Part shown: positions 1 through 64,000 of the stretch, piece after piece
Layout of the letters: every line of letters starts with the position of its first letter
How positions within the stretch are numbered: position 1 is the stretch's first letter
Origin: Paludibaculum fermentans
Lineage (GTDB): Bacteria > Acidobacteriota > Terriglobia > Bryobacterales > Bryobacteraceae
Reading direction: 5' to 3'
Assembly: GCF_015277775.1 (NCBI RefSeq)
Contig: NZ_CP063849.1
Span: forward strand, 1,178,001 to 1,242,000
Length of the DNA stretch: 64,000 bases
Translations under genes and position numbers: made by a program
Notes under the pieces: generated by a model
Databases searched by the model: none
What the model was told of the DNA's origin: nothing
What the model saw: the letters and a program-made list of their open reading frames with translations, nothing else

Positions 1-7
1 GTCCGGT

Positions 8-421
8 ATGGAAGGCGTGCGTTTCACCTGCCAGCCCGGCTGTACCCGCTGTTGCGATATGGAAGGCTATGTCTATATCACGGAACAGGATCTGAAGAAT
101 GCAGCAGGGCAGTTGGGCCTCACTCCTGCCGAGTTTGAGAAGAAATACGTCTATCGCACCCGCCACCTGCTGCGCCTGCGCAAACCGCGCGACCGCCAGT
201 GCCATTTCCTGCTGCACGGCGGCTGCTCGATTCATGAGAACAAACCCACCCAATGCCGTCTCTTCCCCTTCTGGCCGGAACTGCTCGAGAGTCGCAAGGA
301 ATGGGAGAAAACCGGCCGCCGCTGTCCTGGAATCGGCAAGGGCCGCCTGATCCAAATTGGTACAGCGCATGAAACCGCTTCCGAAATGAAACTCGCCTAC
401 CCCTCGATGTACGAGGACTAA
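8..421 (+). CDS. YkgJ-family CxxxCxxCC metal-chelating cysteine-cluster protein
   Basis: A small soluble protein of 137 residues. The N-terminus carries the cysteine cluster C-Q-P-G-C-T-R-C-C (about residues 8-16), followed by two further cysteine groups, a HFLLHGGC segment near residue 66 and a TQCRLFPFWPEL segment near residue 81. This spacing is the signature of the YkgJ / UPF0153 family, which is thought to chelate zinc or iron. The exact biochemical role is unknown. Length matches the family. The ATG at position 8 is the first start available, but only seven bases precede it, so a slightly longer N-terminus outside the window cannot be excluded. It precedes the flagellar operon by about 100 bp; a functional link is not evident. 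Confidence 0.85.
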   Translation: MEGVRFTCQPGCTRCCDMEGYVYITEQDLKNAAGQLGLTPAEFEKKYVYRTRHLLRLRKPRDRQCHFLLHGGCSIHENKPTQCRLFPFWPELLESRKEWEKTGRRCPGIGKGRLIQIGTAHETASEMKLAYPSMYED

Positions 422-519
422 GCCCTTTCCCTCGCTCCTTCCAATTCAATCATTCTAAAGGTCCGATTCTCCTAATAGCGGCCCACCCGCGGCCGATAAG
501 CCCTTGGCCACACATCTGC

Positions 520-873
520 ATGGGATCCATCAACATGCTACCGGCCATCACCGCCCGCCTCGAAGGCTACATGGACCTGCTGGCAGACCGTCAGAAGCTC
601 GTCGCGGCCAATCTGGCGAACCTCGATACCCCCGGCTATCGCACCAAGGATCTCGACTTCCAGTTCGAATTCCTTTCGCAGACGCCCGGCGGCACGCCCA
701 ACGTGATCGAACCCACGGGTCTCACCATGAAGAACGATGGCAACAACGTGAGCCTCGACCGGGAATCGCGCCTGCTGGCCGAGAATGCCCTGCGCTTCAA
801 CGTCGCCACCAACCTGCTGCGCAACGAACTGCGCACCGTCCGCAAGGCGATCGAGGAGGGCAAGGGCGCATGA
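520..873 (+). CDS. flgB: Flagellar basal-body rod protein FlgB
   Basis: Proximal rod component of the flagellar basal body, exported by the flagellar type III apparatus and assembled on the MS ring. The 117-residue protein has the family N-terminal amphipathic region and the hallmark motif VAANLANLDTPGYRTKD around residues 28-44. It opens an operon whose next gene, flgC, starts inside its stop codon (ATGA overlap at 870-873). The start at 520 (MGSINMLPAIT) has no clear Shine-Dalgarno sequence; an alternative ATG lies at 535 (MLPAITARL). Identification is secure from sequence and context. Confidence 0.93.
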   Translation: MGSINMLPAITARLEGYMDLLADRQKLVAANLANLDTPGYRTKDLDFQFEFLSQTPGGTPNVIEPTGLTMKNDGNNVSLDRESRLLAENALRFNVATNLLRNELRTVRKAIEEGKGA

Positions 874-1307
874 GCCTCTTCAACCTCTTATCCGTCAGCG
901 CATCCGGCATGGCCGCCCAGCGGGCCCGCGCCGAAGTCATCGTCGAAAACCTGGCCAACTCCGAGACCACCCGCACGCCCGATGGTGGTCCCTATCGCCG
1001 CAAGGACGTCGTCTTCGAATCCGAGGCCCAGGCATCACCCTTCTCCGCCGTCTTCCAGACCGAGATGTCCGCCGGGTCGATGGGGGTCGGGATCTCGCAG
1101 GTCGTTGAGGACAGCCGTCCGCCGGACATGCGCTACCAACCCAGCCACCCCGACGCCGACGCCCGCGGCTACGTCGCCTTCCCGCATATGAGCCCGGCCG
1201 AGGAGATGGTCGACCTCATGGGCGCCACCCGCGGCTACCAGGCCAACGTCGCCGCCATCTCGGCCGTGAAAGACATGGTTTCCAAATCCATCGACCTGAT
1301 GAAGTGA
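870..1307 (+). CDS. flgC: Flagellar basal-body rod protein FlgC
   Basis: Proximal rod protein that stacks with FlgB and FlgF. The 145-residue product begins MSLFNLLSVSASGMAAQRAR and contains the rod-family N-terminal helix (VENLANSETTRTPDGGPYRRK) and the conserved C-terminal PAEEMVDLMGATRGYQANVAA segment shared by rod and hook proteins. I chose the ATG at 870, which overlaps the flgB stop codon as ATGA, because a longer reading of the same frame (from 504) would overlap nearly all of flgB and precedes the conserved start. Translational coupling with flgB is likely. Confidence 0.93.
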   Translation: MSLFNLLSVSASGMAAQRARAEVIVENLANSETTRTPDGGPYRRKDVVFESEAQASPFSAVFQTEMSAGSMGVGISQVVEDSRPPDMRYQPSHPDADARGYVAFPHMSPAEEMVDLMGATRGYQANVAAISAVKDMVSKSIDLMK

Positions 1308-1314
1308 GCCGCCC

Positions 1315-1611
1315 ATGACCATCCCGCCCATTTCTCCCATTCAACTGCCGCCCAGCATCGGCCAGATCCGGGTGCAGGTGCCCGGCGGCGGTGAAACGTT
1401 CCGCTCCGTCATGAATGGAGCCGTCGAGTCGGTGAATGCCATGCAGAACGACGCCCACGCCAGCATGGAGAGCTTCCTGAACGGAGAGGGGCAGGACCTG
1501 CACAAGGTCGCCCTCGACCAGCAGAGGGCCGGCATCGCCTTCGACCTCTTTCTCCAGGTTCGCAACAAGATGGTCTCGGCTTACCAGGAAGTGATGCGCA
1601 TGCAGGTCTGA
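1315..1611 (+). CDS. fliE: Flagellar hook-basal body complex protein FliE
   Basis: FliE forms the junction between the MS ring (FliF) and the rod. The 98-residue product ends with the typical FliE C-terminus (ALDQQRAGIAFDLFLQVRNKMVSAYQEVMRMQV), in which the NK(M/V)xxAYxExxxMQ pattern is diagnostic. It starts 7 bp after flgC and lies just upstream of fliF, the usual genetic position. Length is normal for the family. Confidence 0.93.
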   Translation: MTIPPISPIQLPPSIGQIRVQVPGGGETFRSVMNGAVESVNAMQNDAHASMESFLNGEGQDLHKVALDQQRAGIAFDLFLQVRNKMVSAYQEVMRMQV

Positions 1612-1633
1612 GCGACTGCAAGTGTAAGAAGCG

Positions 1634-3340
1634 ATGGGCCAGTTCAAGCAAATCCTCGCCGGTCTGACGCTGCGCCAGCGGCTCGTCATCCTGGTGGCCA
1701 CCGCCGCCGTAGTGGCCGGCATCGTGTTCGGCATCCACTGGAACAAGGAACGCGACCTGCGCCCGCTCTTCACGGAAGTCAGCGCCGAGGATTCCGGCGC
1801 GCTGGTGGAACGGCTCAAGGCCGCCAACGTCGCTTACAAAGTGGCCGACAACGGTACGATCCTCGTCCCGTCGGCGCGTGTGGCGGAGCTCCGCATCGAG
1901 ATGGCCGCGGCCGGCCTGCCGCGCACCGGGCGCCTGGGTTTTGAGCTCTTCGACAAGACAAACCTCGGCACGACAGACTTCGCCGAGCATGTGAACTTCC
2001 GCCGCGCCCTGGAGGGTGAACTCGAACGCAGTGTCATCTCCCTGGCCGAGGTCGACCGCGCCCGAGTCCACGTGACGTTCGCCAAGGAGTCGGTTTTCGC
2101 CGATACGCGCCAGCCGGCCAAGGCCAGCGTGATGCTGCGGCTGCGGCCCGGCGCGAAACTCTCGGCCGCCAATGTCGTGGCGATTCAGCACCTGACGTCC
2201 AGCGCCGTGGAAGGGCTGGCGCCCGAGTCCGTCTCCGTTCTCGACATGAGCGGCAACCTGCTCAGCAAGCCGCACCGCGATGCCGATTCGGATACAGGCA
2301 ACTCCAGCGCCATGTTGGAGTTCCGGCAGGGGCTGGAGCGCGACTACCTGGCCAAGATCCGCTCCACGCTCGACCCCCTGCTGGGCTCAGAGAAGTACCG
2401 CGCCGGTATCAGCCTGGAGTGCGACTTCACCAGCGGCGAGCAGAGCGAGGAGGTCTTCGATCCCAACCGCTCCGTCATGCTCACGTCGCAAAAGACTGAG
2501 GACGCCAGCGGGCTCGCGGCCACTGCCGGAGTCCCCGGTGCGGCCTCCAACTTGCCCCGGCCGGTCCCTCGCGCCGGCAGTTCGGGTGGCGGCGTCTCGC
2601 GCAAGACGGAAAACGTCTCCTACCAGACAAGCCGCACCATCAAGCATCTGAAACTGCCTCTCGGCACGGTGAAGCGGCTCTCCGTTTCCATCCTGCTGGA
2701 CCAGGCGTTGCGCTGGGAGGGCACCGGCCCCAAGGCGCGGCGTGTGCTGGAGCCGCTCTCGCCCGACACGCTCAAAATCGTCAAGGACGTCGTCGCCGGC
2801 ACGGTCGGCTTCCAGGCGGAGCGCGGTGACGCGCTGCTGGTGGAAACCCTGCCCTTTGAAGCGACCCTCGCCCTACCGCCGCCCGAGGCGCCCCCGTCCC
2901 GCCAGGCGCCCGCCGTCGGCCCCAGCGGCTACAGCATGCCGGCCTGGATGAAGCCGCTGCTCGACAAGGCGCCGCTACCCGTCTGGTTGGGCGCTGCGTT
3001 CGCCCTGCTGGTAGTACTCGGGGTTGTGATCTTCATCGTGATGCGCGGCTTGATTCGCAGGCGCCGCCCGACGGTGCACGCGGTCGAAGCGGGCGCGCCT
3101 CAGCTTCAAGGTTCGCCGCCGAAGGACGAAAAGAACTTCGAGGAGCAGGCGATGGCGGTCATGGCGGGCAACCAGTCGGAACAGGATCGCGTGGATCGCG
3201 AGGCGCTGCTCTCCCTGCAGATGCCTCCGCAGACCAAGAAGGCTGAGGTGTTGAAGAAAGTGATCATGGAGGAGTCGAAGAGGGATCCCGCCGCCACGGC
3301 GCAACTCATCCGGACCTGGTTGTCGGAGCAGCGTTCATGA
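1634..3340 (+). CDS. fliF: Flagellar MS-ring protein FliF
   Basis: Builds the MS ring in the inner membrane that houses the export gate and carries the C ring. The 568-residue product has a first membrane helix at about residues 18-38 (LVILVATAAVVAGIVFGIHW), periplasmic ring-building (secretin/YscJ-like) domains containing RTGRLGFELFDKTNLGTTDF and the ALEGELERSI-type motif near residue 118, and a second membrane helix at about 449-472. The cytoplasmic C-terminus (ends IRTWLSEQRS) is the FliG-binding tail. The fliG start codon overlaps the stop codon. Length and architecture match FliF. Confidence 0.95.
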   Translation: MGQFKQILAGLTLRQRLVILVATAAVVAGIVFGIHWNKERDLRPLFTEVSAEDSGALVERLKAANVAYKVADNGTILVPSARVAELRIEMAAAGLPRTGRLGFELFDKTNLGTTDFAEHVNFRRALEGELERSVISLAEVDRARVHVTFAKESVFADTRQPAKASVMLRLRPGAKLSAANVVAIQHLTSSAVEGLAPESVSVLDMSGNLLSKPHRDADSDTGNSSAMLEFRQGLERDYLAKIRSTLDPLLGSEKYRAGISLECDFTSGEQSEEVFDPNRSVMLTSQKTEDASGLAATAGVPGAASNLPRPVPRAGSSGGGVSRKTENVSYQTSRTIKHLKLPLGTVKRLSVSILLDQALRWEGTGPKARRVLEPLSPDTLKIVKDVVAGTVGFQAERGDALLVETLPFEATLALPPPEAPPSRQAPAVGPSGYSMPAWMKPLLDKAPLPVWLGAAFALLVVLGVVIFIVMRGLIRRRRPTVHAVEAGAPQLQGSPPKDEKNFEEQAMAVMAGNQSEQDRVDREALLSLQMPPQTKKAEVLKKVIMEESKRDPAATAQLIRTWLSEQRS

Positions 3341-4380
3341 TCACGAACATGACGCCCGACAAGGAAGCGGCCGCTCCGAAGTATTCGGGCGCGCAGAAAG
3401 CCGCGGTCCTCATGCTCACCCTGGGCGACCAGCTTGGCGGCGAAGTACTGAAGCATATGGAGGAGGACGAGGTCGCCGACATCGGCAAGGAACTCGCCCG
3501 AATCCCCACCATCACCGCGGAGGATGCGGAGTCGATTCTGGAAGAGTTCTACCAGATGTCGATGGCCCACGACTATGTCCTCAAGGGCGGCATCGACTAC
3601 GCGCGCAAGATCCTCATCAATGCCTTCGGGGCCGAGGCCGCCAAGAAAATCCTGGATCGGCTGGTAAAGATGTTGGGCCACGAGGCGGCCAGCTTTGATG
3701 CTCTCCAGAAGGCGGACCCGCAGCAACTCGCCAAGTTCATCCACAGCGAGCATCCGCAGACCATCGCCCTGATCCTGAGCCACCTGAATCCATCGCAGGC
3801 GGCGGGGCTCCTCTTCTCCCTGCCGGTCGACCTGCGGGCCGATGTTTCGTTGCGCATGGCGAGCCTGGATCAGATTTCGCCGGAGATTATCTCCAAGATT
3901 GCCATCATTATCGGGCAAAAACTAAAAGCATTGGGTGAACTCAGTCGTGAATCCTATGGCGGTGTTCGCGCCGTGGCCGAGATGTTCAACCGTCTCGACT
4001 CCTCCTCCAGCAAAGAGATTCTGGACAACATTGAACACAATGACGCGAACCTGGCTGAGACGATTCGCCACCTGATGTTCGTGTTTGAGGACCTCCTGCT
4101 GATCGACCAGAACGCCATCAAGGAGGTGCTGGGCCGCATCGACCGCAAGGTGCTCACCGTCGCCTTGAAGGGGACCAGCGAGCAGCTGAAGAACCACTTC
4201 CTGCAGAGCATGTCCCAGCGCGGTGCCGAGATGATGCGCGAAGACATGGACTCGCTGGGCCCGGTCAAGATCAAGGAGGTCGAGGCTTCGCAGCAGCAGA
4301 TCATCTCCATCGTGCGCCAGTTAGAGACCGAGGGCGTCATCAGCCTGAAGGGTACTGTTGGCGAACAGTATGTCGTTTAA
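3337..4380 (+). CDS. fliG: Flagellar motor switch protein FliG
   Basis: Rotor/C-ring protein that contacts FliF, FliM and the MotA stator. The 347-residue product has an N-terminal FliF-binding domain (KAAVLMLTLGDQLGGEVLKHM), the middle domain motif EHPQTIALILSHLNP at about residue 137, and the charged C-terminal torque domain with the FEDLLLIDQNAIKEVLGRID segment. The ATG at 3337 overlaps the fliF stop (ATGA). The gene ends inside the next one: fliH is read from 23 bp before the fliG stop. All usual FliG regions are present. Confidence 0.95.
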   Translation: MITNMTPDKEAAAPKYSGAQKAAVLMLTLGDQLGGEVLKHMEEDEVADIGKELARIPTITAEDAESILEEFYQMSMAHDYVLKGGIDYARKILINAFGAEAAKKILDRLVKMLGHEAASFDALQKADPQQLAKFIHSEHPQTIALILSHLNPSQAAGLLFSLPVDLRADVSLRMASLDQISPEIISKIAIIIGQKLKALGELSRESYGGVRAVAEMFNRLDSSSSKEILDNIEHNDANLAETIRHLMFVFEDLLLIDQNAIKEVLGRIDRKVLTVALKGTSEQLKNHFLQSMSQRGAEMMREDMDSLGPVKIKEVEASQQQIISIVRQLETEGVISLKGTVGEQYVV

Positions 4381-5101
4381 AGCCATGGCGTCGAGAATCC
4401 GCCCGGCCGGCGCGGAGTTGCTTCTGCCCGTGGTCGAGTGGCCTCGTGTCGGGGACCCCGTGGCCAAGCCGGAAGTTCTACCCGGTCGTCCGCAGGAGGC
4501 GCACTCGCAGGCCGCGCCTCCGCAGTCCGCGCCTCCGCAGTCCGTTGAGAAGCAGAAGGCGGAGATCCAGAGGATGGTCGACCAGCAGGTCCAGGCACGA
4601 TTGCAGTCGGAACGGCAGGAGTCGTTCCGGCAGGGCGAGGCCGCGGGCCGGCAGAAGGCTGCCGCTGAAACGGAGGCGGTGGTGGAGCGCATGGCCCGTT
4701 CCATTGAGGAAACTGCCGGCATGAAGGGCCGCCTGCGCCGCCAGGCTGAGCGCGATGTGGTGGCTTTGGCACTGGCGATGGCGCGGCGAGTCCTGCGCCG
4801 CCAGATCGTGATCGACGAAGAGGCGCTACTCGGCCTGGTGAAGGCCGCGTTCGAGAACGTCTCGCTGCGGGAAGTGACCGAGGTCCGCGTCCATCCCCAG
4901 TTTGTCGCCCGCCTTCAGGGCCATTTGAGCCGCATCGGCGCACCCGAGGCGATCCGCATTCAGGGCGATCCGGGGCTCGAGATTGGAGGCGTGATCGTCG
5001 AAACGGGGCGGGGCAGCCTCGACGCCTCCATTGATACGCAAATGGACGAGATCGCCCGCGGTCTCTCCGACGCTTTGACTTTACGGGAGGGTGCGGCATG
5101 A
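4358..5101 (+). CDS. fliH: Flagellar assembly protein FliH (stator of the export ATPase)
   Basis: FliH regulates and tethers the FliI ATPase at the export gate. The 247-residue product has a Pro/Ala/Gln-rich N-terminus, a long charged helical centre (about residues 60-130, many Arg/Glu/Gln) and a C-terminal FliH/V-type ATPase E-subunit-like domain (ALAMARRVLRRQIVIDEEAL onward). The start is uncertain: a TTG at 4358 lies 5 bp after GAAGGG within fliG, while ATGs at 4370 and 4385 lack a close ribosome site. The 3' end overlaps fliI as ATGA. Sequence conservation of FliH is low, so much of the call rests on position between fliG and fliI. Confidence 0.88.
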   Translation: MANSMSFKAMASRIRPAGAELLLPVVEWPRVGDPVAKPEVLPGRPQEAHSQAAPPQSAPPQSVEKQKAEIQRMVDQQVQARLQSERQESFRQGEAAGRQKAAAETEAVVERMARSIEETAGMKGRLRRQAERDVVALALAMARRVLRRQIVIDEEALLGLVKAAFENVSLREVTEVRVHPQFVARLQGHLSRIGAPEAIRIQGDPGLEIGGVIVETGRGSLDASIDTQMDEIARGLSDALTLREGAA

Positions 5102-6420
5102 GCGCCCCCTGGATGGACGTGGCTCGCCTGGAGCGTGCCATCGCCAACAGCAAACCCGTGCGATCCATCGGCACCGTCACTCGGACCGTCGGCCTGCTGG
5201 TGGAATCGCGCGGGCCCGCTGTCGGGGTGGGCGAATTCTGCGAGATCCTGACCCGCGCCGGCACTCAAATCCGTACTCAGGTGATCGGATTCAGGGACGG
5301 CCAGGTTCTCTCGATGCCCCTGGAGGAAGTAGCCGGTCTCCAACTCGGAGACACGATCGTGGCCCGGGCAGGGGAGTCGCGAGTGGCCGTCTCCGACGGT
5401 CTGATCGGCCGTGTTCTGGACGGTTTTGGCCGGCCCATGGACGGTGGACCGCCGGTCGAGCCGGAAGCATGGTACGACATCTATGCCGCGCCGCCCGGAC
5501 CGCTGGAACGCGAATCGATCACCGACCCGCTCGTCACCGGCATCCGGGCGTTGGACGGTTTCCTCACCTGCGGCCGCGGCCAGCGTGTCGGCATCTTCGG
5601 CGGCAGCGGCGTCGGCAAGAGCACTCTCTTGGGAAGCCTGATCCGCCATCACAATGCCGATGTGGCGGTCCTGGCGCTCGTAGGCGAGCGCAACCGCGAG
5701 GTGCGCGACTTCATTGAGCACGAGATCGGGCCGGAGGGCATGAAGAAGACCGTCCTGGTGGTGGCGACCTCTGACCGGCCGTCGCCGCTCCGGGTTCGGG
5801 CCTGCTTCCTGGCCCTGGCCGTCGCCGAGTACTTTCGCGACAAGGGGAAAGATGTCCTGCTGATCGCCGACTCGGTCACCCGCCTGGCCATGGCCCAGCG
5901 CGAGATCGGGTTGGCGGCCGGAGAGCCGCCCAGCCAGAAGGGCTACACCCCCAGCGTGTTCCAGATGCTGCCGCGCGTCTTTGAGCGCGCCGGCCGGTTC
6001 AAACACGGCTCCATCACCGCGTTTTTCACCGTACTCGTGGAGGGCGACGACATGAACGAGCCGATCGCCGACGCGGTACGCGGCATTCTCGATGGACATA
6101 TAGTGCTATCCCGCGCGCTGGGCCAGAAGGGGCACTATCCGGCAATCGACGTCCTGCAATCGGTCTCGCGTTTGGCTTCGCGTGTCGCAAAGGGTGAGCA
6201 GAAGGACGCGGCGAACCGGCTCAGGGAGACCCTTGCGTTACTACAGTCGTCAGAAGATCTCATCCGCATCGGGGCCTATATCGGCGGCAGCAATGCGCAG
6301 CTCGATTCGGCGATCGCGCGCCAGAAGGAAATCCAGGACTTTCTCCGGCAGAAACCGGAGGAGCACACGCCCATCGGGGAGACGCTGCAGCGTATGAGAC
6401 GGCTTGTCACAGGAGAGTAA
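5098..6420 (+). CDS. fliI: Flagellum-specific export ATPase FliI
   Basis: Hexameric F1-beta-like ATPase that energises and prepares substrates for flagellar type III export. The 440-residue protein has a Walker A motif GGSGVGKST at about residues 168-176, a Walker B segment DVLLIADSVTRLA near 252-264 and the family signature REIGLAAGEPPSQKGYTPSVF shortly after. Length is typical. It overlaps fliH by 4 bp and precedes fliJ by 8 bp. Very secure identification. Confidence 0.96.
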   Translation: MSAPWMDVARLERAIANSKPVRSIGTVTRTVGLLVESRGPAVGVGEFCEILTRAGTQIRTQVIGFRDGQVLSMPLEEVAGLQLGDTIVARAGESRVAVSDGLIGRVLDGFGRPMDGGPPVEPEAWYDIYAAPPGPLERESITDPLVTGIRALDGFLTCGRGQRVGIFGGSGVGKSTLLGSLIRHHNADVAVLALVGERNREVRDFIEHEIGPEGMKKTVLVVATSDRPSPLRVRACFLALAVAEYFRDKGKDVLLIADSVTRLAMAQREIGLAAGEPPSQKGYTPSVFQMLPRVFERAGRFKHGSITAFFTVLVEGDDMNEPIADAVRGILDGHIVLSRALGQKGHYPAIDVLQSVSRLASRVAKGEQKDAANRLRETLALLQSSEDLIRIGAYIGGSNAQLDSAIARQKEIQDFLRQKPEEHTPIGETLQRMRRLVTGE

Positions 6421-6428
6421 TCCATTAC

Positions 6429-6869
6429 ATGAAGAAATTCCTGTTTCCGCTTGAAAAATTGAGAATGTTTCGCCAGTCATCGCTCGATCAGCAGCTCGTC
6501 GCGCTGGAGAGCGCGCTGGCCGAAGCGCGGGATCTGGAGGAGCGGCAAGAGGCGCTTGCCCTGGAGGAGCGCCGGGCGACCACCGCCGTGCGCAGCTTGA
6601 AGATCGTCCCGGTTCAGGAATTGGTGGCCCTGGAGGCGTTCCGGCATTGGACGGAGAAGGAACTACTGAAGCTTCAAGCGGATGCCGTTCGGATCGAGCA
6701 GAAGATCCAGGAGCGGCGGGAAGCGGTTGTAGCGGCGCAGATCGAGGTGGAATCGCTGACCACCCTACGTGAAAGCCGGCTGCACGCCTGGCGCGCCGAG
6801 GTGGATCGGGAGACCGAGGCGACCGTGGCCGAACTGGTCGTGGCGCGATGGGGGCGCGATGAGCGCTAA
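6429..6869 (+). CDS. fliJ: Flagellar export protein FliJ
   Basis: FliJ is a coiled-coil chaperone-escort protein that fits the FliI hexamer. The 146-residue product begins MKKFLFPLEKLRMFRQ, the usual FliJ opening (KFxFxLExLLxxR), and is almost entirely helical with heptad-like Glu/Leu/Arg patterns. Position directly after fliI supports the call. It closes the operon in this window: the next gene (dsbD) converges on it with only 11 bp between stop codons, and no obvious terminator is seen there. Confidence 0.85.
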   Translation: MKKFLFPLEKLRMFRQSSLDQQLVALESALAEARDLEERQEALALEERRATTAVRSLKIVPVQELVALEAFRHWTEKELLKLQADAVRIEQKIQERREAVVAAQIEVESLTTLRESRLHAWRAEVDRETEATVAELVVARWGRDER

Positions 6870-6880
6870 GTGCTGTTTAA

Positions 6881-8836
6881 TCAAGAGCCGCTAGAGCTAG
6901 AGTTCAAGAACTTCAGGAACTCTTGCGGGTCCTTGGTCAGGCCGGCGTAGGAGCCCTTCGGCTGCTGCTCGGCATCGAAGATCGCATAGTACGGAATCGC
7001 GACCGTCTTGAAGAGGTTGTCCTGCCGCTGCTGGTTCTGCTCGCTGGCGGCATCGGTCCCGTCGGTATAGAGTTCGACCAGCACGAAATTGCCGAGCGCT
7101 TCGGCGATCTCGGGTCGCGGGAACATGTTCGCCTTCATCCAATGGCAGTTGGTGCAGGCGTAGCCGGTAAAGGCAACGAGCACCTTCTTGTTCTCGGCCT
7201 TGGCTTTGGCAATCGCGCCATCGAAGTCATTTTTCATCCACTTAGAGGAAGTAGTTCCAGTAGAACTTGAGGCCGAGCCTTCCGGCGGTGCGGGAATGTA
7301 GGCCTCGAGTTCGCCCAGGCGGCCGCCGTTCATGCCGGGAATCAGGCTGAGCGCGAAACCGAGCAGCGCAATGCCGACTAAAAGCCGGGAGGGCGTGACA
7401 TCCTCATCAGCGCGGATGCCTTCCATTCTGAGGAAGCCGAGCAGGTACAAGCCGGGTAGGGCAAACAGCACCACCCACAAAGCGAGAAAGCGTTCCCGGG
7501 TCAGGAGCCCCAGTTGCAGCACCTGGTCGACATTCGACAAGTACTTTAACAAAGCGGCCATAACCAGAAAGCCCAAAACGATTTTGACGCGTGCCATCCA
7601 GCCGCCGCTGCGGGGCATCTTCTTCAGGAAGGACGGGAAGAGCGCCAGCAGGAAGAATGGCGACGAGAGGGCGCTGGAGAACGCCAGCATGCCCAGGATG
7701 GGCTGCATCTTGTCACCGCCGACCGAGGCCGCGAGCAGAGTACCCATGAACGGTCCGATGCAGGCAAACGACGCCAGGCTGAACGTGAGCCCCATTAACA
7801 GCGTCCCGACGATGCCGCCCTGATTGGAGGCGATGTTCAACTTGGTCAGGAGGCCCGTGGGCAGCGTGATCTCGAAAGCACCTAAGAGGCTGAGGCCAAA
7901 GGCGAAGAAAACAAGACAGATCAGCCCATTGACCCAGGGGTTCGAACCCAGCTGGACCACGGCGAACGGGCCCAGGGCCGCGCTCAAGCCGAAGCCGATG
8001 CCAGTGAACAGGACAACGATCCCCAGGCAGAATACGATGGCCTGCGTGAGTGCCTGCCGGCGCCCGCCGCCACCCTGCTGGTTCAGAAAGAACGACATGG
8101 TGATGGGGATCATCGGGAAGACGCAAGGTGTGAAGATGGCTGCCAAGCCGAAGCCGAAAGCCAACAGCAGGAACGATCCCAGATCCTGTTTCTGGCCGCC
8201 TGCAGGCGCCTGGCCGGCCGGAGTCGCCGCCGCAGGGGTTGGCGCCGTGGCGGCTGGTTCAAACTTCACCAGACCTGCCGGAATGTCGCTCTTTGTGGCT
8301 GCGGCGTTCGCGGCTACTTCGACCTTTGCGATAGCCGTCACCTTCTTGGGCGGTAGGCATTCCTTCTCGGTGCAGAGCTGATAGCGCATTTGCGCCGTGA
8401 GTTCCAGCGGACCCGCCGGAGCGTCTTTCGCCAGCTCGACCTGAACCACAAAAGTCTTCTCGCCTGAATAGGTTTCGGTGTCCAGGTTAAAGTTAGGGTC
8501 GAAGTGACGGACGGGCTTCGGAGTCCAGATGTCGAACTTGGCGATGGCCGGGGACTCTGCCAGTTTGACGGTTGTCGTAGTAGGGCCACCCGTCGGTCCC
8601 GGCTTCGGCGTCGTCAGCGAGTACATGTGCCACGGTTCCTGAAGTTTTAGTTTCAGTTCCGCGGTGAAGGTGCTTCCAGGGGCGACCCGAGGAGAAGACG
8701 GAGTGAGGGTCCAGGTGGCGGGGGTAGGCCTCTGGCCGAATGCGCAAAGGGTGGAGAGGAGGGCGAGAGCGAGGAGGCGGCTAGACTTCGGGGTCGTTTG
8801 TGGAGCTGGCCTGCCAACGCTGGATTTCGATCTCAA
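6881..8836 (-). CDS. dsbD: Thiol:disulfide interchange protein DsbD-like (cytochrome c biogenesis / periplasmic reductant)
   Basis: Transfers electrons from cytoplasmic thioredoxin across the membrane to periplasmic thiol proteins. The product (about 651 residues from this start) has a signal peptide, an N-terminal DsbD-alpha-type domain with the Cys pair [14 protein letters not shown], a polytopic CcdA-like core with the membrane cysteines in PCVFPMIP and FACIGPFMG, and a C-terminal thioredoxin-like domain with ACTNCHW (CxxC). The frame is open well upstream into plsX; I chose TTG at 8836, giving MRSKSSVGR then a hydrophobic stretch, because no ATG or GTG lies nearer. The start therefore overlaps the 3' end of plsX by about 56 bp and is not certain. 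It ends 11 bp from fliJ, convergent. Confidence 0.88.
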
Positions 8837-9809
8837 TCCTATCGTTGACGTGTTCCGTAGCCGACTCAGTGGCCACCCGGATTGCATTGCGAATCGCATT
8901 GTCATTCGACCTTCCATGGCAGATGATGACGACCCCTTTGACGCCGAGCAGTGGAGCTCCTCCGTACTCGGAGTAGTCCATGCGCTTGCGGAAGTCCTTG
9001 AACGCCTGGCGGCTGAGCACGTAGCCAATCTTGCTGGCAATCGTTGATTCCAACGATTCCTTCAACATGTGCTTTATGACATCAACCAGACCTTCACTGA
9101 CCTTCAACGCCACATTGCCGATGAAGCCGTCGCAGACGATGACATCGGTGAGCCCGGTGTACAGGTCGCGGCCTTCCACGTTGCCGACGAAATTCAACGG
9201 CAGCGCCTTCATCAGGGAAGCAGCGCTCTTTGTGAGCTCGTTGCCTTTATGATCCTCTTCCCCAATAGATAAAATCCCGACGCTCGGCGATTCGGTATGA
9301 AAAACGAGCCGGGAGTAAATCTCGCCCATGACAGCAAATTGGGCGAGCATCTGTGCGGAGGAGTCCACATTGGCGCCCACGTCGACCAAAACCGCGGGTT
9401 TGCCTTTGATGGTGGGAAAGGCTTGCGCCAGCGCGGGCCGGTCCACGCCGGGGATCATGCCAAGAACGGTCTTCGAGATTGCCATCACCGCGCCCGTATT
9501 GCCGGCGGAGATCCAGCCCTGCGCTTCGCCGTCCCGTACGAGACGTGCGGCCACACGCATACTGGAGTCCCGTTTGGTGCGGAGCGCCTTGGCCGGATTG
9601 TCCTCCATAGTGACAACCTCAGTGGCGTTCACAATCCGGATGGGGAGCTTCTTCCAGCCGTCGAACTTCTTGAGTTCGGCCTGGAGGACCTGCTCTTTTC
9701 CAACCAAAAGAATGTTAACGTCCTGGGTGCTGGCAGCCTGAACGGCTCCGCTCACTTCGGGGACGGGGGCGTGGTCGCCCCCCATGGCGTCGACAGCGAT
9801 GGTGATCAT
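8781..9809 (-). CDS. plsX: Phosphate acyltransferase PlsX
   Basis: Converts acyl-ACP to acyl-phosphate for phospholipid synthesis with PlsY; peripheral membrane enzyme. The 342-residue product begins [15 protein letters not shown], the near-universal PlsX N-terminus, and contains [20 protein letters not shown] and the C-terminal [23 protein letters not shown] block, all typical. It lies 41 bp downstream of rpmF, the usual arrangement, and its 3' end overlaps the dsbD coding sequence. Confidence 0.96.
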
Positions 9810-9850
9810 TCAATCGACAACAACTGTGGTATGTACAGGAGAGCCGGAGG

Positions 9851-10033
9851 CTACTCCTGCACCACTTCAATCACTTCCCTGGTCTTGTACCAACCGCAAT
9901 GGGGGCAGGCACGGTGGGGCAGTTTCATCTCGTGACACTTCGGGCACGAGCTCAAGCCCGCGGCCTTCAGGGAGTCGTGCGTGCGGCGCGCGGACGTACG
10001 GCGCTTGGAATGGCGTCGCTTCGGATTCGGCAT
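9851..10033 (-). CDS. rpmF: 50S ribosomal protein L32
   Basis: A 60-residue ribosomal protein beginning MPNPKRRHSKRRTSARRTHD, with the zinc-ribbon pairs CPKC and CPHC expected of the zinc-binding (C+) L32 form. The frame is open further upstream but the ATG at 10033 is preceded by AAAGGAAGG at good spacing and matches the conserved start. It heads the rpmF-plsX-dsbD unit. In most bacteria the DUF177 gene (yceD) precedes rpmF directly; here it lies about 5.7 kb away. Confidence 0.96.
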   Translation of the reverse strand: MPNPKRRHSKRRTSARRTHDSLKAAGLSSCPKCHEMKLPHRACPHCGWYKTREVIEVVQE

Positions 10034-10102
10034 GGCTTCCTTCCTTTGGAGGCTATCCGTCTGGTCGAAAAGCCAGAATCGGATGAAAGATAAGACCCTT
10101 AC

Positions 10103-10132
10103 AGTATAAGTGATCGTGGGTTGCCATGTCAT
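10103..10132 (-). promoter_or_regulatory. Predicted sigma70-type promoter of rpmF-plsX
   Basis: On the minus strand, ATGACA (five of six matches to the -35 consensus, plus-strand 10127-10132) is followed after 18 bp by TATACT (five of six matches to the -10 consensus, 10103-10108). It lies about 70 bp upstream of the rpmF start codon. Only sequence similarity supports it. Confidence 0.6.
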
Positions 10133-10238
10133 CCCATGGAGGCTGTAGGGAGCAGATTGCGGCTGTCTCAATCTGGGGCACAAGGCGGCGGCCGAAACCC
10201 GCGGCCAACTCCCTCCCTATTAGCGATAGGATGGCTGC

Positions 10239-10772
10239 ATGTGGTACGCCTGCGTCCTGGTCTCGCTGCTGACTACTTCATTTGTACAAGCTCAGCCGGC
10301 GGAGGACCGTTTCGCGGCGGTCCGGTTCCTGGAGGGCCATTGGAAGGGCACCGCCACCGGAGAACCCGGGCGAGGCGTCAGCGAGCGGGAATACCGATTC
10401 GAGATGAAGGGCCGCTACCTTTCCGTAAAGAATAAGTCGACGTGGGAGATCGTGAAGGGCAAGACGGAGCCGGAGATCCATGAGGACTGGGGCCTATTCA
10501 GCTATGACAGGAATCTCAAGGCGGTGGTCCTCCGCCAGTTCCATATAGAAGGATTCGTGAACGAGTACCGCCTGACCGCCAACGAGGCGGACCGCCGCGA
10601 GTTCACGACGGTCCAGATCGAGAACCTGCCTGCCGGGTTCAGGGCGCGCGAAGTCTACCGGATCGTCTCCAAGGATGAGTTCATCGAGTCGTTTTCGATC
10701 GCCGAACCGGGCAAGGAGTTTCAGCCGTACTCGGAGACGCGGTTCCGGCGGGAGCCCATGCCGGCAAACTGA
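10239..10772 (+). CDS. Secreted protein of unknown function, lipocalin/nitrobindin-like pattern
   Basis: A 177-residue protein with a signal peptide (MWYACVLVSLLTTSFVQAQ) and cleavage near residue 19. The mature part begins with FLEGHWKGTATGEP and alternates beta-strand-like segments, a pattern seen in small beta-barrel proteins related to DUF1579 or THAP4/nitrobindin-type domains. This assignment is by eye and weak. An AGGA sequence about 8 bp before the ATG supports the start. It is transcribed divergently from rpmF and not obviously coupled to its neighbours. Confidence 0.6.
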   Translation: MWYACVLVSLLTTSFVQAQPAEDRFAAVRFLEGHWKGTATGEPGRGVSEREYRFEMKGRYLSVKNKSTWEIVKGKTEPEIHEDWGLFSYDRNLKAVVLRQFHIEGFVNEYRLTANEADRREFTTVQIENLPAGFRAREVYRIVSKDEFIESFSIAEPGKEFQPYSETRFRREPMPAN

Positions 10773-10950
10773 GGCGGTTGGGTTTCCGGCTCCGGCACTT
10801 TCCTCGGCGCGCCGGCGTCTATGAGCGGCAGGAAGTGACTTGGGTAGAAATGCAAAACACGGTTGGAGTCCCACAGCGGAGCCATATCTCGTAGCCTCTT
10901 CCCAAGACCCTCGACCAGGACAAATTCGAGCATCAAAGGACCAGCCGCCT

Positions 10951-12126
10951 GTGCGACGCATTCTCCCACTCTGGACGATACTCTTCGTGGCTGTCGGACT
11001 TCTACTCGTCATACGGGATGCACCCGGTTGCTCCTGGCGCTACCAGATCTGGGCGCTTCGCTCCCCCTCGGCCGATCCTCTGTTCCGATTTGAAAGAGAC
11101 GGCAAGATTGGCTACATCGATGCGCGCGGTGCGATCGCCATGCCGCCCACACTTCCTGTCGGAGGGATGTTCGGCGGTGAGTTCCACGATGGGCTTCTGC
11201 TCGTGCGGGACAGTCTGGGGCAACGGTTTATCGATAAGTTCGGAGCGACCGTGCTGCGACCGGATGCCCTGATGGCAAACGATTTCTCAGAAGGACTGGC
11301 GGCCGCGGCGCAGGAAAGCGGCAACCCCCGACGAGACAAGTGGGGCTTCATCGATCGGACCGGCCGGTTTGTCGTGGAACCGAAGTTCCGCGGGGTCTCC
11401 AGCTTTTCGGAAGGACTCGCTCGAGTCTCCGTCGATGGCGAATTTGGTTCCACCGGTTACATCGACAAATTCGGCAACTTCGTGATACCCCCTCGTTTGT
11501 CCACTGGCTCCAGTTTTCACGAAGGCCTGGCTGCTGTCATACTCGACGGACCATGCAGAATCATCAACGGAGGTTCCTGCAGTCGCGCGGAGTACCGGCC
11601 GGCAACCCCTAGTGCCAACTACGACTGTAAGTTCAGTTTCATCGACAAAACCGGACGGCCGATCTCCGATTTGCGATTTGACGACGCGAGCGATTTTTCT
11701 GAAGGACTCGCGCCAGTGCGTTTGCGTGGAAAGTGGGGCTACGTCGATAAATCCGGCCGAATTGCCATCGAGCCTCAGTTCGAGGTGGCGAGTGCGTTCT
11801 CTGAGGGGCTGGCGAGTGTCCGGTCAGAGGGCGGCTACGGATTCATCGACCACTCTGGTGGGTTCGTGATCCGTCCTAGTTTCAAGTTCGTCGAATGCTT
11901 CTCCGACGGGCGTGCTCTTGTTTATGAGCTCGACGAGAATAAGGCCGAGGTCTACCACTTCATCGACCGGACTGGTGCTCCCGCCTTTCCAGCCGTGTAC
12001 ACCATCGCTGCATCTTTCCGACATGGCCTTGCGCCTGTCGTGCTGGACGGACCACCGCGATCAGCCAGGCAATTGGCCTGGATCAACACTGCAGGGCAGA
12101 TCGTCTTCCGTTTCTCAGAGAAATAG
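10951..12126 (+). CDS. WG-repeat protein with N-terminal membrane anchor
   Basis: About 391 residues from the chosen start. An N-terminal hydrophobic helix (ILPLWTILFVAVGLLLVI) is followed by roughly nine WG/KWG-type repeats, each with the pattern G-(F/Y)-I-D-(K/R)-x-G-x-(F/I)-V-I-x-P separated by FSEGLAxV segments (for example GFIDRTGRFVVEP, GYVDKSGRIAIEP). WG-repeat proteins are predicted beta-propeller-like binding surfaces; the ligand is unknown. I prefer the GTG at 10951, 10 bp after AAAGGA, which places the membrane anchor at the N-terminus; the frame is open from a TTG at 10840. The repeat domain probably faces the periplasm. Confidence 0.8.
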   Translation: MRRILPLWTILFVAVGLLLVIRDAPGCSWRYQIWALRSPSADPLFRFERDGKIGYIDARGAIAMPPTLPVGGMFGGEFHDGLLLVRDSLGQRFIDKFGATVLRPDALMANDFSEGLAAAAQESGNPRRDKWGFIDRTGRFVVEPKFRGVSSFSEGLARVSVDGEFGSTGYIDKFGNFVIPPRLSTGSSFHEGLAAVILDGPCRIINGGSCSRAEYRPATPSANYDCKFSFIDKTGRPISDLRFDDASDFSEGLAPVRLRGKWGYVDKSGRIAIEPQFEVASAFSEGLASVRSEGGYGFIDHSGGFVIRPSFKFVECFSDGRALVYELDENKAEVYHFIDRTGAPAFPAVYTIAASFRHGLAPVVLDGPPRSARQLAWINTAGQIVFRFSEK

Positions 12127-12428
12127 CGCCGGCGCAACATCGAGACGGCAAGGCAATTGCCGGATTCCCCGCTCTCGAAGCCTGGTAACATCGGCTGCTC
12201 CAGCCTTCCGGCACGTCAGTCTGGTCCAGCGTACTGCTTTGACGCGGTGTTCGCCCGTTCTTGGCCCCCACTCGGTGATTCCCCAAGTCATTGGAAAATA
12301 TACAGACGTTCGATGGGTCTCCGCCCTAGTACCGCCCGTACCGGGATTCCGTGACGCCCGTACAGTGTTCCTGGGATATGCCCAGGACGCGCCCGCCCCT
12401 ACCCTGGAATGGAAGGAGGCAAGACTGC
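12127..12428. other. Intergenic stretch with no recognised feature
   Basis: About 300 bp between the WG-repeat gene and the glycosyltransferase gene. I see no convincing small ORF, terminator or repeat. A short AT-rich patch near 12290-12304 could belong to a promoter for the downstream gene, but no clear -35/-10 pair is visible. The AAGGAGG at 12413-12419 is the ribosome site of the next gene. Confidence 0.5.
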
Positions 12429-13661
12429 ATGGCGGACTTCTATCAAACTGGATTGGTTCCTACGCTTCACAGCCTGCGGCGGGACGCGGCGCACCATCTG
12501 GACGCTGAACTCAACCGGCTGGGCCGTGAAAAGTCCATCGGCCTCGTTTTGCCGGCCCTCTACTCCGAGTTCGAAACTCCGGCAATGCACGGCATTCTCG
12601 ATCAACTGCAGCGCGTTACCTGGCTGCGGCGGATCGTCCTGGTGCTCTCGCGCGCCGACGAAGAACAGTACGAGCAGGTGCGCCGCCTGTTTGAGCGCCT
12701 GCCTGTGGAATCCACCGTCCTGTGGCTCGACAGCGAGCCGATCCAGGACTTCCTGCGCACCTCGGAAGAGGCTGGCCTGCGCGTGCAAAGCCCCGGTAAG
12801 GGCCAGGCCTGCTGGCTGGGTACCGGCTACCTGCTGGCGAAGGGTGACTGCGACGTCATCGCTTTCCAGGACTGCGACATCAAGACCTACCACCGCCACA
12901 TGTTGTCGCGGCTGGTCTATCCGCTGGTCGCCGAGGATTGCCAGTTCGAATTCGCCAAAGCCTTCTATCCACGGTTCACCGCCCAGTTGAACGGACGCGT
13001 CACCCGGCTGTTCCTCACGCCGCTGGTGCGGGCGCTGCAGGATGCCGGAGTCCAAAGTGGATTCTTGCGCTTCCTGGACAGTTTCCGCTACGGCCTGTCC
13101 GGCGAGATCGCGATGACCAAGGCTCTGGCGCGCAACCTGCGCGTGTCGCCCGATTGGGGCCTGGAAGTATCGACGCTTTCAGAGGTCTGGCAGAAGGTGC
13201 CGGCGATGCGCACCTGCCAGGTGGATCTCACCGACTGCTACGACCACAAACACCAGATCCTGTCGCCGGCCGATTCGTCGCGCGGCTTGAACAAGATGAC
13301 CCGCGACATCGCCAAGGCGCTGTTCACGGCCGTCTGCCGCGACGGCGCCGTCATGCAGGATGAACTGCTGAAGGCGACGCTGCCGCATTCCTACGCGAAA
13401 GCGGCGGGTGAAATGGTGACGCGCTACGCCGCCGACGCCCAGTTCAATGGACTGGACTACGATCTGCACTCCGAGGAGTTCTCGGTGGAACTGTTCAGCG
13501 AGTCGCTGGCCGGCGCCGCTCGCGAATTTGTCGAGAATCCGATGGGTGTGCCGGCGCTGCCCAGTTGGCTGCGCATGGAGCACGCCGTGCCCGAGGCCCT
13601 CGCGCGGCTGGTCACGGCCGCTGAGCGGGATCCTGCCTGGTTCCAGGTGGCCACGGCCTAG
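12429..13661 (+). CDS. GT81-type glycosyltransferase, glucosyl-3-phosphoglycerate-synthase-like
   Basis: A 410-residue soluble NDP-sugar glycosyltransferase with GT-A fold. Motifs in order: VLPALYSEFET near residue 37, PGKGQACWLG around 121 (the PGKGxA nucleotide/acceptor motif of GpgS), FQDCDIKTYHR with the DxD metal site near 148, GRVTRLFLTPLVRAL near 187 and LSGEIAMTKAL near 220. These match glucosyl-3-phosphoglycerate synthase and related enzymes that start compatible-solute or methylglucose-polysaccharide synthesis. The acceptor is an inference. An AAGGAGG at 12413-12419 fixes the ATG at 12429. No phosphatase partner (GpgP) was seen next to it. Confidence 0.75.
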   Translation: MADFYQTGLVPTLHSLRRDAAHHLDAELNRLGREKSIGLVLPALYSEFETPAMHGILDQLQRVTWLRRIVLVLSRADEEQYEQVRRLFERLPVESTVLWLDSEPIQDFLRTSEEAGLRVQSPGKGQACWLGTGYLLAKGDCDVIAFQDCDIKTYHRHMLSRLVYPLVAEDCQFEFAKAFYPRFTAQLNGRVTRLFLTPLVRALQDAGVQSGFLRFLDSFRYGLSGEIAMTKALARNLRVSPDWGLEVSTLSEVWQKVPAMRTCQVDLTDCYDHKHQILSPADSSRGLNKMTRDIAKALFTAVCRDGAVMQDELLKATLPHSYAKAAGEMVTRYAADAQFNGLDYDLHSEEFSVELFSESLAGAAREFVENPMGVPALPSWLRMEHAVPEALARLVTAAERDPAWFQVATA

Positions 13662-13783
13662 TCAGCCGTCCTGTGTCTTCAAACCAACAAGCGGAGCGAA
13701 TATGGCGGATACTGGTTTCACACCGGTCAGACCATGCTCCTCCTCTGGTACCTTACCTCCCTCCTCATTCTGGCGGTTCCGGT

Positions 13784-15097
13784 ATGAGCCCGCGCTTCGG
13801 CTTCGCGCTCATCGCCGGATTCGGCTCCATGATGGTGCTGACCGCGATTCTGGGCTTCTCCCAGATCCGGCGCACCTCGCAGAGCCAGACTGAACTGATG
13901 GCGGCCCAGGAGGCCTACGCCGGAACCGAAGCCCTGCTGTCCCAAATGCGGGCGGATCTGTACAGCATCAACATCGACGTCCGCGACTACCTGCTGGATC
14001 GCAACGCCGCCAACGCGGCCGAGTTGAAACAGCAGGTAGTCAGCAGCCGCGAACGGATCCTGAACACCCTCTTCCAATTGGAAAAGCGGCTGGGGCATTC
14101 GGTGGATGCCGATACCCTGGCCAAGCTGCGCGACCAGGTGGAAGACTACATTGCCGTGCTGCGGCCGCCGCTGGAATGGTCGTTGGACGTCAAAAACGCC
14201 CTGGCCGGCAGCTACACCCGCAACCTGTTGAAACAAAGGCACCAGATCACGCAACTGGCGGCCCGCCTGCAGACCATCAATACCGGCAACCTGCGGCAGG
14301 CCGAGGATCGCCTGGAAGAGTCGCAGCGCGAGTTCCGCTACTGGCTGCGCCGCCTCACCTACAGCATTCTGTTCCTCAGCGCCCTGGTCGCCGCCTTGAG
14401 TGTGTGGTGGATTGTGCGGTTGGAGCGGCGTGCCCGCAATGCCGAGCGCGCGCTGCGCAACCTGTCCCAGAAACTGGTGCGGGCCCAGGAAGAGGAGCGC
14501 AAGGCCCTCTCGCTGGAACTGCACGACCAGGTGGGCCAGATGCTGACCGCGCTGCGTGTGGAGATCTCGAATCTGGGCCGCATCGGCAACGGCGACGCGG
14601 AGAAGTTCCAGACGCACGTGCGGCAGGCGAAGGACGTGGCGGAAGGGGCGATGAAGACCGTCCGCGACCTGGCAATGGGCCTCCGGCCATCCATGTTGGA
14701 CGATCTTGGGCTGGGTCCGGCGATCGGCTGGCAAGCGCGCGAGTTCTCGCGAGTGAGCGGAGTTCCCGCGAATGTACAGATTGATGGAGCCCTGGACGGG
14801 CTGACGGAACCGCAGAAGACCAGCCTGTTCCGCGTGGTGCAGGAGGCGCTGACGAACATCACCCGGCACGCCTCGGCCAGCGAAGTGAACATCCGGATCA
14901 AGCCGGAAAAGGACCGCGTCCGCCTCAGCGTGAAGGATAACGGCAAGGGCATGGACGTAGCGGCGACACGGCGGCGCGGTCTGGGTATGCTGGGGATGGA
15001 GGAGCGCATCCGCGAGCTGGGCGGCGATCTGCAGATCGAATCCGAGCCAGGGCGGGGCACTGAAGTGCAAGCCACCATCCCAAGAAAGAGCGCATGA
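13784..15097 (+). CDS. Sensor histidine kinase, NarL/DegS (HisKA_3) type
   Basis: Membrane sensor of about 437 residues. A first membrane helix at about residues 5-27 and a second at about 190-212 bracket an extracytoplasmic helical sensor region that resembles a four-helix (CHASE3-like) bundle. The cytoplasmic part has the phospho-acceptor motif LELHDQVGQ (His about 247) and an HATPase domain with NITRHASAS, DNGKGM and RRGLGMLGMEERI. I prefer the ATG at 13784, which places the helix at the N-terminus; a GTG at 13673 would add 37 residues. The response regulator gene overlaps its stop (ATGA), so the two are a cognate pair. The signal is unknown. Confidence 0.9.
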   Translation: MSPRFGFALIAGFGSMMVLTAILGFSQIRRTSQSQTELMAAQEAYAGTEALLSQMRADLYSINIDVRDYLLDRNAANAAELKQQVVSSRERILNTLFQLEKRLGHSVDADTLAKLRDQVEDYIAVLRPPLEWSLDVKNALAGSYTRNLLKQRHQITQLAARLQTINTGNLRQAEDRLEESQREFRYWLRRLTYSILFLSALVAALSVWWIVRLERRARNAERALRNLSQKLVRAQEEERKALSLELHDQVGQMLTALRVEISNLGRIGNGDAEKFQTHVRQAKDVAEGAMKTVRDLAMGLRPSMLDDLGLGPAIGWQAREFSRVSGVPANVQIDGALDGLTEPQKTSLFRVVQEALTNITRHASASEVNIRIKPEKDRVRLSVKDNGKGMDVAATRRRGLGMLGMEERIRELGGDLQIESEPGRGTEVQATIPRKSA

Positions 15098-15744
15098 GCA
15101 ACATTCAAGTCCTGTTGGTGGACGATCATGGCGTGGTTCGCAAGGGCCTACGCTTTTTGTTGGAGCAGGAGCCGGACCTGGCCGTGGCGGGCGAAGCCGG
15201 CGATGGGCGGGAAGCCGTACGGCTGGCCAAGGAGCTGTCGCCCCAGGTCATCGTCATGGATATCGCCATGCCGCAATTGAACGGCATCGACGCGACGGCG
15301 CAGATCGTGAAGCAGAATCCAGCGATCGGGGTGTTGATCCTATCCATGCACAACGACGAGGCCTATCTGCTGCGGGCGCTGGAGTGCGGGGCGCGCGGGT
15401 TCCTTCTCAAAGACAACGCGGAAGAGGATCTGGTGCGGGCGATCCGCATCGTGGCCAGCGGCAAGCCTTTCTTTAGTCCGGCGATCGCCCAGGCGCTGCT
15501 TGAGGACTATATGCGGAACCTGCAGCAGCGGAACCTGCAGGACAGCTACAGTCTGTTGACCGACCGCGAGCGGGAGATCCTGCAACTGCTGGCCGAGGGC
15601 CGGTCGAACAAGGATGTCGCGAACCTGCTGGACCTGAGCGTGTACACGGTGGAGACGCACCGCACCCGGATCATGCAGAAGCTGAACCTGCACAATACGG
15701 CGGAGCTGGTGCTGTACGCGGTGCGGAAAAAGATTATCAGCTAA
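15094..15744 (+). CDS. Response regulator, NarL/FixJ family with LuxR-type HTH
   Basis: Transcription regulator of 216 residues. Receiver domain with acidic pocket LLVDDHGVVRKG at the N-terminus, phospho-acceptor Asp about 56 in VIVMDIAMP, and conserved Lys in LLKDNA. The C-terminal LuxR-type helix-turn-helix (LTDREREILQLLAEGRSNKD then VETHRTRIMQKLNL) should bind DNA. It overlaps the sensor kinase gene by 4 bp and is presumably its partner. The 3' end overlaps the convergent DUF177 gene by 8 bp. Confidence 0.94.
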   Translation: MSNIQVLLVDDHGVVRKGLRFLLEQEPDLAVAGEAGDGREAVRLAKELSPQVIVMDIAMPQLNGIDATAQIVKQNPAIGVLILSMHNDEAYLLRALECGARGFLLKDNAEEDLVRAIRIVASGKPFFSPAIAQALLEDYMRNLQQRNLQDSYSLLTDREREILQLLAEGRSNKDVANLLDLSVYTVETHRTRIMQKLNLHNTAELVLYAVRKKIIS

Positions 15745-16255
15745 TATTCTTCAAAGCCGCCAGGCGCGGATCAGTGCGCTTGGCGTGGCAGCCGCAGGGG
15801 CCTTCGTTCCGATTCCGGCCGCAGCTGGGGCAGAGGCCCTTGCAGTCTTCCTTGCAGACCGCCCGCATCGGCACGCTGAGCAGGATGAACTCCCGCAACG
15901 CGTCCCGCAGGCCCACACCGTCGCCCTCGTAGAACGAGATTTCGACTTCGCCTTCTTCCAGGTGGATTTCTCCCTTCGTTTCGGCTGTTTCCACGGGCCG
16001 GTAGAAGAGGTCGAAGTCGTTATCAATGTGCAGGTTAGCCGGATCGAGGCAGAGATCGCAGTTGGTTTCCAGGATGACTTTGGCGTGGCCGCGCAGGCGA
16101 ATCTCGCCCAGGGTATTGCGGAGCAGTTCGGCTTTCCCGCTGACCTCGAGCCCGCCCAACTGCTGCAACTCCTCGCCGAGCTGCACTTCACCTGGTGCGT
16201 AGGTGACTTCAAATAGGATTGGGTGGTGTTCAAGTTCGGTGAGTGTAAAGAACAT
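15737..16255 (-). CDS. yceD: DUF177 / YceD-family protein (23S rRNA accumulation factor family)
   Basis: About 172 residues. Family features include the internal CDLCLDP cysteine pair and the C-terminal cysteine-rich stretch CKGLCPSCGRNRNEGPCGCH, which probably binds zinc. Members of DUF177 normally sit directly upstream of rpmF and are linked to 23S rRNA/50S maturation. Here the gene is detached from rpmF-plsX. I prefer the ATG at 16255 (MFFTLTELEHHP); an in-frame ATG at 16291 is also possible. It converges on the response regulator with overlapping stop codons. Confidence 0.85.
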   Translation of the reverse strand: MFFTLTELEHHPILFEVTYAPGEVQLGEELQQLGGLEVSGKAELLRNTLGEIRLRGHAKVILETNCDLCLDPANLHIDNDFDLFYRPVETAETKGEIHLEEGEVEISFYEGDGVGLRDALREFILLSVPMRAVCKEDCKGLCPSCGRNRNEGPCGCHAKRTDPRLAALKNIS

Positions 16256-16313
16256 GGAAGGATCCAGCTCCCTCCATGATACCGCCCTCACCCGGTAGAC
16301 TTCGAAGTCCGGA

Positions 16314-17084
16314 TTAATCCCGGGGCAGCCAGCGCCGGATGAGCAGGTCGTAGCAGCCCGCGCCGACCAGTCCGCCGGCCATCGGCGCGACGATGGGAAT
16401 CCACCAGACTCCGGTGTTGTCGGTGAGCCCGTTGTTGCGGAATCCGGCCATTACCGTGAAGAGGCGGGGGCCGATGTCGCGGGCCGGATTGATGGCGTAG
16501 CCGTGGAGCTTGCCGAACGACATCCCGATAGCGACCACGATCAAGCCGACGACGATGGGCGTCAGGTTGCCGGAGATGGGCTGGTTGCGCTCGTCGGTGA
16601 CGGCAAAGATCAGGAACAGCAGCAGCGCGGTGCCCAGCACCTGGTCAAAGAAGCCGGCCGAAAGCGCCTGAGGGAAGGCCGGGAAGGTGGTGAAGATGCC
16701 GGCGGTCTTTTCGAGATTGGGATCGAACTGGAGGAAGGCCAGGCGGTAGTTGAAGAAGACGATGGCGGCTCCGGCCATGGCGCCCAGTGACTGGGCGATG
16801 CTGTACGGAATGACCTTGGCCCACGAGAAGCCGCGGAACACGGCCAGGGCCAGGGTGACGGCCGGATTCAGGTGGCCTCCGCTGATCTTGCCTGACACGT
16901 ATACGCCCATTGTGACGGCCAGCCCCCAGGCGAGGGTAATGTTCGTGTAACCGCCGTTCACCACCTCATTCGGGGTGCCGGTGCCGAACAAAACCACCAT
17001 GGCGACCACGCCGGCGCCGAACAACAGGATGATCATTGTACCGATAAACTCGGCCACCAATTCCGCGAGCAAGCCAGTGCGCAT
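16314..17084 (-). CDS. glpF: MIP-family channel, glycerol uptake facilitator (aquaglyceroporin)
   Basis: Inner-membrane channel for glycerol and small neutral solutes. The 256-residue product has six predicted membrane helices and the two NPA boxes, HLNPAVTLA near residue 73 and INPARDIGPRLF near residue 208. The Asp following the second NPA-R is a marker of glycerol facilitators as opposed to water-selective aquaporins. No glycerol kinase gene is adjacent. It is 13 bp from the downstream Tat-exported protein gene and may be cotranscribed. Confidence 0.88.
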   Translation of the reverse strand: MRTGLLAELVAEFIGTMIILLFGAGVVAMVVLFGTGTPNEVVNGGYTNITLAWGLAVTMGVYVSGKISGGHLNPAVTLALAVFRGFSWAKVIPYSIAQSLGAMAGAAIVFFNYRLAFLQFDPNLEKTAGIFTTFPAFPQALSAGFFDQVLGTALLLFLIFAVTDERNQPISGNLTPIVVGLIVVAIGMSFGKLHGYAINPARDIGPRLFTVMAGFRNNGLTDNTGVWWIPIVAPMAGGLVGAGCYDLLIRRWLPRD

Positions 17085-17097
17085 GGGCTAGAGCATA

Positions 17098-17829
17098 CTA
17101 CTCCGGCAAGGTCCGTTCCAACCACGCCATCATTTCTTTTTGCTCGGCCAGTTTTCCGATGGCGACCTCGAGATTCACATAGCGTACGCCGAGGCGGCCG
17201 CACAGGCGCGAGAGCGAGCCGTCGTCGTCGCCTTTGGGTTCGTTCTGCAGCAGGACGTTGTAGGGACCCTTGGCGAGCAGGGCGTAGTCTGCCGGATCCG
17301 TCGTGAGGAAGAACTCATGCGGCGCATCACGGCGGGGCAGGCTGGTCTGCTGTGAGATGGGGATCTCCTCCTCCATCGAATAGCCGCGGGCGTTGTTGTG
17401 GACGGCGAACAGCAGGCCGCCCTTGGGTGGCAGCAGGGTGCGGATGAGCTTGGGGCGTTCGCGGTCGAGCCAGGCGAGCGCGGGCGTCAGTTCAGCCTCG
17501 GTCCACTTGGGATTCAGGCGGCGGTAGCTGCGCTCGGCCCCCTCGCGCGAGAACATGCGATTGGGATCCAGCAGTCCGCCGGCGATGAGGATGTTGCGTT
17601 TCGGGTTCGTCACGATGAAGCCGGTGCCGCGAGCGGTCCTGAGGTGTTCGCGCAGGGCTTCGGCTGCGGTGGTTTCGTCGCCGTGGATCCGCAGGTAGCG
17701 GCGACGGCTGCGCCCGTGCTTGAGGATCTCCAGCGGGACCCCGCAGAGCGTTTTCGCAGCGGCTTCGAGCGGCAAGGCAGAGAGGGCGGCGGCGGTGAGG
17801 AAGGCCCGCCGGGAGAGCTCAGGACGCAT
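17098..17829 (-). CDS. Tat-exported protein with M14/succinylglutamate-desuccinylase-like zinc motifs
   Basis: A 243-residue protein with a Tat-type signal (SRRAFLTAAALSALPLEAAA). In the mature part I see IHGDET (HxxE zinc-ligand pair), DPNRMF (resembling the substrate-binding NR pair of carboxypeptidases), FAVHNN (possible third zinc ligand) and YVNLEVAI near the end (candidate catalytic Glu). This order matches M14-type and AstE/AspA-type amidohydrolases, but overall similarity is distant and the substrate is unknown. It lies 13 bp downstream of the facilitator gene. Confidence 0.5.
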   Translation of the reverse strand: MRPELSRRAFLTAAALSALPLEAAAKTLCGVPLEILKHGRSRRRYLRIHGDETTAAEALREHLRTARGTGFIVTNPKRNILIAGGLLDPNRMFSREGAERSYRRLNPKWTEAELTPALAWLDRERPKLIRTLLPPKGGLLFAVHNNARGYSMEEEIPISQQTSLPRRDAPHEFFLTTDPADYALLAKGPYNVLLQNEPKGDDDGSLSRLCGRLGVRYVNLEVAIGKLAEQKEMMAWLERTLPE

Positions 17830-17904
17830 ACGTTCGAGTTTAGCCGGTTGGCTTGCCCGGCTAATGCGAATGCCCGATGCGGCCGATAGTGTCCTCAGGT
17901 AGCA

Positions 17905-19794
17905 GTGTCCTTCCTCATCTCATCCGTCATCGCCAGCGCCTTCTGCCTGTTTCTGGTGCAGCCGCTGCTGGCGAAACAGATTCTGCCGTATTTCGGCGGG
18001 ACGGCCTCGGTGTGGGCGGTGTGCATGGTTTTCTACCAGGGAGCGCTACTGGGCGGGTATTTGTACGCCCACGGGCTAGCGCGGTTCCTGGCTCCAAGAA
18101 GGCAGGCGCAGGTCCATCTGGTGGTGCTGGCCGGGAGCCTGTGGGCTTTGCCGGTGGGCCTTGGCCAGGTGGATTCTGTCGGGTCCGGCCAGAGTTGGAG
18201 CATCGTGTGGATGCTGGTGCGGGCGGTGGGCATTCCTTACTTTGTCCTCAGCAGCACCAGCCCACTGATGCAGGCTTGGTACGCGCGATTGGAACCCAAG
18301 GGACAGGCGTACAAGCTGTTCGGGTGGTCCAATCTGTCGTGCGCCCTGGCCCTGCTGAGTTTCCCGTTTCTGCTGGAGCCGTGGCTGTCGTTGACGCGCC
18401 TGAACCTGTACTGGTCCTGGGGCTACGGTCTGGTTGTGCTGCTGCTGGCCGCGTCCGCCGTGATCGTCATCCGCCGCAGTCCTGCCAACGAGGCCGAGGA
18501 GCGGCGGGAGCCCGTCCGGCCCGGCCTGTTGTGGCCGAAGTGGTTATTCTTCTCCGCGCTGGGGTCGCTGGTGCTGGTGAGCGTGACCAATCACTTGTGC
18601 CAGTCAGTGGCGCCGGTGCCCTTCCTGTGGACGGTGCCGCTGCTGCTGTATTTGCTGACCTTTACGGCAGTGTTTGAACGCGAGTGGTATTCGCGCCGCT
18701 GGGGCATGCCGCTGGCCGGAGCCGCGCTGCTGGCCATGGCCGCGGCATATGTCTACATGCAACCCGGACGCATGCTGGCCGTGGGGATCCCCGTCTTCAC
18801 CATCGGCTGCTTCCTGGCGTGTTTCTACTGTCACGGCGAACTGGCTGCGTTGAAGCCGGAGCCGGGGCGCCTCACGCAGTTCTACCTGGTGATGGCCGCG
18901 GGCGGCACCTTGGGTTCGCTACTGGTGGCCTTTGTCGCACCCAGGATCTTCCGCGGATATGTCGAATTGCCGGTGGTGCTGTGCGTCACGGCGATGGCGA
19001 TGCTGTTCAGCGTCTATGGACGCCACCTGGCGGTGGACCTCGCGGCTGCGGCCTGCGCGATCCTGGTCACGACGCCGGCCCTGGCTGTGTTCCTGACGCC
19101 GCTGCGCGAGATCGACGCAGGCCGCAATTTCTATGGCAGCCTGCGCGTGGAGCAGGCCGAAGGGAAGCAGGGACGGCCGCCGATCCGCAGCATCATTCAC
19201 GGCGCCATCTCGCACGGCTCGCAGTTCAACGCCGATGGCTGGCGTATGCGGCCCACGGCGTATTACGGGCCCAACAGCGGTCCGGGTAAGTGGTTCACCC
19301 ACACACCGGGCGCGCGGCGCGTCGGTGTGGTGGGGCTGGGCGCCGGCACGCTGGCCGCCTATGGCCGGCCCGGAGACGAATTTCGGTTCTATGAGATCAA
19401 TCCGATGGTGGTGCAGTTCGCCAAACAGCACTTCCGTTATTTGAGCGACACGCCGGCGCGGGTCGACATCGCCGTGGGCGACGGACGCCTGCTGCTGGAA
19501 CACGAGGCCGACCAGAACTTCGACCTGCTGGTGATCGACGCGTTTTCCGGCGACTCCATCCCCGTGCACCTGCTCACGCGCGAGGCCTTCAAGACCTACC
19601 GCCGGCACTTGAAGCCGGGCGGGATTCTGGCGCTGCACCTGTCGAATCTCTATCTGGACCTGATGCCCGAGGTGCGCGTGCTGGCCGCCGATCAGGGCTT
19701 TGCCTGCAAGCCTGTACTGGATTCAGGATCCGAGCCGGATGACGTCCGGCCCAGCATCTGGGCGCTGGCCGGGCCGGCGGCGAGCCTCGATTAG
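17905..19794 (+). CDS. Polytopic membrane protein fused to a spermidine-synthase-like domain (3' end probably frameshifted)
   Basis: Reads 629 residues from GTG 17905. The first two thirds is an MFS-like membrane region of many helices starting SFLISSVIASAFCLFLVQPLL. The C-terminal third is a Rossmann, spermidine-synthase-like domain with VGVVGLGAGTLAAYG (SAM-binding type glycine loop) and FDLLVIDAFSGDSIPVHLLT. Such fusions are common in Acidobacteria and their substrate is not established. The frame stops at 19794, but in the +1 frame the next bases encode PPRIWSDDYSTLLTVLR and a stop at 19879, which is the usual conserved tail (W-T/S-D-D-Y-S-N/T-L) of this family. A single-base indel near 19776-19790 is the likely cause. 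Confidence 0.8.
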   Translation: MSFLISSVIASAFCLFLVQPLLAKQILPYFGGTASVWAVCMVFYQGALLGGYLYAHGLARFLAPRRQAQVHLVVLAGSLWALPVGLGQVDSVGSGQSWSIVWMLVRAVGIPYFVLSSTSPLMQAWYARLEPKGQAYKLFGWSNLSCALALLSFPFLLEPWLSLTRLNLYWSWGYGLVVLLLAASAVIVIRRSPANEAEERREPVRPGLLWPKWLFFSALGSLVLVSVTNHLCQSVAPVPFLWTVPLLLYLLTFTAVFEREWYSRRWGMPLAGAALLAMAAAYVYMQPGRMLAVGIPVFTIGCFLACFYCHGELAALKPEPGRLTQFYLVMAAGGTLGSLLVAFVAPRIFRGYVELPVVLCVTAMAMLFSVYGRHLAVDLAAAACAILVTTPALAVFLTPLREIDAGRNFYGSLRVEQAEGKQGRPPIRSIIHGAISHGSQFNADGWRMRPTAYYGPNSGPGKWFTHTPGARRVGVVGLGAGTLAAYGRPGDEFRFYEINPMVVQFAKQHFRYLSDTPARVDIAVGDGRLLLEHEADQNFDLLVIDAFSGDSIPVHLLTREAFKTYRRHLKPGGILALHLSNLYLDLMPEVRVLAADQGFACKPVLDSGSEPDDVRPSIWALAGPAASLD

Positions 19795-19875
19795 GGTCCC
19801 GCCGCAAGCCATGCAAAGCAGCAAACCGCCCCGCATCTGGAGCGACGACTACTCCACCCTGCTGACCGTGCTGCG

Positions 19876-20703
19876 TTAAGCGCCGAGGACAGCGCGCACG
19901 CCGCGCATATACGACAACGACCGCTCCATGCCCGGATAGGGATCGTCGGCGTTGATCTCGTACTCCAGCATCACGCCGCCCTTGTACTTCAGCGCGTGCA
20001 GGGTCTTGAACATCTCGACAATCGGGATGTTGCCGTCGCCCACGGCCACCTGCGTCCACTTGCCGTTCTCGAAGACGAGATCCTTGGCGTGCATGTCGAA
20101 CAGGCGCGGGCCGGCTTCCTTGATGGAGGCGACGAGATCCGCCTTGGCGCGCGTGGTGTGGCCGATGTCGATGCACAGGCCCATGCGCGGATCCATGCCT
20201 TTCACCGCGGCCAGCACGCTCTGCGGGGAGGGGAAGTGCTTGTCCTCGGGGCCGTGATTGTGGATGGCCGCCTTGATGTTGAACTCCTTCACCAGCTTCT
20301 CGACGGCGGGCAGGGTCTCGTGGGAAGGGGCGCAGACAATCACCGGCATGCCGGCGGCTTTGCCGTACTCGAACATCTTGCGCAGCTCGTCGGGCTTCGT
20401 GAGGGCGATGTTGCCGCCGCTCAGGATCTGGAAGCCGGCGTCTCGGAACTCCTTGGCTCCGGCGGCGGTCTGCTCCGCCGTGTCGGAGTACTTCAGGTGG
20501 AATTCCTTGATGCTGAGGGCCTGTACGTTCAGCTTCTTCAGCGTTTCGATCGCCTGTGCGCGGGAAAACTTGCGCAGCGAGTAGGTGGCGACGCCGATGG
20601 TGATGCCCGGCGCCGCGCCGGCGGCTGCCTCCAGGGTAGCGGGCAGCGTGGCGGCCAGCGCGGCGGCGCCGGCAAACATGGTTCTTCTCGTGAATGGAGT
20701 CAT
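19876..20703 (-). CDS. Exported sugar-phosphate isomerase/epimerase-like TIM-barrel protein
   Basis: A 275-residue protein with an N-terminal Tat-like signal (TRRTMFAGAAALAATLPATLEAAA). The mature part is an AP-endonuclease-2/xylose-isomerase-type TIM barrel: IGVATYSLRKF, VCAPSHETL, AAIHNHGPEDKHF (metal-binding His), LCIDIGHTTRAK (Asp/His) and VMLEYEINAD (Glu). Many Acidobacteria and Planctomycetes carry large families of these exported proteins; the sugar substrate is unknown. Stop codon lies just beyond the end of the convergent membrane spermidine-synthase-like gene. Confidence 0.85.
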   Translation of the reverse strand: MTPFTRRTMFAGAAALAATLPATLEAAAGAAPGITIGVATYSLRKFSRAQAIETLKKLNVQALSIKEFHLKYSDTAEQTAAGAKEFRDAGFQILSGGNIALTKPDELRKMFEYGKAAGMPVIVCAPSHETLPAVEKLVKEFNIKAAIHNHGPEDKHFPSPQSVLAAVKGMDPRMGLCIDIGHTTRAKADLVASIKEAGPRLFDMHAKDLVFENGKWTQVAVGDGNIPIVEMFKTLHALKYKGGVMLEYEINADDPYPGMERSLSYMRGVRAVLGA

Positions 20704-20745
20704 GGTCCCAGATCCTCTACAGTTTCGTTGCTGGCAGTATATAAC

Positions 20746-20759
20746 AGCGCCCGGGCGCT
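20746..20759. terminator. 14-bp perfect palindrome at the end of the kinase operon
   Basis: AGCGCCCGGGCGCT is a perfect palindrome that covers the last bases of the kinase stop codon region. On the minus strand it is followed by TGTTATAT. It could fold as a 5-bp stem with CCGG loop and act as a weak terminator for the phospho-signalling operon. There is no long U tract, so the assignment is tentative. Confidence 0.3.
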
Positions 20760-23175
20760 AGTTCTTCAGCCCGATCGCCTGGCGGATGGCCGCCACGGCC
20801 TGCTCAATCGGCGTGCGCGTCAGGAAGTTGTATTTCTTGCCCGATTGCAGGCGGATCAGGAACACGCGGCTGCCGCCCATGTTCACATCCGGGTTGACCG
20901 ACACCTCGGCCACCTCGGAGTAGGGCACCGAGAAGCCGTCGTTGTTGGAGCCCCGGAACGTGAGGGTCCCGTTGGCGGCCACGATGAAGCCGCGGCAGAC
21001 ATTGGTGCGGCCGGCCGCTTCCCAATGGAAGTTGCGGAGGTCGAAACGCCAGCCGCTGTGGTGGTGCAGAGCTTCCAGGCTGAGCTGGCGCGGCTGCGGC
21101 TGTGGCTGCGGGGGCACGTCGCCCTGTACCACGTTGACATCCACTACGCGCGTGGCCTGCTGCCCCTGCGCATTGAACGCCGTCAGGATGAAGCGCGTGG
21201 ACTGCTGCACGACGACCTGCGTCTGGCCGCTGGCCTGCGGGAACGAACCCACTCCGGGCTCGATCCGAACGCCCGTCGCGTTGGCCGCCTGCCAGCTCAG
21301 CGTCACGCGCTGGCCGGCTTGCGGCCGGAACGGGAACGCATTGAAACTCTGGATGGATACCTCGCCCGCGGGCTGCGGCGGCGTCTGACCGGCCTCGACA
21401 GTCACTGAGGCTGTACACGTCGCCGAAGCCTGGCGAGCCTTGGCGACAATCTGAACCGACAATGAGCGCGACGGCCGGAAGTCGATCGAGCCGCTCAACT
21501 GCAACTGGCGATGATCGGGCTCCACCCAGACGCTGTCGGCGCCGCGCGTCTCCCAAACCAGTTTGGCCATCTGTCCAGGCCGCACTGAGGCCGGTTGGAT
21601 TTCACAGCGGGTGACCTGGACATGCGAGGCCGGCGGTTGCGGCTTGTCCTGATTGTCGGTGACCGGGCCGGGTGTGGAACCGCCGCCGCCTGCTCCGGTG
21701 CCGCCGCCATTGCCGGAATCCGGATTGTCCACCGGCGGAGCCACCTGTGGCGGCTTCACCTTCACTTCCACCCAACTGTCGATCAGGCCCGCGATCAGCC
21801 GGTATTTCGTGGTCTGCGCCGGCCTCACGATGAGGCTGCCGCGTACATCCTGCGGCCCGATGCCATCCAGGATCACGCGTTTTACACCCACTGCCGCCCA
21901 GGTGAGCTTCACCTCCTGGCCGGCCTCCACCTCTGTGGGCTCGGCATCGAAGCGCTCGATCTTCTGTTCCGGATTCAGCAGCTTGTACACCACCGTGCCG
22001 CCCGCGAGCAGGACGAGTGCGATGGCCGCGACCAGTCCCCAGAGCAGCAGCGGCTTCTTCTTCTGCTCCTGCTGCTTCTCCTGCTGGCGCTTGAGTTCCT
22101 CGGCCTTCAGTTTCTCCTGATACCCGCCGGGACCCGTCATTTTGAACTTGCCGGTATCGCCCGTCGGGATCGTCTTTTCCACCAGTTCGTGCCAGTGCAC
22201 CGTGGACGAGGCCTCGCCGTCGCGCAGCGCCGCCTGCAGGCTGGGCATGTCGCGATAGCGGTCGGCCGGACGCAACGCCAGCGCCTTCATCAGCGCGGCT
22301 TCCTGCGCCTTGGGGATGGAGGCGCCCTTGGCCGACGGCGGCTGTATCGTGTCCTTGGCCTGGCGATCGGGCGAGGGCGGCGGGATCTCGCCCGTCATGG
22401 TCCGATACATTGTGGCGGCCACGGCATAGACGTCGGTCCACGCGCCCTGGTCGCCGCGCATCTCATACTGCTCCGGCGGAGCGTAGCCGTGCTTCAGGAT
22501 CACCGACAGGTTCTGGCTCTGCTGGCCCAGCGCGTAGCGTGCGGCTCCGAAGTCGATCACCTTGATCTGCCCGCTGTGCAGAATGAAGATGTTGTCCGGA
22601 CTGATGTCGCGATGCAGCAGGCCGACGCTGTGCACCTCGCGCAGGGCGTCCATCACCGGCGTCATCACCCGCAGGGAGGTGGCGAAATCGAGATGCCCCC
22701 ACTGCTTCAGGCACTCGTCCAGCGTGGCGCCCTCCAGGTACTCCAGGATCAGATACGCCGTCCCGTGCAGCGAGAAGAAGTTCTGCACCCACACGATGAA
22801 GGGATGGTTCTGGAAGCGGGCCACGGTGCGGGCCTCTTCCAGATAGCGCTCCAGGCCCCAGCGGTACTCGTTCTCAAACTTCTTGGAATGCGGGAAGACC
22901 GACGGATTGCCGGTCATGCGCGCGGCCACGCCGGCCGGGAAGTACTCCTTGATGGCGATGCGGCGGGCCAGATTCAGGTCCCAGCCCATATACGTAATGC
23001 CGAAGCCGCCATGCCCCAGCACGCGGCCAATGACGTATTGCTCCTTCAGGATCGTGCCGGGCCACAGGTAGAAGGGCGAGTCGGGCTGGCTGGTCTCGCT
23101 CCACCCGCAAACCGGACAGGGCGCGCCAGGCTCGCGCTGTTCAAAGCAACTGGGACAGAGGTTGGCCGGGATCAC
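20758..23175 (-). CDS. Membrane Ser/Thr protein kinase with zinc ribbon and extracytoplasmic Ig-like domains
   Basis: About 805 residues from a GTG start (23175) that overlaps the stop of the upstream PP2C gene (GTGA). An N-terminal zinc ribbon (CPSC...CPVCGW) precedes a Hanks-type kinase domain: glycine loop GHGGFGITY near residue 54, Lys in IAIKEYFP, catalytic LLHRDISPDNIF near 187, VIDFGAARY and the YAPPEQY activation segment. A single membrane helix follows near residues 375-398. Outside the membrane lie three similar beta-sandwich repeats (each with pattern (V/A)(E/R)xGQxVxLxW) and a final PH-like beta domain (about the last 100 residues). It should phosphorylate cytoplasmic partners, probably the FHA proteins of the same operon. 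The frame is open further upstream, but that part overlaps the PP2C gene. Confidence 0.92.
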   Translation of the reverse strand: MIPANLCPSCFEQREPGAPCPVCGWSETSQPDSPFYLWPGTILKEQYVIGRVLGHGGFGITYMGWDLNLARRIAIKEYFPAGVAARMTGNPSVFPHSKKFENEYRWGLERYLEEARTVARFQNHPFIVWVQNFFSLHGTAYLILEYLEGATLDECLKQWGHLDFATSLRVMTPVMDALREVHSVGLLHRDISPDNIFILHSGQIKVIDFGAARYALGQQSQNLSVILKHGYAPPEQYEMRGDQGAWTDVYAVAATMYRTMTGEIPPPSPDRQAKDTIQPPSAKGASIPKAQEAALMKALALRPADRYRDMPSLQAALRDGEASSTVHWHELVEKTIPTGDTGKFKMTGPGGYQEKLKAEELKRQQEKQQEQKKKPLLLWGLVAAIALVLLAGGTVVYKLLNPEQKIERFDAEPTEVEAGQEVKLTWAAVGVKRVILDGIGPQDVRGSLIVRPAQTTKYRLIAGLIDSWVEVKVKPPQVAPPVDNPDSGNGGGTGAGGGGSTPGPVTDNQDKPQPPASHVQVTRCEIQPASVRPGQMAKLVWETRGADSVWVEPDHRQLQLSGSIDFRPSRSLSVQIVAKARQASATCTASVTVEAGQTPPQPAGEVSIQSFNAFPFRPQAGQRVTLSWQAANATGVRIEPGVGSFPQASGQTQVVVQQSTRFILTAFNAQGQQATRVVDVNVVQGDVPPQPQPQPRQLSLEALHHHSGWRFDLRNFHWEAAGRTNVCRGFIVAANGTLTFRGSNNDGFSVPYSEVAEVSVNPDVNMGGSRVFLIRLQSGKKYNFLTRTPIEQAVAAIRQAIGLKN

Positions 23176-23915
23176 TGCGCCTGCTCCCCGCCGGCGTGGA
23201 CCCAGACGGCCACGGCCGTGTAGTTGTCGTACTCTCCCTCGGCGCGGCTCATCAGCCGCGTGTGCATGCCCGCAATCCAGCTTTCGGCCGAAGGCGCCTT
23301 GGCGAGTTCCACTTCCATCTCCGTTTCCAGCACAAGCTCCCAGAATCCATCCGATGCCAGCAGAAAGGCGTCGCCGGGCTGCAGCGCCAGCGGCTCGGGC
23401 CGGACCGTCACCCGCACGCCGCCGGACATGCCCAGGCTGGCCAGCAGCCGGTTGCGATCCTCGTGAAAGCGAATCTCGCGCGGCTGCAGATCGCCCGCGT
23501 CCACCTTGGTCTGGACGTAGCTGTGATCGATCGTCTGTTCCACCAATTGGCCGCCGCGAAAGAGGTACAGCCGCGAATCGCCGCAATGGCCCCACACCGC
23601 GCGCTCGCCCACGGCCGCCAGCAGCACGGCCGTCGTGTGCATGTTGCGCAATTCGAAAGTTTCGTTCTGGCCGGCCACGATGCGCTCATGTGCCGCCTGG
23701 ATGCGATCCGCGATCCAGGCCGGTTCGGCCGCCGGATCCGCCGCCAGCAGGGTCTCCACGGCCCGCTGCGAAGCCACCTCGCCGCCGCCATGGCCGCCCA
23801 GTCCATCGGCCAGCACCCAGATGGCCGAGTCCGGAGCGCACGCCCGCCAGTTCGCGGCGTCCTCATTCACCTCGCGCCCGCCCGGGCGGCTCAAGATGGA
23901 TGTCTCGAACAGCAT
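23172..23915 (-). CDS. PP2C-family Ser/Thr protein phosphatase (soluble)
   Basis: About 247 residues with the PP2C metal-binding motifs REVNEDA near the N-terminus, WVLADGLGGHGGGEVAS, WGHCGDSRLYLFRGG and LASDGFWE, and a C-terminal YDNYTAVAVW (DN metal pair). It lacks membrane segments, so it acts in the cytoplasm, reversing the action of the adjacent kinase. The start may be ATG 23915 or TTG 23921; both overlap or abut the stop codon of the protease-FHA gene. The kinase start codon overlaps its own stop. Confidence 0.92.
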   Translation of the reverse strand: MLFETSILSRPGGREVNEDAANWRACAPDSAIWVLADGLGGHGGGEVASQRAVETLLAADPAAEPAWIADRIQAAHERIVAGQNETFELRNMHTTAVLLAAVGERAVWGHCGDSRLYLFRGGQLVEQTIDHSYVQTKVDAGDLQPREIRFHEDRNRLLASLGMSGGVRVTVRPEPLALQPGDAFLLASDGFWELVLETEMEVELAKAPSAESWIAGMHTRLMSRAEGEYDNYTAVAVWVHAGGEQAQ

Positions 23916-23917
23916 GG

Positions 23918-25141
23918 TCAATCCAGGTTCACCTCAAAGCCCACCTGCGGGCTGCCGAGCGTGATGCGATCGCCCGGCCGGATCTCCAGCGGCCGGCCCG
24001 CCTCGATCTTCTGTCCGTTGCGGAACGTACCGTGGCTGGAGAAGAGATCCTCTACAAAGAAACGTCCGCCTCGATCGACCGAGAGCTGGCAATGCTTCTT
24101 CGAGACGCCGGGCGTGTTGTCCGGCAGCACCAGGTTGACCACCGCCGCGTCGCGGCCGATCACCACCGGCTTCTCGCTCAAGGGAATGCGCTGCCCCTGG
24201 TAGGGCCCAATCGAACCCACCAGCACAGGCTTACCGCCCGGCGGACGAGGCCCGGGCGCCGGCGGAGCCTTGCGGTCGCCTCCGCCCAGATGCACGCTGC
24301 GCGCCACCGTCTGCCGCACCTTCTTGTTCATCGCCAGCCCGATCGCCCCCAGCGCGACCAGCAGCGTAATGGCCTGGCTGCCCAGCATCCAGCTGGGAAT
24401 GCTGCTCACCGCGCCCGGCGCCTGGCAGGCGTTGCCGATGGTGAACTGGATGTGGTTTTTGTTCAGCTCCGACACCACCTCGTCGACGATGATGCTGAGA
24501 TTGATGCCTTCCGCGAAGGTGACGGTTTTGCCGCCGATGGAGCTCAACGCCTTGGCGCGGTTGATGGCGATCACCTGGCCGCAGTCATCGAAAAGCGGTC
24601 CGCCGGAGTTGCCGGGATTCACCGCCGCCGTCGTTTGGACGTACTCGACACCGCCCTCCTCGGTGGGTCCCTGGAAGATCCGGCTGGCGACACCCTGCGT
24701 CACTGTCGATTCGTAGATCGCGTTCTGGTTGCCCAGCCGCATGGCCGACCCCGGGAAGCCGACGGCCCACACTGGTTCGCCGATGCGGATCTTGGCCTTG
24801 GTGGCGAAAACCACCTTGGGCGCCTGGATCGGCTGGGCCAGTTCGAGAATCGCCAGGTCTTTCTCCTCCGACTTCCAGATCACGGTGGCGTCGATCGTCT
24901 TCTCCGGCCCCGTGGCGATCACCACCTTCGACGGGAACTGCGGCGGCACCTCGCAGCACACGTGGTGGTTGGTGACGACGTGGGTCGCATCGGCCAGCAC
25001 GCCGCTGCCGGTGGCGGTCATGACGCCCTTGGGCGTCTTGGCCATCATGATGATGAGGACGGTCTGCTTCTTCATGTCCTCGATGGGCGGACCCGCGAGG
25101 AGCAGGGTAGTGCTGGCGAGCAGAAGGGCGGCGGTTCTCAT
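23918..25141 (-). CDS. Membrane S1 (trypsin/HtrA-like) serine protease with C-terminal cytoplasmic FHA domain
   Basis: About 407 residues. A signal peptide (MRTAALLLASTTLLLAG) leads into a chymotrypsin-fold protease with the full triad: His in VVTNHHVCC (about 58), Asp in EKDLAILEL (about 95) and Ser in NPGNSGGPLFD (about 176). A membrane helix follows (about 250-272, SQAITLLVALGAIGLAM), then a cytoplasmic linker and a C-terminal FHA domain (PVVIGRDAAVVNLVLP, GVSKKHCQLSV, SSHGTFRNG). The architecture puts proteolysis in the periplasm and phospho-threonine reading in the cytoplasm. I chose ATG 25141, overlapping the stop of the upstream PP2C gene, because it gives a proper signal peptide. Confidence 0.9.
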   Translation of the reverse strand: MRTAALLLASTTLLLAGPPIEDMKKQTVLIIMMAKTPKGVMTATGSGVLADATHVVTNHHVCCEVPPQFPSKVVIATGPEKTIDATVIWKSEEKDLAILELAQPIQAPKVVFATKAKIRIGEPVWAVGFPGSAMRLGNQNAIYESTVTQGVASRIFQGPTEEGGVEYVQTTAAVNPGNSGGPLFDDCGQVIAINRAKALSSIGGKTVTFAEGINLSIIVDEVVSELNKNHIQFTIGNACQAPGAVSSIPSWMLGSQAITLLVALGAIGLAMNKKVRQTVARSVHLGGGDRKAPPAPGPRPPGGKPVLVGSIGPYQGQRIPLSEKPVVIGRDAAVVNLVLPDNTPGVSKKHCQLSVDRGGRFFVEDLFSSHGTFRNGQKIEAGRPLEIRPGDRITLGSPQVGFEVNLD

Positions 25142-26247
25142 TTGGGTGGCCGGAGCTGATTCGGTTTGGGCGGTTCGGGCGGCGAATGATCCGGCGGATT
25201 CGGGTTCACGATCACCGGCTTGGGCGGAGCGGCCACCACGGGCGGAGGCGTGCAACAGGTGGTCCGGAAGACGAAGTAGCCCCCCGCCAGCACGAGCACC
25301 AGCAGCAGCGCGGCCAGGGGCACGCGGCTGCGTTTGCGGGTCAGGGTGAGGGGCGGAGCCGCGGCGGCCTGCGCCAGGGGAACGGGCGCCACGGTGAGCG
25401 GTGAGGCCAGTTGCGTGTCCGCAATGCCGGATGGGGCGGGCGGAGCCGCGGCTTCCACCTTCGGCGCCACGGTCACCGGCACGCGGCCCGGATCGTAGGC
25501 CAGCGCGACCACGGTCACGTTGTCCTGTTCATGCAGGTTGCGCGACAGCACAGCGCTCAGCAGCTTGTCGCAGCGTTCCTGGATGGAGCCCTGCAGCGCC
25601 TCGGGCACCTCCAGCAACGACAGGCTTTTGTACAGCCCATCGCTCGACAGCAACACCCAGTCGCCTTCCACCACCGTGATGGGCCGGATGGAGCGGTCGA
25701 TCTCCGTCAGCTCATTGATCCCCAGGTAGCTGGTGAGCGCCTCGCGCTGCGGATCGGCCTGGGCCTGCTCGCGCGTGATCTCGCCAAAGGCCGCCCGTGA
25801 ATCCAGGTGGCGGCCATAGGTGTGAAGGTCGTTCAACCGCGTCCACTGGCCCTGCCGGCACAGGTACAGCGCGCTGTCGCCCACGGCCACCCATTGCAAC
25901 TGGTTTTGAAACCACACGGTGGCCACCAGCGTGGTGCCGCACTGCATCTCCAGCAACAGTTGCCGCTGCACGGCCAGCACGGCCTGCTGCGCGCCGTGGA
26001 CACCGCGGTCCAGCGCCTGGGCGATGGACTCTTCCGGCGTCTTCAGGCGGTAGGCATCGAGGAACCCCTGCACGGCGGCGCGGCTGGCCGCCTCGCCATG
26101 CTCCAGCCCGCCCATGCCGTCGGCCACCACGGCCAGCAGCCCGGCGTGCGCCGTGAACGCCTCGTCGAAAGGATTGGAGAAGCCAAAGGCGTCCTGTTGA
26201 TATTCGCGTCGCCCAACGTGCTGCGCGTTGCCGAAGAGATAGGGCAT
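25138..26247 (-). CDS. PP2C-family phosphatase with C-terminal membrane anchor
   Basis: A 369-residue protein. The N-terminal PP2C domain has VGRREYQQDAFGF, LLAVVADGMGGLEHGE, WVAVGDSALYL, WVLLSSDGLYKS and a terminal DNVTVVALAY. After a Pro/Ala linker there is a single membrane helix near residues 310-332 (LAALLLVLVLAGGYFVF) and a short Pro-rich, presumably extracytoplasmic tail with a CC pair. It is the second phosphatase of the operon and would work at the inner face of the membrane. It starts 10 bp after the FHA gene and overlaps the protease gene by 4 bp. Confidence 0.92.
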   Translation of the reverse strand: MPYLFGNAQHVGRREYQQDAFGFSNPFDEAFTAHAGLLAVVADGMGGLEHGEAASRAAVQGFLDAYRLKTPEESIAQALDRGVHGAQQAVLAVQRQLLLEMQCGTTLVATVWFQNQLQWVAVGDSALYLCRQGQWTRLNDLHTYGRHLDSRAAFGEITREQAQADPQREALTSYLGINELTEIDRSIRPITVVEGDWVLLSSDGLYKSLSLLEVPEALQGSIQERCDKLLSAVLSRNLHEQDNVTVVALAYDPGRVPVTVAPKVEAAAPPAPSGIADTQLASPLTVAPVPLAQAAAAPPLTLTRKRSRVPLAALLLVLVLAGGYFVFRTTCCTPPPVVAAPPKPVIVNPNPPDHSPPEPPKPNQLRPPK

Positions 26248-26257
26248 GTCCGGGAGC

Positions 26258-26923
26258 TCAGTTCCAGTCGAAATCCGTGCCCACCAACGGCACCAGCATC
26301 AGCTTCGATTTCCCCAGCGTGAGGACGTCGCGGGCATTCATCTGCACCGGTGAGAACTGAATCGTGCCGTTCAGGTAGACCAGCCCGCTGGAGTCGCCCG
26401 GCTTCAGCCAGAACGTCTTCGTCTGCGGTTCGAAGATCACCTCGGCGTGGCGCTCGCGAGAAACTTCCGGATCGCCCTCGACACACACATCCATGGTCTT
26501 TTCACGGCCCACGAAGTTCTTGGCGACATGCAGCCGGTAGTCGCGGCCGCGCGACGGCCCTTCCGTGCAGACCAGCCAGCCCACTACGGGACTCACCGGA
26601 ACCGGCGCCTCCGCCGGGGCGTTGAACGACGGATACGCGACCACCGTCTTCTGGCCGCCGGCCGGGCCCAGGGGGGCGCTGGGTACACTGGGCAGTCCCG
26701 CATCCAGGGGCCGCATGGGCACGGTTTTGTTCGATTCAGGTCCTGTTCCGCCAATCGGAGGAGCCGTTGCGCCCGACGGCGGCACCGTGAACGGCATCGC
26801 TCCGCCGCCGCCCGGAGGTGCCGGCACCGTCTTTCCCGCGGGCGCCGCTCCAATGGCCGGACAGTAGGGGCAGGCGCTGAACTTCGTCTCGTCGTAGAAA
26901 TGGCCCGAATTGCACTGCGTCAT
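26258..26923 (-). CDS. FHA-domain protein with N-terminal zinc ribbon
   Basis: A 221-residue cytoplasmic protein. The N-terminus (CNSGHFYDETKFSACPYCP) forms a probable zinc ribbon, a Pro/Gly-rich linker follows, and the C-terminal half is an FHA domain (DYRLHVAKNFVGREKTMDV, EVSRERHAEVIFEP, SSGLVYLNGT). Threonines in the linker are candidate kinase targets. FHA domains bind phospho-threonine, so this protein probably gathers phosphorylated members of the system. It overlaps the upstream ExbD/MotB-like gene by 4 bp. Confidence 0.9.
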   Translation of the reverse strand: MTQCNSGHFYDETKFSACPYCPAIGAAPAGKTVPAPPGGGGAMPFTVPPSGATAPPIGGTGPESNKTVPMRPLDAGLPSVPSAPLGPAGGQKTVVAYPSFNAPAEAPVPVSPVVGWLVCTEGPSRGRDYRLHVAKNFVGREKTMDVCVEGDPEVSRERHAEVIFEPQTKTFWLKPGDSSGLVYLNGTIQFSPVQMNARDVLTLGKSKLMLVPLVGTDFDWN

Positions 26924-27756
26924 TTGCCCTTCTTCTCCTCTTCCGGCTTGGGGGTCTTCTTGTTCAACTCGTCGAACTGCGCCTTGTACTCGGGCTCCGG
27001 CGTGAACGTGATGCTATCCGGACCCGTAGCCATAAACACACCGACCAGTGCGGAGGTCTGCGGTTTTGGCATCTTGAAGCGCGGCAGTTTCAGAAAGATG
27101 CCGCGATTCATCAGATAGGCGTCCACGATGTCGGCCGGCACCGGATTGCCCCCATCGGCGATGAACTTATAGTGGATTTCGTACGGCACGTTGATAGGCA
27201 CATCGCGCGATTGCCAGTTGTCGTTGCACGGGCCGCTGGGGCAGTCCAAAAACTCGTCGCCGGCGAAAAAAGTCGGCTGCGACTTCGTCGGGTCCACCAG
27301 CGGCATTTCTTTCCCTGTGGAGGTCTTCCCACGTGCCCGGACATAGACGTCCACATTCTGATTCGCAGTGCCCCAGCGCACGCTCACCAGCAGCGGTTCG
27401 CGCATCTTCAGGTCGCTCACCTGGTCGCCGGCCTCCTGGGCCTGCTTGCGGTACTGATTCATCCGCCGTTCCAGGTCGTTGATCATGCCCTGCTGCTGCT
27501 GCATCAGGCTTTGCATGCGGTTCAGCTTGGCCGCGAGATCGGCGCCGCCCGGCATGCTCTTGAGCTTCTCGCGGATCGCATCCAGTTCCTTCGCCGCCGC
27601 ATCGTACTGCTTCTGGAAATCCTCGGCCCGCTGGCCCGACGGCTTCCAGTAAGGCAGCAGCACCAGCATCAGGAAACAGAACGCACCCAGGGCTCCGCAC
27701 AGGATGTCCAATAAGGACATGTTGAAGATGTTGACTTCGCGGTTGCGGGCTCTCAT
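26920..27756 (-). CDS. ExbD/MotB-like single-pass membrane partner of the proton channel, coiled-coil
   Basis: A 278-residue protein with a cytoplasmic start (MRARNREVNIFNMS), one membrane helix at about residues 13-36 (LLDILCGALGAFCFLMLVLLPYW, with an Asp near its entry), then a coiled coil (about 45-115, rich in Lys/Gln/Leu) and a beta-rich C-terminal domain. Pairing with an adjacent MotA/TolQ/ExbB-type gene and the membrane Asp support a stator-type role comparable to ExbD, TolR or MotB. No OmpA peptidoglycan-binding motif is visible. The four-base overlap and 3-bp gap with its neighbours imply tight cotranslation. Confidence 0.7.
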   Translation of the reverse strand: MRARNREVNIFNMSLLDILCGALGAFCFLMLVLLPYWKPSGQRAEDFQKQYDAAAKELDAIREKLKSMPGGADLAAKLNRMQSLMQQQQGMINDLERRMNQYRKQAQEAGDQVSDLKMREPLLVSVRWGTANQNVDVYVRARGKTSTGKEMPLVDPTKSQPTFFAGDEFLDCPSGPCNDNWQSRDVPINVPYEIHYKFIADGGNPVPADIVDAYLMNRGIFLKLPRFKMPKPQTSALVGVFMATGPDSITFTPEPEYKAQFDELNKKTPKPEEEKKGK

Positions 27757-27759
27757 GGC

Positions 27760-28515
27760 TTAGCCCTGGTAGAGACGGTTGATAAGGTTCCGCAGCGTGT
27801 AGTCCCCGGCGAGGTTCACGGCGGTCTCTTCCTTCTCCTGGATCAATTGCATCAGGAAGACCAGAATCGCGCTCTGGGCCAGGGCCACCATCGTACAGTC
27901 GAACCCGACGCCGAGAGTCTTGGCCACTTCCTTAATATTCAGGTCGCCCGTGGAACTGCCGGCCTCGGATAGCGAGGCGCCCAGCGCGTACACCGTACCG
28001 ATGAATCCGAGCGTCGGCACCAGCCACGCGATGAAGCGCACAATGCCATACTTCATATCCACACGATGCGCGATCAGCTCCAGGCTGGAGTTCATCACCG
28101 TCGCCGTCTGGTCTACTGACTTGCTGGCCAGGAACTGAAGGATGCTCAGGTCGATCAGCGAGGGCAGGAAGCCGTGATCCCGGCTGTGCTCACGAGCCAC
28201 TCGCAGCCGGATGGGTCCCAGGTCGCGCGCCGTCAGCACGGTCTGCTCGTCTTCCGGAAGATAGCGCTGGCCGACGTGGCCTTCCTCCAGAATGCCGCTG
28301 CGCCAGCGGGCAAACAGCTCGCCCAGGCCGATGAAGAACACCACGTGCATGATGTTCTGGATCGTCAACGGGTAAGGGAAATGCTTGGACGGGTGATCGA
28401 ACAGAACTTCCGCCGGACGCCCGGTCACCACCACGCTCCCCACCCCGATAAAGACCAACGCCGCCACCAAAGACACCGGGAACAGAATCGCCCGGCCAGG
28501 TACCTTTCCGCTCAC
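27760..28515 (-). CDS. MotA/TolQ/ExbB-type proton channel subunit
   Basis: A 251-residue inner-membrane protein. Predicted membrane segments lie at about residues 8-30, 47-64, 158-184 and 203-227. The segment IAWLVPTLGFIGTVYALGASLSEA and the later LGVGFDCTMVALAQSAILVFLMQLIQ follow the TolQ/ExbB/MotA pattern for helices lining the ion path. With the partner encoded 3 bp downstream it should form an ion-driven complex that does mechanical work across the envelope. What it moves is unknown. Its association with FHA, kinase and phosphatase genes suggests control by phosphorylation. Confidence 0.85.
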   Translation of the reverse strand: MSGKVPGRAILFPVSLVAALVFIGVGSVVVTGRPAEVLFDHPSKHFPYPLTIQNIMHVVFFIGLGELFARWRSGILEEGHVGQRYLPEDEQTVLTARDLGPIRLRVAREHSRDHGFLPSLIDLSILQFLASKSVDQTATVMNSSLELIAHRVDMKYGIVRFIAWLVPTLGFIGTVYALGASLSEAGSSTGDLNIKEVAKTLGVGFDCTMVALAQSAILVFLMQLIQEKEETAVNLAGDYTLRNLINRLYQG

Positions 28516-28537
28516 TTAACCCCTCCTCCACCACCAG

Positions 28538-28945
28538 TTAGCGGCCGCAATACTTGCAGCTGGTTCCGTCTTCCTTGACTGACCCGCACTGGCACCGGAT
28601 CATCCTGACGCTCCGGTGCTCCAAAGGCTTCTGATGCTGGGCGGCCTGGGCCGCCGCCGCCGCCCGTTCGGCGAGGTGCTTGCGCGCGACAGCGATCAGA
28701 TCCTTGACGACCACTTCCACATTCCCCATGCGCAGCTTTTCGTCTGACCGTAGACGGTGCTGCGTGATCCTCACAGGGGCATTATTCTCTATGAGATAGC
28801 TGCCATTGCTCGATTGACGGTCCTGAAACAGGATCTCGTCGGCACTAATCATTACAAATTCAGCATGAATCCGGCTCACGCTTGGTTCGGGAATCAGGAT
28901 ATCCGCTGCCGGGTCTCGTCCGATGGTGAGTCGATCTTGCGGCAT
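28538..28945 (-). CDS. Small FHA-domain protein with C-terminal zinc ribbon
   Basis: A 135-residue protein. The FHA domain begins at once (RLTIGRDPAADILIPEPSVSRIHAEF) with the conserved Arg, Ser-Arg-His and a QSSNGSYL segment; a linker then leads to a C-terminal CxC...CxxC zinc ribbon (CQCGSVKEDGTSCKYCG). It is the first gene of the phospho-signalling operon, 22 bp before the channel gene. No good ribosome site is seen before the ATG at 28945. A TTGCAC-N17-TAAACT pair upstream is a weak candidate promoter. Confidence 0.88.
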   Translation of the reverse strand: MPQDRLTIGRDPAADILIPEPSVSRIHAEFVMISADEILFQDRQSSNGSYLIENNAPVRITQHRLRSDEKLRMGNVEVVVKDLIAVARKHLAERAAAAAQAAQHQKPLEHRSVRMIRCQCGSVKEDGTSCKYCGR

Positions 28946-29079
28946 AGAGGGTTTGTCAGCGGTGTGTCAGCAAACAGCAGTCCCAGCCCAGGAATGTCCG
29001 GCATCGCCCACATACCGGCAGTTCCTACACAGTTTAGATGTGAAACGAAAAATGTGCAATGCCATCATGTACTTGTCGG

Positions 29080-29107
29080 TTGGCTCGCCCGGGACCCAAG
29101 CTATACT
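29080..29107 (+). promoter_or_regulatory. Candidate sigma70-type promoter of the S41 peptidase gene
   Basis: TTGGCT (29080-29085) and TATACT (29102-29107) are separated by 16 bp, and the -10 match is five of six bases. It lies about 33 bp before the chosen start of the peptidase gene, in the 194-bp divergent spacer that also serves the FHA operon. Confidence 0.45.
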
Positions 29108-29139
29108 CGATAGGATCGCTGGAACGAGGTACCCTTCGA

Positions 29140-31305
29140 ATGGTCATCGAAGACGCGAGAGAGCGCACCGCAGCGGCCATCGACAGCCTTCGCAAGAGCC
29201 GCGAGATCTTCAGGCTACCCAAGCTTCGGGTCACGGACGTGCCCGCGTTCTTCGCAGCCGCCGAGACGCCCGCCCACAAACTGACCCTGTCGGAAAAACT
29301 CACCATCGTCGACCAGGCCCTCTTCGTTGTCGATCAGCTCTACGCCCATCTGCCGTTCAAGCGCGCCCGCTATGCCGTCGACCCGGTGCAGCGCCTGCGC
29401 CTGATCCGCTCACGCCTCTCGGAAGATACCGCCGAGGTCCGCTTCCATTCGGACATGGTGGCGGCCCTGTCCTCGCTGCGCGATGCCCACACCTTCTATG
29501 GACTGCCCGAGCCTTTCCGCGATGCCATGGCGTTTCTGCCTTTCCGGCTGAACTTCTACTTCGACGAAAATGGGCAGGCCCGCTTCCTGGTCACCAAGGT
29601 CCTGGAGCAGTTCGGCCATCCGCATTTTGACCGCGGCGCAGAAGTGACATTCTGGAACGGCATGCCGGTGGCCTCCGCCATCGATCGCGAGGCCGAGCTG
29701 GACCCCAGCGGCAACGAATCCGCCCAGTTCGCTCGCGCCCTCAACCGGCTCACCGCCCGCTCAATGACCTTTTCGATCCCGCGCGACGAGCGCTGGGTCA
29801 CCCTGGAATACCGTTCCGCCCTCGATCCCACCAAGGAGATGGGCATTGTCTTGCCCTGGAACGTGATCTCCGGCGGCGGCTTCGAGCTTTTCGCCGGGTC
29901 CACCGGCTCCAGCGTCTATGCGCCCCAGCTCGAGCTCGACAACTACCGTAAGTTGTTCTGGTGCCGGTATCAATTGACAGTGGAGCAGGCCGCGCAGGGT
30001 GTCGTGATGCAAGGCCCCATCTACGCCGGGGCGGTCTTCCAGGGCAGCAACCCGGGCAGTTCCGATGCGGGCAAGGCGGCGCTGGACGACGCAATCTTCT
30101 CCCGTGTCCCGGCTGTCTTTGAGTTCCAGCACACCGGCGGGGTGGACGACGAAGGAAAGGTGAAGGCCGGCTCGCTCATCGATCCCGCCCACCCCGGGAA
30201 GCGCTTCGGCTACCTCCTGCTGAAGAGCTTCGACGGCGAGGCGGACGCCCTGGTCGACGAATTCCAACGAATTCTGACCCTGCTGAACGCCAAGGCGCCG
30301 GACGGGCTGATCCTCGATGTCCGCTCCAATCCTGGCGGGAGTATCCAGGCGGGCGAGCGTATGCTGCAGATGCTCACCCCCCGGGATATTGCGACCGCCG
30401 GCTTCCACTTCATCAGCACTCCGATGACCCAGCAGATCGCCGCGCAGCTGAGCGGATCCCTCACCCAGCACGCCTCGACACTGGCCGAATGGCAGCCCTG
30501 GCTGCAGGATCTGCTGGACTCGGTCGCCAGCGGCGGCATCCTCACCAGCGCCCGGCAGCTCACATCCATTGATGTCGCCAACTCAGTCGGGCAGGTTTAT
30601 CAGGGACCCGTGCTGCTGCTGATCGACGCCCTCTCCTACAGCGCGACGGACATCTTCTGCGGCGGGTTCCAGGACAACGAGATCGGACCTGTCGTCGGCG
30701 TTGATCCCAACACCGGCGGCGGCGGCGCCAACCGCTGGCTGCACTCGGAGATCGTGGAAAAGACCGCCGGACTGGAGGGCGTGCCCCTGGTCGATCTGCC
30801 GCGCAAGTCTACTCTTGGGCTGGCCATCCGCCGCTCCTCGCGAGTGGGCGCCCGGGCAGGGAATCCGCTCGAAGATACGGGCGTCCAAGCCGACGAACTC
30901 TACAGCCAGACCCGCAACGACCTGCTGAACCTGGACGCCGACCTCATGAAGTTCGCCTGCGGCCGCCTGGGCTCGAAACCAACCTGCATGCTGCGGATCG
31001 CCTCCGTTGACGTACAACCCGGCCACATCGCCCTCCAAATTGACGCCGAGAACCTGGACCGGCTGGAAGTTGTCCTCGATGGCCTGCCGCAGGGCGCCTT
31101 CGCCGCCGATCGAGGACTTCAAACGATCACCGTCCCCATGGCCGGGCTGCCCCATCGTCCCAGACTCCTGAAGGTTCTGGGCTACATCCTGATGGAAAAC
31201 GGGCTCTCGGCGGCGCTGGCCGCGGCTGGCATCGCGGCTCCGGCGGCCCAACTGCGGGACGCCAAGCTGACCCTGGCGGCTTCCGCCCGGCAGGAGCTTA
31301 CCTAA
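29140..31305 (+). CDS. S41-family (C-terminal-processing-like) peptidase
   Basis: About 721 residues from ATG 29140. The catalytic core has LILDVRSNPGGSIQAGERML and the nucleophile region LLIDALSYSATDIFCGGF with the serine at about residue 501, followed by a GGGGANRW segment typical of S41 enzymes. A PDZ domain is not obvious. A helical N-terminal region (about 1-230) precedes the core. No signal peptide is apparent, so it may be cytoplasmic. The kinase gene begins 9 bp after its stop, suggesting a two-gene operon. Confidence 0.82.
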   Translation: MVIEDARERTAAAIDSLRKSREIFRLPKLRVTDVPAFFAAAETPAHKLTLSEKLTIVDQALFVVDQLYAHLPFKRARYAVDPVQRLRLIRSRLSEDTAEVRFHSDMVAALSSLRDAHTFYGLPEPFRDAMAFLPFRLNFYFDENGQARFLVTKVLEQFGHPHFDRGAEVTFWNGMPVASAIDREAELDPSGNESAQFARALNRLTARSMTFSIPRDERWVTLEYRSALDPTKEMGIVLPWNVISGGGFELFAGSTGSSVYAPQLELDNYRKLFWCRYQLTVEQAAQGVVMQGPIYAGAVFQGSNPGSSDAGKAALDDAIFSRVPAVFEFQHTGGVDDEGKVKAGSLIDPAHPGKRFGYLLLKSFDGEADALVDEFQRILTLLNAKAPDGLILDVRSNPGGSIQAGERMLQMLTPRDIATAGFHFISTPMTQQIAAQLSGSLTQHASTLAEWQPWLQDLLDSVASGGILTSARQLTSIDVANSVGQVYQGPVLLLIDALSYSATDIFCGGFQDNEIGPVVGVDPNTGGGGANRWLHSEIVEKTAGLEGVPLVDLPRKSTLGLAIRRSSRVGARAGNPLEDTGVQADELYSQTRNDLLNLDADLMKFACGRLGSKPTCMLRIASVDVQPGHIALQIDAENLDRLEVVLDGLPQGAFAADRGLQTITVPMAGLPHRPRLLKVLGYILMENGLSAALAAAGIAAPAAQLRDAKLTLAASARQELT

Positions 31306-31314
31306 CTACGGACT

Positions 31315-33882
31315 ATGATCGGCACCACCATCTCTCACTACCGCATCACCGGCAAGCTGGGTGAAGGCGGCATGGGTGTCGTCTACCGGGCCGAGGACAC
31401 GCGCCTGCAGCGCACGGTTGCCCTCAAGGTGCTGCCCGGCGACTCCGTCACGGCGGCCGACCGCGAGCGCTTCCTCCGCGAAGCCCAGTCCGCCGCGCAG
31501 GTCCACCATCCCAACATCTGCCCCATCTATGAGGTGGATGAAGAGAACGGCCGCCTGTTCTTCGTCATGGCCCTGGTGGAGGGTCCTTCGCTGCGATCCC
31601 TCCTCAAGCAGGGACCCATTCCCGTCGAGCGTGCCATCGAGATCGCCGCCCAGGTCGCCAGCGGTTTGGACGCCGCCCACAGCCAGGGCGTCATCCACCG
31701 CGACATCAAGAGCGCCAACGTCGTCGAGGGACTCTACGGCCAGCCCTGCATCCTCGACTTCGGCCTGGCCCTGCGCGCCGACGCCAGCCGTCTCACCCGC
31801 ACTGGCGGCTTCGTCGGCACGCCCGCGTATATGTCGCCGGAGCAGGCCGAAGGCGGGGCCGTCGACCACCGCACCGACCTGTGGTCCCTCGGCGTCGTGC
31901 TGTACGAACTGCTGACCGGCGAACTGCCCTTCCGCCGCGACACGGAACTCACCACCCTCTACGCCATCGTCCACGAGACGCCCAAGCCGCCTTCCGCTTT
32001 GCGGCCAGGCCTCCCGGCCGCGCTCGACGAACTCGTGTTGAAGTGCCTGGCCAAGGCTCCGGGCCAGCGCTTCCAGTCCGCCGCCGAACTGGGCGAGCGC
32101 TTGCGCCAGATCCAGGCCGGACTTTCCAGCGCGCACCCCACCGTCACGCTGGACCGCACCCGGCCGGTCCTGGCCGCACCTCCGAACCGGGCGCGCATCT
32201 GGCTGGCCCTGGCGGTCGTACTGGCCATCGCCGCGGGCGCGCATTGGCGGCTGCGCCAGCCCGGTGCGGACCTGCCGGAACAGAAGGAAGTGGTCGTGCT
32301 GCCGCTGTCGGTCATCGGACCGGAAGAGCCGCTGCGCGCCGTCACCGATGGCCTCACCGAGACCATCACGGCCAAACTAAGCCAACTCGAGCAGTTTCAA
32401 GGGAAGTTGACCGTGGTGCCCGCCAGCGAGGTGAGGGCCCGCAAGATCACCAGCGCCGAAGCGGCTCGTAAAGCCTATGGCGCAAATCTGGTGATCTCCG
32501 GCAGCGCCCAGCAGACCGGCGCCCGGGTGCAGTGCATCCTCAACCTCATCAACGCCCAGACCCTGCGCCAGGTGGCTTCGCGCACCATCACCCTGGACTC
32601 CGGCAATCTGCTGGCCCTGCGCGATGGCGCCGTCACCTCCGTCGTCGACCTGCTGGAACTACGTTTGTCGGCCGACGCCAACGGAGCCGTGAAGGCGGGC
32701 GAGACCGGCGCTCCGGCCGCCTACGCCCAATACCTGCGAGGCCGCGGCTACCTGGCCCGCTACGACCTGCAGGGCAATGTCGATCGGGCCCTGGCGAGCT
32801 TGCAGGACGCCGTCAAACAGGATCCCAATTACGCCCTGGCCCATGCCGCCCTGGCCGAAGCCTATTGGTGGAAGGCCAAGATGACCAACGACCGCCATTG
32901 GGCCGACCGGGCCCTGGAGAGTGGCGAGAAGGCCGTGCAGCTCAATCCCACCCTGGTGGTCGCGCGCGTGAAGCTGGGCGAAATCTATAGCGACAGCGGC
33001 CGCGTCGACGACGCCATTCGCGAACATCTCAAGGCGTTGGAGATCTCGCCCGGCAATGCCGAGGCTTACCGCATGCTGGGCCTCGACTACTCCGCCGCCG
33101 GGCGCTACTCCGAAGCCGAAGCCGCCTTCCAGGAAGCCGTGAAACGCCGCCCCACTGACTGGGAGGGCCGCATGCTGCTGGGCATCTTCTATTACCAGCG
33201 CGGGCGCTACGCCGAGGCCAAGTCCGCTTACCTCAGCGCGCTGAAGCTCACGCCCGACAACGAGCTGCTGATCCGCAACCTGGCCGGAGTCCATATGCGG
33301 CTGGGCCAATATGCCGAAGCCTCCAGCCTGATCCAGAAGACGCTGGCCACCGGCTCCAGCACCCGCGGCTACAACATGCTGGGCATCGCCTATTACTATC
33401 AGCGGCGGTTCAGCGAGGCGGCGTCGGCCCTGGAGTCTTCCCTCGATATCGACAACAGCATCTACACGACGTGGGGGAATCTGGGTACGGTTTACCGGTG
33501 GGTTCCCGGCAGCGAGTCGAAGGCGCAGGCGGCCTTTCAACGCGCGATCGAGCTGGCCGAGAAGGCCCAGCGCATCACGCCGGCGGATAACAACATCCAC
33601 GCCAATCTGGCGGAGTACCACGCCAAGCTGGGCGATCAGAAGAAAGCCCTGGCCGAGATTCAGGCGATCCCGGAAACCGCCCGCAGGCCATACATGGCGC
33701 GGATCGCGCTGGCCTATGAGATGCTGGGCGATCGCAAACACGCCATCGACACGGTCCGCACCCAGGCTGTCGATGCTTCCGCCTTGAGTGATCTGCGGAA
33801 CGATCCCGACCTGGCCAAGCTATGGAAGGACCCGGAGTTCCAGTCGGCCATCCGGGCCTCCCAATCTACTGCGGCGCATTAA
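31315..33882 (+). CDS. Ser/Thr protein kinase with membrane helix, TolB-like N-terminal-type domain and TPR repeats
   Basis: An 855-residue Acidobacteria-style kinase. Kinase domain (1-270) with GEGGMGVVYRAEDTRLQR, ALKVL, VIHRDIKSANVV, LDFGLAL and GTPAYMSPEQAEGG. A membrane helix lies near residues 297-316 (IWLALAVVLAIAAGAHW). The outer part begins with a TolB-N-like domain (VVLPLSVIGPEEPLRAVTDGLTE) and continues with about seven TPR-like repeats (AEAYRMLGLDYSAAGRYSEAEAAFQ). It probably senses peptides or partners outside. It may be cotranscribed with the upstream S41 peptidase. Confidence 0.93.
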   Translation: MIGTTISHYRITGKLGEGGMGVVYRAEDTRLQRTVALKVLPGDSVTAADRERFLREAQSAAQVHHPNICPIYEVDEENGRLFFVMALVEGPSLRSLLKQGPIPVERAIEIAAQVASGLDAAHSQGVIHRDIKSANVVEGLYGQPCILDFGLALRADASRLTRTGGFVGTPAYMSPEQAEGGAVDHRTDLWSLGVVLYELLTGELPFRRDTELTTLYAIVHETPKPPSALRPGLPAALDELVLKCLAKAPGQRFQSAAELGERLRQIQAGLSSAHPTVTLDRTRPVLAAPPNRARIWLALAVVLAIAAGAHWRLRQPGADLPEQKEVVVLPLSVIGPEEPLRAVTDGLTETITAKLSQLEQFQGKLTVVPASEVRARKITSAEAARKAYGANLVISGSAQQTGARVQCILNLINAQTLRQVASRTITLDSGNLLALRDGAVTSVVDLLELRLSADANGAVKAGETGAPAAYAQYLRGRGYLARYDLQGNVDRALASLQDAVKQDPNYALAHAALAEAYWWKAKMTNDRHWADRALESGEKAVQLNPTLVVARVKLGEIYSDSGRVDDAIREHLKALEISPGNAEAYRMLGLDYSAAGRYSEAEAAFQEAVKRRPTDWEGRMLLGIFYYQRGRYAEAKSAYLSALKLTPDNELLIRNLAGVHMRLGQYAEASSLIQKTLATGSSTRGYNMLGIAYYYQRRFSEAASALESSLDIDNSIYTTWGNLGTVYRWVPGSESKAQAAFQRAIELAEKAQRITPADNNIHANLAEYHAKLGDQKKALAEIQAIPETARRPYMARIALAYEMLGDRKHAIDTVRTQAVDASALSDLRNDPDLAKLWKDPEFQSAIRASQSTAAH

Positions 33883-34115
33883 CGGCCCGGCAGCCGGGTG
33901 CCGCCGCCGTCGTCCGGCCCCTGCGACTCGGGCGCGACAATCGGTACCAGCAGCCGCAAAGCCGCCCCGACCGACGCCCTGGCCCCCGCGGGATCGGAAG
34001 TCGTTTTGGCGGAAGCGTCCAGCAGGATGCGGATCGCGTCCAGAATCGTACTGTGCGTATCGACCGGCGTGGTAGGCGCGGCGGCGGCGGAGGCGTTTTT
34101 TCTTGAGGGCGGCAA
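33879..34115 (-). CDS. Possible small protein, unknown function
   Basis: A 78-residue minus-strand frame starting at TTG 34115, preceded at a spacing of 7 bp by AAGGAG, a strong ribosome site. The product (MPPSRKNASAAAAPTTPVDT...) is Ala/Pro/Thr-rich at the start with a helical middle (ILDAIRILLDASAK). An AT-rich TATATACT patch lies upstream. It overlaps the 3' end of the kinase gene by 4 bp. The name of any family is not recognised, and it may be a spurious frame in GC-rich sequence. Confidence 0.4.
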   Translation of the reverse strand: MPPSRKNASAAAAPTTPVDTHSTILDAIRILLDASAKTTSDPAGARASVGAALRLLVPIVAPESQGPDDGGGTRLPGR

Positions 34116-34209
34116 GTGGGAACTCCTTCAGGACCAAACTAATCCTGACGAGTATATAAGCAATCCGCTGCGATGAGTACGCAAATTCTTCTCCCCGCGT
34201 TTGTGCTGC

Positions 34210-34320
34210 CCAGACAGTCCTCAAATAGGTGCAGATTCCCCTCCGCGCACTTTACCCCGAGGTGCAGATTCTAACCCTACTGGACTGCGCGTTATCCCGC
34301 AGGTAAAATGGACTGTCTGG
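34210..34320. repeat. 11-bp inverted repeat enclosing a 12-bp direct repeat, upstream of the acyl-CoA-dehydrogenase operon
   Basis: CCAGACAGTCC at about 34210-34220 is repeated exactly as GGACTGTCTGG at 34310-34320. Between them AGGTGCAGATTC occurs twice, 33 bp apart (about 34227 and 34260). The remaining 34116-34404 spacer holds no ORF that I trust. The structure could be an operator region or a footprint of an excised element; only the repeats are directly visible. Confidence 0.5.
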
Positions 34321-34404
34321 TCTGAAACACTGAAATTGCGCGATGTCGCCCACTTCGTGGTCTTGGACCTCGAATTGCACAGCGACAGGGGAGAAGGAGA
34401 ATCG

Positions 34405-36624
34405 ATGCCGGCCACAAGTACTCTCAGTTCCGCCGAGTTTCTGAAAACACTGCCTGGGGATGACGTCCGGCAGATCCTGTGGCGCTTCCAGGACCGCTTC
34501 GACCTGCAAATGCTGGTGCAAAGCGTACGTGGCGTCGCGCGCGGACCCGTCGCCCGCCTCGTCGCCCAGGGCGGCCGCCTCACCCACGACTGGACACCCG
34601 AGAAGAACAGCCTCCTGCTGGAGTTCGACAACGCCGGCATCACGGCCGCGTTCATGGAACCGCACGAGGGCGGCTACATCGAAGGGCCCAAGAACCTCGC
34701 CCTCTCCCTCATTGCCTTCGAACTGGCCTGGGTCGACGGCGGCGCCGCTACCGCCTCCCTCGCTACCCACCTCGGCTTGGCCCCCATTCACGAAAAGGGT
34801 ACGCCCGAGCAGCAGGCGTACTACATGAGCATCGCCGCGCCCCAGCCCGGCCGTCCGCCCAAGCGCGCCGCCTTCGCCCTCACTGAGCCTATCCCCTACG
34901 TCGGCGTCGAGACCGGCATCCTGTGCGGAAAAGTCCGCATTGCCGAGTGGCCTGAGGGCGGGGAACCTATCCTCGAAGTCTCCAAGCGCGGCCGTTTCAT
35001 CACCAACATGGGCTTCGCCAACTTCGTCACGGCGGCGGTGGAATCCGACGACCCACGCCTGAAGGGCACCATGATGGTGATCCTGCACGAAGACGACCCC
35101 GGCATCTTCGATCGCGGCACGCCCACCCGCAAGCTGGTCCACCAGCTCTCCTCGACGGCAGACCCCGTCTTCCAGTTGAAGGTCCCGGCCAACCGTATCA
35201 TCGGCGGCTACAAGGTCGTCGACGGCACGGTGATCCCGACCTACGACCACGGCAACGTCATTGAGGCCGTCTTCCGCCGCACGCGCGTTGGCGTCGGCCT
35301 GATGACCTCGGCCAAGCTCCTGTCAGCGATCGAGCCGCTCATCCGCTACCACCGCGACCGTTTCCGCGGCTCCGGCGCTGTCGCCCCCGGCTCCCCCCGT
35401 TACGAACTCGGCCTGCAGCAGAAGGAAGACGTCACCCATCGCCTGCTGGACGTCTGGGCCACCGGCGAGGCCGGCTCCTCCCTGGGCTTTGCCACGGCGC
35501 GCATCTTCGATGCCATCGACCCCGTCGAGAAGGCCAAGGACAAGGTCTTCGCGGAGCAGGGCATCGGCGGCGGCACCACCGCCTTGAAGGCCCTGCGCAA
35601 GCGGATCCCCGACGCCCTGGAGTTCATTGAACTCAACGGCAAGGGCGAGCTGGCCCGCCAGTCGGCCCGCTACGCTGAACTCGCGGCCGACCCCGTGGTC
35701 CAGTTCATGATCGTCGACGCCGAAGCCAGCGTCCTGTGCCCGGCCACCAAGCTCTGGAACACCGGCAACGGCTCGCGCGTCATGCGCGAAGCGGTCAGCC
35801 TGATGGGCGGCTACGGCATTACGGAAGACTGCCCCGGCTTCCTCGGCTACAAATGGATGGACACGCAGCTCGAAGCGACCTACGAAGGCCCCGAGGCCGT
35901 CCAGCGCCGCCAGCTCTCCGTCACCATGACCAGCGAGGTCTTCCTCGCCCAGTTCCGCCAGTGGACCCAGGAGATGCGCAAGGTCGCCGCCCAGGCCCCG
36001 GGCACCGGAGCCTGCACGCTCGCCTCCGCCATGAACCTCTGGGCCTGGACGCTCGACTACCTGCAGCACGGCAAGGACGCCTCCGGCCAGCGCCTCTACC
36101 AGGGCACCCGCCAGGGCGTCACGTTCCCCATGGCCGACGCGCTCTGCTGGCTGGTCTCTTCCCGCTGCCAGATCCTCGACGTCGAGAACCTGCGCAAGAA
36201 TGCTGACCAGTTGCAGGACGGCGCCGAAGGCACCATTCAGTTCCTCACTGATCTCTGCCACATTCAGACGGCCCGCGCCGCCGGCGAAGTCGCCCGCATC
36301 TGCACGGAGCTCGTCTACGGCTACATGCTGCACCCCTCCTGGACCCGCCCTGAGGACTGCAACAACTGCTTCCGCGAGGAAGAGCTGCAGCAGATCGAAA
36401 GCATCATCCCCGGCTCCTCCGGCTTCGTGGTGGATGTCAGGAACGACGACGGCACGCACTCCCGGAAGGCGGGCCCCTGCGTCCACGCCAGCGGCCTGAA
36501 CGACTTCACGCGCCTGCGCAACAAGCTCGACGGGTGCCTGGCCGGAGCCATGCTCGCCAAGGACCGCGCCGGAGAGTCCCTCCAGAAGGTGATGATTCCG
36601 GCCGCCCTGGACTACCCGCTCTAA
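34405..36624 (+). CDS. Large acyl-CoA-dehydrogenase-like flavoprotein
   Basis: A 739-residue protein, much longer than a usual 380-residue acyl-CoA dehydrogenase. The first 560 or so residues show the ACAD pattern: a substrate/FAD middle region (AAFALTEPIPYVGVETG, NRIIGGYKVVDG), a helical C-terminal domain and the signature VSLMGGYGITEDCPG, with LEATYEGPEAVQRRQ near the end. About 180 further residues form a helical extension of unknown role, with CNNCF. ATG 34405 follows GAGAAGGAGA. It leads an operon with a FixC-FixX fusion and EtfB/EtfA, to which it probably donates electrons from an unidentified acyl substrate. Confidence 0.82.
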   Translation: MPATSTLSSAEFLKTLPGDDVRQILWRFQDRFDLQMLVQSVRGVARGPVARLVAQGGRLTHDWTPEKNSLLLEFDNAGITAAFMEPHEGGYIEGPKNLALSLIAFELAWVDGGAATASLATHLGLAPIHEKGTPEQQAYYMSIAAPQPGRPPKRAAFALTEPIPYVGVETGILCGKVRIAEWPEGGEPILEVSKRGRFITNMGFANFVTAAVESDDPRLKGTMMVILHEDDPGIFDRGTPTRKLVHQLSSTADPVFQLKVPANRIIGGYKVVDGTVIPTYDHGNVIEAVFRRTRVGVGLMTSAKLLSAIEPLIRYHRDRFRGSGAVAPGSPRYELGLQQKEDVTHRLLDVWATGEAGSSLGFATARIFDAIDPVEKAKDKVFAEQGIGGGTTALKALRKRIPDALEFIELNGKGELARQSARYAELAADPVVQFMIVDAEASVLCPATKLWNTGNGSRVMREAVSLMGGYGITEDCPGFLGYKWMDTQLEATYEGPEAVQRRQLSVTMTSEVFLAQFRQWTQEMRKVAAQAPGTGACTLASAMNLWAWTLDYLQHGKDASGQRLYQGTRQGVTFPMADALCWLVSSRCQILDVENLRKNADQLQDGAEGTIQFLTDLCHIQTARAAGEVARICTELVYGYMLHPSWTRPEDCNNCFREEELQQIESIIPGSSGFVVDVRNDDGTHSRKAGPCVHASGLNDFTRLRNKLDGCLAGAMLAKDRAGESLQKVMIPAALDYPL

Positions 36625-36651
36625 ACCGCGCCGCCGCGGAAAGGAACTCGC

Positions 36652-38427
36652 ATGAATCCTCTGCCCAGCGACGAGCCCGAAGTCAAACCGCTTGACGCCG
36701 ATATCGTGTGTGTCGGCTACGGTCCGGCGACAGCGGGCTTCCTCACCACGCTCACGCGCGGCCTGCAGGAAGAATCCGGCCAGGCCCTCGAGTCCCGAGC
36801 CATGCCCGGCCTGCCGCCGCAGGTCCTCTGCTATGAGCGCGCCGACGACATCGCCTTCGGAGTCTCCGGCGTCGTCACCCGGGGCCGCGCCATCCGCGCG
36901 ACCTTTCCCGAACTGCCGCTGGAAGAGATCCCGATGGCCACGCGGGTCAGCGACGAGAAGCTCGTCTACCTGCTCGACCCCGTCGGCGCCAGCCGCCGCC
37001 CGGCACTGATGCAACTGGCCGACAAGGTGCTGCAGGCCTTCGGCGTGAAGCAGAGCGGTTGGGAGCTGCCCTACTGCCCGGACTTCCTCCACAAGCGCGA
37101 CGGCTTCATCCTCTCCCTGGGCCAGTTCAATCAATGGACCGGCCAGCAGGTGATGATGTCCGGCCTGGCGCAGATCTGGCCGTCCACGCCCGTGTCGGAA
37201 GCGCTCATCGAGAACGACAAGGTCGCCGGCGTCGTCCTGGCCGGCGATGGGACGGAAGTGCGCGCCGAGCTCACGGTGGTCGGCGACGGCCCCGTCGGTC
37301 CGGTCGGCCGCCGTCTCGACGAAGTCATGGGTATGCCCGCCGGCCACGCCCGCGACGAGTGGGCCGTCGGCATGAAGATGGTCGTCGAGCTGCCTGAGTC
37401 CTGCACGCTGCCCGAAGGCACGGTCTTCCACACCATCGGCTATCCCGAACCCGAGATCTTCGGCTTCTTCTACGTCCATCCGGGCCGCGTCGCCTCGGTT
37501 GGCATCTTCGTCCCGTCGTGGCTCGAAACCCCGGCCCGCACGGCCTACCGCTACCTGCAGCACTTCGTCCAGCACCCCTACCTCTGGCAGCATCTCGAAG
37601 GCGGACGCATGCGCAGTTGGGGCGCCAAGTCCTTGCTGGAGAGCGGACGCCGCGGCGAACCGCATCTGTGCGGCGACGGCTATGCCCGCATCGGCGAAGG
37701 CTCCGGCTCGACCAACGTGCTCACCGGCTCCGGCGTCGACGAAGCCTGGCTCACCGGCACTCAACTAGCCGAGGCTGTGCTGGAGATCTACCGCGCCGGC
37801 CTGCCGTTCTCCCAGGAGAATCTGAAGACCCGCTACGAAGCGCGCCGCCGCCGTTCGTGGCTCGAAGAGGAATCGATCATCGCCGAGAGGGCCCGCAACG
37901 GCTTCCAGCGCGGAGTCCTCACCGGCTTCATCGGCATGGGGCTGGCCGGCCTCACCAAGGGCCGCGTCTACGTGCCTCGTCCGGTGGAGGACAAGAAAGC
38001 GGCGCGGTTGGAAGACTTCTATGTCGGCCGTGTGTCGCACTCCCAGATCGAGAAGATCCGCGAGCGCTGCGCCCGCGACGGCAAGCCGCTGCACGACGCC
38101 CTGATGGACGCCGCCGGCTGGCCGCCCATCCAGTTTGACGGCCAGTTGCTGGTCTCCCACCAGGACGCCCTGCTGATGGGCGGGAAGGTCCAGGCCCCGT
38201 CCGATACGCCCGACCACGTCGTGTTCCTGGAGCCGGATGTCTGCATCGCCTGCCACGACAAGATCTGCATCGAGATCTGCTCCGGCGAAGCGATCCACCC
38301 GGGCTCCGGCGTGCCCGCCTTCGACCACGAGAAGTGCGTCCACTGCGGCGCCTGCCTCTGGAACTGTCCCCTGGAAAACATCGAGTTCTGTGCCGCCCCC
38401 GGAGGCCTGCACAGCGCGGAGAACTGA
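36652..38427 (+). CDS. fixC: FixC-like FAD oxidoreductase fused to FixX-like ferredoxin (ETF:quinone-oxidoreductase type)
   Basis: A 591-residue protein. The N-terminus is an FAD-binding Rossmann domain (IVCVGYGPATAGFLTTL, GxGxxxxG-like), the centre shows VVGDGPVGPVGRR and a GEGSGSTNVLTGSGVDEAWLTG FAD/quinone region. The C-terminal 90 residues contain the cluster CIACHDKICIEIC and CVHCGACLWNCPLENIEF, a ferredoxin with FixX/ETF-QO features. So the enzyme should pass electrons from ETF to the quinone pool or to another acceptor. It lies 27 bp after the dehydrogenase gene and 24 bp before etfB. Confidence 0.82.
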   Translation: MNPLPSDEPEVKPLDADIVCVGYGPATAGFLTTLTRGLQEESGQALESRAMPGLPPQVLCYERADDIAFGVSGVVTRGRAIRATFPELPLEEIPMATRVSDEKLVYLLDPVGASRRPALMQLADKVLQAFGVKQSGWELPYCPDFLHKRDGFILSLGQFNQWTGQQVMMSGLAQIWPSTPVSEALIENDKVAGVVLAGDGTEVRAELTVVGDGPVGPVGRRLDEVMGMPAGHARDEWAVGMKMVVELPESCTLPEGTVFHTIGYPEPEIFGFFYVHPGRVASVGIFVPSWLETPARTAYRYLQHFVQHPYLWQHLEGGRMRSWGAKSLLESGRRGEPHLCGDGYARIGEGSGSTNVLTGSGVDEAWLTGTQLAEAVLEIYRAGLPFSQENLKTRYEARRRRSWLEEESIIAERARNGFQRGVLTGFIGMGLAGLTKGRVYVPRPVEDKKAARLEDFYVGRVSHSQIEKIRERCARDGKPLHDALMDAAGWPPIQFDGQLLVSHQDALLMGGKVQAPSDTPDHVVFLEPDVCIACHDKICIEICSGEAIHPGSGVPAFDHEKCVHCGACLWNCPLENIEFCAAPGGLHSAEN

Positions 38428-38451
38428 GCCCCGCGCCCAAGCGAGTTACTT

Positions 38452-39252
38452 ATGCCATACCAAATCATCGTTTGCGGAGGGCTCGCGCCCGATCCGCTAC
38501 AAACCCTGGAACCGGTCACCACACCGGCGGGCCCGGGCCTGAAGAACGAGTTGATGCTGCCCGCGGTTTTCGATCCCTGGGCCGGCCACGCGCTCTATGA
38601 AGCCGCCAACCTGGCGAAGAACGTGCCCGGCTCCGTCATCAAAGTCGTGAGCATCGCCCCCAAAGCCAAGCTGCAGCAGGTAATGATGACCGTCGCGCAG
38701 AAGCTGCCCTTTGAACTCGTCCCGCTGGATGGACCCGGCGGCGGCTTCACTGATTCCGCTTCCGTTGCCACCGCCCTGGCCGACGCCATTGCGGCCATCC
38801 CCGGCCTCGACAAGTCCCAGATGCTGCTCTTCGGCGGCTGGGAATCGGCCACCCGCGGAGCCGGCGTCGTCATGCAGATGGTGGGCGAGAAGCTCGGCAT
38901 CACTGAGCAGTTCCTGGCCGTCGACGAACTGAAGGTCGACGAATCCGGCGCGCTGATCATCAAGGAACGTGTGGAAGGCGGACGCCACCAGGTGTCGAAG
39001 TGCGCCGCGCCGCCGGCCGTCCTGGCCTGGGCCACCGGCAATCTGCCCGAGCCCTCCAACCACCCCCAGACCGGCATGGCCAACATGCGCGCCATGATGC
39101 CCGCCCTGCAGAAGGCCAAGGCCGCGGCTTTGACGTCGACCCTCAGCTACGCCTCGGTCGCCCTGCCCGCCGTCACCCGCCAGACGAAGATCGTGAAGGA
39201 TGTTCCGGCCGCCCAGATCGCCCAGGAACTCGCCGACTGGATCAAGCAATAA
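38452..39252 (+). CDS. etfB: Electron-transfer flavoprotein beta subunit (EtfB/FixA-like, divergent)
   Basis: A 266-residue protein with the ETF-beta fold pattern: N-terminal VCGGLAPDP with a conserved LNPFDxxA-like equivalent FDPWAGHALYEAANLA, a middle LLFGGWESATRGAGVVMQMVGEKLG where classical EtfB has GKQAxDDDxxQxGxxLA, and the VEGGRHQVSKCAAPPAVLAW and MANMRAMMPALQKAK segments. The AMP/ADP-binding loop is altered from the classical form. It sits between fixCX and etfA with 11 bp to etfA. Confidence 0.82.
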   Translation: MPYQIIVCGGLAPDPLQTLEPVTTPAGPGLKNELMLPAVFDPWAGHALYEAANLAKNVPGSVIKVVSIAPKAKLQQVMMTVAQKLPFELVPLDGPGGGFTDSASVATALADAIAAIPGLDKSQMLLFGGWESATRGAGVVMQMVGEKLGITEQFLAVDELKVDESGALIIKERVEGGRHQVSKCAAPPAVLAWATGNLPEPSNHPQTGMANMRAMMPALQKAKAAALTSTLSYASVALPAVTRQTKIVKDVPAAQIAQELADWIKQ

Positions 39253-39263
39253 GGAGCGCGCCC

Positions 39264-40247
39264 ATGGAACCCATTCTCGTCCTACTTCACACCACCGACG
39301 AAGGCGCTCTGCCCAAAGCGGCCCTGGAGACCCTGGCCGTCGCCCAAACGCTCGGTACGTATCATCTGGCTGTCCTCGGCGCGAATGCCGCGGCCGCTGC
39401 CCAGTCCGTTTCCGCGGGCGCCCTCAGTGTACGCGCCATCGAAGGCGATGCCGTGGCGGTCTCCCGCTACGCCACCGACGCAGTCGCGGCCCAGGCCCTC
39501 GCCACGGCCAGCGGAGCCACGGTGATCCTCGCCCCGTGCACCCTGCGCTTCCAGCGCGCCCTGCCCGGCGTGGCCGCCCGCCTCAACGGAGCCTGCGACA
39601 CCCACGTCGTCGCGGTCGACCCGGATCTCTCGATCCACCGCTGGTACTACCGACAGCGCATGGAAGCCACCCAGAGCCGCACGGCCCGTCCGTGGTTCGT
39701 CCTGATCGAGCCCGGAGCCGCCGACCCCTGTGCCGCCCAACCCGGAGCCGCCGCCGAAGTGCTGCCCTGCGCGGTGGAGACCCGAACCGAAGTCATCGGC
39801 TACCAGTCGCCCAACGCCGACCAGCAGACGATCCGTCCCGACGCGCAACTTCTCTTTGTGGCCGGAGCGGGCTGGACCAAGAAGCAGAAGGACGGCCAGA
39901 CGCATACCGACGAAGCGGGTAGCCTGATCCTGAACTTCGTCCAGCACAACAAGACGTCCTTAGGCTCGTCGAAGTCGCTGGTGGATCTCTCCGGAGAAGG
40001 CCAGGCGGTGCTGCCGTTCCTGACGCATCTCCATCAGGTAGGCCAGACCGGCTCGACCCCCCGCCATCGCAAGGGCCTGTCGACCTGCTGCCACGGCGAG
40101 GAACCGCACGTAGTGGGCTGGCGCTTCATCAACGAGCGCCGGGCGATCAACTTGGACGCTGCCTGCGGCTGGGCAAGAGGCAAAGCCGATGTCCTGTATG
40201 TCGCCGACGCGTTTGAAGTGATGCGCGAGCTGGCCAAGTTGCTGTAG
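39264..40247 (+). CDS. etfA: Electron-transfer flavoprotein alpha subunit (EtfA/FixB-like, divergent FAD domain)
   Basis: A 327-residue protein. The N-terminal domain I (ILVLLHTTDEGALPKAALETLAVAQTL) and the domain II region with QVGQTGS resemble EtfA. In classical EtfA the segment after QVGQTG reads VAPxLYxAxGISGAxQHxxGM; here it is replaced by VGWRFINERRAINLDAACGW, while the terminal DVLYVADAFEVMREL keeps the usual ADxxxVGDLxxxVPEL outline. FAD binding may therefore be changed. An AAGGAG precedes the ATG at 39264. It ends the operon. Confidence 0.78.
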   Translation: MEPILVLLHTTDEGALPKAALETLAVAQTLGTYHLAVLGANAAAAAQSVSAGALSVRAIEGDAVAVSRYATDAVAAQALATASGATVILAPCTLRFQRALPGVAARLNGACDTHVVAVDPDLSIHRWYYRQRMEATQSRTARPWFVLIEPGAADPCAAQPGAAAEVLPCAVETRTEVIGYQSPNADQQTIRPDAQLLFVAGAGWTKKQKDGQTHTDEAGSLILNFVQHNKTSLGSSKSLVDLSGEGQAVLPFLTHLHQVGQTGSTPRHRKGLSTCCHGEEPHVVGWRFINERRAINLDAACGWARGKADVLYVADAFEVMRELAKLL

Positions 40248-40254
40248 CTGCCCG

Positions 40255-40286
40255 TAAACGGAGCCGTGAGCGTAAGCGAGCGGATA
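40255..40286. repeat. Left REP-like inverted repeat of the RAYT locus
   Basis: A 32-bp sequence with the core GAGCCG-N11-GAGCGG (40261-40283). Its reverse complement matches the right copy (40910-40941) at 28 of 32 positions. A distal CGGCTC (40297-40302) could pair with the first GAGCCG to make a hairpin. It lies just downstream of etfA. Confidence 0.85.
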
Positions 40287-40334
40287 TCGACGCAATCGGC
40301 TCCCAGCCCTAAAACTAACTAAACAGCGCGAACC

Positions 40335-40838
40335 GTGACCTACCTGATCACCTTCGCCTGCTATGGATGCCATCTCCACGGCAGCGCCAGCGGCTCGGTC
40401 GACCGCAACCATAACAAACCCGGCACACCGGTCCTCCTGGCCAACGCCCTACGTCATTCCGCCGACGCGGCGCGCATGGAGCAGCCAGCCTACTTACTGG
40501 ACGCAACGCGGCGGGAAGCAATCCTGGCGACGACGCGTGAAGTGTGCGCCTACCGAGGTTGGACTTTGCTCGCCGCCCAAGTCCGCACAACCCACGTCCA
40601 CCTCGTCATCCGTGCGGAGGCGCCGCCGGAGCGGGTCATGAGAGACATCAAGGGCTACTCCAGCAGGCGTCTGAATGCTCTGGACCCGGACGAACCGGAC
40701 CGCAAGCGCTGGGCCCGCCACGGCAGCACGCGTTGGCTGTGGAAGCCTCTGGAAGTGGTTGCCGCCATTCAGTACGTGGTGGAGGAGCAAGGTGCCCCGA
40801 TGTCGGTCTATCGGGCAGACGAGGAAACAGAGGCGTGA
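40335..40838 (+). CDS. REP-associated tyrosine transposase (RAYT, Y1/IS200-type)
   Basis: A 167-residue single-strand DNA transposase, starting with GTG at 40335. It has the HUH nuclease motif HVHLVI near residue 88 and a catalytic tyrosine in DIKGYSSRRLNAL near 115. RAYTs mobilise or shape REP palindromes. The gene is flanked by inverted GAGCCG...GAGCGG elements, the usual organisation, and the element at its own 3' end (40830-40852) covers its stop codon. It appears intact in frame; both key motifs are present. Confidence 0.85.
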   Translation: MTYLITFACYGCHLHGSASGSVDRNHNKPGTPVLLANALRHSADAARMEQPAYLLDATRREAILATTREVCAYRGWTLLAAQVRTTHVHLVIRAEAPPERVMRDIKGYSSRRLNALDPDEPDRKRWARHGSTRWLWKPLEVVAAIQYVVEEQGAPMSVYRADEETEA

Positions 40839-40852
40839 GCGCAGGAGAGCGG
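40830..40852 (+). repeat. Degenerate REP element overlapping the RAYT stop codon
   Basis: GAGGCG-N11-GAGCGG differs by one base from the GAGCCG-N11-GAGCGG core of the flanking elements and reads in the direct orientation. It contains the TGA stop codon of the transposase gene. Confidence 0.55.
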
Positions 40853-40909
40853 CGGAACCCGCGAAGTACTTCGAAGTCCCACGAAGGAACTTGGGAGTTT
40901 GCGTGAAAC

Positions 40910-40941
40910 TATCCGCTCTCTGACGATCGCGGCTCCGTTTA
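40910..40941. repeat. Right REP-like inverted repeat of the RAYT locus
   Basis: TATCCGCTC...CGGCTCCGTTTA, the reverse complement of the left copy with four mismatches (28/32). The core on the minus strand is GAGCCG-N11-GAGCGG (40913-40935). Together with the left copy it brackets the RAYT gene within about 690 bp. Confidence 0.85.
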
Positions 40942-40960
40942 GGGCGGCTCCGCGCCGCCC
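40942..40960. terminator. GC-rich hairpin between the RAYT locus and fabG
   Basis: GGGCGGC-TCCGC-GCCGCCC is a perfect 7-bp stem with a 5-base loop located immediately after the fabG stop codon (minus strand). There is no U tract, so it may be a rho-independent-like pause or part of the REP cluster rather than a true terminator. Confidence 0.4.
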
Positions 40961-40962
40961 CC

Positions 40963-41697
40963 CTACATATACATCCCGCCGTTCACCTTCAAAACCGACC
41001 CCGTAATATACCCGGCCTCCTCACTCGCCAGGAATTTCACTGCCGCCGCCACATCCTCCGCCGACCCAAGCCGTTTCAACGGGATAGACGCCAAAAGCTT
41101 CTGCTTTACTTCATCACTTAAAACAGCAGTCATGTCGGTAGCAATGAACCCCGGAGTCACGGCATTCACCGTCACGTTCCGGCTGCCCAGTTCGATGGCG
41201 AGCGACTTGGTCAACCCGATCAGCCCCGCCTTCGACGCCACATAATTCGCCTGTCCGGCGTTGCCCGATTCCCCCACCACCGACGCGATGTTGATGATCC
41301 GCCCCCAGCGTTCCTTCAACATTCCCTGCATCACGGCCTGGATGCACAGGAATCCGCCTGTCAGGTTCGTGTGCAGCACGGCATCCCAGTCGGCCCGCTT
41401 CATGCGCATGGCGAGCCCGTCCTTCGTGATTCCCGCGTTGTTGACGAGGATCGTGATGGGTCCGGCCTCCTGCACGGCCTGCGCGAACGCCGCCTTGATC
41501 GAATCTTCCGACGCCAGGTCGAGCGAGACGACCGACGCCGATCCGCCAGCGGCCTGGATCTCCTCCTTCACTGCTTCCAGCTTTTGAACATCACGAGCGG
41601 CCAGAACGACCTTGTGCCCGGCCGAGGCCAGGCTCAAAGCGCAGGCGCGGCCGATACCGCGGCTAGCGCCTGTGACAAATGCAATACGGGATGACAT
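40963..41697 (-). CDS. fabG: 3-oxoacyl-[acyl-carrier-protein] reductase FabG
   Basis: NADPH-dependent reduction of beta-ketoacyl-ACP in type II fatty acid synthesis. The 244-residue short-chain dehydrogenase has the cofactor motif TGASRGIGRA, the NNAG motif (LVNNAGITKDGL), the catalytic Ser (IINIASVVGESGNAGQ), and YVASKAGLIG with catalytic Tyr/Lys. The C-terminal EEAGYITGSVLKVNGGMYM is highly typical of FabG. It is transcribed away from ubiD; no acyl-carrier protein gene is adjacent. Confidence 0.94.
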   Translation of the reverse strand: MSSRIAFVTGASRGIGRACALSLASAGHKVVLAARDVQKLEAVKEEIQAAGGSASVVSLDLASEDSIKAAFAQAVQEAGPITILVNNAGITKDGLAMRMKRADWDAVLHTNLTGGFLCIQAVMQGMLKERWGRIINIASVVGESGNAGQANYVASKAGLIGLTKSLAIELGSRNVTVNAVTPGFIATDMTAVLSDEVKQKLLASIPLKRLGSAEDVAAAVKFLASEEAGYITGSVLKVNGGMYM

Positions 41698-41756
41698 AAG
41701 AGTGCCTCAAAGCTCCGAAAAGATTCATCATAGTAGAACGAAGGTTTCATTCATAC

Positions 41757-43205
41757 ATGGCTTACGCGGATTTGCGCGAATTCGTTCGCACACTGGAAAA
41801 GGCGGGAGAGCTCAAACGCATCCCATTCGAGGTCGATCCCTATCTGGAGATCACTGAGTTTGCTGATCGCGCCGTCAAGACAGGCGGGCCCGCCCTCCTG
41901 TTTGAGAAGCCCAAAGGCTACTCGGCTCCGGTCCTCATCAACGCGTTCGCCAGCCACAAGCGCATGCGCCTGGCGCTGGAGTGCGACTCGCTGGACGACA
42001 TCGCCGGCCGCATCTCCGAGATGCTGGAAATGCGCATGCCGCAGGGCCTCATCAACAAACTGAAGATGCTGCCCAAGCTCGCGGACATGGCGAACTTCTT
42101 CCCCAAGATGGTCGATCGTGGTCCCTGCAAACAGGTGATTCGCAAGGACAACTTCTCGCTGAAGGAACTGCCCGTCCTGCACTGCTGGCCCCAGGACGGC
42201 GGACCGTTCATCACGCTGCCCATGGTCTTCTCCCGCAACCCGGAGACCGGCAAGCGCAACTGCGGCATGTACCGCATGCAGGTCTACGATGACCGCACCA
42301 CCGGCATGCATTGGCAGATTCACAAACAGGGCGCCGAACACTACCGCCGCCTCCTGCGCGAGGGGAAGACAAAGCGAATGCCGGTCTCCGTGGCCATCGG
42401 AGCCGATCCGGCCACCATGTACTCCGCCATCCTGCCCCTGCCGCCCGACCTCGACGAAATGATGATCGCCGGCTTCCTGCGCAACAAGCCCGTCGAAATG
42501 GTGCGCTGCGAGACCAACGACCTGGAAGTGCCCGCCAACGCCGAGTTTGTCCTCGAAGGCTACGTCGAGCTGGGCGAAACCCGCACCGAGGGCCCCTTCG
42601 GCGATCACACCGGCTTCTATTCGCTGGAGGACCCCTACCCGGTCTTCCACGTCGAATGCATGACCCATCGCAAGGACCCCATCTATCCGACCACCATCGT
42701 CGGTCCGCCCCCGATGGAGGACTTCTTCATGGGCAAGGCGATCGAACGCGTCTTCCTGCCCCTGATGCGCCTGCAATTGCCTGAGGTACGAGACATGTCG
42801 ATGCCGCCCGAGGGCGTGTTTCACAACCTCATGCTGATCTCGATCCGGAAGTCTTACCCAGGCCACGCGCGCAAGGTGATGCACTCCATCTGGGGTCTGG
42901 GCCAGGCCATGTTTTCCAAGGTGATCGTGGTGGTCGACGAGGATGTGGACGTCCAGAACTACAGCGAAGTCGCCTGGCGCGCGCTGAACAACATCGATCC
43001 TCAACGCGACATCGAATTTGCCCTGGGACCTGTCGATTCGCTCGACCACGCCAGCCGCCTGCCCGACTTCGGCTCCAAGATGGGCATCGACGCCACCCGC
43101 AAATGGCCGCAGGAGGGCTTCACCCGCCGCTGGCCCGATGTGATCAAGATGGATCCGGCCGTCGTCCAACGTGTAAGCGACCTATGGAAGAAAGCCGGCC
43201 TTTGA
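41757..43205 (+). CDS. ubiD: UbiD-family prenylated-flavin-dependent decarboxylase
   Basis: A 482-residue decarboxylase that uses prenylated FMN. It begins MAYADLREFVRTLEKAGELKR, typical of UbiD, and contains GMYRMQVYDDRTTGMHWQIHKQGAEHYRR (active-site Arg/His region), LEGYVELGETRTEGPFGDHTGFYS, with the E(x)R...E chemistry residues, and the late VVVDEDVDVQNYSEVAWRA block. Acidobacteria use menaquinone, so the substrate might be a quinone precursor or another aromatic acid; this is an inference. The prenyl transferase UbiX is not in the window. tRNA-His follows 22 bp downstream. Confidence 0.9.
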   Translation: MAYADLREFVRTLEKAGELKRIPFEVDPYLEITEFADRAVKTGGPALLFEKPKGYSAPVLINAFASHKRMRLALECDSLDDIAGRISEMLEMRMPQGLINKLKMLPKLADMANFFPKMVDRGPCKQVIRKDNFSLKELPVLHCWPQDGGPFITLPMVFSRNPETGKRNCGMYRMQVYDDRTTGMHWQIHKQGAEHYRRLLREGKTKRMPVSVAIGADPATMYSAILPLPPDLDEMMIAGFLRNKPVEMVRCETNDLEVPANAEFVLEGYVELGETRTEGPFGDHTGFYSLEDPYPVFHVECMTHRKDPIYPTTIVGPPPMEDFFMGKAIERVFLPLMRLQLPEVRDMSMPPEGVFHNLMLISIRKSYPGHARKVMHSIWGLGQAMFSKVIVVVDEDVDVQNYSEVAWRALNNIDPQRDIEFALGPVDSLDHASRLPDFGSKMGIDATRKWPQEGFTRRWPDVIKMDPAVVQRVSDLWKKAGL

Positions 43206-43227
43206 TGGTAAGATAAAGGGGTATTGC

Positions 43228-43305
43228 GGCGGGTGTAGCTCAGTTGGTAGTAGCGCCAGATTGTGGTTCTGGATGTCATGGGTTCGAATCCCATCACCCG
43301 CCCCA
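43228..43305 (+). tRNA. tRNA-His (anticodon GTG) with encoded CCA
   Basis: A complete cloverleaf: acceptor GCGGGTG (43229-43235) pairs with CACCCGC (43295-43301), with the histidine-specific extra G at -1 (43228) and a C discriminator (43302) followed by an encoded CCA (43303-43305). Anticodon stem CCAGA/TCTGG encloses loop TTGTGGT with anticodon GTG at 43263-43265. The T-arm has GGTTCGAATCC. The D-arm reads GCTC-AGTTGGTAG-TAGC, one base longer than the usual AGTTGGTA-GAGC form and with a C-T mismatch at its base. Confidence 0.95.
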
Positions 43306-43378
43306 AAAGCCCTTCAGACCCCACCTTTCCACCAAACCGGCGGAATCCCTTCACAACCTGGCAGCCTTCCAACGTCCC

Positions 43379-44737
43379 CTAAACGGATGGCCCGTGAATC
43401 TTCCGCTGCCGTGCTTCCAGCGCCAGATGTTCCTTGAAGATCAGGCCCGCCACCGTCAGCCACAACACAGTCATCACCATCGTCACCGCCGCGAAGCTCT
43501 GCAGCCCTAGCGCGAACTTCGTACCCGTGAACACCAGCGCGGCCTGCAGCATGTCGCCCATGCGCACGACAAACGTGTCGATGGCCGTCTTCGCTTTGTA
43601 CTTCGCCTCGCGGCTGGTCAACAGGAACAGCGCCTGTTTGGTCGTGCTCTGAATCGAATAGTCCGTACTGTTCTCCAGGATCTTGACCATGCGCACAACG
43701 GCGAGCGCCGGGTAGACCAGCAGCAGGCCGTACGCCCCAAACGCGATGATGGGCAGGATGAACAGCGCCCCGCGCACGCCCAGGTACTTCAGCACCCGCG
43801 AGGCCAGGAAGACTTGCATCAACAGGCCCAATAGGTTCACTGCTCCGAAAAACTCGCCATAGAACTGCCCGATGTACTTGCCGCGAGCGGCCGCCAGCGC
43901 CGCACCGGCTCCCACGTGCTTGATCGCCTCGGCCGTCACCAGTTTGCCCAGCAGGAATTCACCCGTGCTGTTGACGATGTTCAGCAGCAGCACCAGCGTC
44001 GCGATTAGCAGCAGATAGCGGTCGTGGAAAATCAGCTCGAAGCCCCCGTCGGAGCTCAGCGGCTTGGCCGCCGATCGCTGTTGCGCCGCGCTGCCGCTCA
44101 CCGCCCAGTTGTTGCTGACCCGCGTCATCAGCACGCACAGCACCAGCACCACGGCCACCACCAGCATGGTCGGGTACGGGCCGAAGATCCCGATCGAGTA
44201 CTTCGCCGCCTCCGCGCCCAGCCACGCGCCCAGCGAACTTCCAATCCCGATCACCGGGAACAGCCGCTTGCCCTGGTCCTCTGTGTAAATGTCATTGGCA
44301 AACGCCCAGAACTGGGCAATCACGAAATTGTTGTAGATGCCCAGCCAGAGGTAGAAAACCACGCCCTCGCGAATTCCGGCCTGACCAGCCAGGTAGAACA
44401 GCACCAGGTTGCCGGCGAAAAACAGCGAAGTCCAGGTGATAAGCTTGATGCGGTTCATCCGCGACGCCAGCGCGCCATAGGCGGGAATCACAAACAGCAG
44501 CAGCAGCGCCTGGCCGGCGGAAGCGTAGCTTTTTACCTCCGCGCCGCTTTCGCTGAGAATCAGCGCCTCGCGCACCGTTTTCAACAGGTAGTAGGAGCCC
44601 AGCAACAGGAATACGTTCAGCGCCAGCAGCAGCGCCGCGGCGCCTTCGCCGGCCCGTACCTCTGTCGCCAGCGCCATCAACCGGTCCACCCAGGACCGGC
44701 GTACCGCCGGGATTACCGCCGTACTCATCTCCGTCAT
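43379..44737 (-). CDS. NTP/NDP-exchange (ADP/ATP translocase, AAA-type) family membrane carrier
   Basis: A 452-residue polytopic protein with about 11-12 membrane helices. The pattern YYLLKTVREALILSESGAEVKSYASAGQA after the first helix, SRMNRIKLITWTSLFF, and FANDIYTEDQGKRLFPVIGIGSSLGAWLGAE is close to the bacterial nucleotide-translocase/TlcC-type carriers found also in free-living bacteria, where the transported substrate is often not nucleotides. It is convergent with the tRNA-His/ubiD side and divergent from the phosphoesterase. The exact substrate is undetermined. Confidence 0.75.
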   Translation of the reverse strand: MTEMSTAVIPAVRRSWVDRLMALATEVRAGEGAAALLLALNVFLLLGSYYLLKTVREALILSESGAEVKSYASAGQALLLLFVIPAYGALASRMNRIKLITWTSLFFAGNLVLFYLAGQAGIREGVVFYLWLGIYNNFVIAQFWAFANDIYTEDQGKRLFPVIGIGSSLGAWLGAEAAKYSIGIFGPYPTMLVVAVVLVLCVLMTRVSNNWAVSGSAAQQRSAAKPLSSDGGFELIFHDRYLLLIATLVLLLNIVNSTGEFLLGKLVTAEAIKHVGAGAALAAARGKYIGQFYGEFFGAVNLLGLLMQVFLASRVLKYLGVRGALFILPIIAFGAYGLLLVYPALAVVRMVKILENSTDYSIQSTTKQALFLLTSREAKYKAKTAIDTFVVRMGDMLQAALVFTGTKFALGLQSFAAVTMVMTVLWLTVAGLIFKEHLALEARQRKIHGPSV

Positions 44738-44794
44738 TCTCGCCGATCTTCGCCTCTGTCCGCTGGGCCCCCGTTTTCGTTCACACTGGAATGG

Positions 44795-46048
44795 ATGGGT
44801 GATTGCGCAAGCAGACTTCTAAACATTACCGTCTGGTCCATTATCCTCTCGGCAACGGCACCGGCGGCTCCCCAATTCGTGTATGTCGGACCTACCCAAT
44901 CACGTAGCGTGCTCATCGCCTGGGGGACCACCGAAGGTGGCGGCCGCAACACCATAGGCCGGGGCTCCAAGCCGATGGGTAACGCCGTATTGCGGCTCAA
45001 CGGCGACCACGCGGTCACCGGACGCAACTGGGAAGAGGTGGGCGGACTGACTCCGGACACCGCCTACCCCTACGAGGTCCTCATCAATGGCAAACGCATC
45101 GGCGGCGGCATGGTTCGCACCCTGCCCGAGCGGGCCACCGTCCTGAATTTCTTCGTCATCGGCGACTACGGCACCGGCGACCTGAATCAGTTGGAAGTAG
45201 CCAAAGTGATGTGGCGCGAATACCAGCGCCTGGACGCTGCCGGCAAGCACGTTCGGTTCGTCATCACCAACGGCGACAACATCTACGCCCGAAAAATGTT
45301 CGGCGTGCCGACGCGCCGCGGCACCGGCAACGACGACGCGCATTGGGAGAGCCGTTTCTTCCTTCCGTATAAGCCGCTGATCGAGAGCATCCCCTTCTAC
45401 CCCAGCCTCGGCAACCACGACGGCAACGAATCGGAATCGACCCGCGACCTGCCCGTCTACCTCGACAACTTCTTCTTCCCCGGCAATGTCCCGGCGCGTT
45501 ACTACACCTTTTCCGTACCCGGCCTGGCCGATTTCTTCGCCCTCGATACCACCCGCAGCGTCGCGCCCAACTGGCCTGTGCCGGGCTTTGACGTCCGCTC
45601 AGTCCAATACCAATGGTTGAAGAAGACCCTGGCGGCTTCCTCCGCGCCCTGGAAGATCGCCTACGGCCACCACCCGCCCTTCACCGCCGGCCCCAATCAC
45701 CCGGCCTCCTACAACGACCTGCTGCCGTTCATGAACCTCTTCCGCGACAATCGCGTGGCGGCCTACTTCTGCGGGCACGAACACAACTTCCAACTCGCCA
45801 CGCCCCACCCCGAAATGGGCAAGGCGATCATGATCCTCTCGGGAGCGGGCGGGGAACTCCGAGCCGGCGATGTCCGCAACCGCATGAAAGCCTCCGGCAT
45901 CGCGGCCTGGGCCGATACCGTCCACTTCCTCAGCGTGGAAATCGAGGGAGACGAGATGCGCATCACCCCAATCTCCCCCTATCCCATGCAAATCAAGGAC
46001 CCCGAAGGCCACGAAATCCCCCTGCCGATCCTAGTCCGCAAACCCTAA
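44795..46048 (+). CDS. Secreted purple-acid-phosphatase-like metallophosphoesterase
   Basis: A 417-residue exported enzyme. Signal-like N-terminus (RLLNITVWSIILSATAPAAP), a fibronectin-like first domain (VYVGPTQSRSVLIAWGTTEG), then the binuclear metallophosphoesterase motifs: VIGDYGTGD, ITNGDNIYARKM, YPSLGNHDGN, IAYGHHPPF and AAYFCGHEHNFQL, all with the expected Asp/Asn/His ligands. The start is ATG 44795; an ATG four bases earlier runs into a stop codon. It lies just upstream of the phage-like cluster (convergent). Confidence 0.9.
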   Translation: MGDCASRLLNITVWSIILSATAPAAPQFVYVGPTQSRSVLIAWGTTEGGGRNTIGRGSKPMGNAVLRLNGDHAVTGRNWEEVGGLTPDTAYPYEVLINGKRIGGGMVRTLPERATVLNFFVIGDYGTGDLNQLEVAKVMWREYQRLDAAGKHVRFVITNGDNIYARKMFGVPTRRGTGNDDAHWESRFFLPYKPLIESIPFYPSLGNHDGNESESTRDLPVYLDNFFFPGNVPARYYTFSVPGLADFFALDTTRSVAPNWPVPGFDVRSVQYQWLKKTLAASSAPWKIAYGHHPPFTAGPNHPASYNDLLPFMNLFRDNRVAAYFCGHEHNFQLATPHPEMGKAIMILSGAGGELRAGDVRNRMKASGIAAWADTVHFLSVEIEGDEMRITPISPYPMQIKDPEGHEIPLPILVRKP

Positions 46049-46062
46049 CCCAACCCGGAATT

Positions 46063-46085
46063 GAGCCGCGCATGTTAGTGAGCGG
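46063..46085 (+). repeat. REP-like element, GAGCCG-N11-GAGCGG
   Basis: A 23-bp sequence with exactly the core found at the RAYT locus, located between the phosphoesterase gene and the 3' end of the phage-like cluster. The inner eleven bases differ from the other copies except for the central GT-AG. Confidence 0.65.
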
Positions 46086-46126
46086 GCACGACGCACTACC
46101 TCCGCACCACCATCCATCACCCCACC

Positions 46127-49100
46127 TCACACCCGTACCGTCACGGTCAAATCCCGTCCCGGATCACTCCCTCCATTCCGACCCACCGAAACAACATCCA
46201 CTCTCAACTCATCCCCCTCACCCAGCGGAGCCCGGCCCCACCCGTCCACCACGTTCGATCTCCGGCTCCCGGCCGCCACCGTCAACTCGCAATAGATCGA
46301 GCCATTCACCAGCACGCGAGCCACCACCGGCTCCCCGATCGGAGCGATGCCCATTCTCGCGGTGACATCCCGCACGGCCGTCCGCCCATCCACCACCAGC
46401 GGAGGCGCCACCGAGGTCATCACCGCCGGAACCCCCTCATACTGCATCGTGTACTGCCCGCCCGACATCGTCCGCAGTCCACCCGCGATCAAACCCGCGA
46501 ACGACAGCCCCGCTGCCGGCCCGTCCCCGCGCGAGTTCGTGAAATACAACTCCGCCGCCGCGATCCGCGTGTTCGGCAAGGCCACCCGTTGCGAGTACCC
46601 GGCCGCAATCGCACTCCCGAAGAACCCAATGGGGAAGGGCAGCACCACGGCCCTCTGCGTCAGCGGATAGACACTCTCCCCTGCCATTCGACCGGCCACG
46701 CCAGACTCGAAGCACCCCCGTTCCACTTCACAGGACATCCGGTCCCCGGCCACAGTCAACACCCGCATCAACTCATCGCCCACCTGCAGCAGTGTGCCCA
46801 CCTCCACATCCGCCGGCCTGTTGAACGACACCGTCACCGCGTCCTCCGCCACATCCCCGGCCAGGGCCAGCAGACTCGGGCTCGCCAGTTCATCCCAATA
46901 GTGAACCCGCAAAGTCCCAGCCTGGATGCCGTGCGTATTCTCCAGGCTCTCAAACCCGATCCCCCCCACCTCAAACTCGCCGCGACCATCCGCCGACAAC
47001 CCAAACGTGGCCAGTCCCGGCACATCCGGATCCCCACCTTCCGCCGAGCCGCCCACCTCAAACCGCGTGACAATCGCCTCGCGCAAGGCGCTCTCCACAC
47101 CCAACGCATTGACGGCGACCCCCGTCACCTGCACCCACTGTCCTGCCAGGTTCGGAACCAGGAAATCGATCGAGTCCGTCTGCGTAATCCCGATCGGCTT
47201 CCACCCTGATTCCACAATCGTGAAGAAACTGGTCCCGTCGGGAACCACCACCCAATCCTCGGTCAGCGTCAGCACCTCAGCGGTATGCCCGGCGATCGTC
47301 CGCTCCTGCCCAGCCCCACGCCCCCGAGTAATCCGCACAACACAACCCGCCCATAGGTCCCCTTCCAACCCCAACCCGTCATGCCCGATCACCCGAGCCC
47401 CGTAAGTCGTCGCCGCCACCTCCGGACCCAGCTCAAACCGCCACTGGAACCGCGCATGGTCATAGTTCCCATCCGGAGCCGCGCTAGCCTGCGCCGCCAG
47501 TCCCGTATCCACAAACGACCCGTTCGCCGCCGCCTCCTCCGCGATCAAATCCAGGACCCCCGGCTTCGTCCCCCGGTACACTCGCATCCGCTCACTCCCC
47601 GCGGCAAACCGCAACCCCGTCAACTCCACCGAGTACGTCGCAGCGCCCGCCGGCACGGTAGCCCGCACCACAAACGACAACCCCGATTCATCCCCGTGTT
47701 CGTTCACCGCGCTCACCGCGTAGTAGTACGTTGCACCCGAGGCCAGGGTCCCGCCGCCCGCGTGTAGCGCGGCCGCCAACCCCACCACCGGAGCCGCTAG
47801 CCCCGTCAACGCTGGCCGCCGCGGCGGGCTGAACTTCGCCGTCAACTCCACGAAGGCGCCCACTCCCTCTTCGCTCTCCATCACGCCGAAGTCCTGCCCG
47901 CCATCCGCCCGCACCACCGTCCCGCACAACGGCCGTGGCGTCCCCAAGCCACCCTGCGGCTCGTTCCCTCGACCCTGCGCATCCTGTGGATCTCCGCCCG
48001 CCAGCGCATACCATTCATCCTCGTGCCGCTGCGCCGCAATCCTCACCCGCTCGAAGTTCACCGAGGGCGTCAGCCGCAGCACCCGGTACACTGCCCGATC
48101 CAGTCCCTCCTTCGCATGCGACAGCGCAATCAGGTCGCCCGGCCGCAGCCCAATCGCCTGCACACTCGTCTCGAACTCCACATAATGATTCCCCTGGATG
48201 TTCTTCGAGATCTGCAGCCGCATCACCCGAGCCGCCTGGTCGAAGTGCGGCAGCCCCATCGCCCCAAACGGAGCCGCCACTTCGCACCCCGACGCCGCCG
48301 CATCTTCAAAGTCCACCAGCGACAGGCTGTCCTGCTGATACTGATTGAACTCATCCTGGAACTCGACACTCAGCCGGTTCGGGCTCTCGCTCTGCCCCTT
48401 CCGCGTGATCCGGAACGTCGACCGGCCCCGCCCATCCCGGGCAATGCCCGAGAACCCGTTCAGCCCATCGCCAAACTCGTAAGCCGGCCACCCGCCCGCC
48501 AGCGGCGCAACCGAATTCGTCACCTCGCTCTGGACCCCCTGCTGCCGCGCCATGGTCGTCTCCGGCGACACCTGCACCTGCCCGCCTTCGTCCACCGTGA
48601 TCATCAGCGCCGACGCCATCCGCAGCCCGCCAATGACATCGTTCAGACTCCGCCGCTGCGTCAGCAACAGATTCGTCTCAAACCGCGGCACCTGCACCTC
48701 CGCTCCTTCCGGAGTCCGCGCCGTCACAAACTCATCGCAATACGCCGCCGTCGCCGCGAAGCTCTTCAGGTTCAGTTCGCTCTTCGTCCACCCGCTGCGC
48801 CGCAGCAGATCCAGCAGCACCCACGCCGGATTCTTCGTGAACACCACATCCAGCGCCGCGCCCTCGGCGTCATACCGCCGCAGCTTCAGCCCATTCACCA
48901 GTACATCCACCTTGGGCAGTGCCCCCGTCTTCAACAGTGAGTTCGGCAACACTACTTCGAGACACGCCATACCCCCATGCGGATCGCCCAACGCCTGACC
49001 CTGCGCATCCGCGAAGCTCAGGTTGAAGCCGCCATTCCGCTCGCCCAGGCTCAATACGTTGTACCAGCCCGTCCCCGTCATGTCCTGGCCCGCCTGGCCC

Positions 49101-50038
49101 AACGGCAGCTCGACTCCATTCGCCACCACCTTCAGGACACCCTCCAACGGACCCGACCCCACCAGCACCTCGGCGTGTGTCAGATTCCCATCACTCCGCG
49201 CGAAGATCACCGGAGCCGCCAGCCACCCCGTCCCATACATAACCGGCACCGCGTCGTTCGCCCGAGCCCGCCCGTCCACCGCATCGGCGACCTTCGTCTG
49301 CTCTCCATGCGGCCGCACCGCAATACTCGGAGGGATAAACGCAAACCCGCCAAACCGCGCCGTAGCGTTGCCCGCCGCATCTTTCGAGAACATCCCCCGA
49401 GCCGCGCAATCCCCCCGCGTCCGGTTGCACCCCGTGAACGCCGCGCCATTCTCCAGATTCCCAACACCACCCTCGACCCCAGCCGAGTACCCGCAATGGA
49501 AGAACGGCGAGTAGCCCTCGCCACCCGCCGCCTCCGTCCGCTCCTCTTCACTGGAGGGAAACCGCCACGGGCAGCGCGCCTGAATCCGCAGCGTCGGCAC
49601 CGCCAGCCGCTGCAGGCTCAGCCGGTTCGTAAAGCTCAGCCGCGCCGCCGTCTCGGTCAGCTCGTCCACCGGATTGGCGCTACCCAGAAACACACCCGTC
49701 AACTCCGACACCGGCGCACCCGCTTCAATGTCGAAGAACCCGAACCGCACCTTCAGCCGTGCGCCCTTCCAGCCAACACTCCGGTCGATCTGCGACACCA
49801 CGCCGTCCACATTCGACAGCTCCAGCCAGAACCGCGACCCCGCGTCAATCGCGTCGTCCCCCGCCAGCCGCAGATCGAATCCACCATGCCGCAGCAGCCG
49901 CGGGGCATACTCCTCGCCCCCCACCGTCACCCGGTGCGTCGCCCACCGCTCCACGCGCCCTTCGGCCAGCGTGCAATCGAACACCAGCAGCGGAGTGTCC
50001 AGCACCTCCTGCCTCTTCCTGCTATGAATCGTCCCCAT
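46127..50038 (-). CDS. Tail-tip/central-fibre protein with gpL-like Cys motif
   Basis: A 1303-residue protein, the largest of the cluster. The first 260 residues resemble DUF2163/gpL-type hub domains (VTVGGEEYAPRLLRHGGFDL, VFLGSANPVDELTETAARL) and contain four cysteines arranged RCPW ... FHCGY ... FTGCNRTRGDC, the pattern of iron-sulfur-binding tail-tip proteins. The remainder (about 270-900) is beta-rich with a gpJ-like organisation, an Ig/fibronectin-like region (GATYYYAVSAVNEHGDESGL) and an extended C-terminal part that probably binds the target cell. Fusion of hub and tip functions in one protein is unusual. It is the last gene of the cluster. Confidence 0.75.
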   Translation of the reverse strand: MGTIHSRKRQEVLDTPLLVFDCTLAEGRVERWATHRVTVGGEEYAPRLLRHGGFDLRLAGDDAIDAGSRFWLELSNVDGVVSQIDRSVGWKGARLKVRFGFFDIEAGAPVSELTGVFLGSANPVDELTETAARLSFTNRLSLQRLAVPTLRIQARCPWRFPSSEEERTEAAGGEGYSPFFHCGYSAGVEGGVGNLENGAAFTGCNRTRGDCAARGMFSKDAAGNATARFGGFAFIPPSIAVRPHGEQTKVADAVDGRARANDAVPVMYGTGWLAAPVIFARSDGNLTHAEVLVGSGPLEGVLKVVANGVELPLGQAGQDMTGTGWYNVLSLGERNGGFNLSFADAQGQALGDPHGGMACLEVVLPNSLLKTGALPKVDVLVNGLKLRRYDAEGAALDVVFTKNPAWVLLDLLRRSGWTKSELNLKSFAATAAYCDEFVTARTPEGAEVQVPRFETNLLLTQRRSLNDVIGGLRMASALMITVDEGGQVQVSPETTMARQQGVQSEVTNSVAPLAGGWPAYEFGDGLNGFSGIARDGRGRSTFRITRKGQSESPNRLSVEFQDEFNQYQQDSLSLVDFEDAAASGCEVAAPFGAMGLPHFDQAARVMRLQISKNIQGNHYVEFETSVQAIGLRPGDLIALSHAKEGLDRAVYRVLRLTPSVNFERVRIAAQRHEDEWYALAGGDPQDAQGRGNEPQGGLGTPRPLCGTVVRADGGQDFGVMESEEGVGAFVELTAKFSPPRRPALTGLAAPVVGLAAALHAGGGTLASGATYYYAVSAVNEHGDESGLSFVVRATVPAGAATYSVELTGLRFAAGSERMRVYRGTKPGVLDLIAEEAAANGSFVDTGLAAQASAAPDGNYDHARFQWRFELGPEVAATTYGARVIGHDGLGLEGDLWAGCVVRITRGRGAGQERTIAGHTAEVLTLTEDWVVVPDGTSFFTIVESGWKPIGITQTDSIDFLVPNLAGQWVQVTGVAVNALGVESALREAIVTRFEVGGSAEGGDPDVPGLATFGLSADGRGEFEVGGIGFESLENTHGIQAGTLRVHYWDELASPSLLALAGDVAEDAVTVSFNRPADVEVGTLLQVGDELMRVLTVAGDRMSCEVERGCFESGVAGRMAGESVYPLTQRAVVLPFPIGFFGSAIAAGYSQRVALPNTRIAAAELYFTNSRGDGPAAGLSFAGLIAGGLRTMSGGQYTMQYEGVPAVMTSVAPPLVVDGRTAVRDVTARMGIAPIGEPVVARVLVNGSIYCELTVAAGSRRSNVVDGWGRAPLGEGDELRVDVVSVGRNGGSDPGRDLTVTVRV

Positions 50039-50041
50039 GGT

Positions 50042-50794
50042 TCACTCCGCCACCTTGCTCTTCAAAATCACGATCACCGCATTCCGGTTCGGACCCGTCG
50101 CCGAAACCTCCAAACCATCCGTCGCGAATCTTGTTTGTGGATACACGCCGCCCGGGCCGTACGTTGGCTTATAAGGCGACGGCGCGGCCTGCGCTTCCAA
50201 CTGCAGGCCGCGCACCATCGCCTGGCCCCCGCCGTCCACGTCCAATCGCGCGGCGGTCCCTTCGCCAATCCCGAATCCGCTCACCCAAATCCGCCGCCAA
50301 CCGCTCGCCGCAGCGAAATGCCGCGACACGCCACCCAGCGACAACGTCACACCCGCTCCCTTCACTTCCGCGCTGAGGCAGCAGGGGGCGCCCGCCGGCA
50401 TCGCCACACCCTGCTGCACCCCTTGCGCCGCCAGGCTGCCGTTCGACAAGGCGAACTCGCCCGGCGCCGTGACGCTCACATTCAGCAGCGCGTCCCTGTT
50501 CCACCCGCCAGTGGTCAGGTCCTCGCTCGCCGCCAGCAGATTCGCCAGCGGATCCACAAATGTGAACGCCATCAACCCGCCCCGAGCCGCCGCATACAGC
50601 GCTTCAATCGCACCCGCTTCGCTGTCCGACAACTCGGCATATTCCAATCGCCAGGTCACCTCCGCCGGGCCGCCCGCCAACATCCGCGACACATGCCCGC
50701 CCGGACTCACCGTCTCCACTCTCTTCCTGCGCGCCGTCCGTACCATCGGATACTGCGCCACCGCGCCCGTCGTCAAAAATGGATAGACCAACAT
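50042..50794 (-). CDS. Phage-like minor tail protein A (TGAVAQYP family)
   Basis: A 250-residue protein. The N-terminus (LTTGAVAQYPMVRTARRKR) shares TGAVAQYP with the next upstream tail protein, and the first 100 residues have a similar fold pattern (FTFVDPLANLLAA), which suggests duplicated DUF2460-like modules. The C-terminal half (about 110-240) is beta-rich and resembles a carbohydrate-binding-like lobe (SAEVKGAGVTLSLGGVSRHFAAAS). The order before the tip protein matches the distal-tail/hub zone. A 3-bp gap separates it from the tip gene. Confidence 0.6.
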   Translation of the reverse strand: MLVYPFLTTGAVAQYPMVRTARRKRVETVSPGGHVSRMLAGGPAEVTWRLEYAELSDSEAGAIEALYAAARGGLMAFTFVDPLANLLAASEDLTTGGWNRDALLNVSVTAPGEFALSNGSLAAQGVQQGVAMPAGAPCCLSAEVKGAGVTLSLGGVSRHFAAASGWRRIWVSGFGIGEGTAARLDVDGGGQAMVRGLQLEAQAAPSPYKPTYGPGGVYPQTRFATDGLEVSATGPNRNAVIVILKSKVAE

Positions 50795-50795
50795 C

Positions 50796-51152
50796 TCAAC
50801 CCACCTCCTCGGTCACCACCAGCGCGACCCCGCATTCCATCCGCGACACCGCCCTCACCGCGGCCTCGTCTCCCTCCAGGACGCATCTCTCCGACACCGC
50901 CCCATTCCACGGATCCGTAAATCGGAACGGCTCCAACGTGTTCAGGTACTGCTCCGCAAAGGCCGCCACGCGCAGCGCCTCGCCCTCGTCCAACTGCTCC
51001 ATCCGCACCACCCACCGGCGCCTTATCCGCTGGGACGCAAACCGCTGCTCGCCCCCATCCAGGAACTCCACTACGGTCGTCCCCGTCCGGAGCCCCCGTC
51101 CCAGCGGATACTGCGCCACCGCCCCCGTCTTCAAACCTGGAAACTCCGGCAT
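50796..51152 (-). CDS. Phage-like minor tail protein B (TGAVAQYP family)
   Basis: A 118-residue protein beginning MPEFPGLKTGAVAQYPLGRG, paralogous at its N-terminus to the 250-residue neighbour 1 bp downstream. It contains EALRVAAFAEQYLNTLEPFRFTDPWNG, reminiscent of DUF2460-type distal-tail proteins in which a short beta domain carries FxFxDP. It starts 10 bp after the tape-measure gene. The role as distal tail component is inferred from position. Confidence 0.6.
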   Translation of the reverse strand: MPEFPGLKTGAVAQYPLGRGLRTGTTVVEFLDGGEQRFASQRIRRRWVVRMEQLDEGEALRVAAFAEQYLNTLEPFRFTDPWNGAVSERCVLEGDEAAVRAVSRMECGVALVVTEEVG

Positions 51153-51162
51153 CGTCTTTCTC

Positions 51163-51714
51163 CTAGAACTCCTGCATCACTCCGCTCAACCCCTGGGACT
51201 CCAGCAGCGCCCGCTTCACCGCCTGCGCGATCTCCGGAGCCCGGTCCACAAACGACCGGCTGTCCATCGCCTCCACCTGCACCACCACATTCGCCCCCGC
51301 ACTCCGCACCCGCCCGTCCTCGCCCCGGTCCAGCGGCATCATCAGATCTCCGCCATTCTCCGAAAACGCAACGTCATACTTCTGCTTCGCCGGCATCACA
51401 AACGGAGCCAACGCCGCCTGCGTGTCGTCCGAGCCTCCGTCGAACAGGCTCATCAGCCCGCCCACCAGCGGATTCACCCACGACACCCAACTCGCCGCCC
51501 CGCCACTACTGCTCTTCGAAACAACTGGGGCCAGGCTGCTCGAAACCATTGAGGACAGCAGCGAGGAAGAGAGCGGCGACCCGCCCGTCGCCATCGTCTC
51601 CTCCATCTGCCGCATCAGTGCCGGCCCGTCCAAATCGGACGACACCGGCACCGCCACCTCCTCCACCACCCGCCGCAAAACCTCCGACAAGTCACTTCCT
51701 GTGTTGTTGCTCAT
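51163..51714 (-). CDS. Short tape-measure-like tail protein
   Basis: A 183-residue protein in the tape-measure position, directly after the tail chaperone gene. Its centre has a hydrophobic, Ser/Gly-rich stretch (SSLAPVVSKSSSGGAASWVSWVNPLVGGLMSLF) and the C-terminus has VVVQVEAMDSRSFVDRAPEIAQAVKRALLES, the pattern seen at the end of many tape-measure proteins. Classical siphophage tape measures are several times longer; at about 1.5 angstrom per residue this would give a tail only some 27 nm long. It starts 23 bp inside the chaperone T region. Confidence 0.6.
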   Translation of the reverse strand: MSNNTGSDLSEVLRRVVEEVAVPVSSDLDGPALMRQMEETMATGGSPLSSSLLSSMVSSSLAPVVSKSSSGGAASWVSWVNPLVGGLMSLFDGGSDDTQAALAPFVMPAKQKYDVAFSENGGDLMMPLDRGEDGRVRSAGANVVVQVEAMDSRSFVDRAPEIAQAVKRALLESQGLSGVMQEF

Positions 51715-52398
51715 CTCGCGCCTTCTCCCATTCCCGGTCCAGCAGGATCATGGCTTCCACGTCCCGCGCCCACTCCACCGCTTCCTTCCGCGCCTGCCAC
51801 ACCGGATACAGCTCGAGCCACGCCAGGCTCTCCGCTGTGATCTCCGGCTTCGGACACGCAAACCGCACGACATCTCCGTGCGCCCACACGATCTTCGACC
51901 CCGGCTCGTGCCCCATCCAGGCACACCGCCGCCGCTTCTCCAAACCCTGCCGCCTGCACTCCCCGCACCTCCACCCGGCCGCATTCGCAAGATGGTAATG
52001 GAAGGCGAGGATCAGTTTTTTCTTTCTTCTCCGGTCAAGTGGCACTGCTGCCGCACGCACCCCGCGATCTCCCGGCACAGCGCCTCCGGACCCTTCTCCA
52101 CCAAAGACTCCACCGTAGCTGCCGCCCCATCGATCGCCAGCCCCGTCACCTCCAGCAGCCCCCACTCGATGTACACGCGATCGATCCGCGCCTCCAACTC
52201 CGTCGCCGCCAGCCGGTCCGCCAGGCCCTCGCCCGCCGCGCGAAACTCCAACTCGTTCATCAGTTCGCGCATCCGCCTGCTGATCTCCGCCCGCCGCGCC
52301 AGCGAAATCTTTGCGACGGCGAAGTGGACCCCCGGCATCACCCGCGAATCCACCATTTCGCCGCTCGTCCACTCCACACGCTCATCCAAACGCGACAT
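51692..52398 (-). CDS. Tail assembly chaperone gpGT-like fusion made by -1 ribosomal frameshift
   Basis: Joining the 0 frame (52398 to 52015) with the -1 frame (52015 to 51692) gives about 235 residues. The first 128 residues are the gpG-like part; the extra 107 residues (LILAFHYHLANAAG onward) include a zinc-ribbon-like WRCGECRRQ...RRRCAWMG segment and a charged helical end. The extension frame has no suitable start codon near the join, so frameshifting is the simplest way to express it. In lambda-type phages gpG and gpGT chaperone the tape measure during tail tube assembly. Position between tail tube and tape measure fits exactly. Confidence 0.72.
52012..52398 (-). CDS. Tail assembly chaperone gpG-like (0-frame product)
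   Basis: A 128-residue product that stops at TGA 52012-52014, directly after the slippery site. It is mostly helical (MRELMNELEFRAAGEGLADRLAATELEARIDR) and ends with GEERKN. It starts 17 bp inside the end of the tail-tube gene. Sequence alone does not match a named family; the call comes from size, position and the frameshift signal. Confidence 0.65.
   Translation of the reverse strand: MSRLDERVEWTSGEMVDSRVMPGVHFAVAKISLARRAEISRRMRELMNELEFRAAGEGLADRLAATELEARIDRVYIEWGLLEVTGLAIDGAAATVESLVEKGPEALCREIAGCVRQQCHLTGEERKN
52015..52021 (-). promoter_or_regulatory. Canonical -1 frameshift heptamer A AAA AAC
   Basis: Read on the minus strand in the 0 frame AGA AAA AAC TGA, this is the X XXY YYZ heptamer A AAA AAC, one of the most efficient bacterial -1 slippery sites, and the stop codon follows immediately. 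Slipping by one base gives AAA AAA CTG ATC and continues in the gpT-like frame for 107 codons. Confidence 0.75.
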
Positions 52399-53551
52399 AG
52401 ATCTCGTCCTCCCCGCTGCCCATTGCCTGCGACCCCTTCAGCCGCCACCGCATCCGCGAGTCCTCGCTATCGAACTCCGGCACCGCCGGCACGAAGCTCG
52501 GCAGGAACACCCCGCACAGCGCCCCTGCCTGCTCACCCAGTTGCAGCATCAGCGGGATCGGGCTCCTCTGCCGCGCCGCCTGGTAGATCTCCTCAAACAC
52601 CGGCTGGTCCTGCCCGTACATCTCGAGATCCACCGTCACCTCACGCTGTCCCGACACCAGGCATCGCGGCGCCAGCGTCCCGAAGTCGCGCGTCCGGAAC
52701 TCCATGTTGTTCTTCACCACCACCCGCGCATCGCTCAGCGTGAACAACCGGTTCGCGCCATTCCCAATCCACACCTGGCCCAGATGACCCGGCACCGGCA
52801 TCTCGCTCAAGCCCTGCAGCGCCGGCTCCACCGGGAACTGCGTCAGCCCGCCCTCGCCGCTCTGGAAACTGGTGCTGTCGATCACATCCGCGGCCTCGCC
52901 CGAGAACCGGATCTCATGGAAATCCCCATTCACCCGGATCTCCATCTCATCCACAGCCGCACCACGCAGAATCCGCTGCACCGCCGTACCCGGAGTCCAG
53001 TAGTCGTGGACACTCACCGTAGGCAAGTCCACCGCCGGCGCATAGACAATCGAACCCCCGGCCACCGCCCCTGCGGCCTGCCCCTCAGTAAACGGAGCAT
53101 TCACCACCACGTTCAACGCATCCGTCACGCCGCAAACAAACCGCAACTCGCTCCCGATCACAACAGCGGACCCCGGCTGCAGCCCATGCGCCTGCGCGAA
53201 AGTGATCACAGTCCCGTTGATCGCGCTCACCCCCAGCTCCATCGAAGCCACCGGAGCCGCGCCCAACGCCGCCTGCAGCAAGGCCCCATAACGGGGAGCC
53301 TCGCTACCCGATCCGCGCCCATACACATAGGTCCGCAGGTCGAATGGCGTCCGCCGCCGCAGTCCACCCTGGATCCCCTGAATCGTCCGCGACCCCGTCT
53401 TGTCCTTCCGCCGCGGAGTCTCCGTCTCCTGTCGCGCCGCCAGGCTCATCGCCGTGAACCGTTCGGCCGCCGTTACGCCCGCCACCACGCCAAAGCCACT
53501 CTCCAGCGCCGCATACAGGCGGTTGTTATTCGAACTGATATAGCAAGCCAT
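52382..53551 (-). CDS. Major tail tube protein
   Basis: A 389-residue protein that is likely to polymerise into the tail tube. It begins MACYISSNNNRLYAALESGFG and has beta-strand-rich sequence with a FTRT/GxRTIQG-like segment (KDKTGSRTIQGIQGGLRRRTPFDLRTYVYG), SFQSGEGGLTQFP and an Ig-like C-terminal part. It is the second most abundant type of gene expected in this kind of cluster and sits just before the tail chaperone. Identity is by pattern and position. Confidence 0.75.
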   Translation of the reverse strand: MACYISSNNNRLYAALESGFGVVAGVTAAERFTAMSLAARQETETPRRKDKTGSRTIQGIQGGLRRRTPFDLRTYVYGRGSGSEAPRYGALLQAALGAAPVASMELGVSAINGTVITFAQAHGLQPGSAVVIGSELRFVCGVTDALNVVVNAPFTEGQAAGAVAGGSIVYAPAVDLPTVSVHDYWTPGTAVQRILRGAAVDEMEIRVNGDFHEIRFSGEAADVIDSTSFQSGEGGLTQFPVEPALQGLSEMPVPGHLGQVWIGNGANRLFTLSDARVVVKNNMEFRTRDFGTLAPRCLVSGQREVTVDLEMYGQDQPVFEEIYQAARQRSPIPLMLQLGEQAGALCGVFLPSFVPAVPEFDSEDSRMRWRLKGSQAMGSGEDEIYVAFG

Positions 53552-53599
53552 CTCTTCATCGCCCTTTCAAATTCCAACCAAATCACCACCCACCCCGTC

Positions 53600-54094
53600 C
53601 TACCGGCTCACCCCCAGCCAGCAAACAACCCGCCCCACCTGCATGAAATTCAATCCGCCCTTCTTCACCGCATCGAAGCCCACCTCATACCCGGGCTCCA
53701 GAAACACGCCCTCCCCCAGGCACCCGGCATTCCGCTCCAACACATCCCGTACCGCATCTACATAGAAGTGCAGCTTCTCGCCGGTGCCCTCCAACCGGTC
53801 CGACGACACCCGTACCTCGGTCACCACCCGCATCCGCCCCGAGAACACCCGGAACTGCTCGCTCCGCTTGTTCTCGATCTGGTCGCAGTACGTCTGGATC
53901 ACCGGATACCTCGTCGACCCCGCCTTCTCCTGCAACTCCGCCGGAGCCCGCGTCACCCCCACGCCCACACCCTCCACCACCTCCGGGCCCAGCCCGTAGT
54001 AGCCCTGCAGGGCCGTCATGCTCGGGCCCAGCCCCCACTCGCCCGCCAGCAAACCCCGCAGGCGCGACACCGCCTCCATCGTTGGGAACGTCAT
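53600..54094 (-). CDS. Tail terminator / head-tail joining-like protein
   Basis: A 164-residue protein with an N-terminal helical region (FPTMEAVSRLRGLLAGEWG) and beta strands (RVFSGRMRVVTEVRVSSDRL, LHFYVDAVRDVLERN). The helix plus beta-sheet size and place upstream of the tail-tube gene agree with tail-terminator proteins of long-tailed phages. It is 2 bp after the connector-like gene. No named motif is certain. Confidence 0.55.
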   Translation of the reverse strand: MTFPTMEAVSRLRGLLAGEWGLGPSMTALQGYYGLGPEVVEGVGVGVTRAPAELQEKAGSTRYPVIQTYCDQIENKRSEQFRVFSGRMRVVTEVRVSSDRLEGTGEKLHFYVDAVRDVLERNAGCLGEGVFLEPGYEVGFDAVKKGGLNFMQVGRVVCWLGVSR

Positions 54095-54096
54095 CG

Positions 54097-54834
54097 TCAG
54101 CCCCTCCTCAGCAGTCCGCTCCGGACGACCCGGAAATCCGCCGTCTGGCCGTTACCGGGAGGCCGGCCCGAAACCAATCCGCTCGCCGGCAACATCCATG
54201 TCTCGCCCACCGGCAACGGCTCGGCATTCTGCAACCCAACTGACGCTTCATCCGCCCCCGCATACAAATTCCAGTGCGTGGCATTCTCTTCCGGGAACAG
54301 CACCGAAACCAGCAGCGAATGCGGCACGGGCGAACTCACGGCCACAGCCGCGCTGGCCGCACTCTCGCGCCTCTCCGCATCCAGCAACGTCGCCTGCACC
54401 CAATAGGTCGCCGCGCCGGTCACCCCTTCGCCAATCTCCGCCGACACCCGCGAGGGCCGCCGCACCGGTTGCGCCGCCATCTGCACCCCGCTCTCGAAAT
54501 ACCGCCGCCGCTGCTCCTCCGCCAGCGCCTCGAAGTGCCGCCACTTCTGCCCGTACCGGTCGTTCAACTGGCTGAAATAGGCATCGCGGTAGACGGCCTC
54601 GAGGGTCTTCAACACGTGCCAGCGCTTCAGGCTGACACTGGCCACCACCTGGTCCACGCGACCCGTCTCCTCCCAGTCCAGAAACGCCTCCACCTCTTCC
54701 TGAATCTCTCCGGCCGCCAGATCCAACTTGGCCCGCGGATCAAGGCCCTCGCCGTTCGCCACGTCGAGTACGCCCGCATCCTGCGCCTTCAGATCGTCCA
54801 GGCGGCTCAAATCGCCGTCTACCAGCAATGCCAT
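54097..54834 (-). CDS. Probable head-tail connector protein with Ig-like C-terminal half
   Basis: About 245 residues from the ATG at 54834, which has AAAGGAG 9 bp upstream. The first half is helical (LSRLDDLKAQDAGVLD, LDLAAGEIQEEVEAFLDWEE) and reads like a gp6/adaptor-type connector, with an EALAEEQRRRYFESG helix. The second half (about 125-240) resembles a fibronectin-type domain (TYWVQATLLDAERRESAASAAV) often fused to virion proteins. Assignment is tentative. Confidence 0.5.
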   Translation of the reverse strand: MALLVDGDLSRLDDLKAQDAGVLDVANGEGLDPRAKLDLAAGEIQEEVEAFLDWEETGRVDQVVASVSLKRWHVLKTLEAVYRDAYFSQLNDRYGQKWRHFEALAEEQRRRYFESGVQMAAQPVRRPSRVSAEIGEGVTGAATYWVQATLLDAERRESAASAAVAVSSPVPHSLLVSVLFPEENATHWNLYAGADEASVGLQNAEPLPVGETWMLPASGLVSGRPPGNGQTADFRVVRSGLLRRG

Positions 54835-54839
54835 GACAC

Positions 54840-55163
54840 TTACTCCTTTTCTGTCTCCGTACCGGTCCGCAGCAGGCCCATCGGATCCGAGATCACCTGT
54901 ACCTGGATCCGGCTGACGGCCTCCTGTTTTTCGTGCGCCAAACGCCGCGCCGCGAGGTCCGCCACAAACTTGGCGATCTCGTCCTCGTCCGCTTCGCGCG
55001 CCTTGCCCTCGACAATCAACTGGCAACCCACCCGGCGCGAAACCTGCGTCAAAACGCCGGCCTTCCCGCCATCCTGGGTCGCCAGGCTCACGATGTAAAA
55101 ATCCCGGGCCTGGATCTTCTTCTCCAGGTCCTTCACTTTCTTGAAATAGCCCTTCAAATCCAT
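54840..55163 (-). CDS. Small cluster-encoded protein of unknown function
   Basis: A 107-residue protein (MDLKGYFKKVKDLEKKIQARDFYIVSL...) from ATG 55163 preceded by AAAGGA. It has a helical N-terminus and a Lys/Glu-rich body with no recognised motif. It lies between the capsid spacer and the connector gene. Virion or assembly role is inferred only from the neighbourhood. Confidence 0.55.
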   Translation of the reverse strand: MDLKGYFKKVKDLEKKIQARDFYIVSLATQDGGKAGVLTQVSRRVGCQLIVEGKAREADEDEIAKFVADLAARRLAHEKQEAVSRIQVQVISDPMGLLRTGTETEKE

Positions 55164-55629
55164 GCCAATTCCTTTCTCTCCGAAGCCAGAACCCTGGCTC
55201 GGCCCATCCATCCACCAACCCGAACCCAAGCAACGAACCACGGCCGCAAACCGAACCACGACCCCATTGCGCCGCGTCCGGAAACCGAGCCGCAACCGCA
55301 AATTGAGCCGCGACCGTAAGGGAGCGGTGGAGCCCGCAAACGACCCCACCCCAACCCAAAACGAAACACAACCCAGGAAGCCCGGCCCACCCCCACGCAG
55401 CGAACCCCGAATGGAAAGGAGCGGGCCACGGCCAATCAAGCGTTTCAACGCAGCGGGCCTCGGATCCGCCCGTCATCGACGGATCCGCGGCACCCCCCCA
55501 GTCCCGGAGCGTAAGCGACGGGCTAACCCGGCCCGCAAAGCACAGCCCCGACAGCCAGGACGGCGGACCCCCAAGTCCGCGCGGGGTCCCCTGACCCCGC
55601 CCGCGGCCAACCCGGGGAAACCCGCCCGC
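55164..55629. other. Non-coding 466-bp spacer with hairpins downstream of the capsid gene
   Basis: No ORF that I trust lies here. A strong hairpin, GCGGGGTC-CCCT-GACCCCGC (55581-55600; stem 8, loop 4), lies about 30 bp beyond the capsid stop on the minus strand. A second one, CGGATCCG-N11-CGGATCCG, lies at 55461-55487. A REP-like core is at 55305-55327. These could act as a transcription attenuator that makes capsid RNA more abundant. The region otherwise is GC-rich and repeated (AACCxxACCC-type). Confidence 0.55.
55305..55327 (+). repeat. REP-like element, GAGCCG-N11-GAGCGG
   Basis: GAGCCG-CGACCGTAAGG-GAGCGG, the fourth clear copy of the core in this window, lying inside the phage-like cluster. 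This shows that the chromosomal REP family has invaded the cluster. Confidence 0.65.
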
Positions 55630-56541
55630 CTAGCTCCTCACCTGCACGCCATGAGCGTTCCTCAGAACACCCACCCCGTACAGCATGTCCACCGTGAACT
55701 GCTGCGCCAAAGTATTCGGCTGGTAGCTCATCGTGATGCGCATGCCCAGGTTGCCCAACTCGGCATACTCAGCAATCGCCCCCGTACCCGGCAGCGGCTT
55801 CGGCAGCCGGCGAATCGCCAGGCCCAGCGCATTCTTCGCGAACGCGATGTTATTGGTCGTCGTCGGACCCGTCCCCGTCTTCTTCACGAACTGCGAGCGG
55901 AACACATAGAAGTCCTTGATCCGCCCGATGCTGCCGTCGATCAAAGCGCGCAGCCCGGCATCGCCCGACGTCGCATACTCGCTGAACCGCGAAATCTGCC
56001 GCAGTTGCGAATACGCATTGCCGTCCACCACCAGGTACTTCTGCTCGCTCGCCGGAACCTTCGCATTGAACAAGGCCGTCTCGGCCGAATCCACCACCGA
56101 CTCCAGCAGCGCCGTCCCACCCGTACCCAGCGGAGTGTTCGCCGTGAACTGGCTGTACAGGTTCAGCAGGTCGCTCTCCACCTTCTCGGCCAGTGCGATC
56201 ATCGCCGGCTGCATGTACAACCGGAGCAGATCCGGCACCGCGATCACCTTCGTCACATCCGGAATCTGGAACGTCGCCTCGGCGTGCGTATTGAGCACGA
56301 TCTGCGCATTCGCCACATCCGGATTCTGGCTCTGCACCGAGCCGCCTTCGGCGATGTTGTTCGCCACCATCGTCGGCGGAATCGGCACGTTCACCGTGTC
56401 GCCGGCCTGCGCCAGCGTCGGTTCGAAGTCCCGGTTCACCAGATTGCCCATCACCAGTTGGCCCGACAGGGCCGGCAGGGCGTCCACCGCCACAAGCTTC
56501 ACAATCGCATTCGCCAGATTGGCTGAAGTAATAGCTGACAT
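55630..56541 (-). CDS. Major capsid protein, P22 gp5-like
   Basis: A 303-residue protein beginning MSAITSANLANAIVKLVAVD, close to the P22-type coat pattern, with VMGNLVNRDFEPTLAQAGDTVNVPIPP and MQPAMIALAEKVESDLLNLY. P22-type capsids are made without a prohead protease, using a scaffold, and the adjacent upstream gene looks like that scaffold. ATG 56541 has GAGGAAAAGAGAA before it. The HK97 fold is expected but not shown by sequence. Confidence 0.8.
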   Translation of the reverse strand: MSAITSANLANAIVKLVAVDALPALSGQLVMGNLVNRDFEPTLAQAGDTVNVPIPPTMVANNIAEGGSVQSQNPDVANAQIVLNTHAEATFQIPDVTKVIAVPDLLRLYMQPAMIALAEKVESDLLNLYSQFTANTPLGTGGTALLESVVDSAETALFNAKVPASEQKYLVVDGNAYSQLRQISRFSEYATSGDAGLRALIDGSIGRIKDFYVFRSQFVKKTGTGPTTTNNIAFAKNALGLAIRRLPKPLPGTGAIAEYAELGNLGMRITMSYQPNTLAQQFTVDMLYGVGVLRNAHGVQVRS

Positions 56542-56605
56542 TTCTCTTTTCCTCTTTCTCTTTCTTCTGTCTCTCAACCGCGCCGCGTCTCTGCAGACCG
56601 CCGCG

Positions 56606-57199
56606 CTACTCGCCCCGCAGGCTCTGTGCCGCCACCTGCGAGATCTGCTCACGCACGCGCTGCAGCTCGTCCGCGCTCATGCCCGGATGAATCCGCTCCA
56701 GCTCCACGCCGTAGCTTCCACCACCCGCTCTCTGCGGGCTCAACGCACCCGAACCGCCGGCAATCCGCGCCGGCAGAAACTCGGGGTTCTCCTGTACGAA
56801 CGACGTCAGGTGCTCGCGCAATCCGCGCTCACCCTCCGCCGTCTTCGCGATCAGCGCGCCTTCCGCCGTGCGGACAATCTCGTCCTTCACGATCTTGAAA
56901 GCCAGGTCGACCTTGGCCACGCCCAGCCGCTGCAACTCCGCGCGGATCTGCGAGCCACGGTCCGTCTCCTCCGCCGCCTGGCGGCTGCGCTTGTTCTCTT
57001 CCACCAGTTCGTTCACACGCCGTTCCAGCGACTCCCGCCGGCGGCGCTCTTCCACGAGCTCGTTCTTGTAGGCCGGCTCCGTCTGGCGCCGCTCCACCGT
57101 CACGTACTCCTGAATCACTGAACGCACCACGTTCTTCCAGTCCTCACCCTGTGTCTGTGGAGACACCTCGGGCGTCTGGTCTTGCGACTTCTGCTCCAT
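56606..57199 (-). CDS. Probable capsid scaffolding protein
   Basis: A 197-residue protein with acidic and Gln-rich N-terminus, a long coiled-coil-type helix (residues about 45-90: ELVEERRRRESLERRVNELVEENKRSR) and a Gly/Ser-rich C-terminal part. Scaffolds of P22-like and other phages have such helical, charged composition and lie directly upstream of the coat gene. Function is inferred from structure and position. Confidence 0.65.
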   Translation of the reverse strand: MEQKSQDQTPEVSPQTQGEDWKNVVRSVIQEYVTVERRQTEPAYKNELVEERRRRESLERRVNELVEENKRSRQAAEETDRGSQIRAELQRLGVAKVDLAFKIVKDEIVRTAEGALIAKTAEGERGLREHLTSFVQENPEFLPARIAGGSGALSPQRAGGGSYGVELERIHPGMSADELQRVREQISQVAAQSLRGE

Positions 57200-57227
57200 T
57201 GCTGTCCTTCCTTGTTTGGTCGCGCGC

Positions 57228-58610
57228 CTAGGCGGTCGCCTGCGCGTCGATCTCTTGTGCGATGCGGTCCTTCACCTGTTGGCTCGCATCGCAGAGATAC
57301 TTCATCGCCAGCTTCTTCTGGATCTGCGTCTCCAGGGTCTTCGAGGGAATCCCCAGCGACAACAGCCGCTGCGCATCTTCCAGCTCGCTGCTGAACTCAC
57401 CGATGTCGAATTCGTCCAAACCCGACACCCCAATCTCGATCTCGTCCTGACGGGCCGCCGCCAGCGTGCGCAGCAGCTTCTTCAGCGTGTCCTTCACCTT
57501 GTCGCCGAAGCCGCGCAGTACCTCCTGGGTCACCAGGTAGTCCCTCTGCTTGCTCAGGCCCGTCAACGCCGAGTTCTTCGAGAGCGCGCCGCCGGCCTGG
57601 CTCATCATGTAGCAGATCCGGTAGATCTCCTCCTTCAGCCGGTCCGTGTTCTGCAGCGCAATCTCGAATACATGCCCCTCCGGCTCGGTCCAACCAAATC
57701 GGTCGTCCTTGCCGAGCTGCACGTAATAGCTCTCCCCCATCGTCTGCTTGAACTCTTTCTCCGAGTAGATCACCGGCATCGAGAACAAGCCCATCGTCAA
57801 CGCCCAGGCCAGCGCGTTCGACTTGTTGAAGTGCTCCAGCTGCAGCGACGATGCTTTGTTCATCAGCCACATGCCGTCCCCCAACGTGAATTCGAACACC
57901 GGTACCTTGCCCAGGCCGGCCAGCCCATGCCGACCCTCGTCCACCTGCACAATCGCCGCCTGGCTGCCGTCCCGGTCGTCCTGCCGGAAAATCGTGAACC
58001 GCTCCCGGTCATACCGCACCCACTGCCGCTCAATGTGGCCCACTGCCTCGCCGCCGCTCACCAGCCGCTCGCCCCGCAGCACCACCCACTCATACTCCCC
58101 GCTCTCGTCCTTCTGCCAGTGGATCGCGCTCTGCGCCGGATACTGGCTGAAGTAGCCGCGCGACAAGCCCAGCGCGTCCTCCTCCGCCTTCGAGCCCGCC
58201 TGCACCCCCAGCCTCGGGAAGTCCAGCACGATGTAACTCCGCCCCATCACCAGGGCCTCAATCACCTGCTTGCGGAAGAAGTCGCTCAACGTCGACCCCT
58301 GCCGGTCACAGTCCTCCGCCAGCCCGTTGAAGAACTGCCGCGCCCCCTCATCACGCCCTTCCAGCGTCACCAGCGGTTCCCGCCGGAACAGCGTCGCCGC
58401 ATACCAGTCGATGATCGAGCCGATGTAGTTCTCATAAAACGCCCGGCTCACTCGCTCCTGGTAAACCTCAGGCGGCTCCTTCTGCCTCGGAATCAGATAG
58501 CGGTCCGCGTTCGCCGTGAACTGCTCACCGCCCAGGTAGAGGTCGCGGTACCGCGGCCACACTCTCTTCCACGCCGTGTATTCGGGATGTTCCCGGTTAA
58601 TATCGAACAC
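57228..58610 (-). CDS. Portal protein (DUF4055-like)
   Basis: About 460 residues from GTG 58610, 13 bp after the terminase stop and preceded by a GGGAGAAAAGG purine-rich stretch. The portal ring feeds DNA into the capsid. Typical features are ADRYLIPRQKEPPEVYQERVSRAFYENYIGSIIDWYAATLFRREP near the N-terminus, DFFRKQVIEALVMGRSYIVLDFP, and helical C-terminal parts (EEIYRICYMMSQAGGALSKN). Frames upstream overlap the terminase gene. The call is fairly firm. Confidence 0.8.
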   Translation of the reverse strand: MFDINREHPEYTAWKRVWPRYRDLYLGGEQFTANADRYLIPRQKEPPEVYQERVSRAFYENYIGSIIDWYAATLFRREPLVTLEGRDEGARQFFNGLAEDCDRQGSTLSDFFRKQVIEALVMGRSYIVLDFPRLGVQAGSKAEEDALGLSRGYFSQYPAQSAIHWQKDESGEYEWVVLRGERLVSGGEAVGHIERQWVRYDRERFTIFRQDDRDGSQAAIVQVDEGRHGLAGLGKVPVFEFTLGDGMWLMNKASSLQLEHFNKSNALAWALTMGLFSMPVIYSEKEFKQTMGESYYVQLGKDDRFGWTEPEGHVFEIALQNTDRLKEEIYRICYMMSQAGGALSKNSALTGLSKQRDYLVTQEVLRGFGDKVKDTLKKLLRTLAAARQDEIEIGVSGLDEFDIGEFSSELEDAQRLLSLGIPSKTLETQIQKKLAMKYLCDASQQVKDRIAQEIDAQATA

Positions 58611-58623
58611 TGCCTTTTCTCCC

Positions 58624-59910
58624 TTACCAAAACAGCCGTCTGTTTCTCTCCCCGACACCGTGTTCCGGCTGGCTGTCCTGCCACAGCAGGTAGCCCACCG
58701 CATCGCTCAGGTGCGTCCGCTTCAGGTCGCGAGCCTTGTCGATCTCGCCCGTCCCCTCCAGCCACCGCACCCGCTCGAAATCGAGCATCAGCTCCTTGCA
58801 CCGCGCATCCACCACCAGCCCCGTCTCTCCGTTCGCCGATCGCAGCTTCGCGTTCACCAAACCCACCCGGTCCCGCACCGGCGGATTCCTCTTCGGAATT
58901 CGAAACACCGGTGCGGAACCCCCGTAGTCCTCGAAGAATCCCTGCAGAATCTCCCGGTCCGTCGTCCCCGCTGTCTGCAGGTGCGACGCACAGGCGTCCG
59001 CAAAGATCTCCAGCCCCGCCGGCCACTCCGGATACCGCCTGACAAACTCCAGGCACGCATCCCGCGTACTGGCCCGCGGCAGCACGATCTCGTCCAGCAC
59101 CACCAGCCGCTCCGCCTGCTGCTGCGCCACAATCGAACTCATCGGATTCACGTTGAAGTCCAACGCCCACAGCACCGGCAGCTCCGGATCCCACTCCGCC
59201 GCCCCCACGTTCACCTTGCGGTCGAACGCGTGGTACACCAGGCCGTCCTTGGGGCTCACATACTGCCCCAGCACCTCCTGCGCGAAGAAGGCTTCGTCGT
59301 AGCTCCGCTTGAGCCGGTCATAAAAATCCGGCACCTGCTTCAACAGGTGCCGGTTCTCATTTGGCTCCGCTTGCACACACTCATACCCGTCTACCGGGTT
59401 CTGAATGAATCGTTCGTACACCCAATCGAACCCCTTCGGGGTCCATACCGCGAATCCGCACAGCCTCCTTGCCAGCGGATCTCGCAGGCGCCCTTCCAGC
59501 CGGATCCAAGCCTGCTCGGGCGAGTAGGTCAACTCGTCCACCCCGAACCAGGCAAGATTCGTCCCCCGCAGCCGCTCGAAATCATCGAGCGGGCGGAAAA
59601 TGATCTTCGAACCCGTGTCCTTCAGCGTCAGCTGGTTCTCCGCCTTGTTGAAATCGAACGGCAACCCGTTGTCCCTCAAGACTTCGAACAGCGACGTTTG
59701 CGTCGCGTCCCGCAGCATCGGGTACGTCGGAGCCCCAATCAGCCCCGCCCGCCCCGGATTCAGATACGCCAGTTTGATCGCTTCATTGCACAGCGCCTGG
59801 CTCTTTCCTGACCCAATCGGGCCTGAAAATCCTTTAAATCGCGCCGCCGAGTCGTGAAAACGCAACTGCGACGGCAGAGGCTCGTATTGGATTTCGCGGC
59901 GGATCTTCAT
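58624..59910 (-). CDS. terL: Large terminase subunit (packaging ATPase and nuclease)
   Basis: A 428-residue motor protein. Walker A FSGPIGSGKSQ near residue 36, Walker B LAWFGVDELTYSPEQA near 125 and a nuclease region WALDFNVNPMSSIV near 233 with Asp residues, followed by a RNase-H-like C-terminal part (IFADACASHLQ). It should package DNA into the prohead. ATG 59910 overlaps the upstream small gene and has GGAAGGACAA before it; an upstream in-frame start at 59931 would overlap more. Confidence 0.9.
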   Translation of the reverse strand: MKIRREIQYEPLPSQLRFHDSAARFKGFSGPIGSGKSQALCNEAIKLAYLNPGRAGLIGAPTYPMLRDATQTSLFEVLRDNGLPFDFNKAENQLTLKDTGSKIIFRPLDDFERLRGTNLAWFGVDELTYSPEQAWIRLEGRLRDPLARRLCGFAVWTPKGFDWVYERFIQNPVDGYECVQAEPNENRHLLKQVPDFYDRLKRSYDEAFFAQEVLGQYVSPKDGLVYHAFDRKVNVGAAEWDPELPVLWALDFNVNPMSSIVAQQQAERLVVLDEIVLPRASTRDACLEFVRRYPEWPAGLEIFADACASHLQTAGTTDREILQGFFEDYGGSAPVFRIPKRNPPVRDRVGLVNAKLRSANGETGLVVDARCKELMLDFERVRWLEGTGEIDKARDLKRTHLSDAVGYLLWQDSQPEHGVGERNRRLFW

Positions 59911-60224
59911 TTGTCCTTCCGCTCCACCCACTCCACCTTCACTGAACTCGGCTTCTCCGGCTCCACACTCTCCCTGAGCTGGATCAGCTTGAAAGCATCG
60001 TTCACTGAGAACGACATGCTCTCGTCTTCCACCTGCTCGGCAAACTGGACCAGCATCCGGTCCATCAGTTGCCGCATCTGCTTCGCCCGGAACCTTCGCT
60101 TCCGCGGCGTCTTCTGCGCCTCTTCCACTGGTTTCACCGCGACGGGGGCCACAGCCTCCGCCACCGGTTCGCCCGCTTTCAGGAAGCGCCCGTTCTTTGC
60201 CCGCCCAACCGTTCTCTGTTCCAT
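59907..60224 (-). CDS. Possible small terminase subunit (unassigned 105-residue protein)
   Basis: A basic N-terminus (VGRAKNGRFLKAG), a central KTPRKRRFRAKQMRQLMDRMLVQFAEQ helical part and an acidic end. It starts the cluster, overlaps terL by 4 bp and has GGAGAAAGGCTG before its ATG. Place and size agree with small terminases or DNA-binding adaptors but no motif is diagnostic. About 186 bp of AT-richer sequence without a clear promoter lies upstream (60225-60410). Confidence 0.5.
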   Translation of the reverse strand: MEQRTVGRAKNGRFLKAGEPVAEAVAPVAVKPVEEAQKTPRKRRFRAKQMRQLMDRMLVQFAEQVEDESMSFSVNDAFKLIQLRESVEPEKPSSVKVEWVERKDK

Positions 60225-60410
60225 CAGCCTTTCTCCGTGCGAGTTGCCTCGACGCAGAAATCCTACAGCACCCTAACCGGCGATTTTGAAGGGAATTCTC
60301 CTAAGTGATTGAAAACAAGCGTGCGATATTTTGCGAAATCCGGAACAGATTCTCGGGCGGGCTCCAAAAAGGCCGACTTCCGCCGTTTGTTCGCCTGTTT
60401 TAAAGGGGAT

Positions 60411-61526
60411 TTACCCGAACTGGTAGGTCGCTTCGGACAGCTTCAGGCCCCGAATTTCGATCTGCTTCAGGTCCGCCGTCCCCAAACCCAGCCCTTCGGC
60501 CAGCAGCAGCATGTTGTCGCAGTTCTTGAACGGACCCGTGCCCTTCGGCGACCGTGGATCGTACCCCATCGCCGCCGTCCCCACCGTGTCCGTCGTCACG
60601 GCGTTCGTCCCCAGAATCAGCAGCCCCGGGTTCACGACCTTCAACCCGCGGATCCACGGTCCTTCGCCGCCGCTTACCGTCTCGATCCCGTCGATAAACG
60701 CGATGTCGATCGGCCGCGCCGCATTCAGCTCCGCCACAATCCTGGGCATGCGATGACCCGGAACCCGGCTCGACTTCACATCCAGTTCGCCTGCCGCCGC
60801 CGTCGCCGGCTGCCGCTTACCCTCGTGACACACGCTCACCCGGCCATTGCCCGGCTTCTCGTTGGGCTCGTCCTTGCCCGCGTCATCGCCATAGATCGAC
60901 GCCGGAGTGATGCCGAACATGTTCTTCATCGCCAGCGTCACGCCGCACGTCTCGTGGTTCTTCAGCTTGGCCATCGAGACCATGACGTCGGTCTCTTCAT
61001 AGGCCATGTTCAGGTCATAACTGGGGAAGATCAGCCCCCCGCCCGGCACCTTGAACCGCGCATACTTCCTGGCCGACCCCAGGGCATTCGTGTTCTCGAA
61101 AACCACATTCTGCGCGGCCGACTTCAGCGTCCGCACATTCCAGCCCGACTCCAGCAGGTACTCTTCCAACGGCCCCGACGACGCCCAGGCGCTCTCCACA
61201 AACCGGATCCGCTTCGCCCCGGCCCGTCCCAGCAGATGCGTCATCGCGCCCGCGGTCTTGGGGTGAGTGTAGTGCGTGACGCCCAACGGCCGGCCCTGGA
61301 ACCGCAGGCCCGGGCTCCCGGTCAGGTTCAGCTTGATGGTGACGGTCTTGCCCTTCACCAGCCGTTCCAGTCCGCCCAACTGGTCGAACATCGTCCCCAT
61401 GGTGGAGACCAGGTCTTCGTCGTAACTACGGCAGCGCGCCAGCGCAACCGGAGCAGTGGGAGGGGCGGCCTGCAAAGTGCCTGCGGCGGCCGTGCCCAGA
61501 ACGGCGAGCAGTTCACGTCGGGTCAT
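60411..61526 (-). CDS. Tat-exported DUF362-domain protein
   Basis: A 371-residue protein with a Tat-like signal (MTRRELLAVLGTAAAGTLQAAPP). Typical DUF362 features include KTVTIKLNLTGSPG, THYTHPKTAGAMTHLLGRAGAKRIRFVES, VSMAKLKNHETCGVTLAMKNMFG and DIAFIDGIETVSGGEGP. Family members may bind an iron-sulfur cluster, but no clear CxxC motif is visible here. The function is unknown. It ends near the phage-like cluster start and begins 5 bp after the glycosidase gene, so the two may be cotranscribed. Confidence 0.85.
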   Translation of the reverse strand: MTRRELLAVLGTAAAGTLQAAPPTAPVALARCRSYDEDLVSTMGTMFDQLGGLERLVKGKTVTIKLNLTGSPGLRFQGRPLGVTHYTHPKTAGAMTHLLGRAGAKRIRFVESAWASSGPLEEYLLESGWNVRTLKSAAQNVVFENTNALGSARKYARFKVPGGGLIFPSYDLNMAYEETDVMVSMAKLKNHETCGVTLAMKNMFGITPASIYGDDAGKDEPNEKPGNGRVSVCHEGKRQPATAAAGELDVKSSRVPGHRMPRIVAELNAARPIDIAFIDGIETVSGGEGPWIRGLKVVNPGLLILGTNAVTTDTVGTAAMGYDPRSPKGTGPFKNCDNMLLLAEGLGLGTADLKQIEIRGLKLSEATYQFG

Positions 61527-61531
61527 TGACC

Positions 61532-62869
61532 CTATTGTAAAGCTTTGCCGTTCACCTGGACGTTGGTCAGCTTCAGGCCCTCGACATGCTCCAGCGTGTC
61601 CGGCTTCGCCGCGCTCTCGAAGACGGAATCCTTCACCGTCAGGTCCTTGATCGGGGCATTGGCGTACCCCCGCAGGTACAGCACCGACCGCATTTTCTTC
61701 ACCGTCAGCTTCTCGACGTGAATCCCCCGGATCACCGGTGGGAACTGGCCCTTGTCGCCCTCTTCGTACGTCAGGTCGACGTCGATGGCACCCCCCGCCA
61801 CCTGGCCCACAGTGACATTCCGCAGGTAGATGTCTTCGATGAAGCCGCCGCGCACGGAGTTCGTCTTCAACCGCAGGACCCGGTCCAGATGGGGACTATC
61901 CATGCGGCAGTCCTCGATGAAGACATTCCGGCACCCGCCCGAGATCTCGCTGCCGATCGTCACTCCGCCGTGGCCGTCCTTCATGTCGCAATTCCGCACG
62001 ATGATGTTCTCGCTGGGCACGTTGATCCGCCGCCCATCCCGGTTGCGGCCCGACTTGATCGCGATACAGTCGTCGCCCGTGTCGAACTGGCAGTTCTCGA
62101 TCAACACGTCCGAGCAGCTCTCTGGATCGCAGCCGTCGTTGTTCGGACCATGGCTGTTGATCTTCACCCCGCGGACGATCACGTTCCTGCAGTGCAGCGG
62201 GTGGATCTCCCACATCGGCGACCCGATGATGGTCACGCCCTCGATCAGGACGTTCTGGCACTCGAACGGATGGATGAAGTTCGGGCGAAGATTCGAACCC
62301 TCGCCAAAGACCCGGTCCTTGGCGGGCACGTCCCGCTCCGCCATCTCGGCCAGGGCCAGCCTGGCCCTGTTCTGGTTGGGACCACCGCCGTTGCCCCGCG
62401 TGCCCTTCCACATCCACCAGTGCTGGGCGTCGGCCTGCCCGTCCAGCGTGCCTTCCCCTGTCACGGCGACGTTCTTCTGGCCGCGAGCGTAGATGAGGGG
62501 CGAGTAGTTCATGCACTCCAGCCCCTCCCAGCGCGTCAAGACCAGGGGCAGGTACTTCTTCGGATCCGTGTCGAACTTCAATGTCGCGCCCTTGGCCACG
62601 TACAGGTTCACGTTGCTCTTCAGGTGCACCGGCCCGGTCAGCCATTCCCCTGCCGGCACCACTACCCGTCCACCCCCAGCCTGGGCGCAGGCCTCGACCG
62701 CCTGGCTGACCGAGTTCCCATACTTCGTGATGACAAAGTCCTTTTTTGGAAACACCGGAGCCTTGATCCTGGCCAGGATCTGGTCGCGCAGCGCCCAGCC
62801 CTTGGCATCAGCGGAAAACAGCGGCAGCGCAGCCAGCGCGGCGGAAAAGCGGCGGCGGGTTACAGACAT
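61532..62869 (-). CDS. Glycoside hydrolase family 28 polygalacturonase-like enzyme
   Basis: A 445-residue exported enzyme (Tat-like signal VTRRRFSAALAALPLF). The right-handed beta helix has the GH28 motifs: SHGPNNDGCDPESCSDVLIENC (NxD), FDTGDDCIAIKSG (DD), DGHGGVTIGSEISGG (GHG) and RVLRLKTNSVRGG (RxK). It should hydrolyse pectin-type polysaccharide or rhamnogalacturonan. Adjacent to the DUF362 gene. No transport or sugar catabolic genes are seen beside it. Confidence 0.92.
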   Translation of the reverse strand: MSVTRRRFSAALAALPLFSADAKGWALRDQILARIKAPVFPKKDFVITKYGNSVSQAVEACAQAGGGRVVVPAGEWLTGPVHLKSNVNLYVAKGATLKFDTDPKKYLPLVLTRWEGLECMNYSPLIYARGQKNVAVTGEGTLDGQADAQHWWMWKGTRGNGGGPNQNRARLALAEMAERDVPAKDRVFGEGSNLRPNFIHPFECQNVLIEGVTIIGSPMWEIHPLHCRNVIVRGVKINSHGPNNDGCDPESCSDVLIENCQFDTGDDCIAIKSGRNRDGRRINVPSENIIVRNCDMKDGHGGVTIGSEISGGCRNVFIEDCRMDSPHLDRVLRLKTNSVRGGFIEDIYLRNVTVGQVAGGAIDVDLTYEEGDKGQFPPVIRGIHVEKLTVKKMRSVLYLRGYANAPIKDLTVKDSVFESAAKPDTLEHVEGLKLTNVQVNGKALQ

Positions 62870-62890
62870 ATCAGTCAGATCATACTGAAA

Positions 62891-64000
62891 TCAAAGCGCC
62901 GCGGCGAGCGTGGCCCGCAATTCATCGGGCGTCAGCACAATCGGGTTCGCCTTCATGCTGCTCGCCTTGGCCGCCTTGTCGCAGACATCATCGACCTCAG
63001 CCGCTGACAGGCCATACGAGCCCAGCCCGGGAATCCGCAAGTCCTTGGTCAACGCCAACAGCCACGGCACGAGGTCGTCGGCCTTGGCTTGGTCGCCAAT
63101 CAGGATCCGCGCAGCCTCGTCATAGCGAGCCAGGGCAGGACTATCGGCTTGCCTTGCACGCAGGGCGGCCAGATTCGTCGCAGTGCAATGCGGCAGCAGC
63201 GCGGCGCAGACAGCGCCATGCGGGGCAAGGAACATCCCCCCAATCGGAGCCGCGAAGCCATGCACCGCGCCCAGCCCGGAATTGGCCAGGCACAGCCCGC
63301 CCAGGACACTGGCATAGGCCATGGACGTACGGGCCTCCAGGTCCTTGCCATTGTCGTGGGCCCGTCTGAGTGCAGTAGCCTGGCGCAGTCCATCCCGAGC
63401 CCAGGCGTCGGTCATCGGATTCGCCCGGATCGACGTCAACGGTTCCAGCAACTGCGTCAAAGCGTCCAGGCCGGTGCTCGCCGTGACGCCGGCAGGCAAG
63501 TCCAGCGTCAACTCGGGATCGACCACAGCCAAGGTGGGCAGCATATGCGGACTGCGCAGGCTCGCCTTCACACGATGAGCCGGCGACGCCAGCACGGCAT
63601 TCCGAGTCACTTCGCTGCCCGTCCCCGCTGTCGTGGGGACAGCGATAAACGGAGCCGAGGGATTGGGCAGGGCCTTGCCCTTGCCAACGACCTCCAGGTA
63701 GTCAAGGAGTTCGCCAGGATTGGCCATCAGTGCGGCAATGGCTTTGCCCGCGTCAATGGAACTGCCCCCGCCGCAGGCGATCACGAAATTGCATCGATCC
63801 CGTTTTGCTGCAGCGACCCCCGCCGAGACAACCTCCAGCGTCGGTTCCCCATCAATCGGGAAATGCGCGGCGCCAACGCCCACCGCGTGCAGTTCCACCA
63901 CCAACCGGGCCGCATGGCGCGGGGTGCGGCCGCTGACGAGCAGCGCACGCGCACCCATCGCTTTCGCGGCCGGCGCTACCTCGCGCAGTGCCCCCGCACC
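62891..64000 (-). CDS. Iron-containing alcohol dehydrogenase family (5' end outside window)
   Basis: At least 370 residues read from the window edge (GAGALREVAPAAKAMGARALLVSG) and ending at 62891. It has the NAD-binding GGGSSIDAGKA motif, FIAVPTTAGTGSEVT and the metal region GLDALTQLLEPL, GLGAVHGFAAPIGG and APHGAVCAALLPH. The His usually after DALT is replaced by Gln (DALTQ), known in several subgroups. The substrate is unknown, and the start lies beyond the window. Confidence 0.9.
   Translation of the reverse strand, partial: GAGALREVAPAAKAMGARALLVSGRTPRHAARLVVELHAVGVGAAHFPIDGEPTLEVVSAGVAAAKRDRCNFVIACGGGSSIDAGKAIAALMANPGELLDYLEVVGKGKALPNPSAPFIAVPTTAGTGSEVTRNAVLASPAHRVKASLRSPHMLPTLAVVDPELTLDLPAGVTASTGLDALTQLLEPLTSIRANPMTDAWARDGLRQATALRRAHDNGKDLEARTSMAYASVLGGLCLANSGLGAVHGFAAPIGGMFLAPHGAVCAALLPHCTATNLAALRARQADSPALARYDEAARILIGDQAKADDLVPWLLALTKDLRIPGLGSYGLSAAEVDDVCDKAAKASSMKANPIVLTPDELRATLAAAL

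Follow-up and report, generated by a model that had tools for sequence, protein, structure and literature searches.

A conserved phage-derived gene cluster of the Bryobacteraceae that is probably an independently domesticated gene transfer agent

The gene transfer agent (GTA) of Rhodobacter capsulatus, RcGTA, carries tip proteins of the DUF2460 and Phage-tail_3 types. As described, RcGTA (Rhodogtaviriformidae) has a structural cluster of about 14 kb with a high GC skew (PMC9836097), a short small terminase (TerS) without a recognised N-terminal DNA-binding domain whose gene precedes that of the large terminase, TerL (PMC6854486), and a short tape measure with a 113-residue helix and 83 and 20 further residues (PMC7296036). 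GTA genes are often spread over several loci, and GTA lineages with a known genetic basis are few, three groups being classified in that account (PMC9662315). Six features mark GTAs there, among them the packaging of largely random host DNA, a genome that cannot be packaged whole and DNA delivery into other cells. The GTAs of Bartonella, Brachyspira, Desulfovibrio and Methanococcus are portrayed as independently domesticated phage clusters (PMC9662315, PMC11841831). In the open-access PMC literature, no published GTA of the Acidobacteriota was found among the matches listed. The cluster described here, which lies in a window of 64,000 nucleotides (the whole stretch of DNA analysed), is probably an independently domesticated GTA of the Bryobacteraceae (Acidobacteriota).

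The block of phage head and tail genes covers about 14 kb (46127-60224), all on the (-) strand. Scoring of the proteins against PHROG and Pfam profiles bears out the coordinates, strand and roles given in the original prediction, but a 107-aa gene lying between those for coat and connector had been overlooked, and the block has 15 genes instead of 14. The features are as follows.

59907..60224 (-), candidate GTA-type small terminase (TerS), 105 aa
58624..59910 (-), large terminase TerL (ATPase and nuclease), 428 aa; phrog_2 2e-38, PF03237
57228..58703 (-), portal protein, ORF of 491 aa; phrog_145 1e-50
56606..57199 (-), putative scaffold-like protein, 197 aa, from its conserved position between portal and coat
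55630..56541 (-), major capsid protein (MCP) of the P22-coat type, 303 aa; phrog_283 1e-42, PF11651 2e-18
54840..55163 (-), conserved protein, 107 aa
54097..54834 (-), putative head-tail connector/adaptor-like protein, 245 aa, from position and conserved order
53600..54094 (-), putative neck or tail-terminator-like protein, 164 aa, from position and conservation
52382..53551 (-), tail tube protein, 389 aa; phrog_290 8.5e-11, 'minor tail protein'
52012..52398 (-), probable tail assembly chaperone, zero-frame part, 128 aa, from position and frameshift
52015..52021 (-), -1 slippery heptamer A AAA AAC, abutting the zero-frame TGA
51692..52024 (-), -1-frame extension of the chaperone, about 110 aa; upstream limit approximate
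51163..51714 (-), shortened tape measure protein, 183 aa, from hhalign comparison with prophage proteins
50796..51152 (-), distal tail protein, 118 aa, weakly DUF2460-like; PF09343 5.7e-4, below the cut-off
50042..50794 (-), distal tail protein, 250 aa, weakly DUF2460-like; PF09343 0.034
46127..50038 (-), giant tail tip/host-contact protein, 1303 aa; phrog_31 2e-17, PF13550 6e-10

A tailocin consists of tail genes without head and packaging genes; here TerL, portal and coat are all in the cluster. The structural proteins are derived from caudoviricetes, as those of GTAs are (PMC9662315). Similarity of the portal ORF to that of most relatives begins at about residue 30. The scaffold-like protein has a weak match to phrog_7250 (function unknown). 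Members of the 107-aa protein family occur at 35 cluster and 4 prophage loci, 39 in all out of 40 examined. The 118-aa distal tail protein also matches phrog_2913, 'glycoside hydrolase' (1.8e-5, residues 25-98), and is similar in sequence to the N-terminus of the 250-aa protein.

TerL is found at 35 of 36 cluster loci, and G30, G33, G35, K36, S37, D125, E126, D251, D305 and D403, which we take to be the Walker A, Walker B and nuclease residues, are invariant in all 35. The TerS candidate has a disordered basic N-terminus, two helices and a C-terminal VxVxWVE motif. The only helices in its AlphaFold model (mean pLDDT 67) are at residues 47-67 and 74-87, and the 105-aa protein has neither a Pfam or PHROG match nor a recognisable DNA-binding domain. 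By eye, an ORF with a C-terminus of this type is located directly before TerL in 35 of the 36 TerL-bearing cluster loci, L057 being the one where it is not seen. In size, the TerS ORFs of the clusters, 63-191 aa when read from the first start, overlap with those of three prophages (126-203 aa), which have PHROG small-terminase matches; an HTH match, below the Pfam cut-off, is present in only one of the three, that of G041, so that the contrast between cluster and prophage TerS is thin. The genus of G104 has no homologue of the cluster TerL in any of its four genomes. The portal is kept in all four, fragmented in one, and in G104 itself the genes from portal to tip are open; phrog_2 matches exist in this genus, and at most such loci the longest stop-to-stop stretch is not the terminase.

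The frameshift expected in the tail assembly chaperone is supported: all 35 loci have the second frame at -1, 33 of them have the heptamer A AAA AAC/T, and in 32 it adjoins the zero-frame stop. The tape measures of the clusters have about 150-255 residues, versus about 1000 in related prophages (944 and 1145 aa in the two followed most closely, against 183 in the window). The end of the cluster protein has a weak phrog_3779 match (0.005). No PDB match of the protein is convincing, and its structural model is of low quality, at a mean pLDDT of 63. The family profile, however, aligns 75 columns with the C-terminal region of the 1145-aa prophage protein (hhalign 95.9%, 5.9e-9) and 65 columns with that of the 944-aa protein (91.0%, 1.1e-6), and both long proteins occupy the tape-measure position. 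The short tape measures may derive from long ones, and TerS may have lost a DNA-binding part. The gene for a non-contractile tail-sheath/fibre protein (NCTSP) is missing from the cluster and present elsewhere in the genome of the window (G000:C1:7607332-7610370), 6.4 Mb away along the contig or 3.1 Mb if the chromosome is circular. All 18 genomes without NCTSP beside the tip have the gene elsewhere, a complementarity suggesting that NCTSP is the missing tail part. A further group of NCTSP-like proteins, longer at about 1170-1340 aa (e.g. G000:C1:9208438-9212085), was left out of this set.

Related prophages are present in the same family, in G100 and G054, which were followed most closely, and in G032 and G041. 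The G100 prophage has the same order as the cluster (TerL-portal-coat-connector-tube-tape measure-distal-tip-NCTSP), as does that of G054 as far as matched, and the four coats are 68-74% identical to the cluster coat (72% in G054). Unlike the cluster, the G054 prophage has an integrase, an SSB, a primase-helicase and an AAA protein, and the G100 prophage a lysozyme-like gene. Prophage and cluster coats interleave in the MCP tree, while the portal and TerL trees place the cluster cleanly apart from the four prophages. Since the G054 prophage is at least 37 kb long, the head might, unlike that of RcGTA, hold the whole 14-kb cluster, but not together with the distant NCTSP gene.

The portal gene, usually in single copy, is present in 128 of 150 Bryobacteraceae genomes (93 of 109 of high quality). 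In a second draw it is found in 57 of 67 family genomes versus 3 of 232 others of the class, and in a draw across the phylum in two of three family members, with five weak matches among 393 others. The tip is also absent in 19 of 25 portal-negative genomes. G126 and G024 were rejected as cluster losses, because TerL runs off the contig end. Gene order is conserved among relatives, and for most cluster genes 34-36 of 36 loci have a frame that stays open over at least 90% of the length, a count that leaves out L065, a stretch without tail genes. In three same-genus pairs dN/dS is at most 0.31, and 0.007-0.009 for the capsid. The cluster and rpoB trees have 16 of 32 splits in common and a distance correlation of 0.59, reached by none of 1000 permutations (G116 and G065, with rpoB absent or partial, were left out); half of the splits are unshared, and some deep conflicts are well supported. 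Inheritance is thus mostly vertical, with co-diversification with the host as in GTAs (PMC9662315), the exceptions being the MCP interleaving and the deep tree conflicts. The tests proposed earlier therefore speak for vertical descent, through family-wide presence, rarity outside the family and a tree partly following rpoB, and for purifying selection, with dN/dS well below 1. Of the patchy distribution alongside related active phages that was to count against the prediction, the related prophages exist in the same hosts, but the cluster is not patchy in the family. Distribution, rpoB, dN/dS and open genes together give good support to a kept, domesticated element.

The chromosomal setting and these selection data bear on two alternatives. 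A decayed prophage or chance remnant, which the original prediction had also named, would account for a cluster in which PHROG and Pfam reveal no integrase, replication or lysis gene, and for a deletion scar in G119 that fuses TerL to the NCTSP gene; with genes open at most loci, where pseudogene-type decay had been envisaged, low dN/dS, a kept frameshift signal and family-wide presence, it is highly improbable. A mobile satellite or split phage, for which a helper prophage would supply integration and replication, is also improbable, if a little less so. The coat type is common to the related prophages, the window's genus and deep relatives carry the cluster at different sites, G104 has a tyrosine integrase about 18 kb from its copy, and IMG/VR, in which 87 stretches encode relatives of the cluster portal, classes the cluster as a virus. 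Yet one site, with a shared flank, is common to 11 relatives, and no contig among the 80 in the IMG/VR matches listed exceeds 23.8 kb. The search for integrases and att sites that had been suggested shows the window's genome to be free of tyrosine integrases (PF00589) for 1.8 Mb around the cluster (2.97 Mb as measured on the contig, 1.8 Mb on a circular chromosome); the nearest is about 70 kb away in G099 and more than 400 kb in G144, G064 and G008, and none is on the cluster's contig in G100. The longest exact repeat between the flanks (42000-46126 and 60225-64000) is 12 bp, not above chance (random mean 12.4). Capsid-forming phage satellites have their own integrase and a patchy distribution, unlike this widespread cluster. 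The portal and TerL trees and the usual single copy also argue against a satellite. Two tRNA genes were considered as attachment sites: tRNA-His at 43229-43305 was rejected, having no exact repeat beyond chance, and a tRNA-Val just past the tip in four relatives is not general. The flanking genes scanned have host-type Pfam matches or none. Judged from these genes and from tyrosine integrases, the structural genes are not accompanied by the integrase, replication and lysis functions of an active prophage. Surroundings free of tyrosine integrases and the distant NCTSP gene resemble the endogenised state, often across several loci, described for GTAs (PMC9662315).

A third alternative, a domesticated phage particle kept to kill competitors by tail contact, to block receptors so that related phages are shut out, or to export DNA, is unlikely but deserves more weight than the other two. 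The same conservation and selection data fit it, and the G104 genus retains portal, coat and tail without the cluster TerL. However, TerL with invariant key residues is kept at nearly all loci together with the portal and a TerS candidate similar to that described for GTAs; a pure killing device is disfavoured because TerL, portal and TerS would be unneeded. For a GTA speak the conservation, the intact TerL residues, the frameshift signal, the short tape measure and the NCTSP complementarity; against it speak the coat interleaving, the TerL-less genus, the tree conflicts, the possible head capacity for the full cluster, the thin TerS contrast, the lack of a recognised peptidase gene and the lack of a carbon-cost bias. 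Alphaproteobacterial GTAs show such a bias, but here TerL and portal are richer in carbon than those of the four prophages (5.10 versus 4.93-5.05 and 5.12 versus 4.96-5.01 carbons per residue, respectively). The composition had been called host-like. In G+C it is (64.9%, versus 63.9% for the remainder of the window), whereas in GC skew it is not: the sense-strand value, +0.286, is higher than that of any of the 32 host genes of the window that were measured (maximum 0.190). This skew is no more than suggestive, because it varies in the family (mean 0.148, range -0.012 to 0.325 over 36 loci, strong in the window's genus) and one of the four prophages also has a high value (0.241).

Inheritance resembling that of ordinary genes and the lack of genes for virus spread make it probable that the cluster, as a GTA, builds particles carrying host DNA between cells. 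It would have been domesticated from a siphophage lineage whose prophages persist in the same family. On some host-controlled signal, cells would express the operon; coat, scaffold and portal would form heads, which the terminase would load with host chromosome in headful fashion, since a small terminase that has lost its DNA-binding part would not single out phage DNA. The tail would be very short: at 0.15 nm per residue, a tape measure of 183 aa corresponds by arithmetic to about 27 nm. The tip and NCTSP, encoded beside the tip or elsewhere, may touch related cells. Expression, control, particle formation, random packaging, lysis, delivery and the movement of genes between cells are thus presumed steps. 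On balance, though less firmly than GTA identity itself, the data favour a family-wide Acidobacteriota GTA whose conversion is readable gene by gene: TerS would have lost its DNA-selecting part, the tape measure would have become about 80% shorter, the tail-sheath gene would have moved out into the chromosome, and exchange with phages would now be confined to coat genes. Since sister prophages survive in the same family, this conversion is testable gene by gene. If the particle works, most of a family of soil bacteria possesses its own means of DNA exchange, and some of the viruses on record, among those 87 stretches, are bacterial particles. Purified peat particles are reported to contain much non-viral DNA, with GTAs named as a possible cause and the host unnamed in that account (PMC6172770).

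Compared with RcGTA as described, the cluster has a similar size of about 14 kb, a short TerS before TerL, a short tape measure, high GC skew, tip proteins of the Phage-tail_3 and, weakly, DUF2460 types, and genes at several loci. It differs in its P22-type coat, -1 frameshift chaperone and NCTSP, and no peptidase gene is recognised in it. Among PDB sequence matches of MCP, portal, TerL and tube (E <=1) and of the tip (E <=0.1) there is no RcGTA-labelled chain, and the MCP falls in the P22-coat family. The GTAs of Bartonella, Brachyspira, Desulfovibrio and Methanococcus, to which the cluster can be likened by their published description only, are likewise domesticated clusters, each in other hosts.

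The phage head and tail genes of the window, read here as a candidate domesticated gene transfer agent (GTA) of the Bryobacteraceae, form one block in a genome of 9.53 Mb:

Window 46127-60224 (G000:C1:1224127-1238224, G000 being the window's genome), minus strand: head and tail gene cluster.

The head part runs from a candidate small terminase (TerS) through the large terminase (TerL), portal, scaffold, P22-type coat, a 107-aa protein and the connector to a neck protein. The tail part consists of the tail tube, a -1 frameshift chaperone, a short tape measure, two distal tail proteins, both weakly DUF2460-like, and a tip of 1303 aa. Flanking genes, among those scanned, encode a DUF362 protein, a GH28 glycosidase, an iron alcohol dehydrogenase, a metallophosphatase, a TLC-type transporter, UbiD and an SDR protein; three of the ten flanking proteins in the Pfam scan have no match. 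The sense-strand GC skew of the cluster is extreme (+0.286 over window 46127-60224) and varies across the family; high GC skew is also reported for alphaproteobacterial GTA clusters (PMC9836097). Selection acts on a complete packaging motor and a shell, together with a conserved frameshift and a short tail that bears a host-contact tip, whereas the cluster contains no recognised gene by which the element could spread itself. The simplest product of the cluster would be a particle carrying host DNA.

The cluster is widespread in the family and rare elsewhere. The portal, counted with fragments at contig ends, is present in 128 of 150 family genomes (93 of the 109 of high quality) and in 71 of 76 genera, and its identity drops with kinship, from 97, 95, 78 and 78% within the genus to mostly 45-67% over the family. 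A draw of 299 genomes from the class gives a portal in 57 of 67 family members versus 3 of 232 others; a draw of 396 from the phylum gives a match in two of three family members versus 5 of 393 others, these five being weak (E 7e-4 to 3e-11, at most 27% identity). The carriers of 30 loci are labelled Bryobacterales, Bryobacteraceae, Paludibaculum, Candidatus Solibacter, Bryobacter, Acidobacteria or similar, apart from one labelled Arcobacter, presumably wrongly. The phage collection holds no portal or coat record at 60% identity or more; the best places are 29% for the portal (best 20 of 31 records) and 28% for the coat (best 20 of 51). In IMG/VR, 87 stretches filed as viruses encode a relative of the portal, on contigs of 4.1-23.8 kb among the 80 matches listed (L072-L151), and the one contig checked, L111, contains the rest of the cluster.

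The order from TerL to tip is kept in the cluster loci fetched, the exceptions being L060, which has no TerL, and L063, which has extra DNA. In L063, from a genome of another family (G353), the tape measure is separated from the distal tail genes by a 601-aa ORF (L063:4064-5866). Of 13 genes followed stop to stop through 36 loci, 12 stay open across 90% or more of their length in the window in 35-36 loci; for the 118-aa gene the corrected figure is 34 of 36, its matches in L060 and L062 falling inside the 250-aa gene. With tblastn the tape measure turns up in 31 of the 36 loci, in 30 at 90% length, and the remaining five carry at its place an ORF of 178-255 aa that shares its C-terminal motif. 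In three pairs within the window's genus the coat has a dN/dS (Nei-Gojobori method, own script) of 0.007-0.009, the portal one of about 0.05 and the tip one of 0.13-0.16; none of the 14 genes measured, the 107-aa gene not among them, exceeds 0.31, and two flanking host genes give 0.04-0.18 for comparison. Two pairs in another genus give at most 0.47, with high dS. The rpoB tree and the tree of eight concatenated cluster proteins (35 genomes) have 16 of 32 splits in common, with a patristic correlation of 0.589 (best of 1000 permutations, 0.296), and several deep, well-supported splits conflict. Among the same-genus genomes dS also varies along the cluster: it is 0.15-0.29 from TerL to coat and 0.33-0.67 in the connector, neck, tube, first chaperone part, tape measure and tip, yet the second part of the chaperone and the 250-aa gene reach only 0.12-0.20. 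These several-fold differences between genes, with the window set against L032 and L033, hint at recombination inside the cluster.

Ten genomes have a Wzt-like ABC transporter gene next after the tip, after the gene of a non-contractile tail-sheath/fibre protein (NCTSP) or, in G119, after a scar; G089 makes eleven, with the gene that comes next in that row adjoining directly. G104, one of the most divergent genomes, belongs to this set. The Wzt-like flank is missing from three extended flanks (G064, G026 and G008), and in many other loci the fetched stretch ends before the site could show. Within the window's genus different genes flank the cluster, and G100 and G145 share them. With one site common to 11 genomes and others elsewhere, the cluster has moved at least once, and it does not look mobile in the ordinary way.

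Part of the portal absences are assembly gaps: in G126 the conserved flank upstream is present and TerL is cut off by the end of the contig, and in G024 TerL stands at the very start of a contig. A tip match occurs in six of 25 portal-negative genomes; it is whole in three, split into two pieces in one, partial in another and weak in the last. In G119, TerL residues 5-51 continue in frame into the NCTSP gene at its residue 148 (L266:7971-10337), inside a 310-kb contig and at the site common to its relatives, which is either the scar of a cluster deletion or an assembly error. In G104 (L060; G104:C3:2895021-2915020), ribBA occupies the place expected for TerS and TerL, and a homologue of the cluster TerL is absent from all four genomes of its genus; in G104 itself the genes from portal to tip are open despite the missing TerL.

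Of 37 cluster genomes, 18 carry a relative of NCTSP after the tip, about 900-1020 aa long from stop to stop, and the G100 and G054 prophages carry one there too; the NCTSP barrel of Pfam (PF23845) has been checked for four of these proteins. Another 18, the window's genome included, have none beside the tip, and all of them have a homologue elsewhere, of 940-1187 aa, in G099 about 2 kb off on the opposite strand. The 37th, G158, has no homologue, and its fetched stretch stops short of the tail genes. Some genomes with a tip-side copy hold both forms. Among six portal-negative genomes an NCTSP occurs in G119 alone, the one with the scar; two of the six are the assembly gaps G126 and G024. Since standalone copies complement clusters lacking a tip-side one, the distribution suggests that this protein serves the same particle. 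In G000 the standalone gene (G000:C1:7607332-7610370; L181:8333-11371) lies 6.4 Mb from the cluster along the contig, or 3.1 Mb if circular. This tail-sheath/TIM-barrel gene is apparently a lone phage gene among host genes, no phage genes being noticed beside it when the neighbours were read by eye. G000 also encodes a longer, NCTSP-like protein of 1272 aa (G000:C1:9208438-9212085; L192), with no homologue of the cluster terminase or portal adjoining.

No report of a GTA in Acidobacteriota was found among the open-access papers listed by the searches, subscription papers and most preprints lying outside them. PMC5900883 describes 35 putative prophages in 19 of 24 acidobacterial genomes and, in the part available, uses 'gene transfer agents' only loosely; PMC12142844 describes a phage-like contig matching an Acidobacteriaceae genome and, in the part available, mentions GTAs in general terms.

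Four prophages, in G100, G054, G032 and G041, are living relatives of the cluster. Those of G100 and G054 have the same gene order as the cluster and coats 68 and 72% identical to its coat, whereas their portals are only 30-32% and their tips 25-29% identical. The G054 prophage has an SSB, a primase-helicase, an AAA protein and an integrase; that of G100 has a lysozyme-like gene, and about 34 kb separate its portal from an integrase. In the portal and TerL trees the four stand apart from all clusters (support 1.0 and 0.98), and in the coat tree prophage and cluster genes interleave. At the tape-measure position the two prophages with the same gene order encode proteins of 1145 and 944 aa, the latter with tape-measure PHROG matches and the former with none. 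The cluster's tape-measure profile aligns with the C-terminal regions of both (75 columns, hhalign 5.9e-9, and 65 columns, 1.1e-6), so the simplest reading is that the cluster tape measure lost its length. TerS of three prophages, sought but not found in G100, has 126-203 aa and PHROG small-terminase matches, with a sub-threshold HTH match in one. The ORF before the cluster TerL has 63-191 aa from the first start codon and a C-terminal region ending VxVxWVE or similar, its W invariant in all 24 sequences aligned of 27 collected. The model of the window's candidate, of modest confidence, has a disordered basic start followed by two helices, and the cluster TerS candidate fits the 'GTA-type' TerS of PMC6854486.
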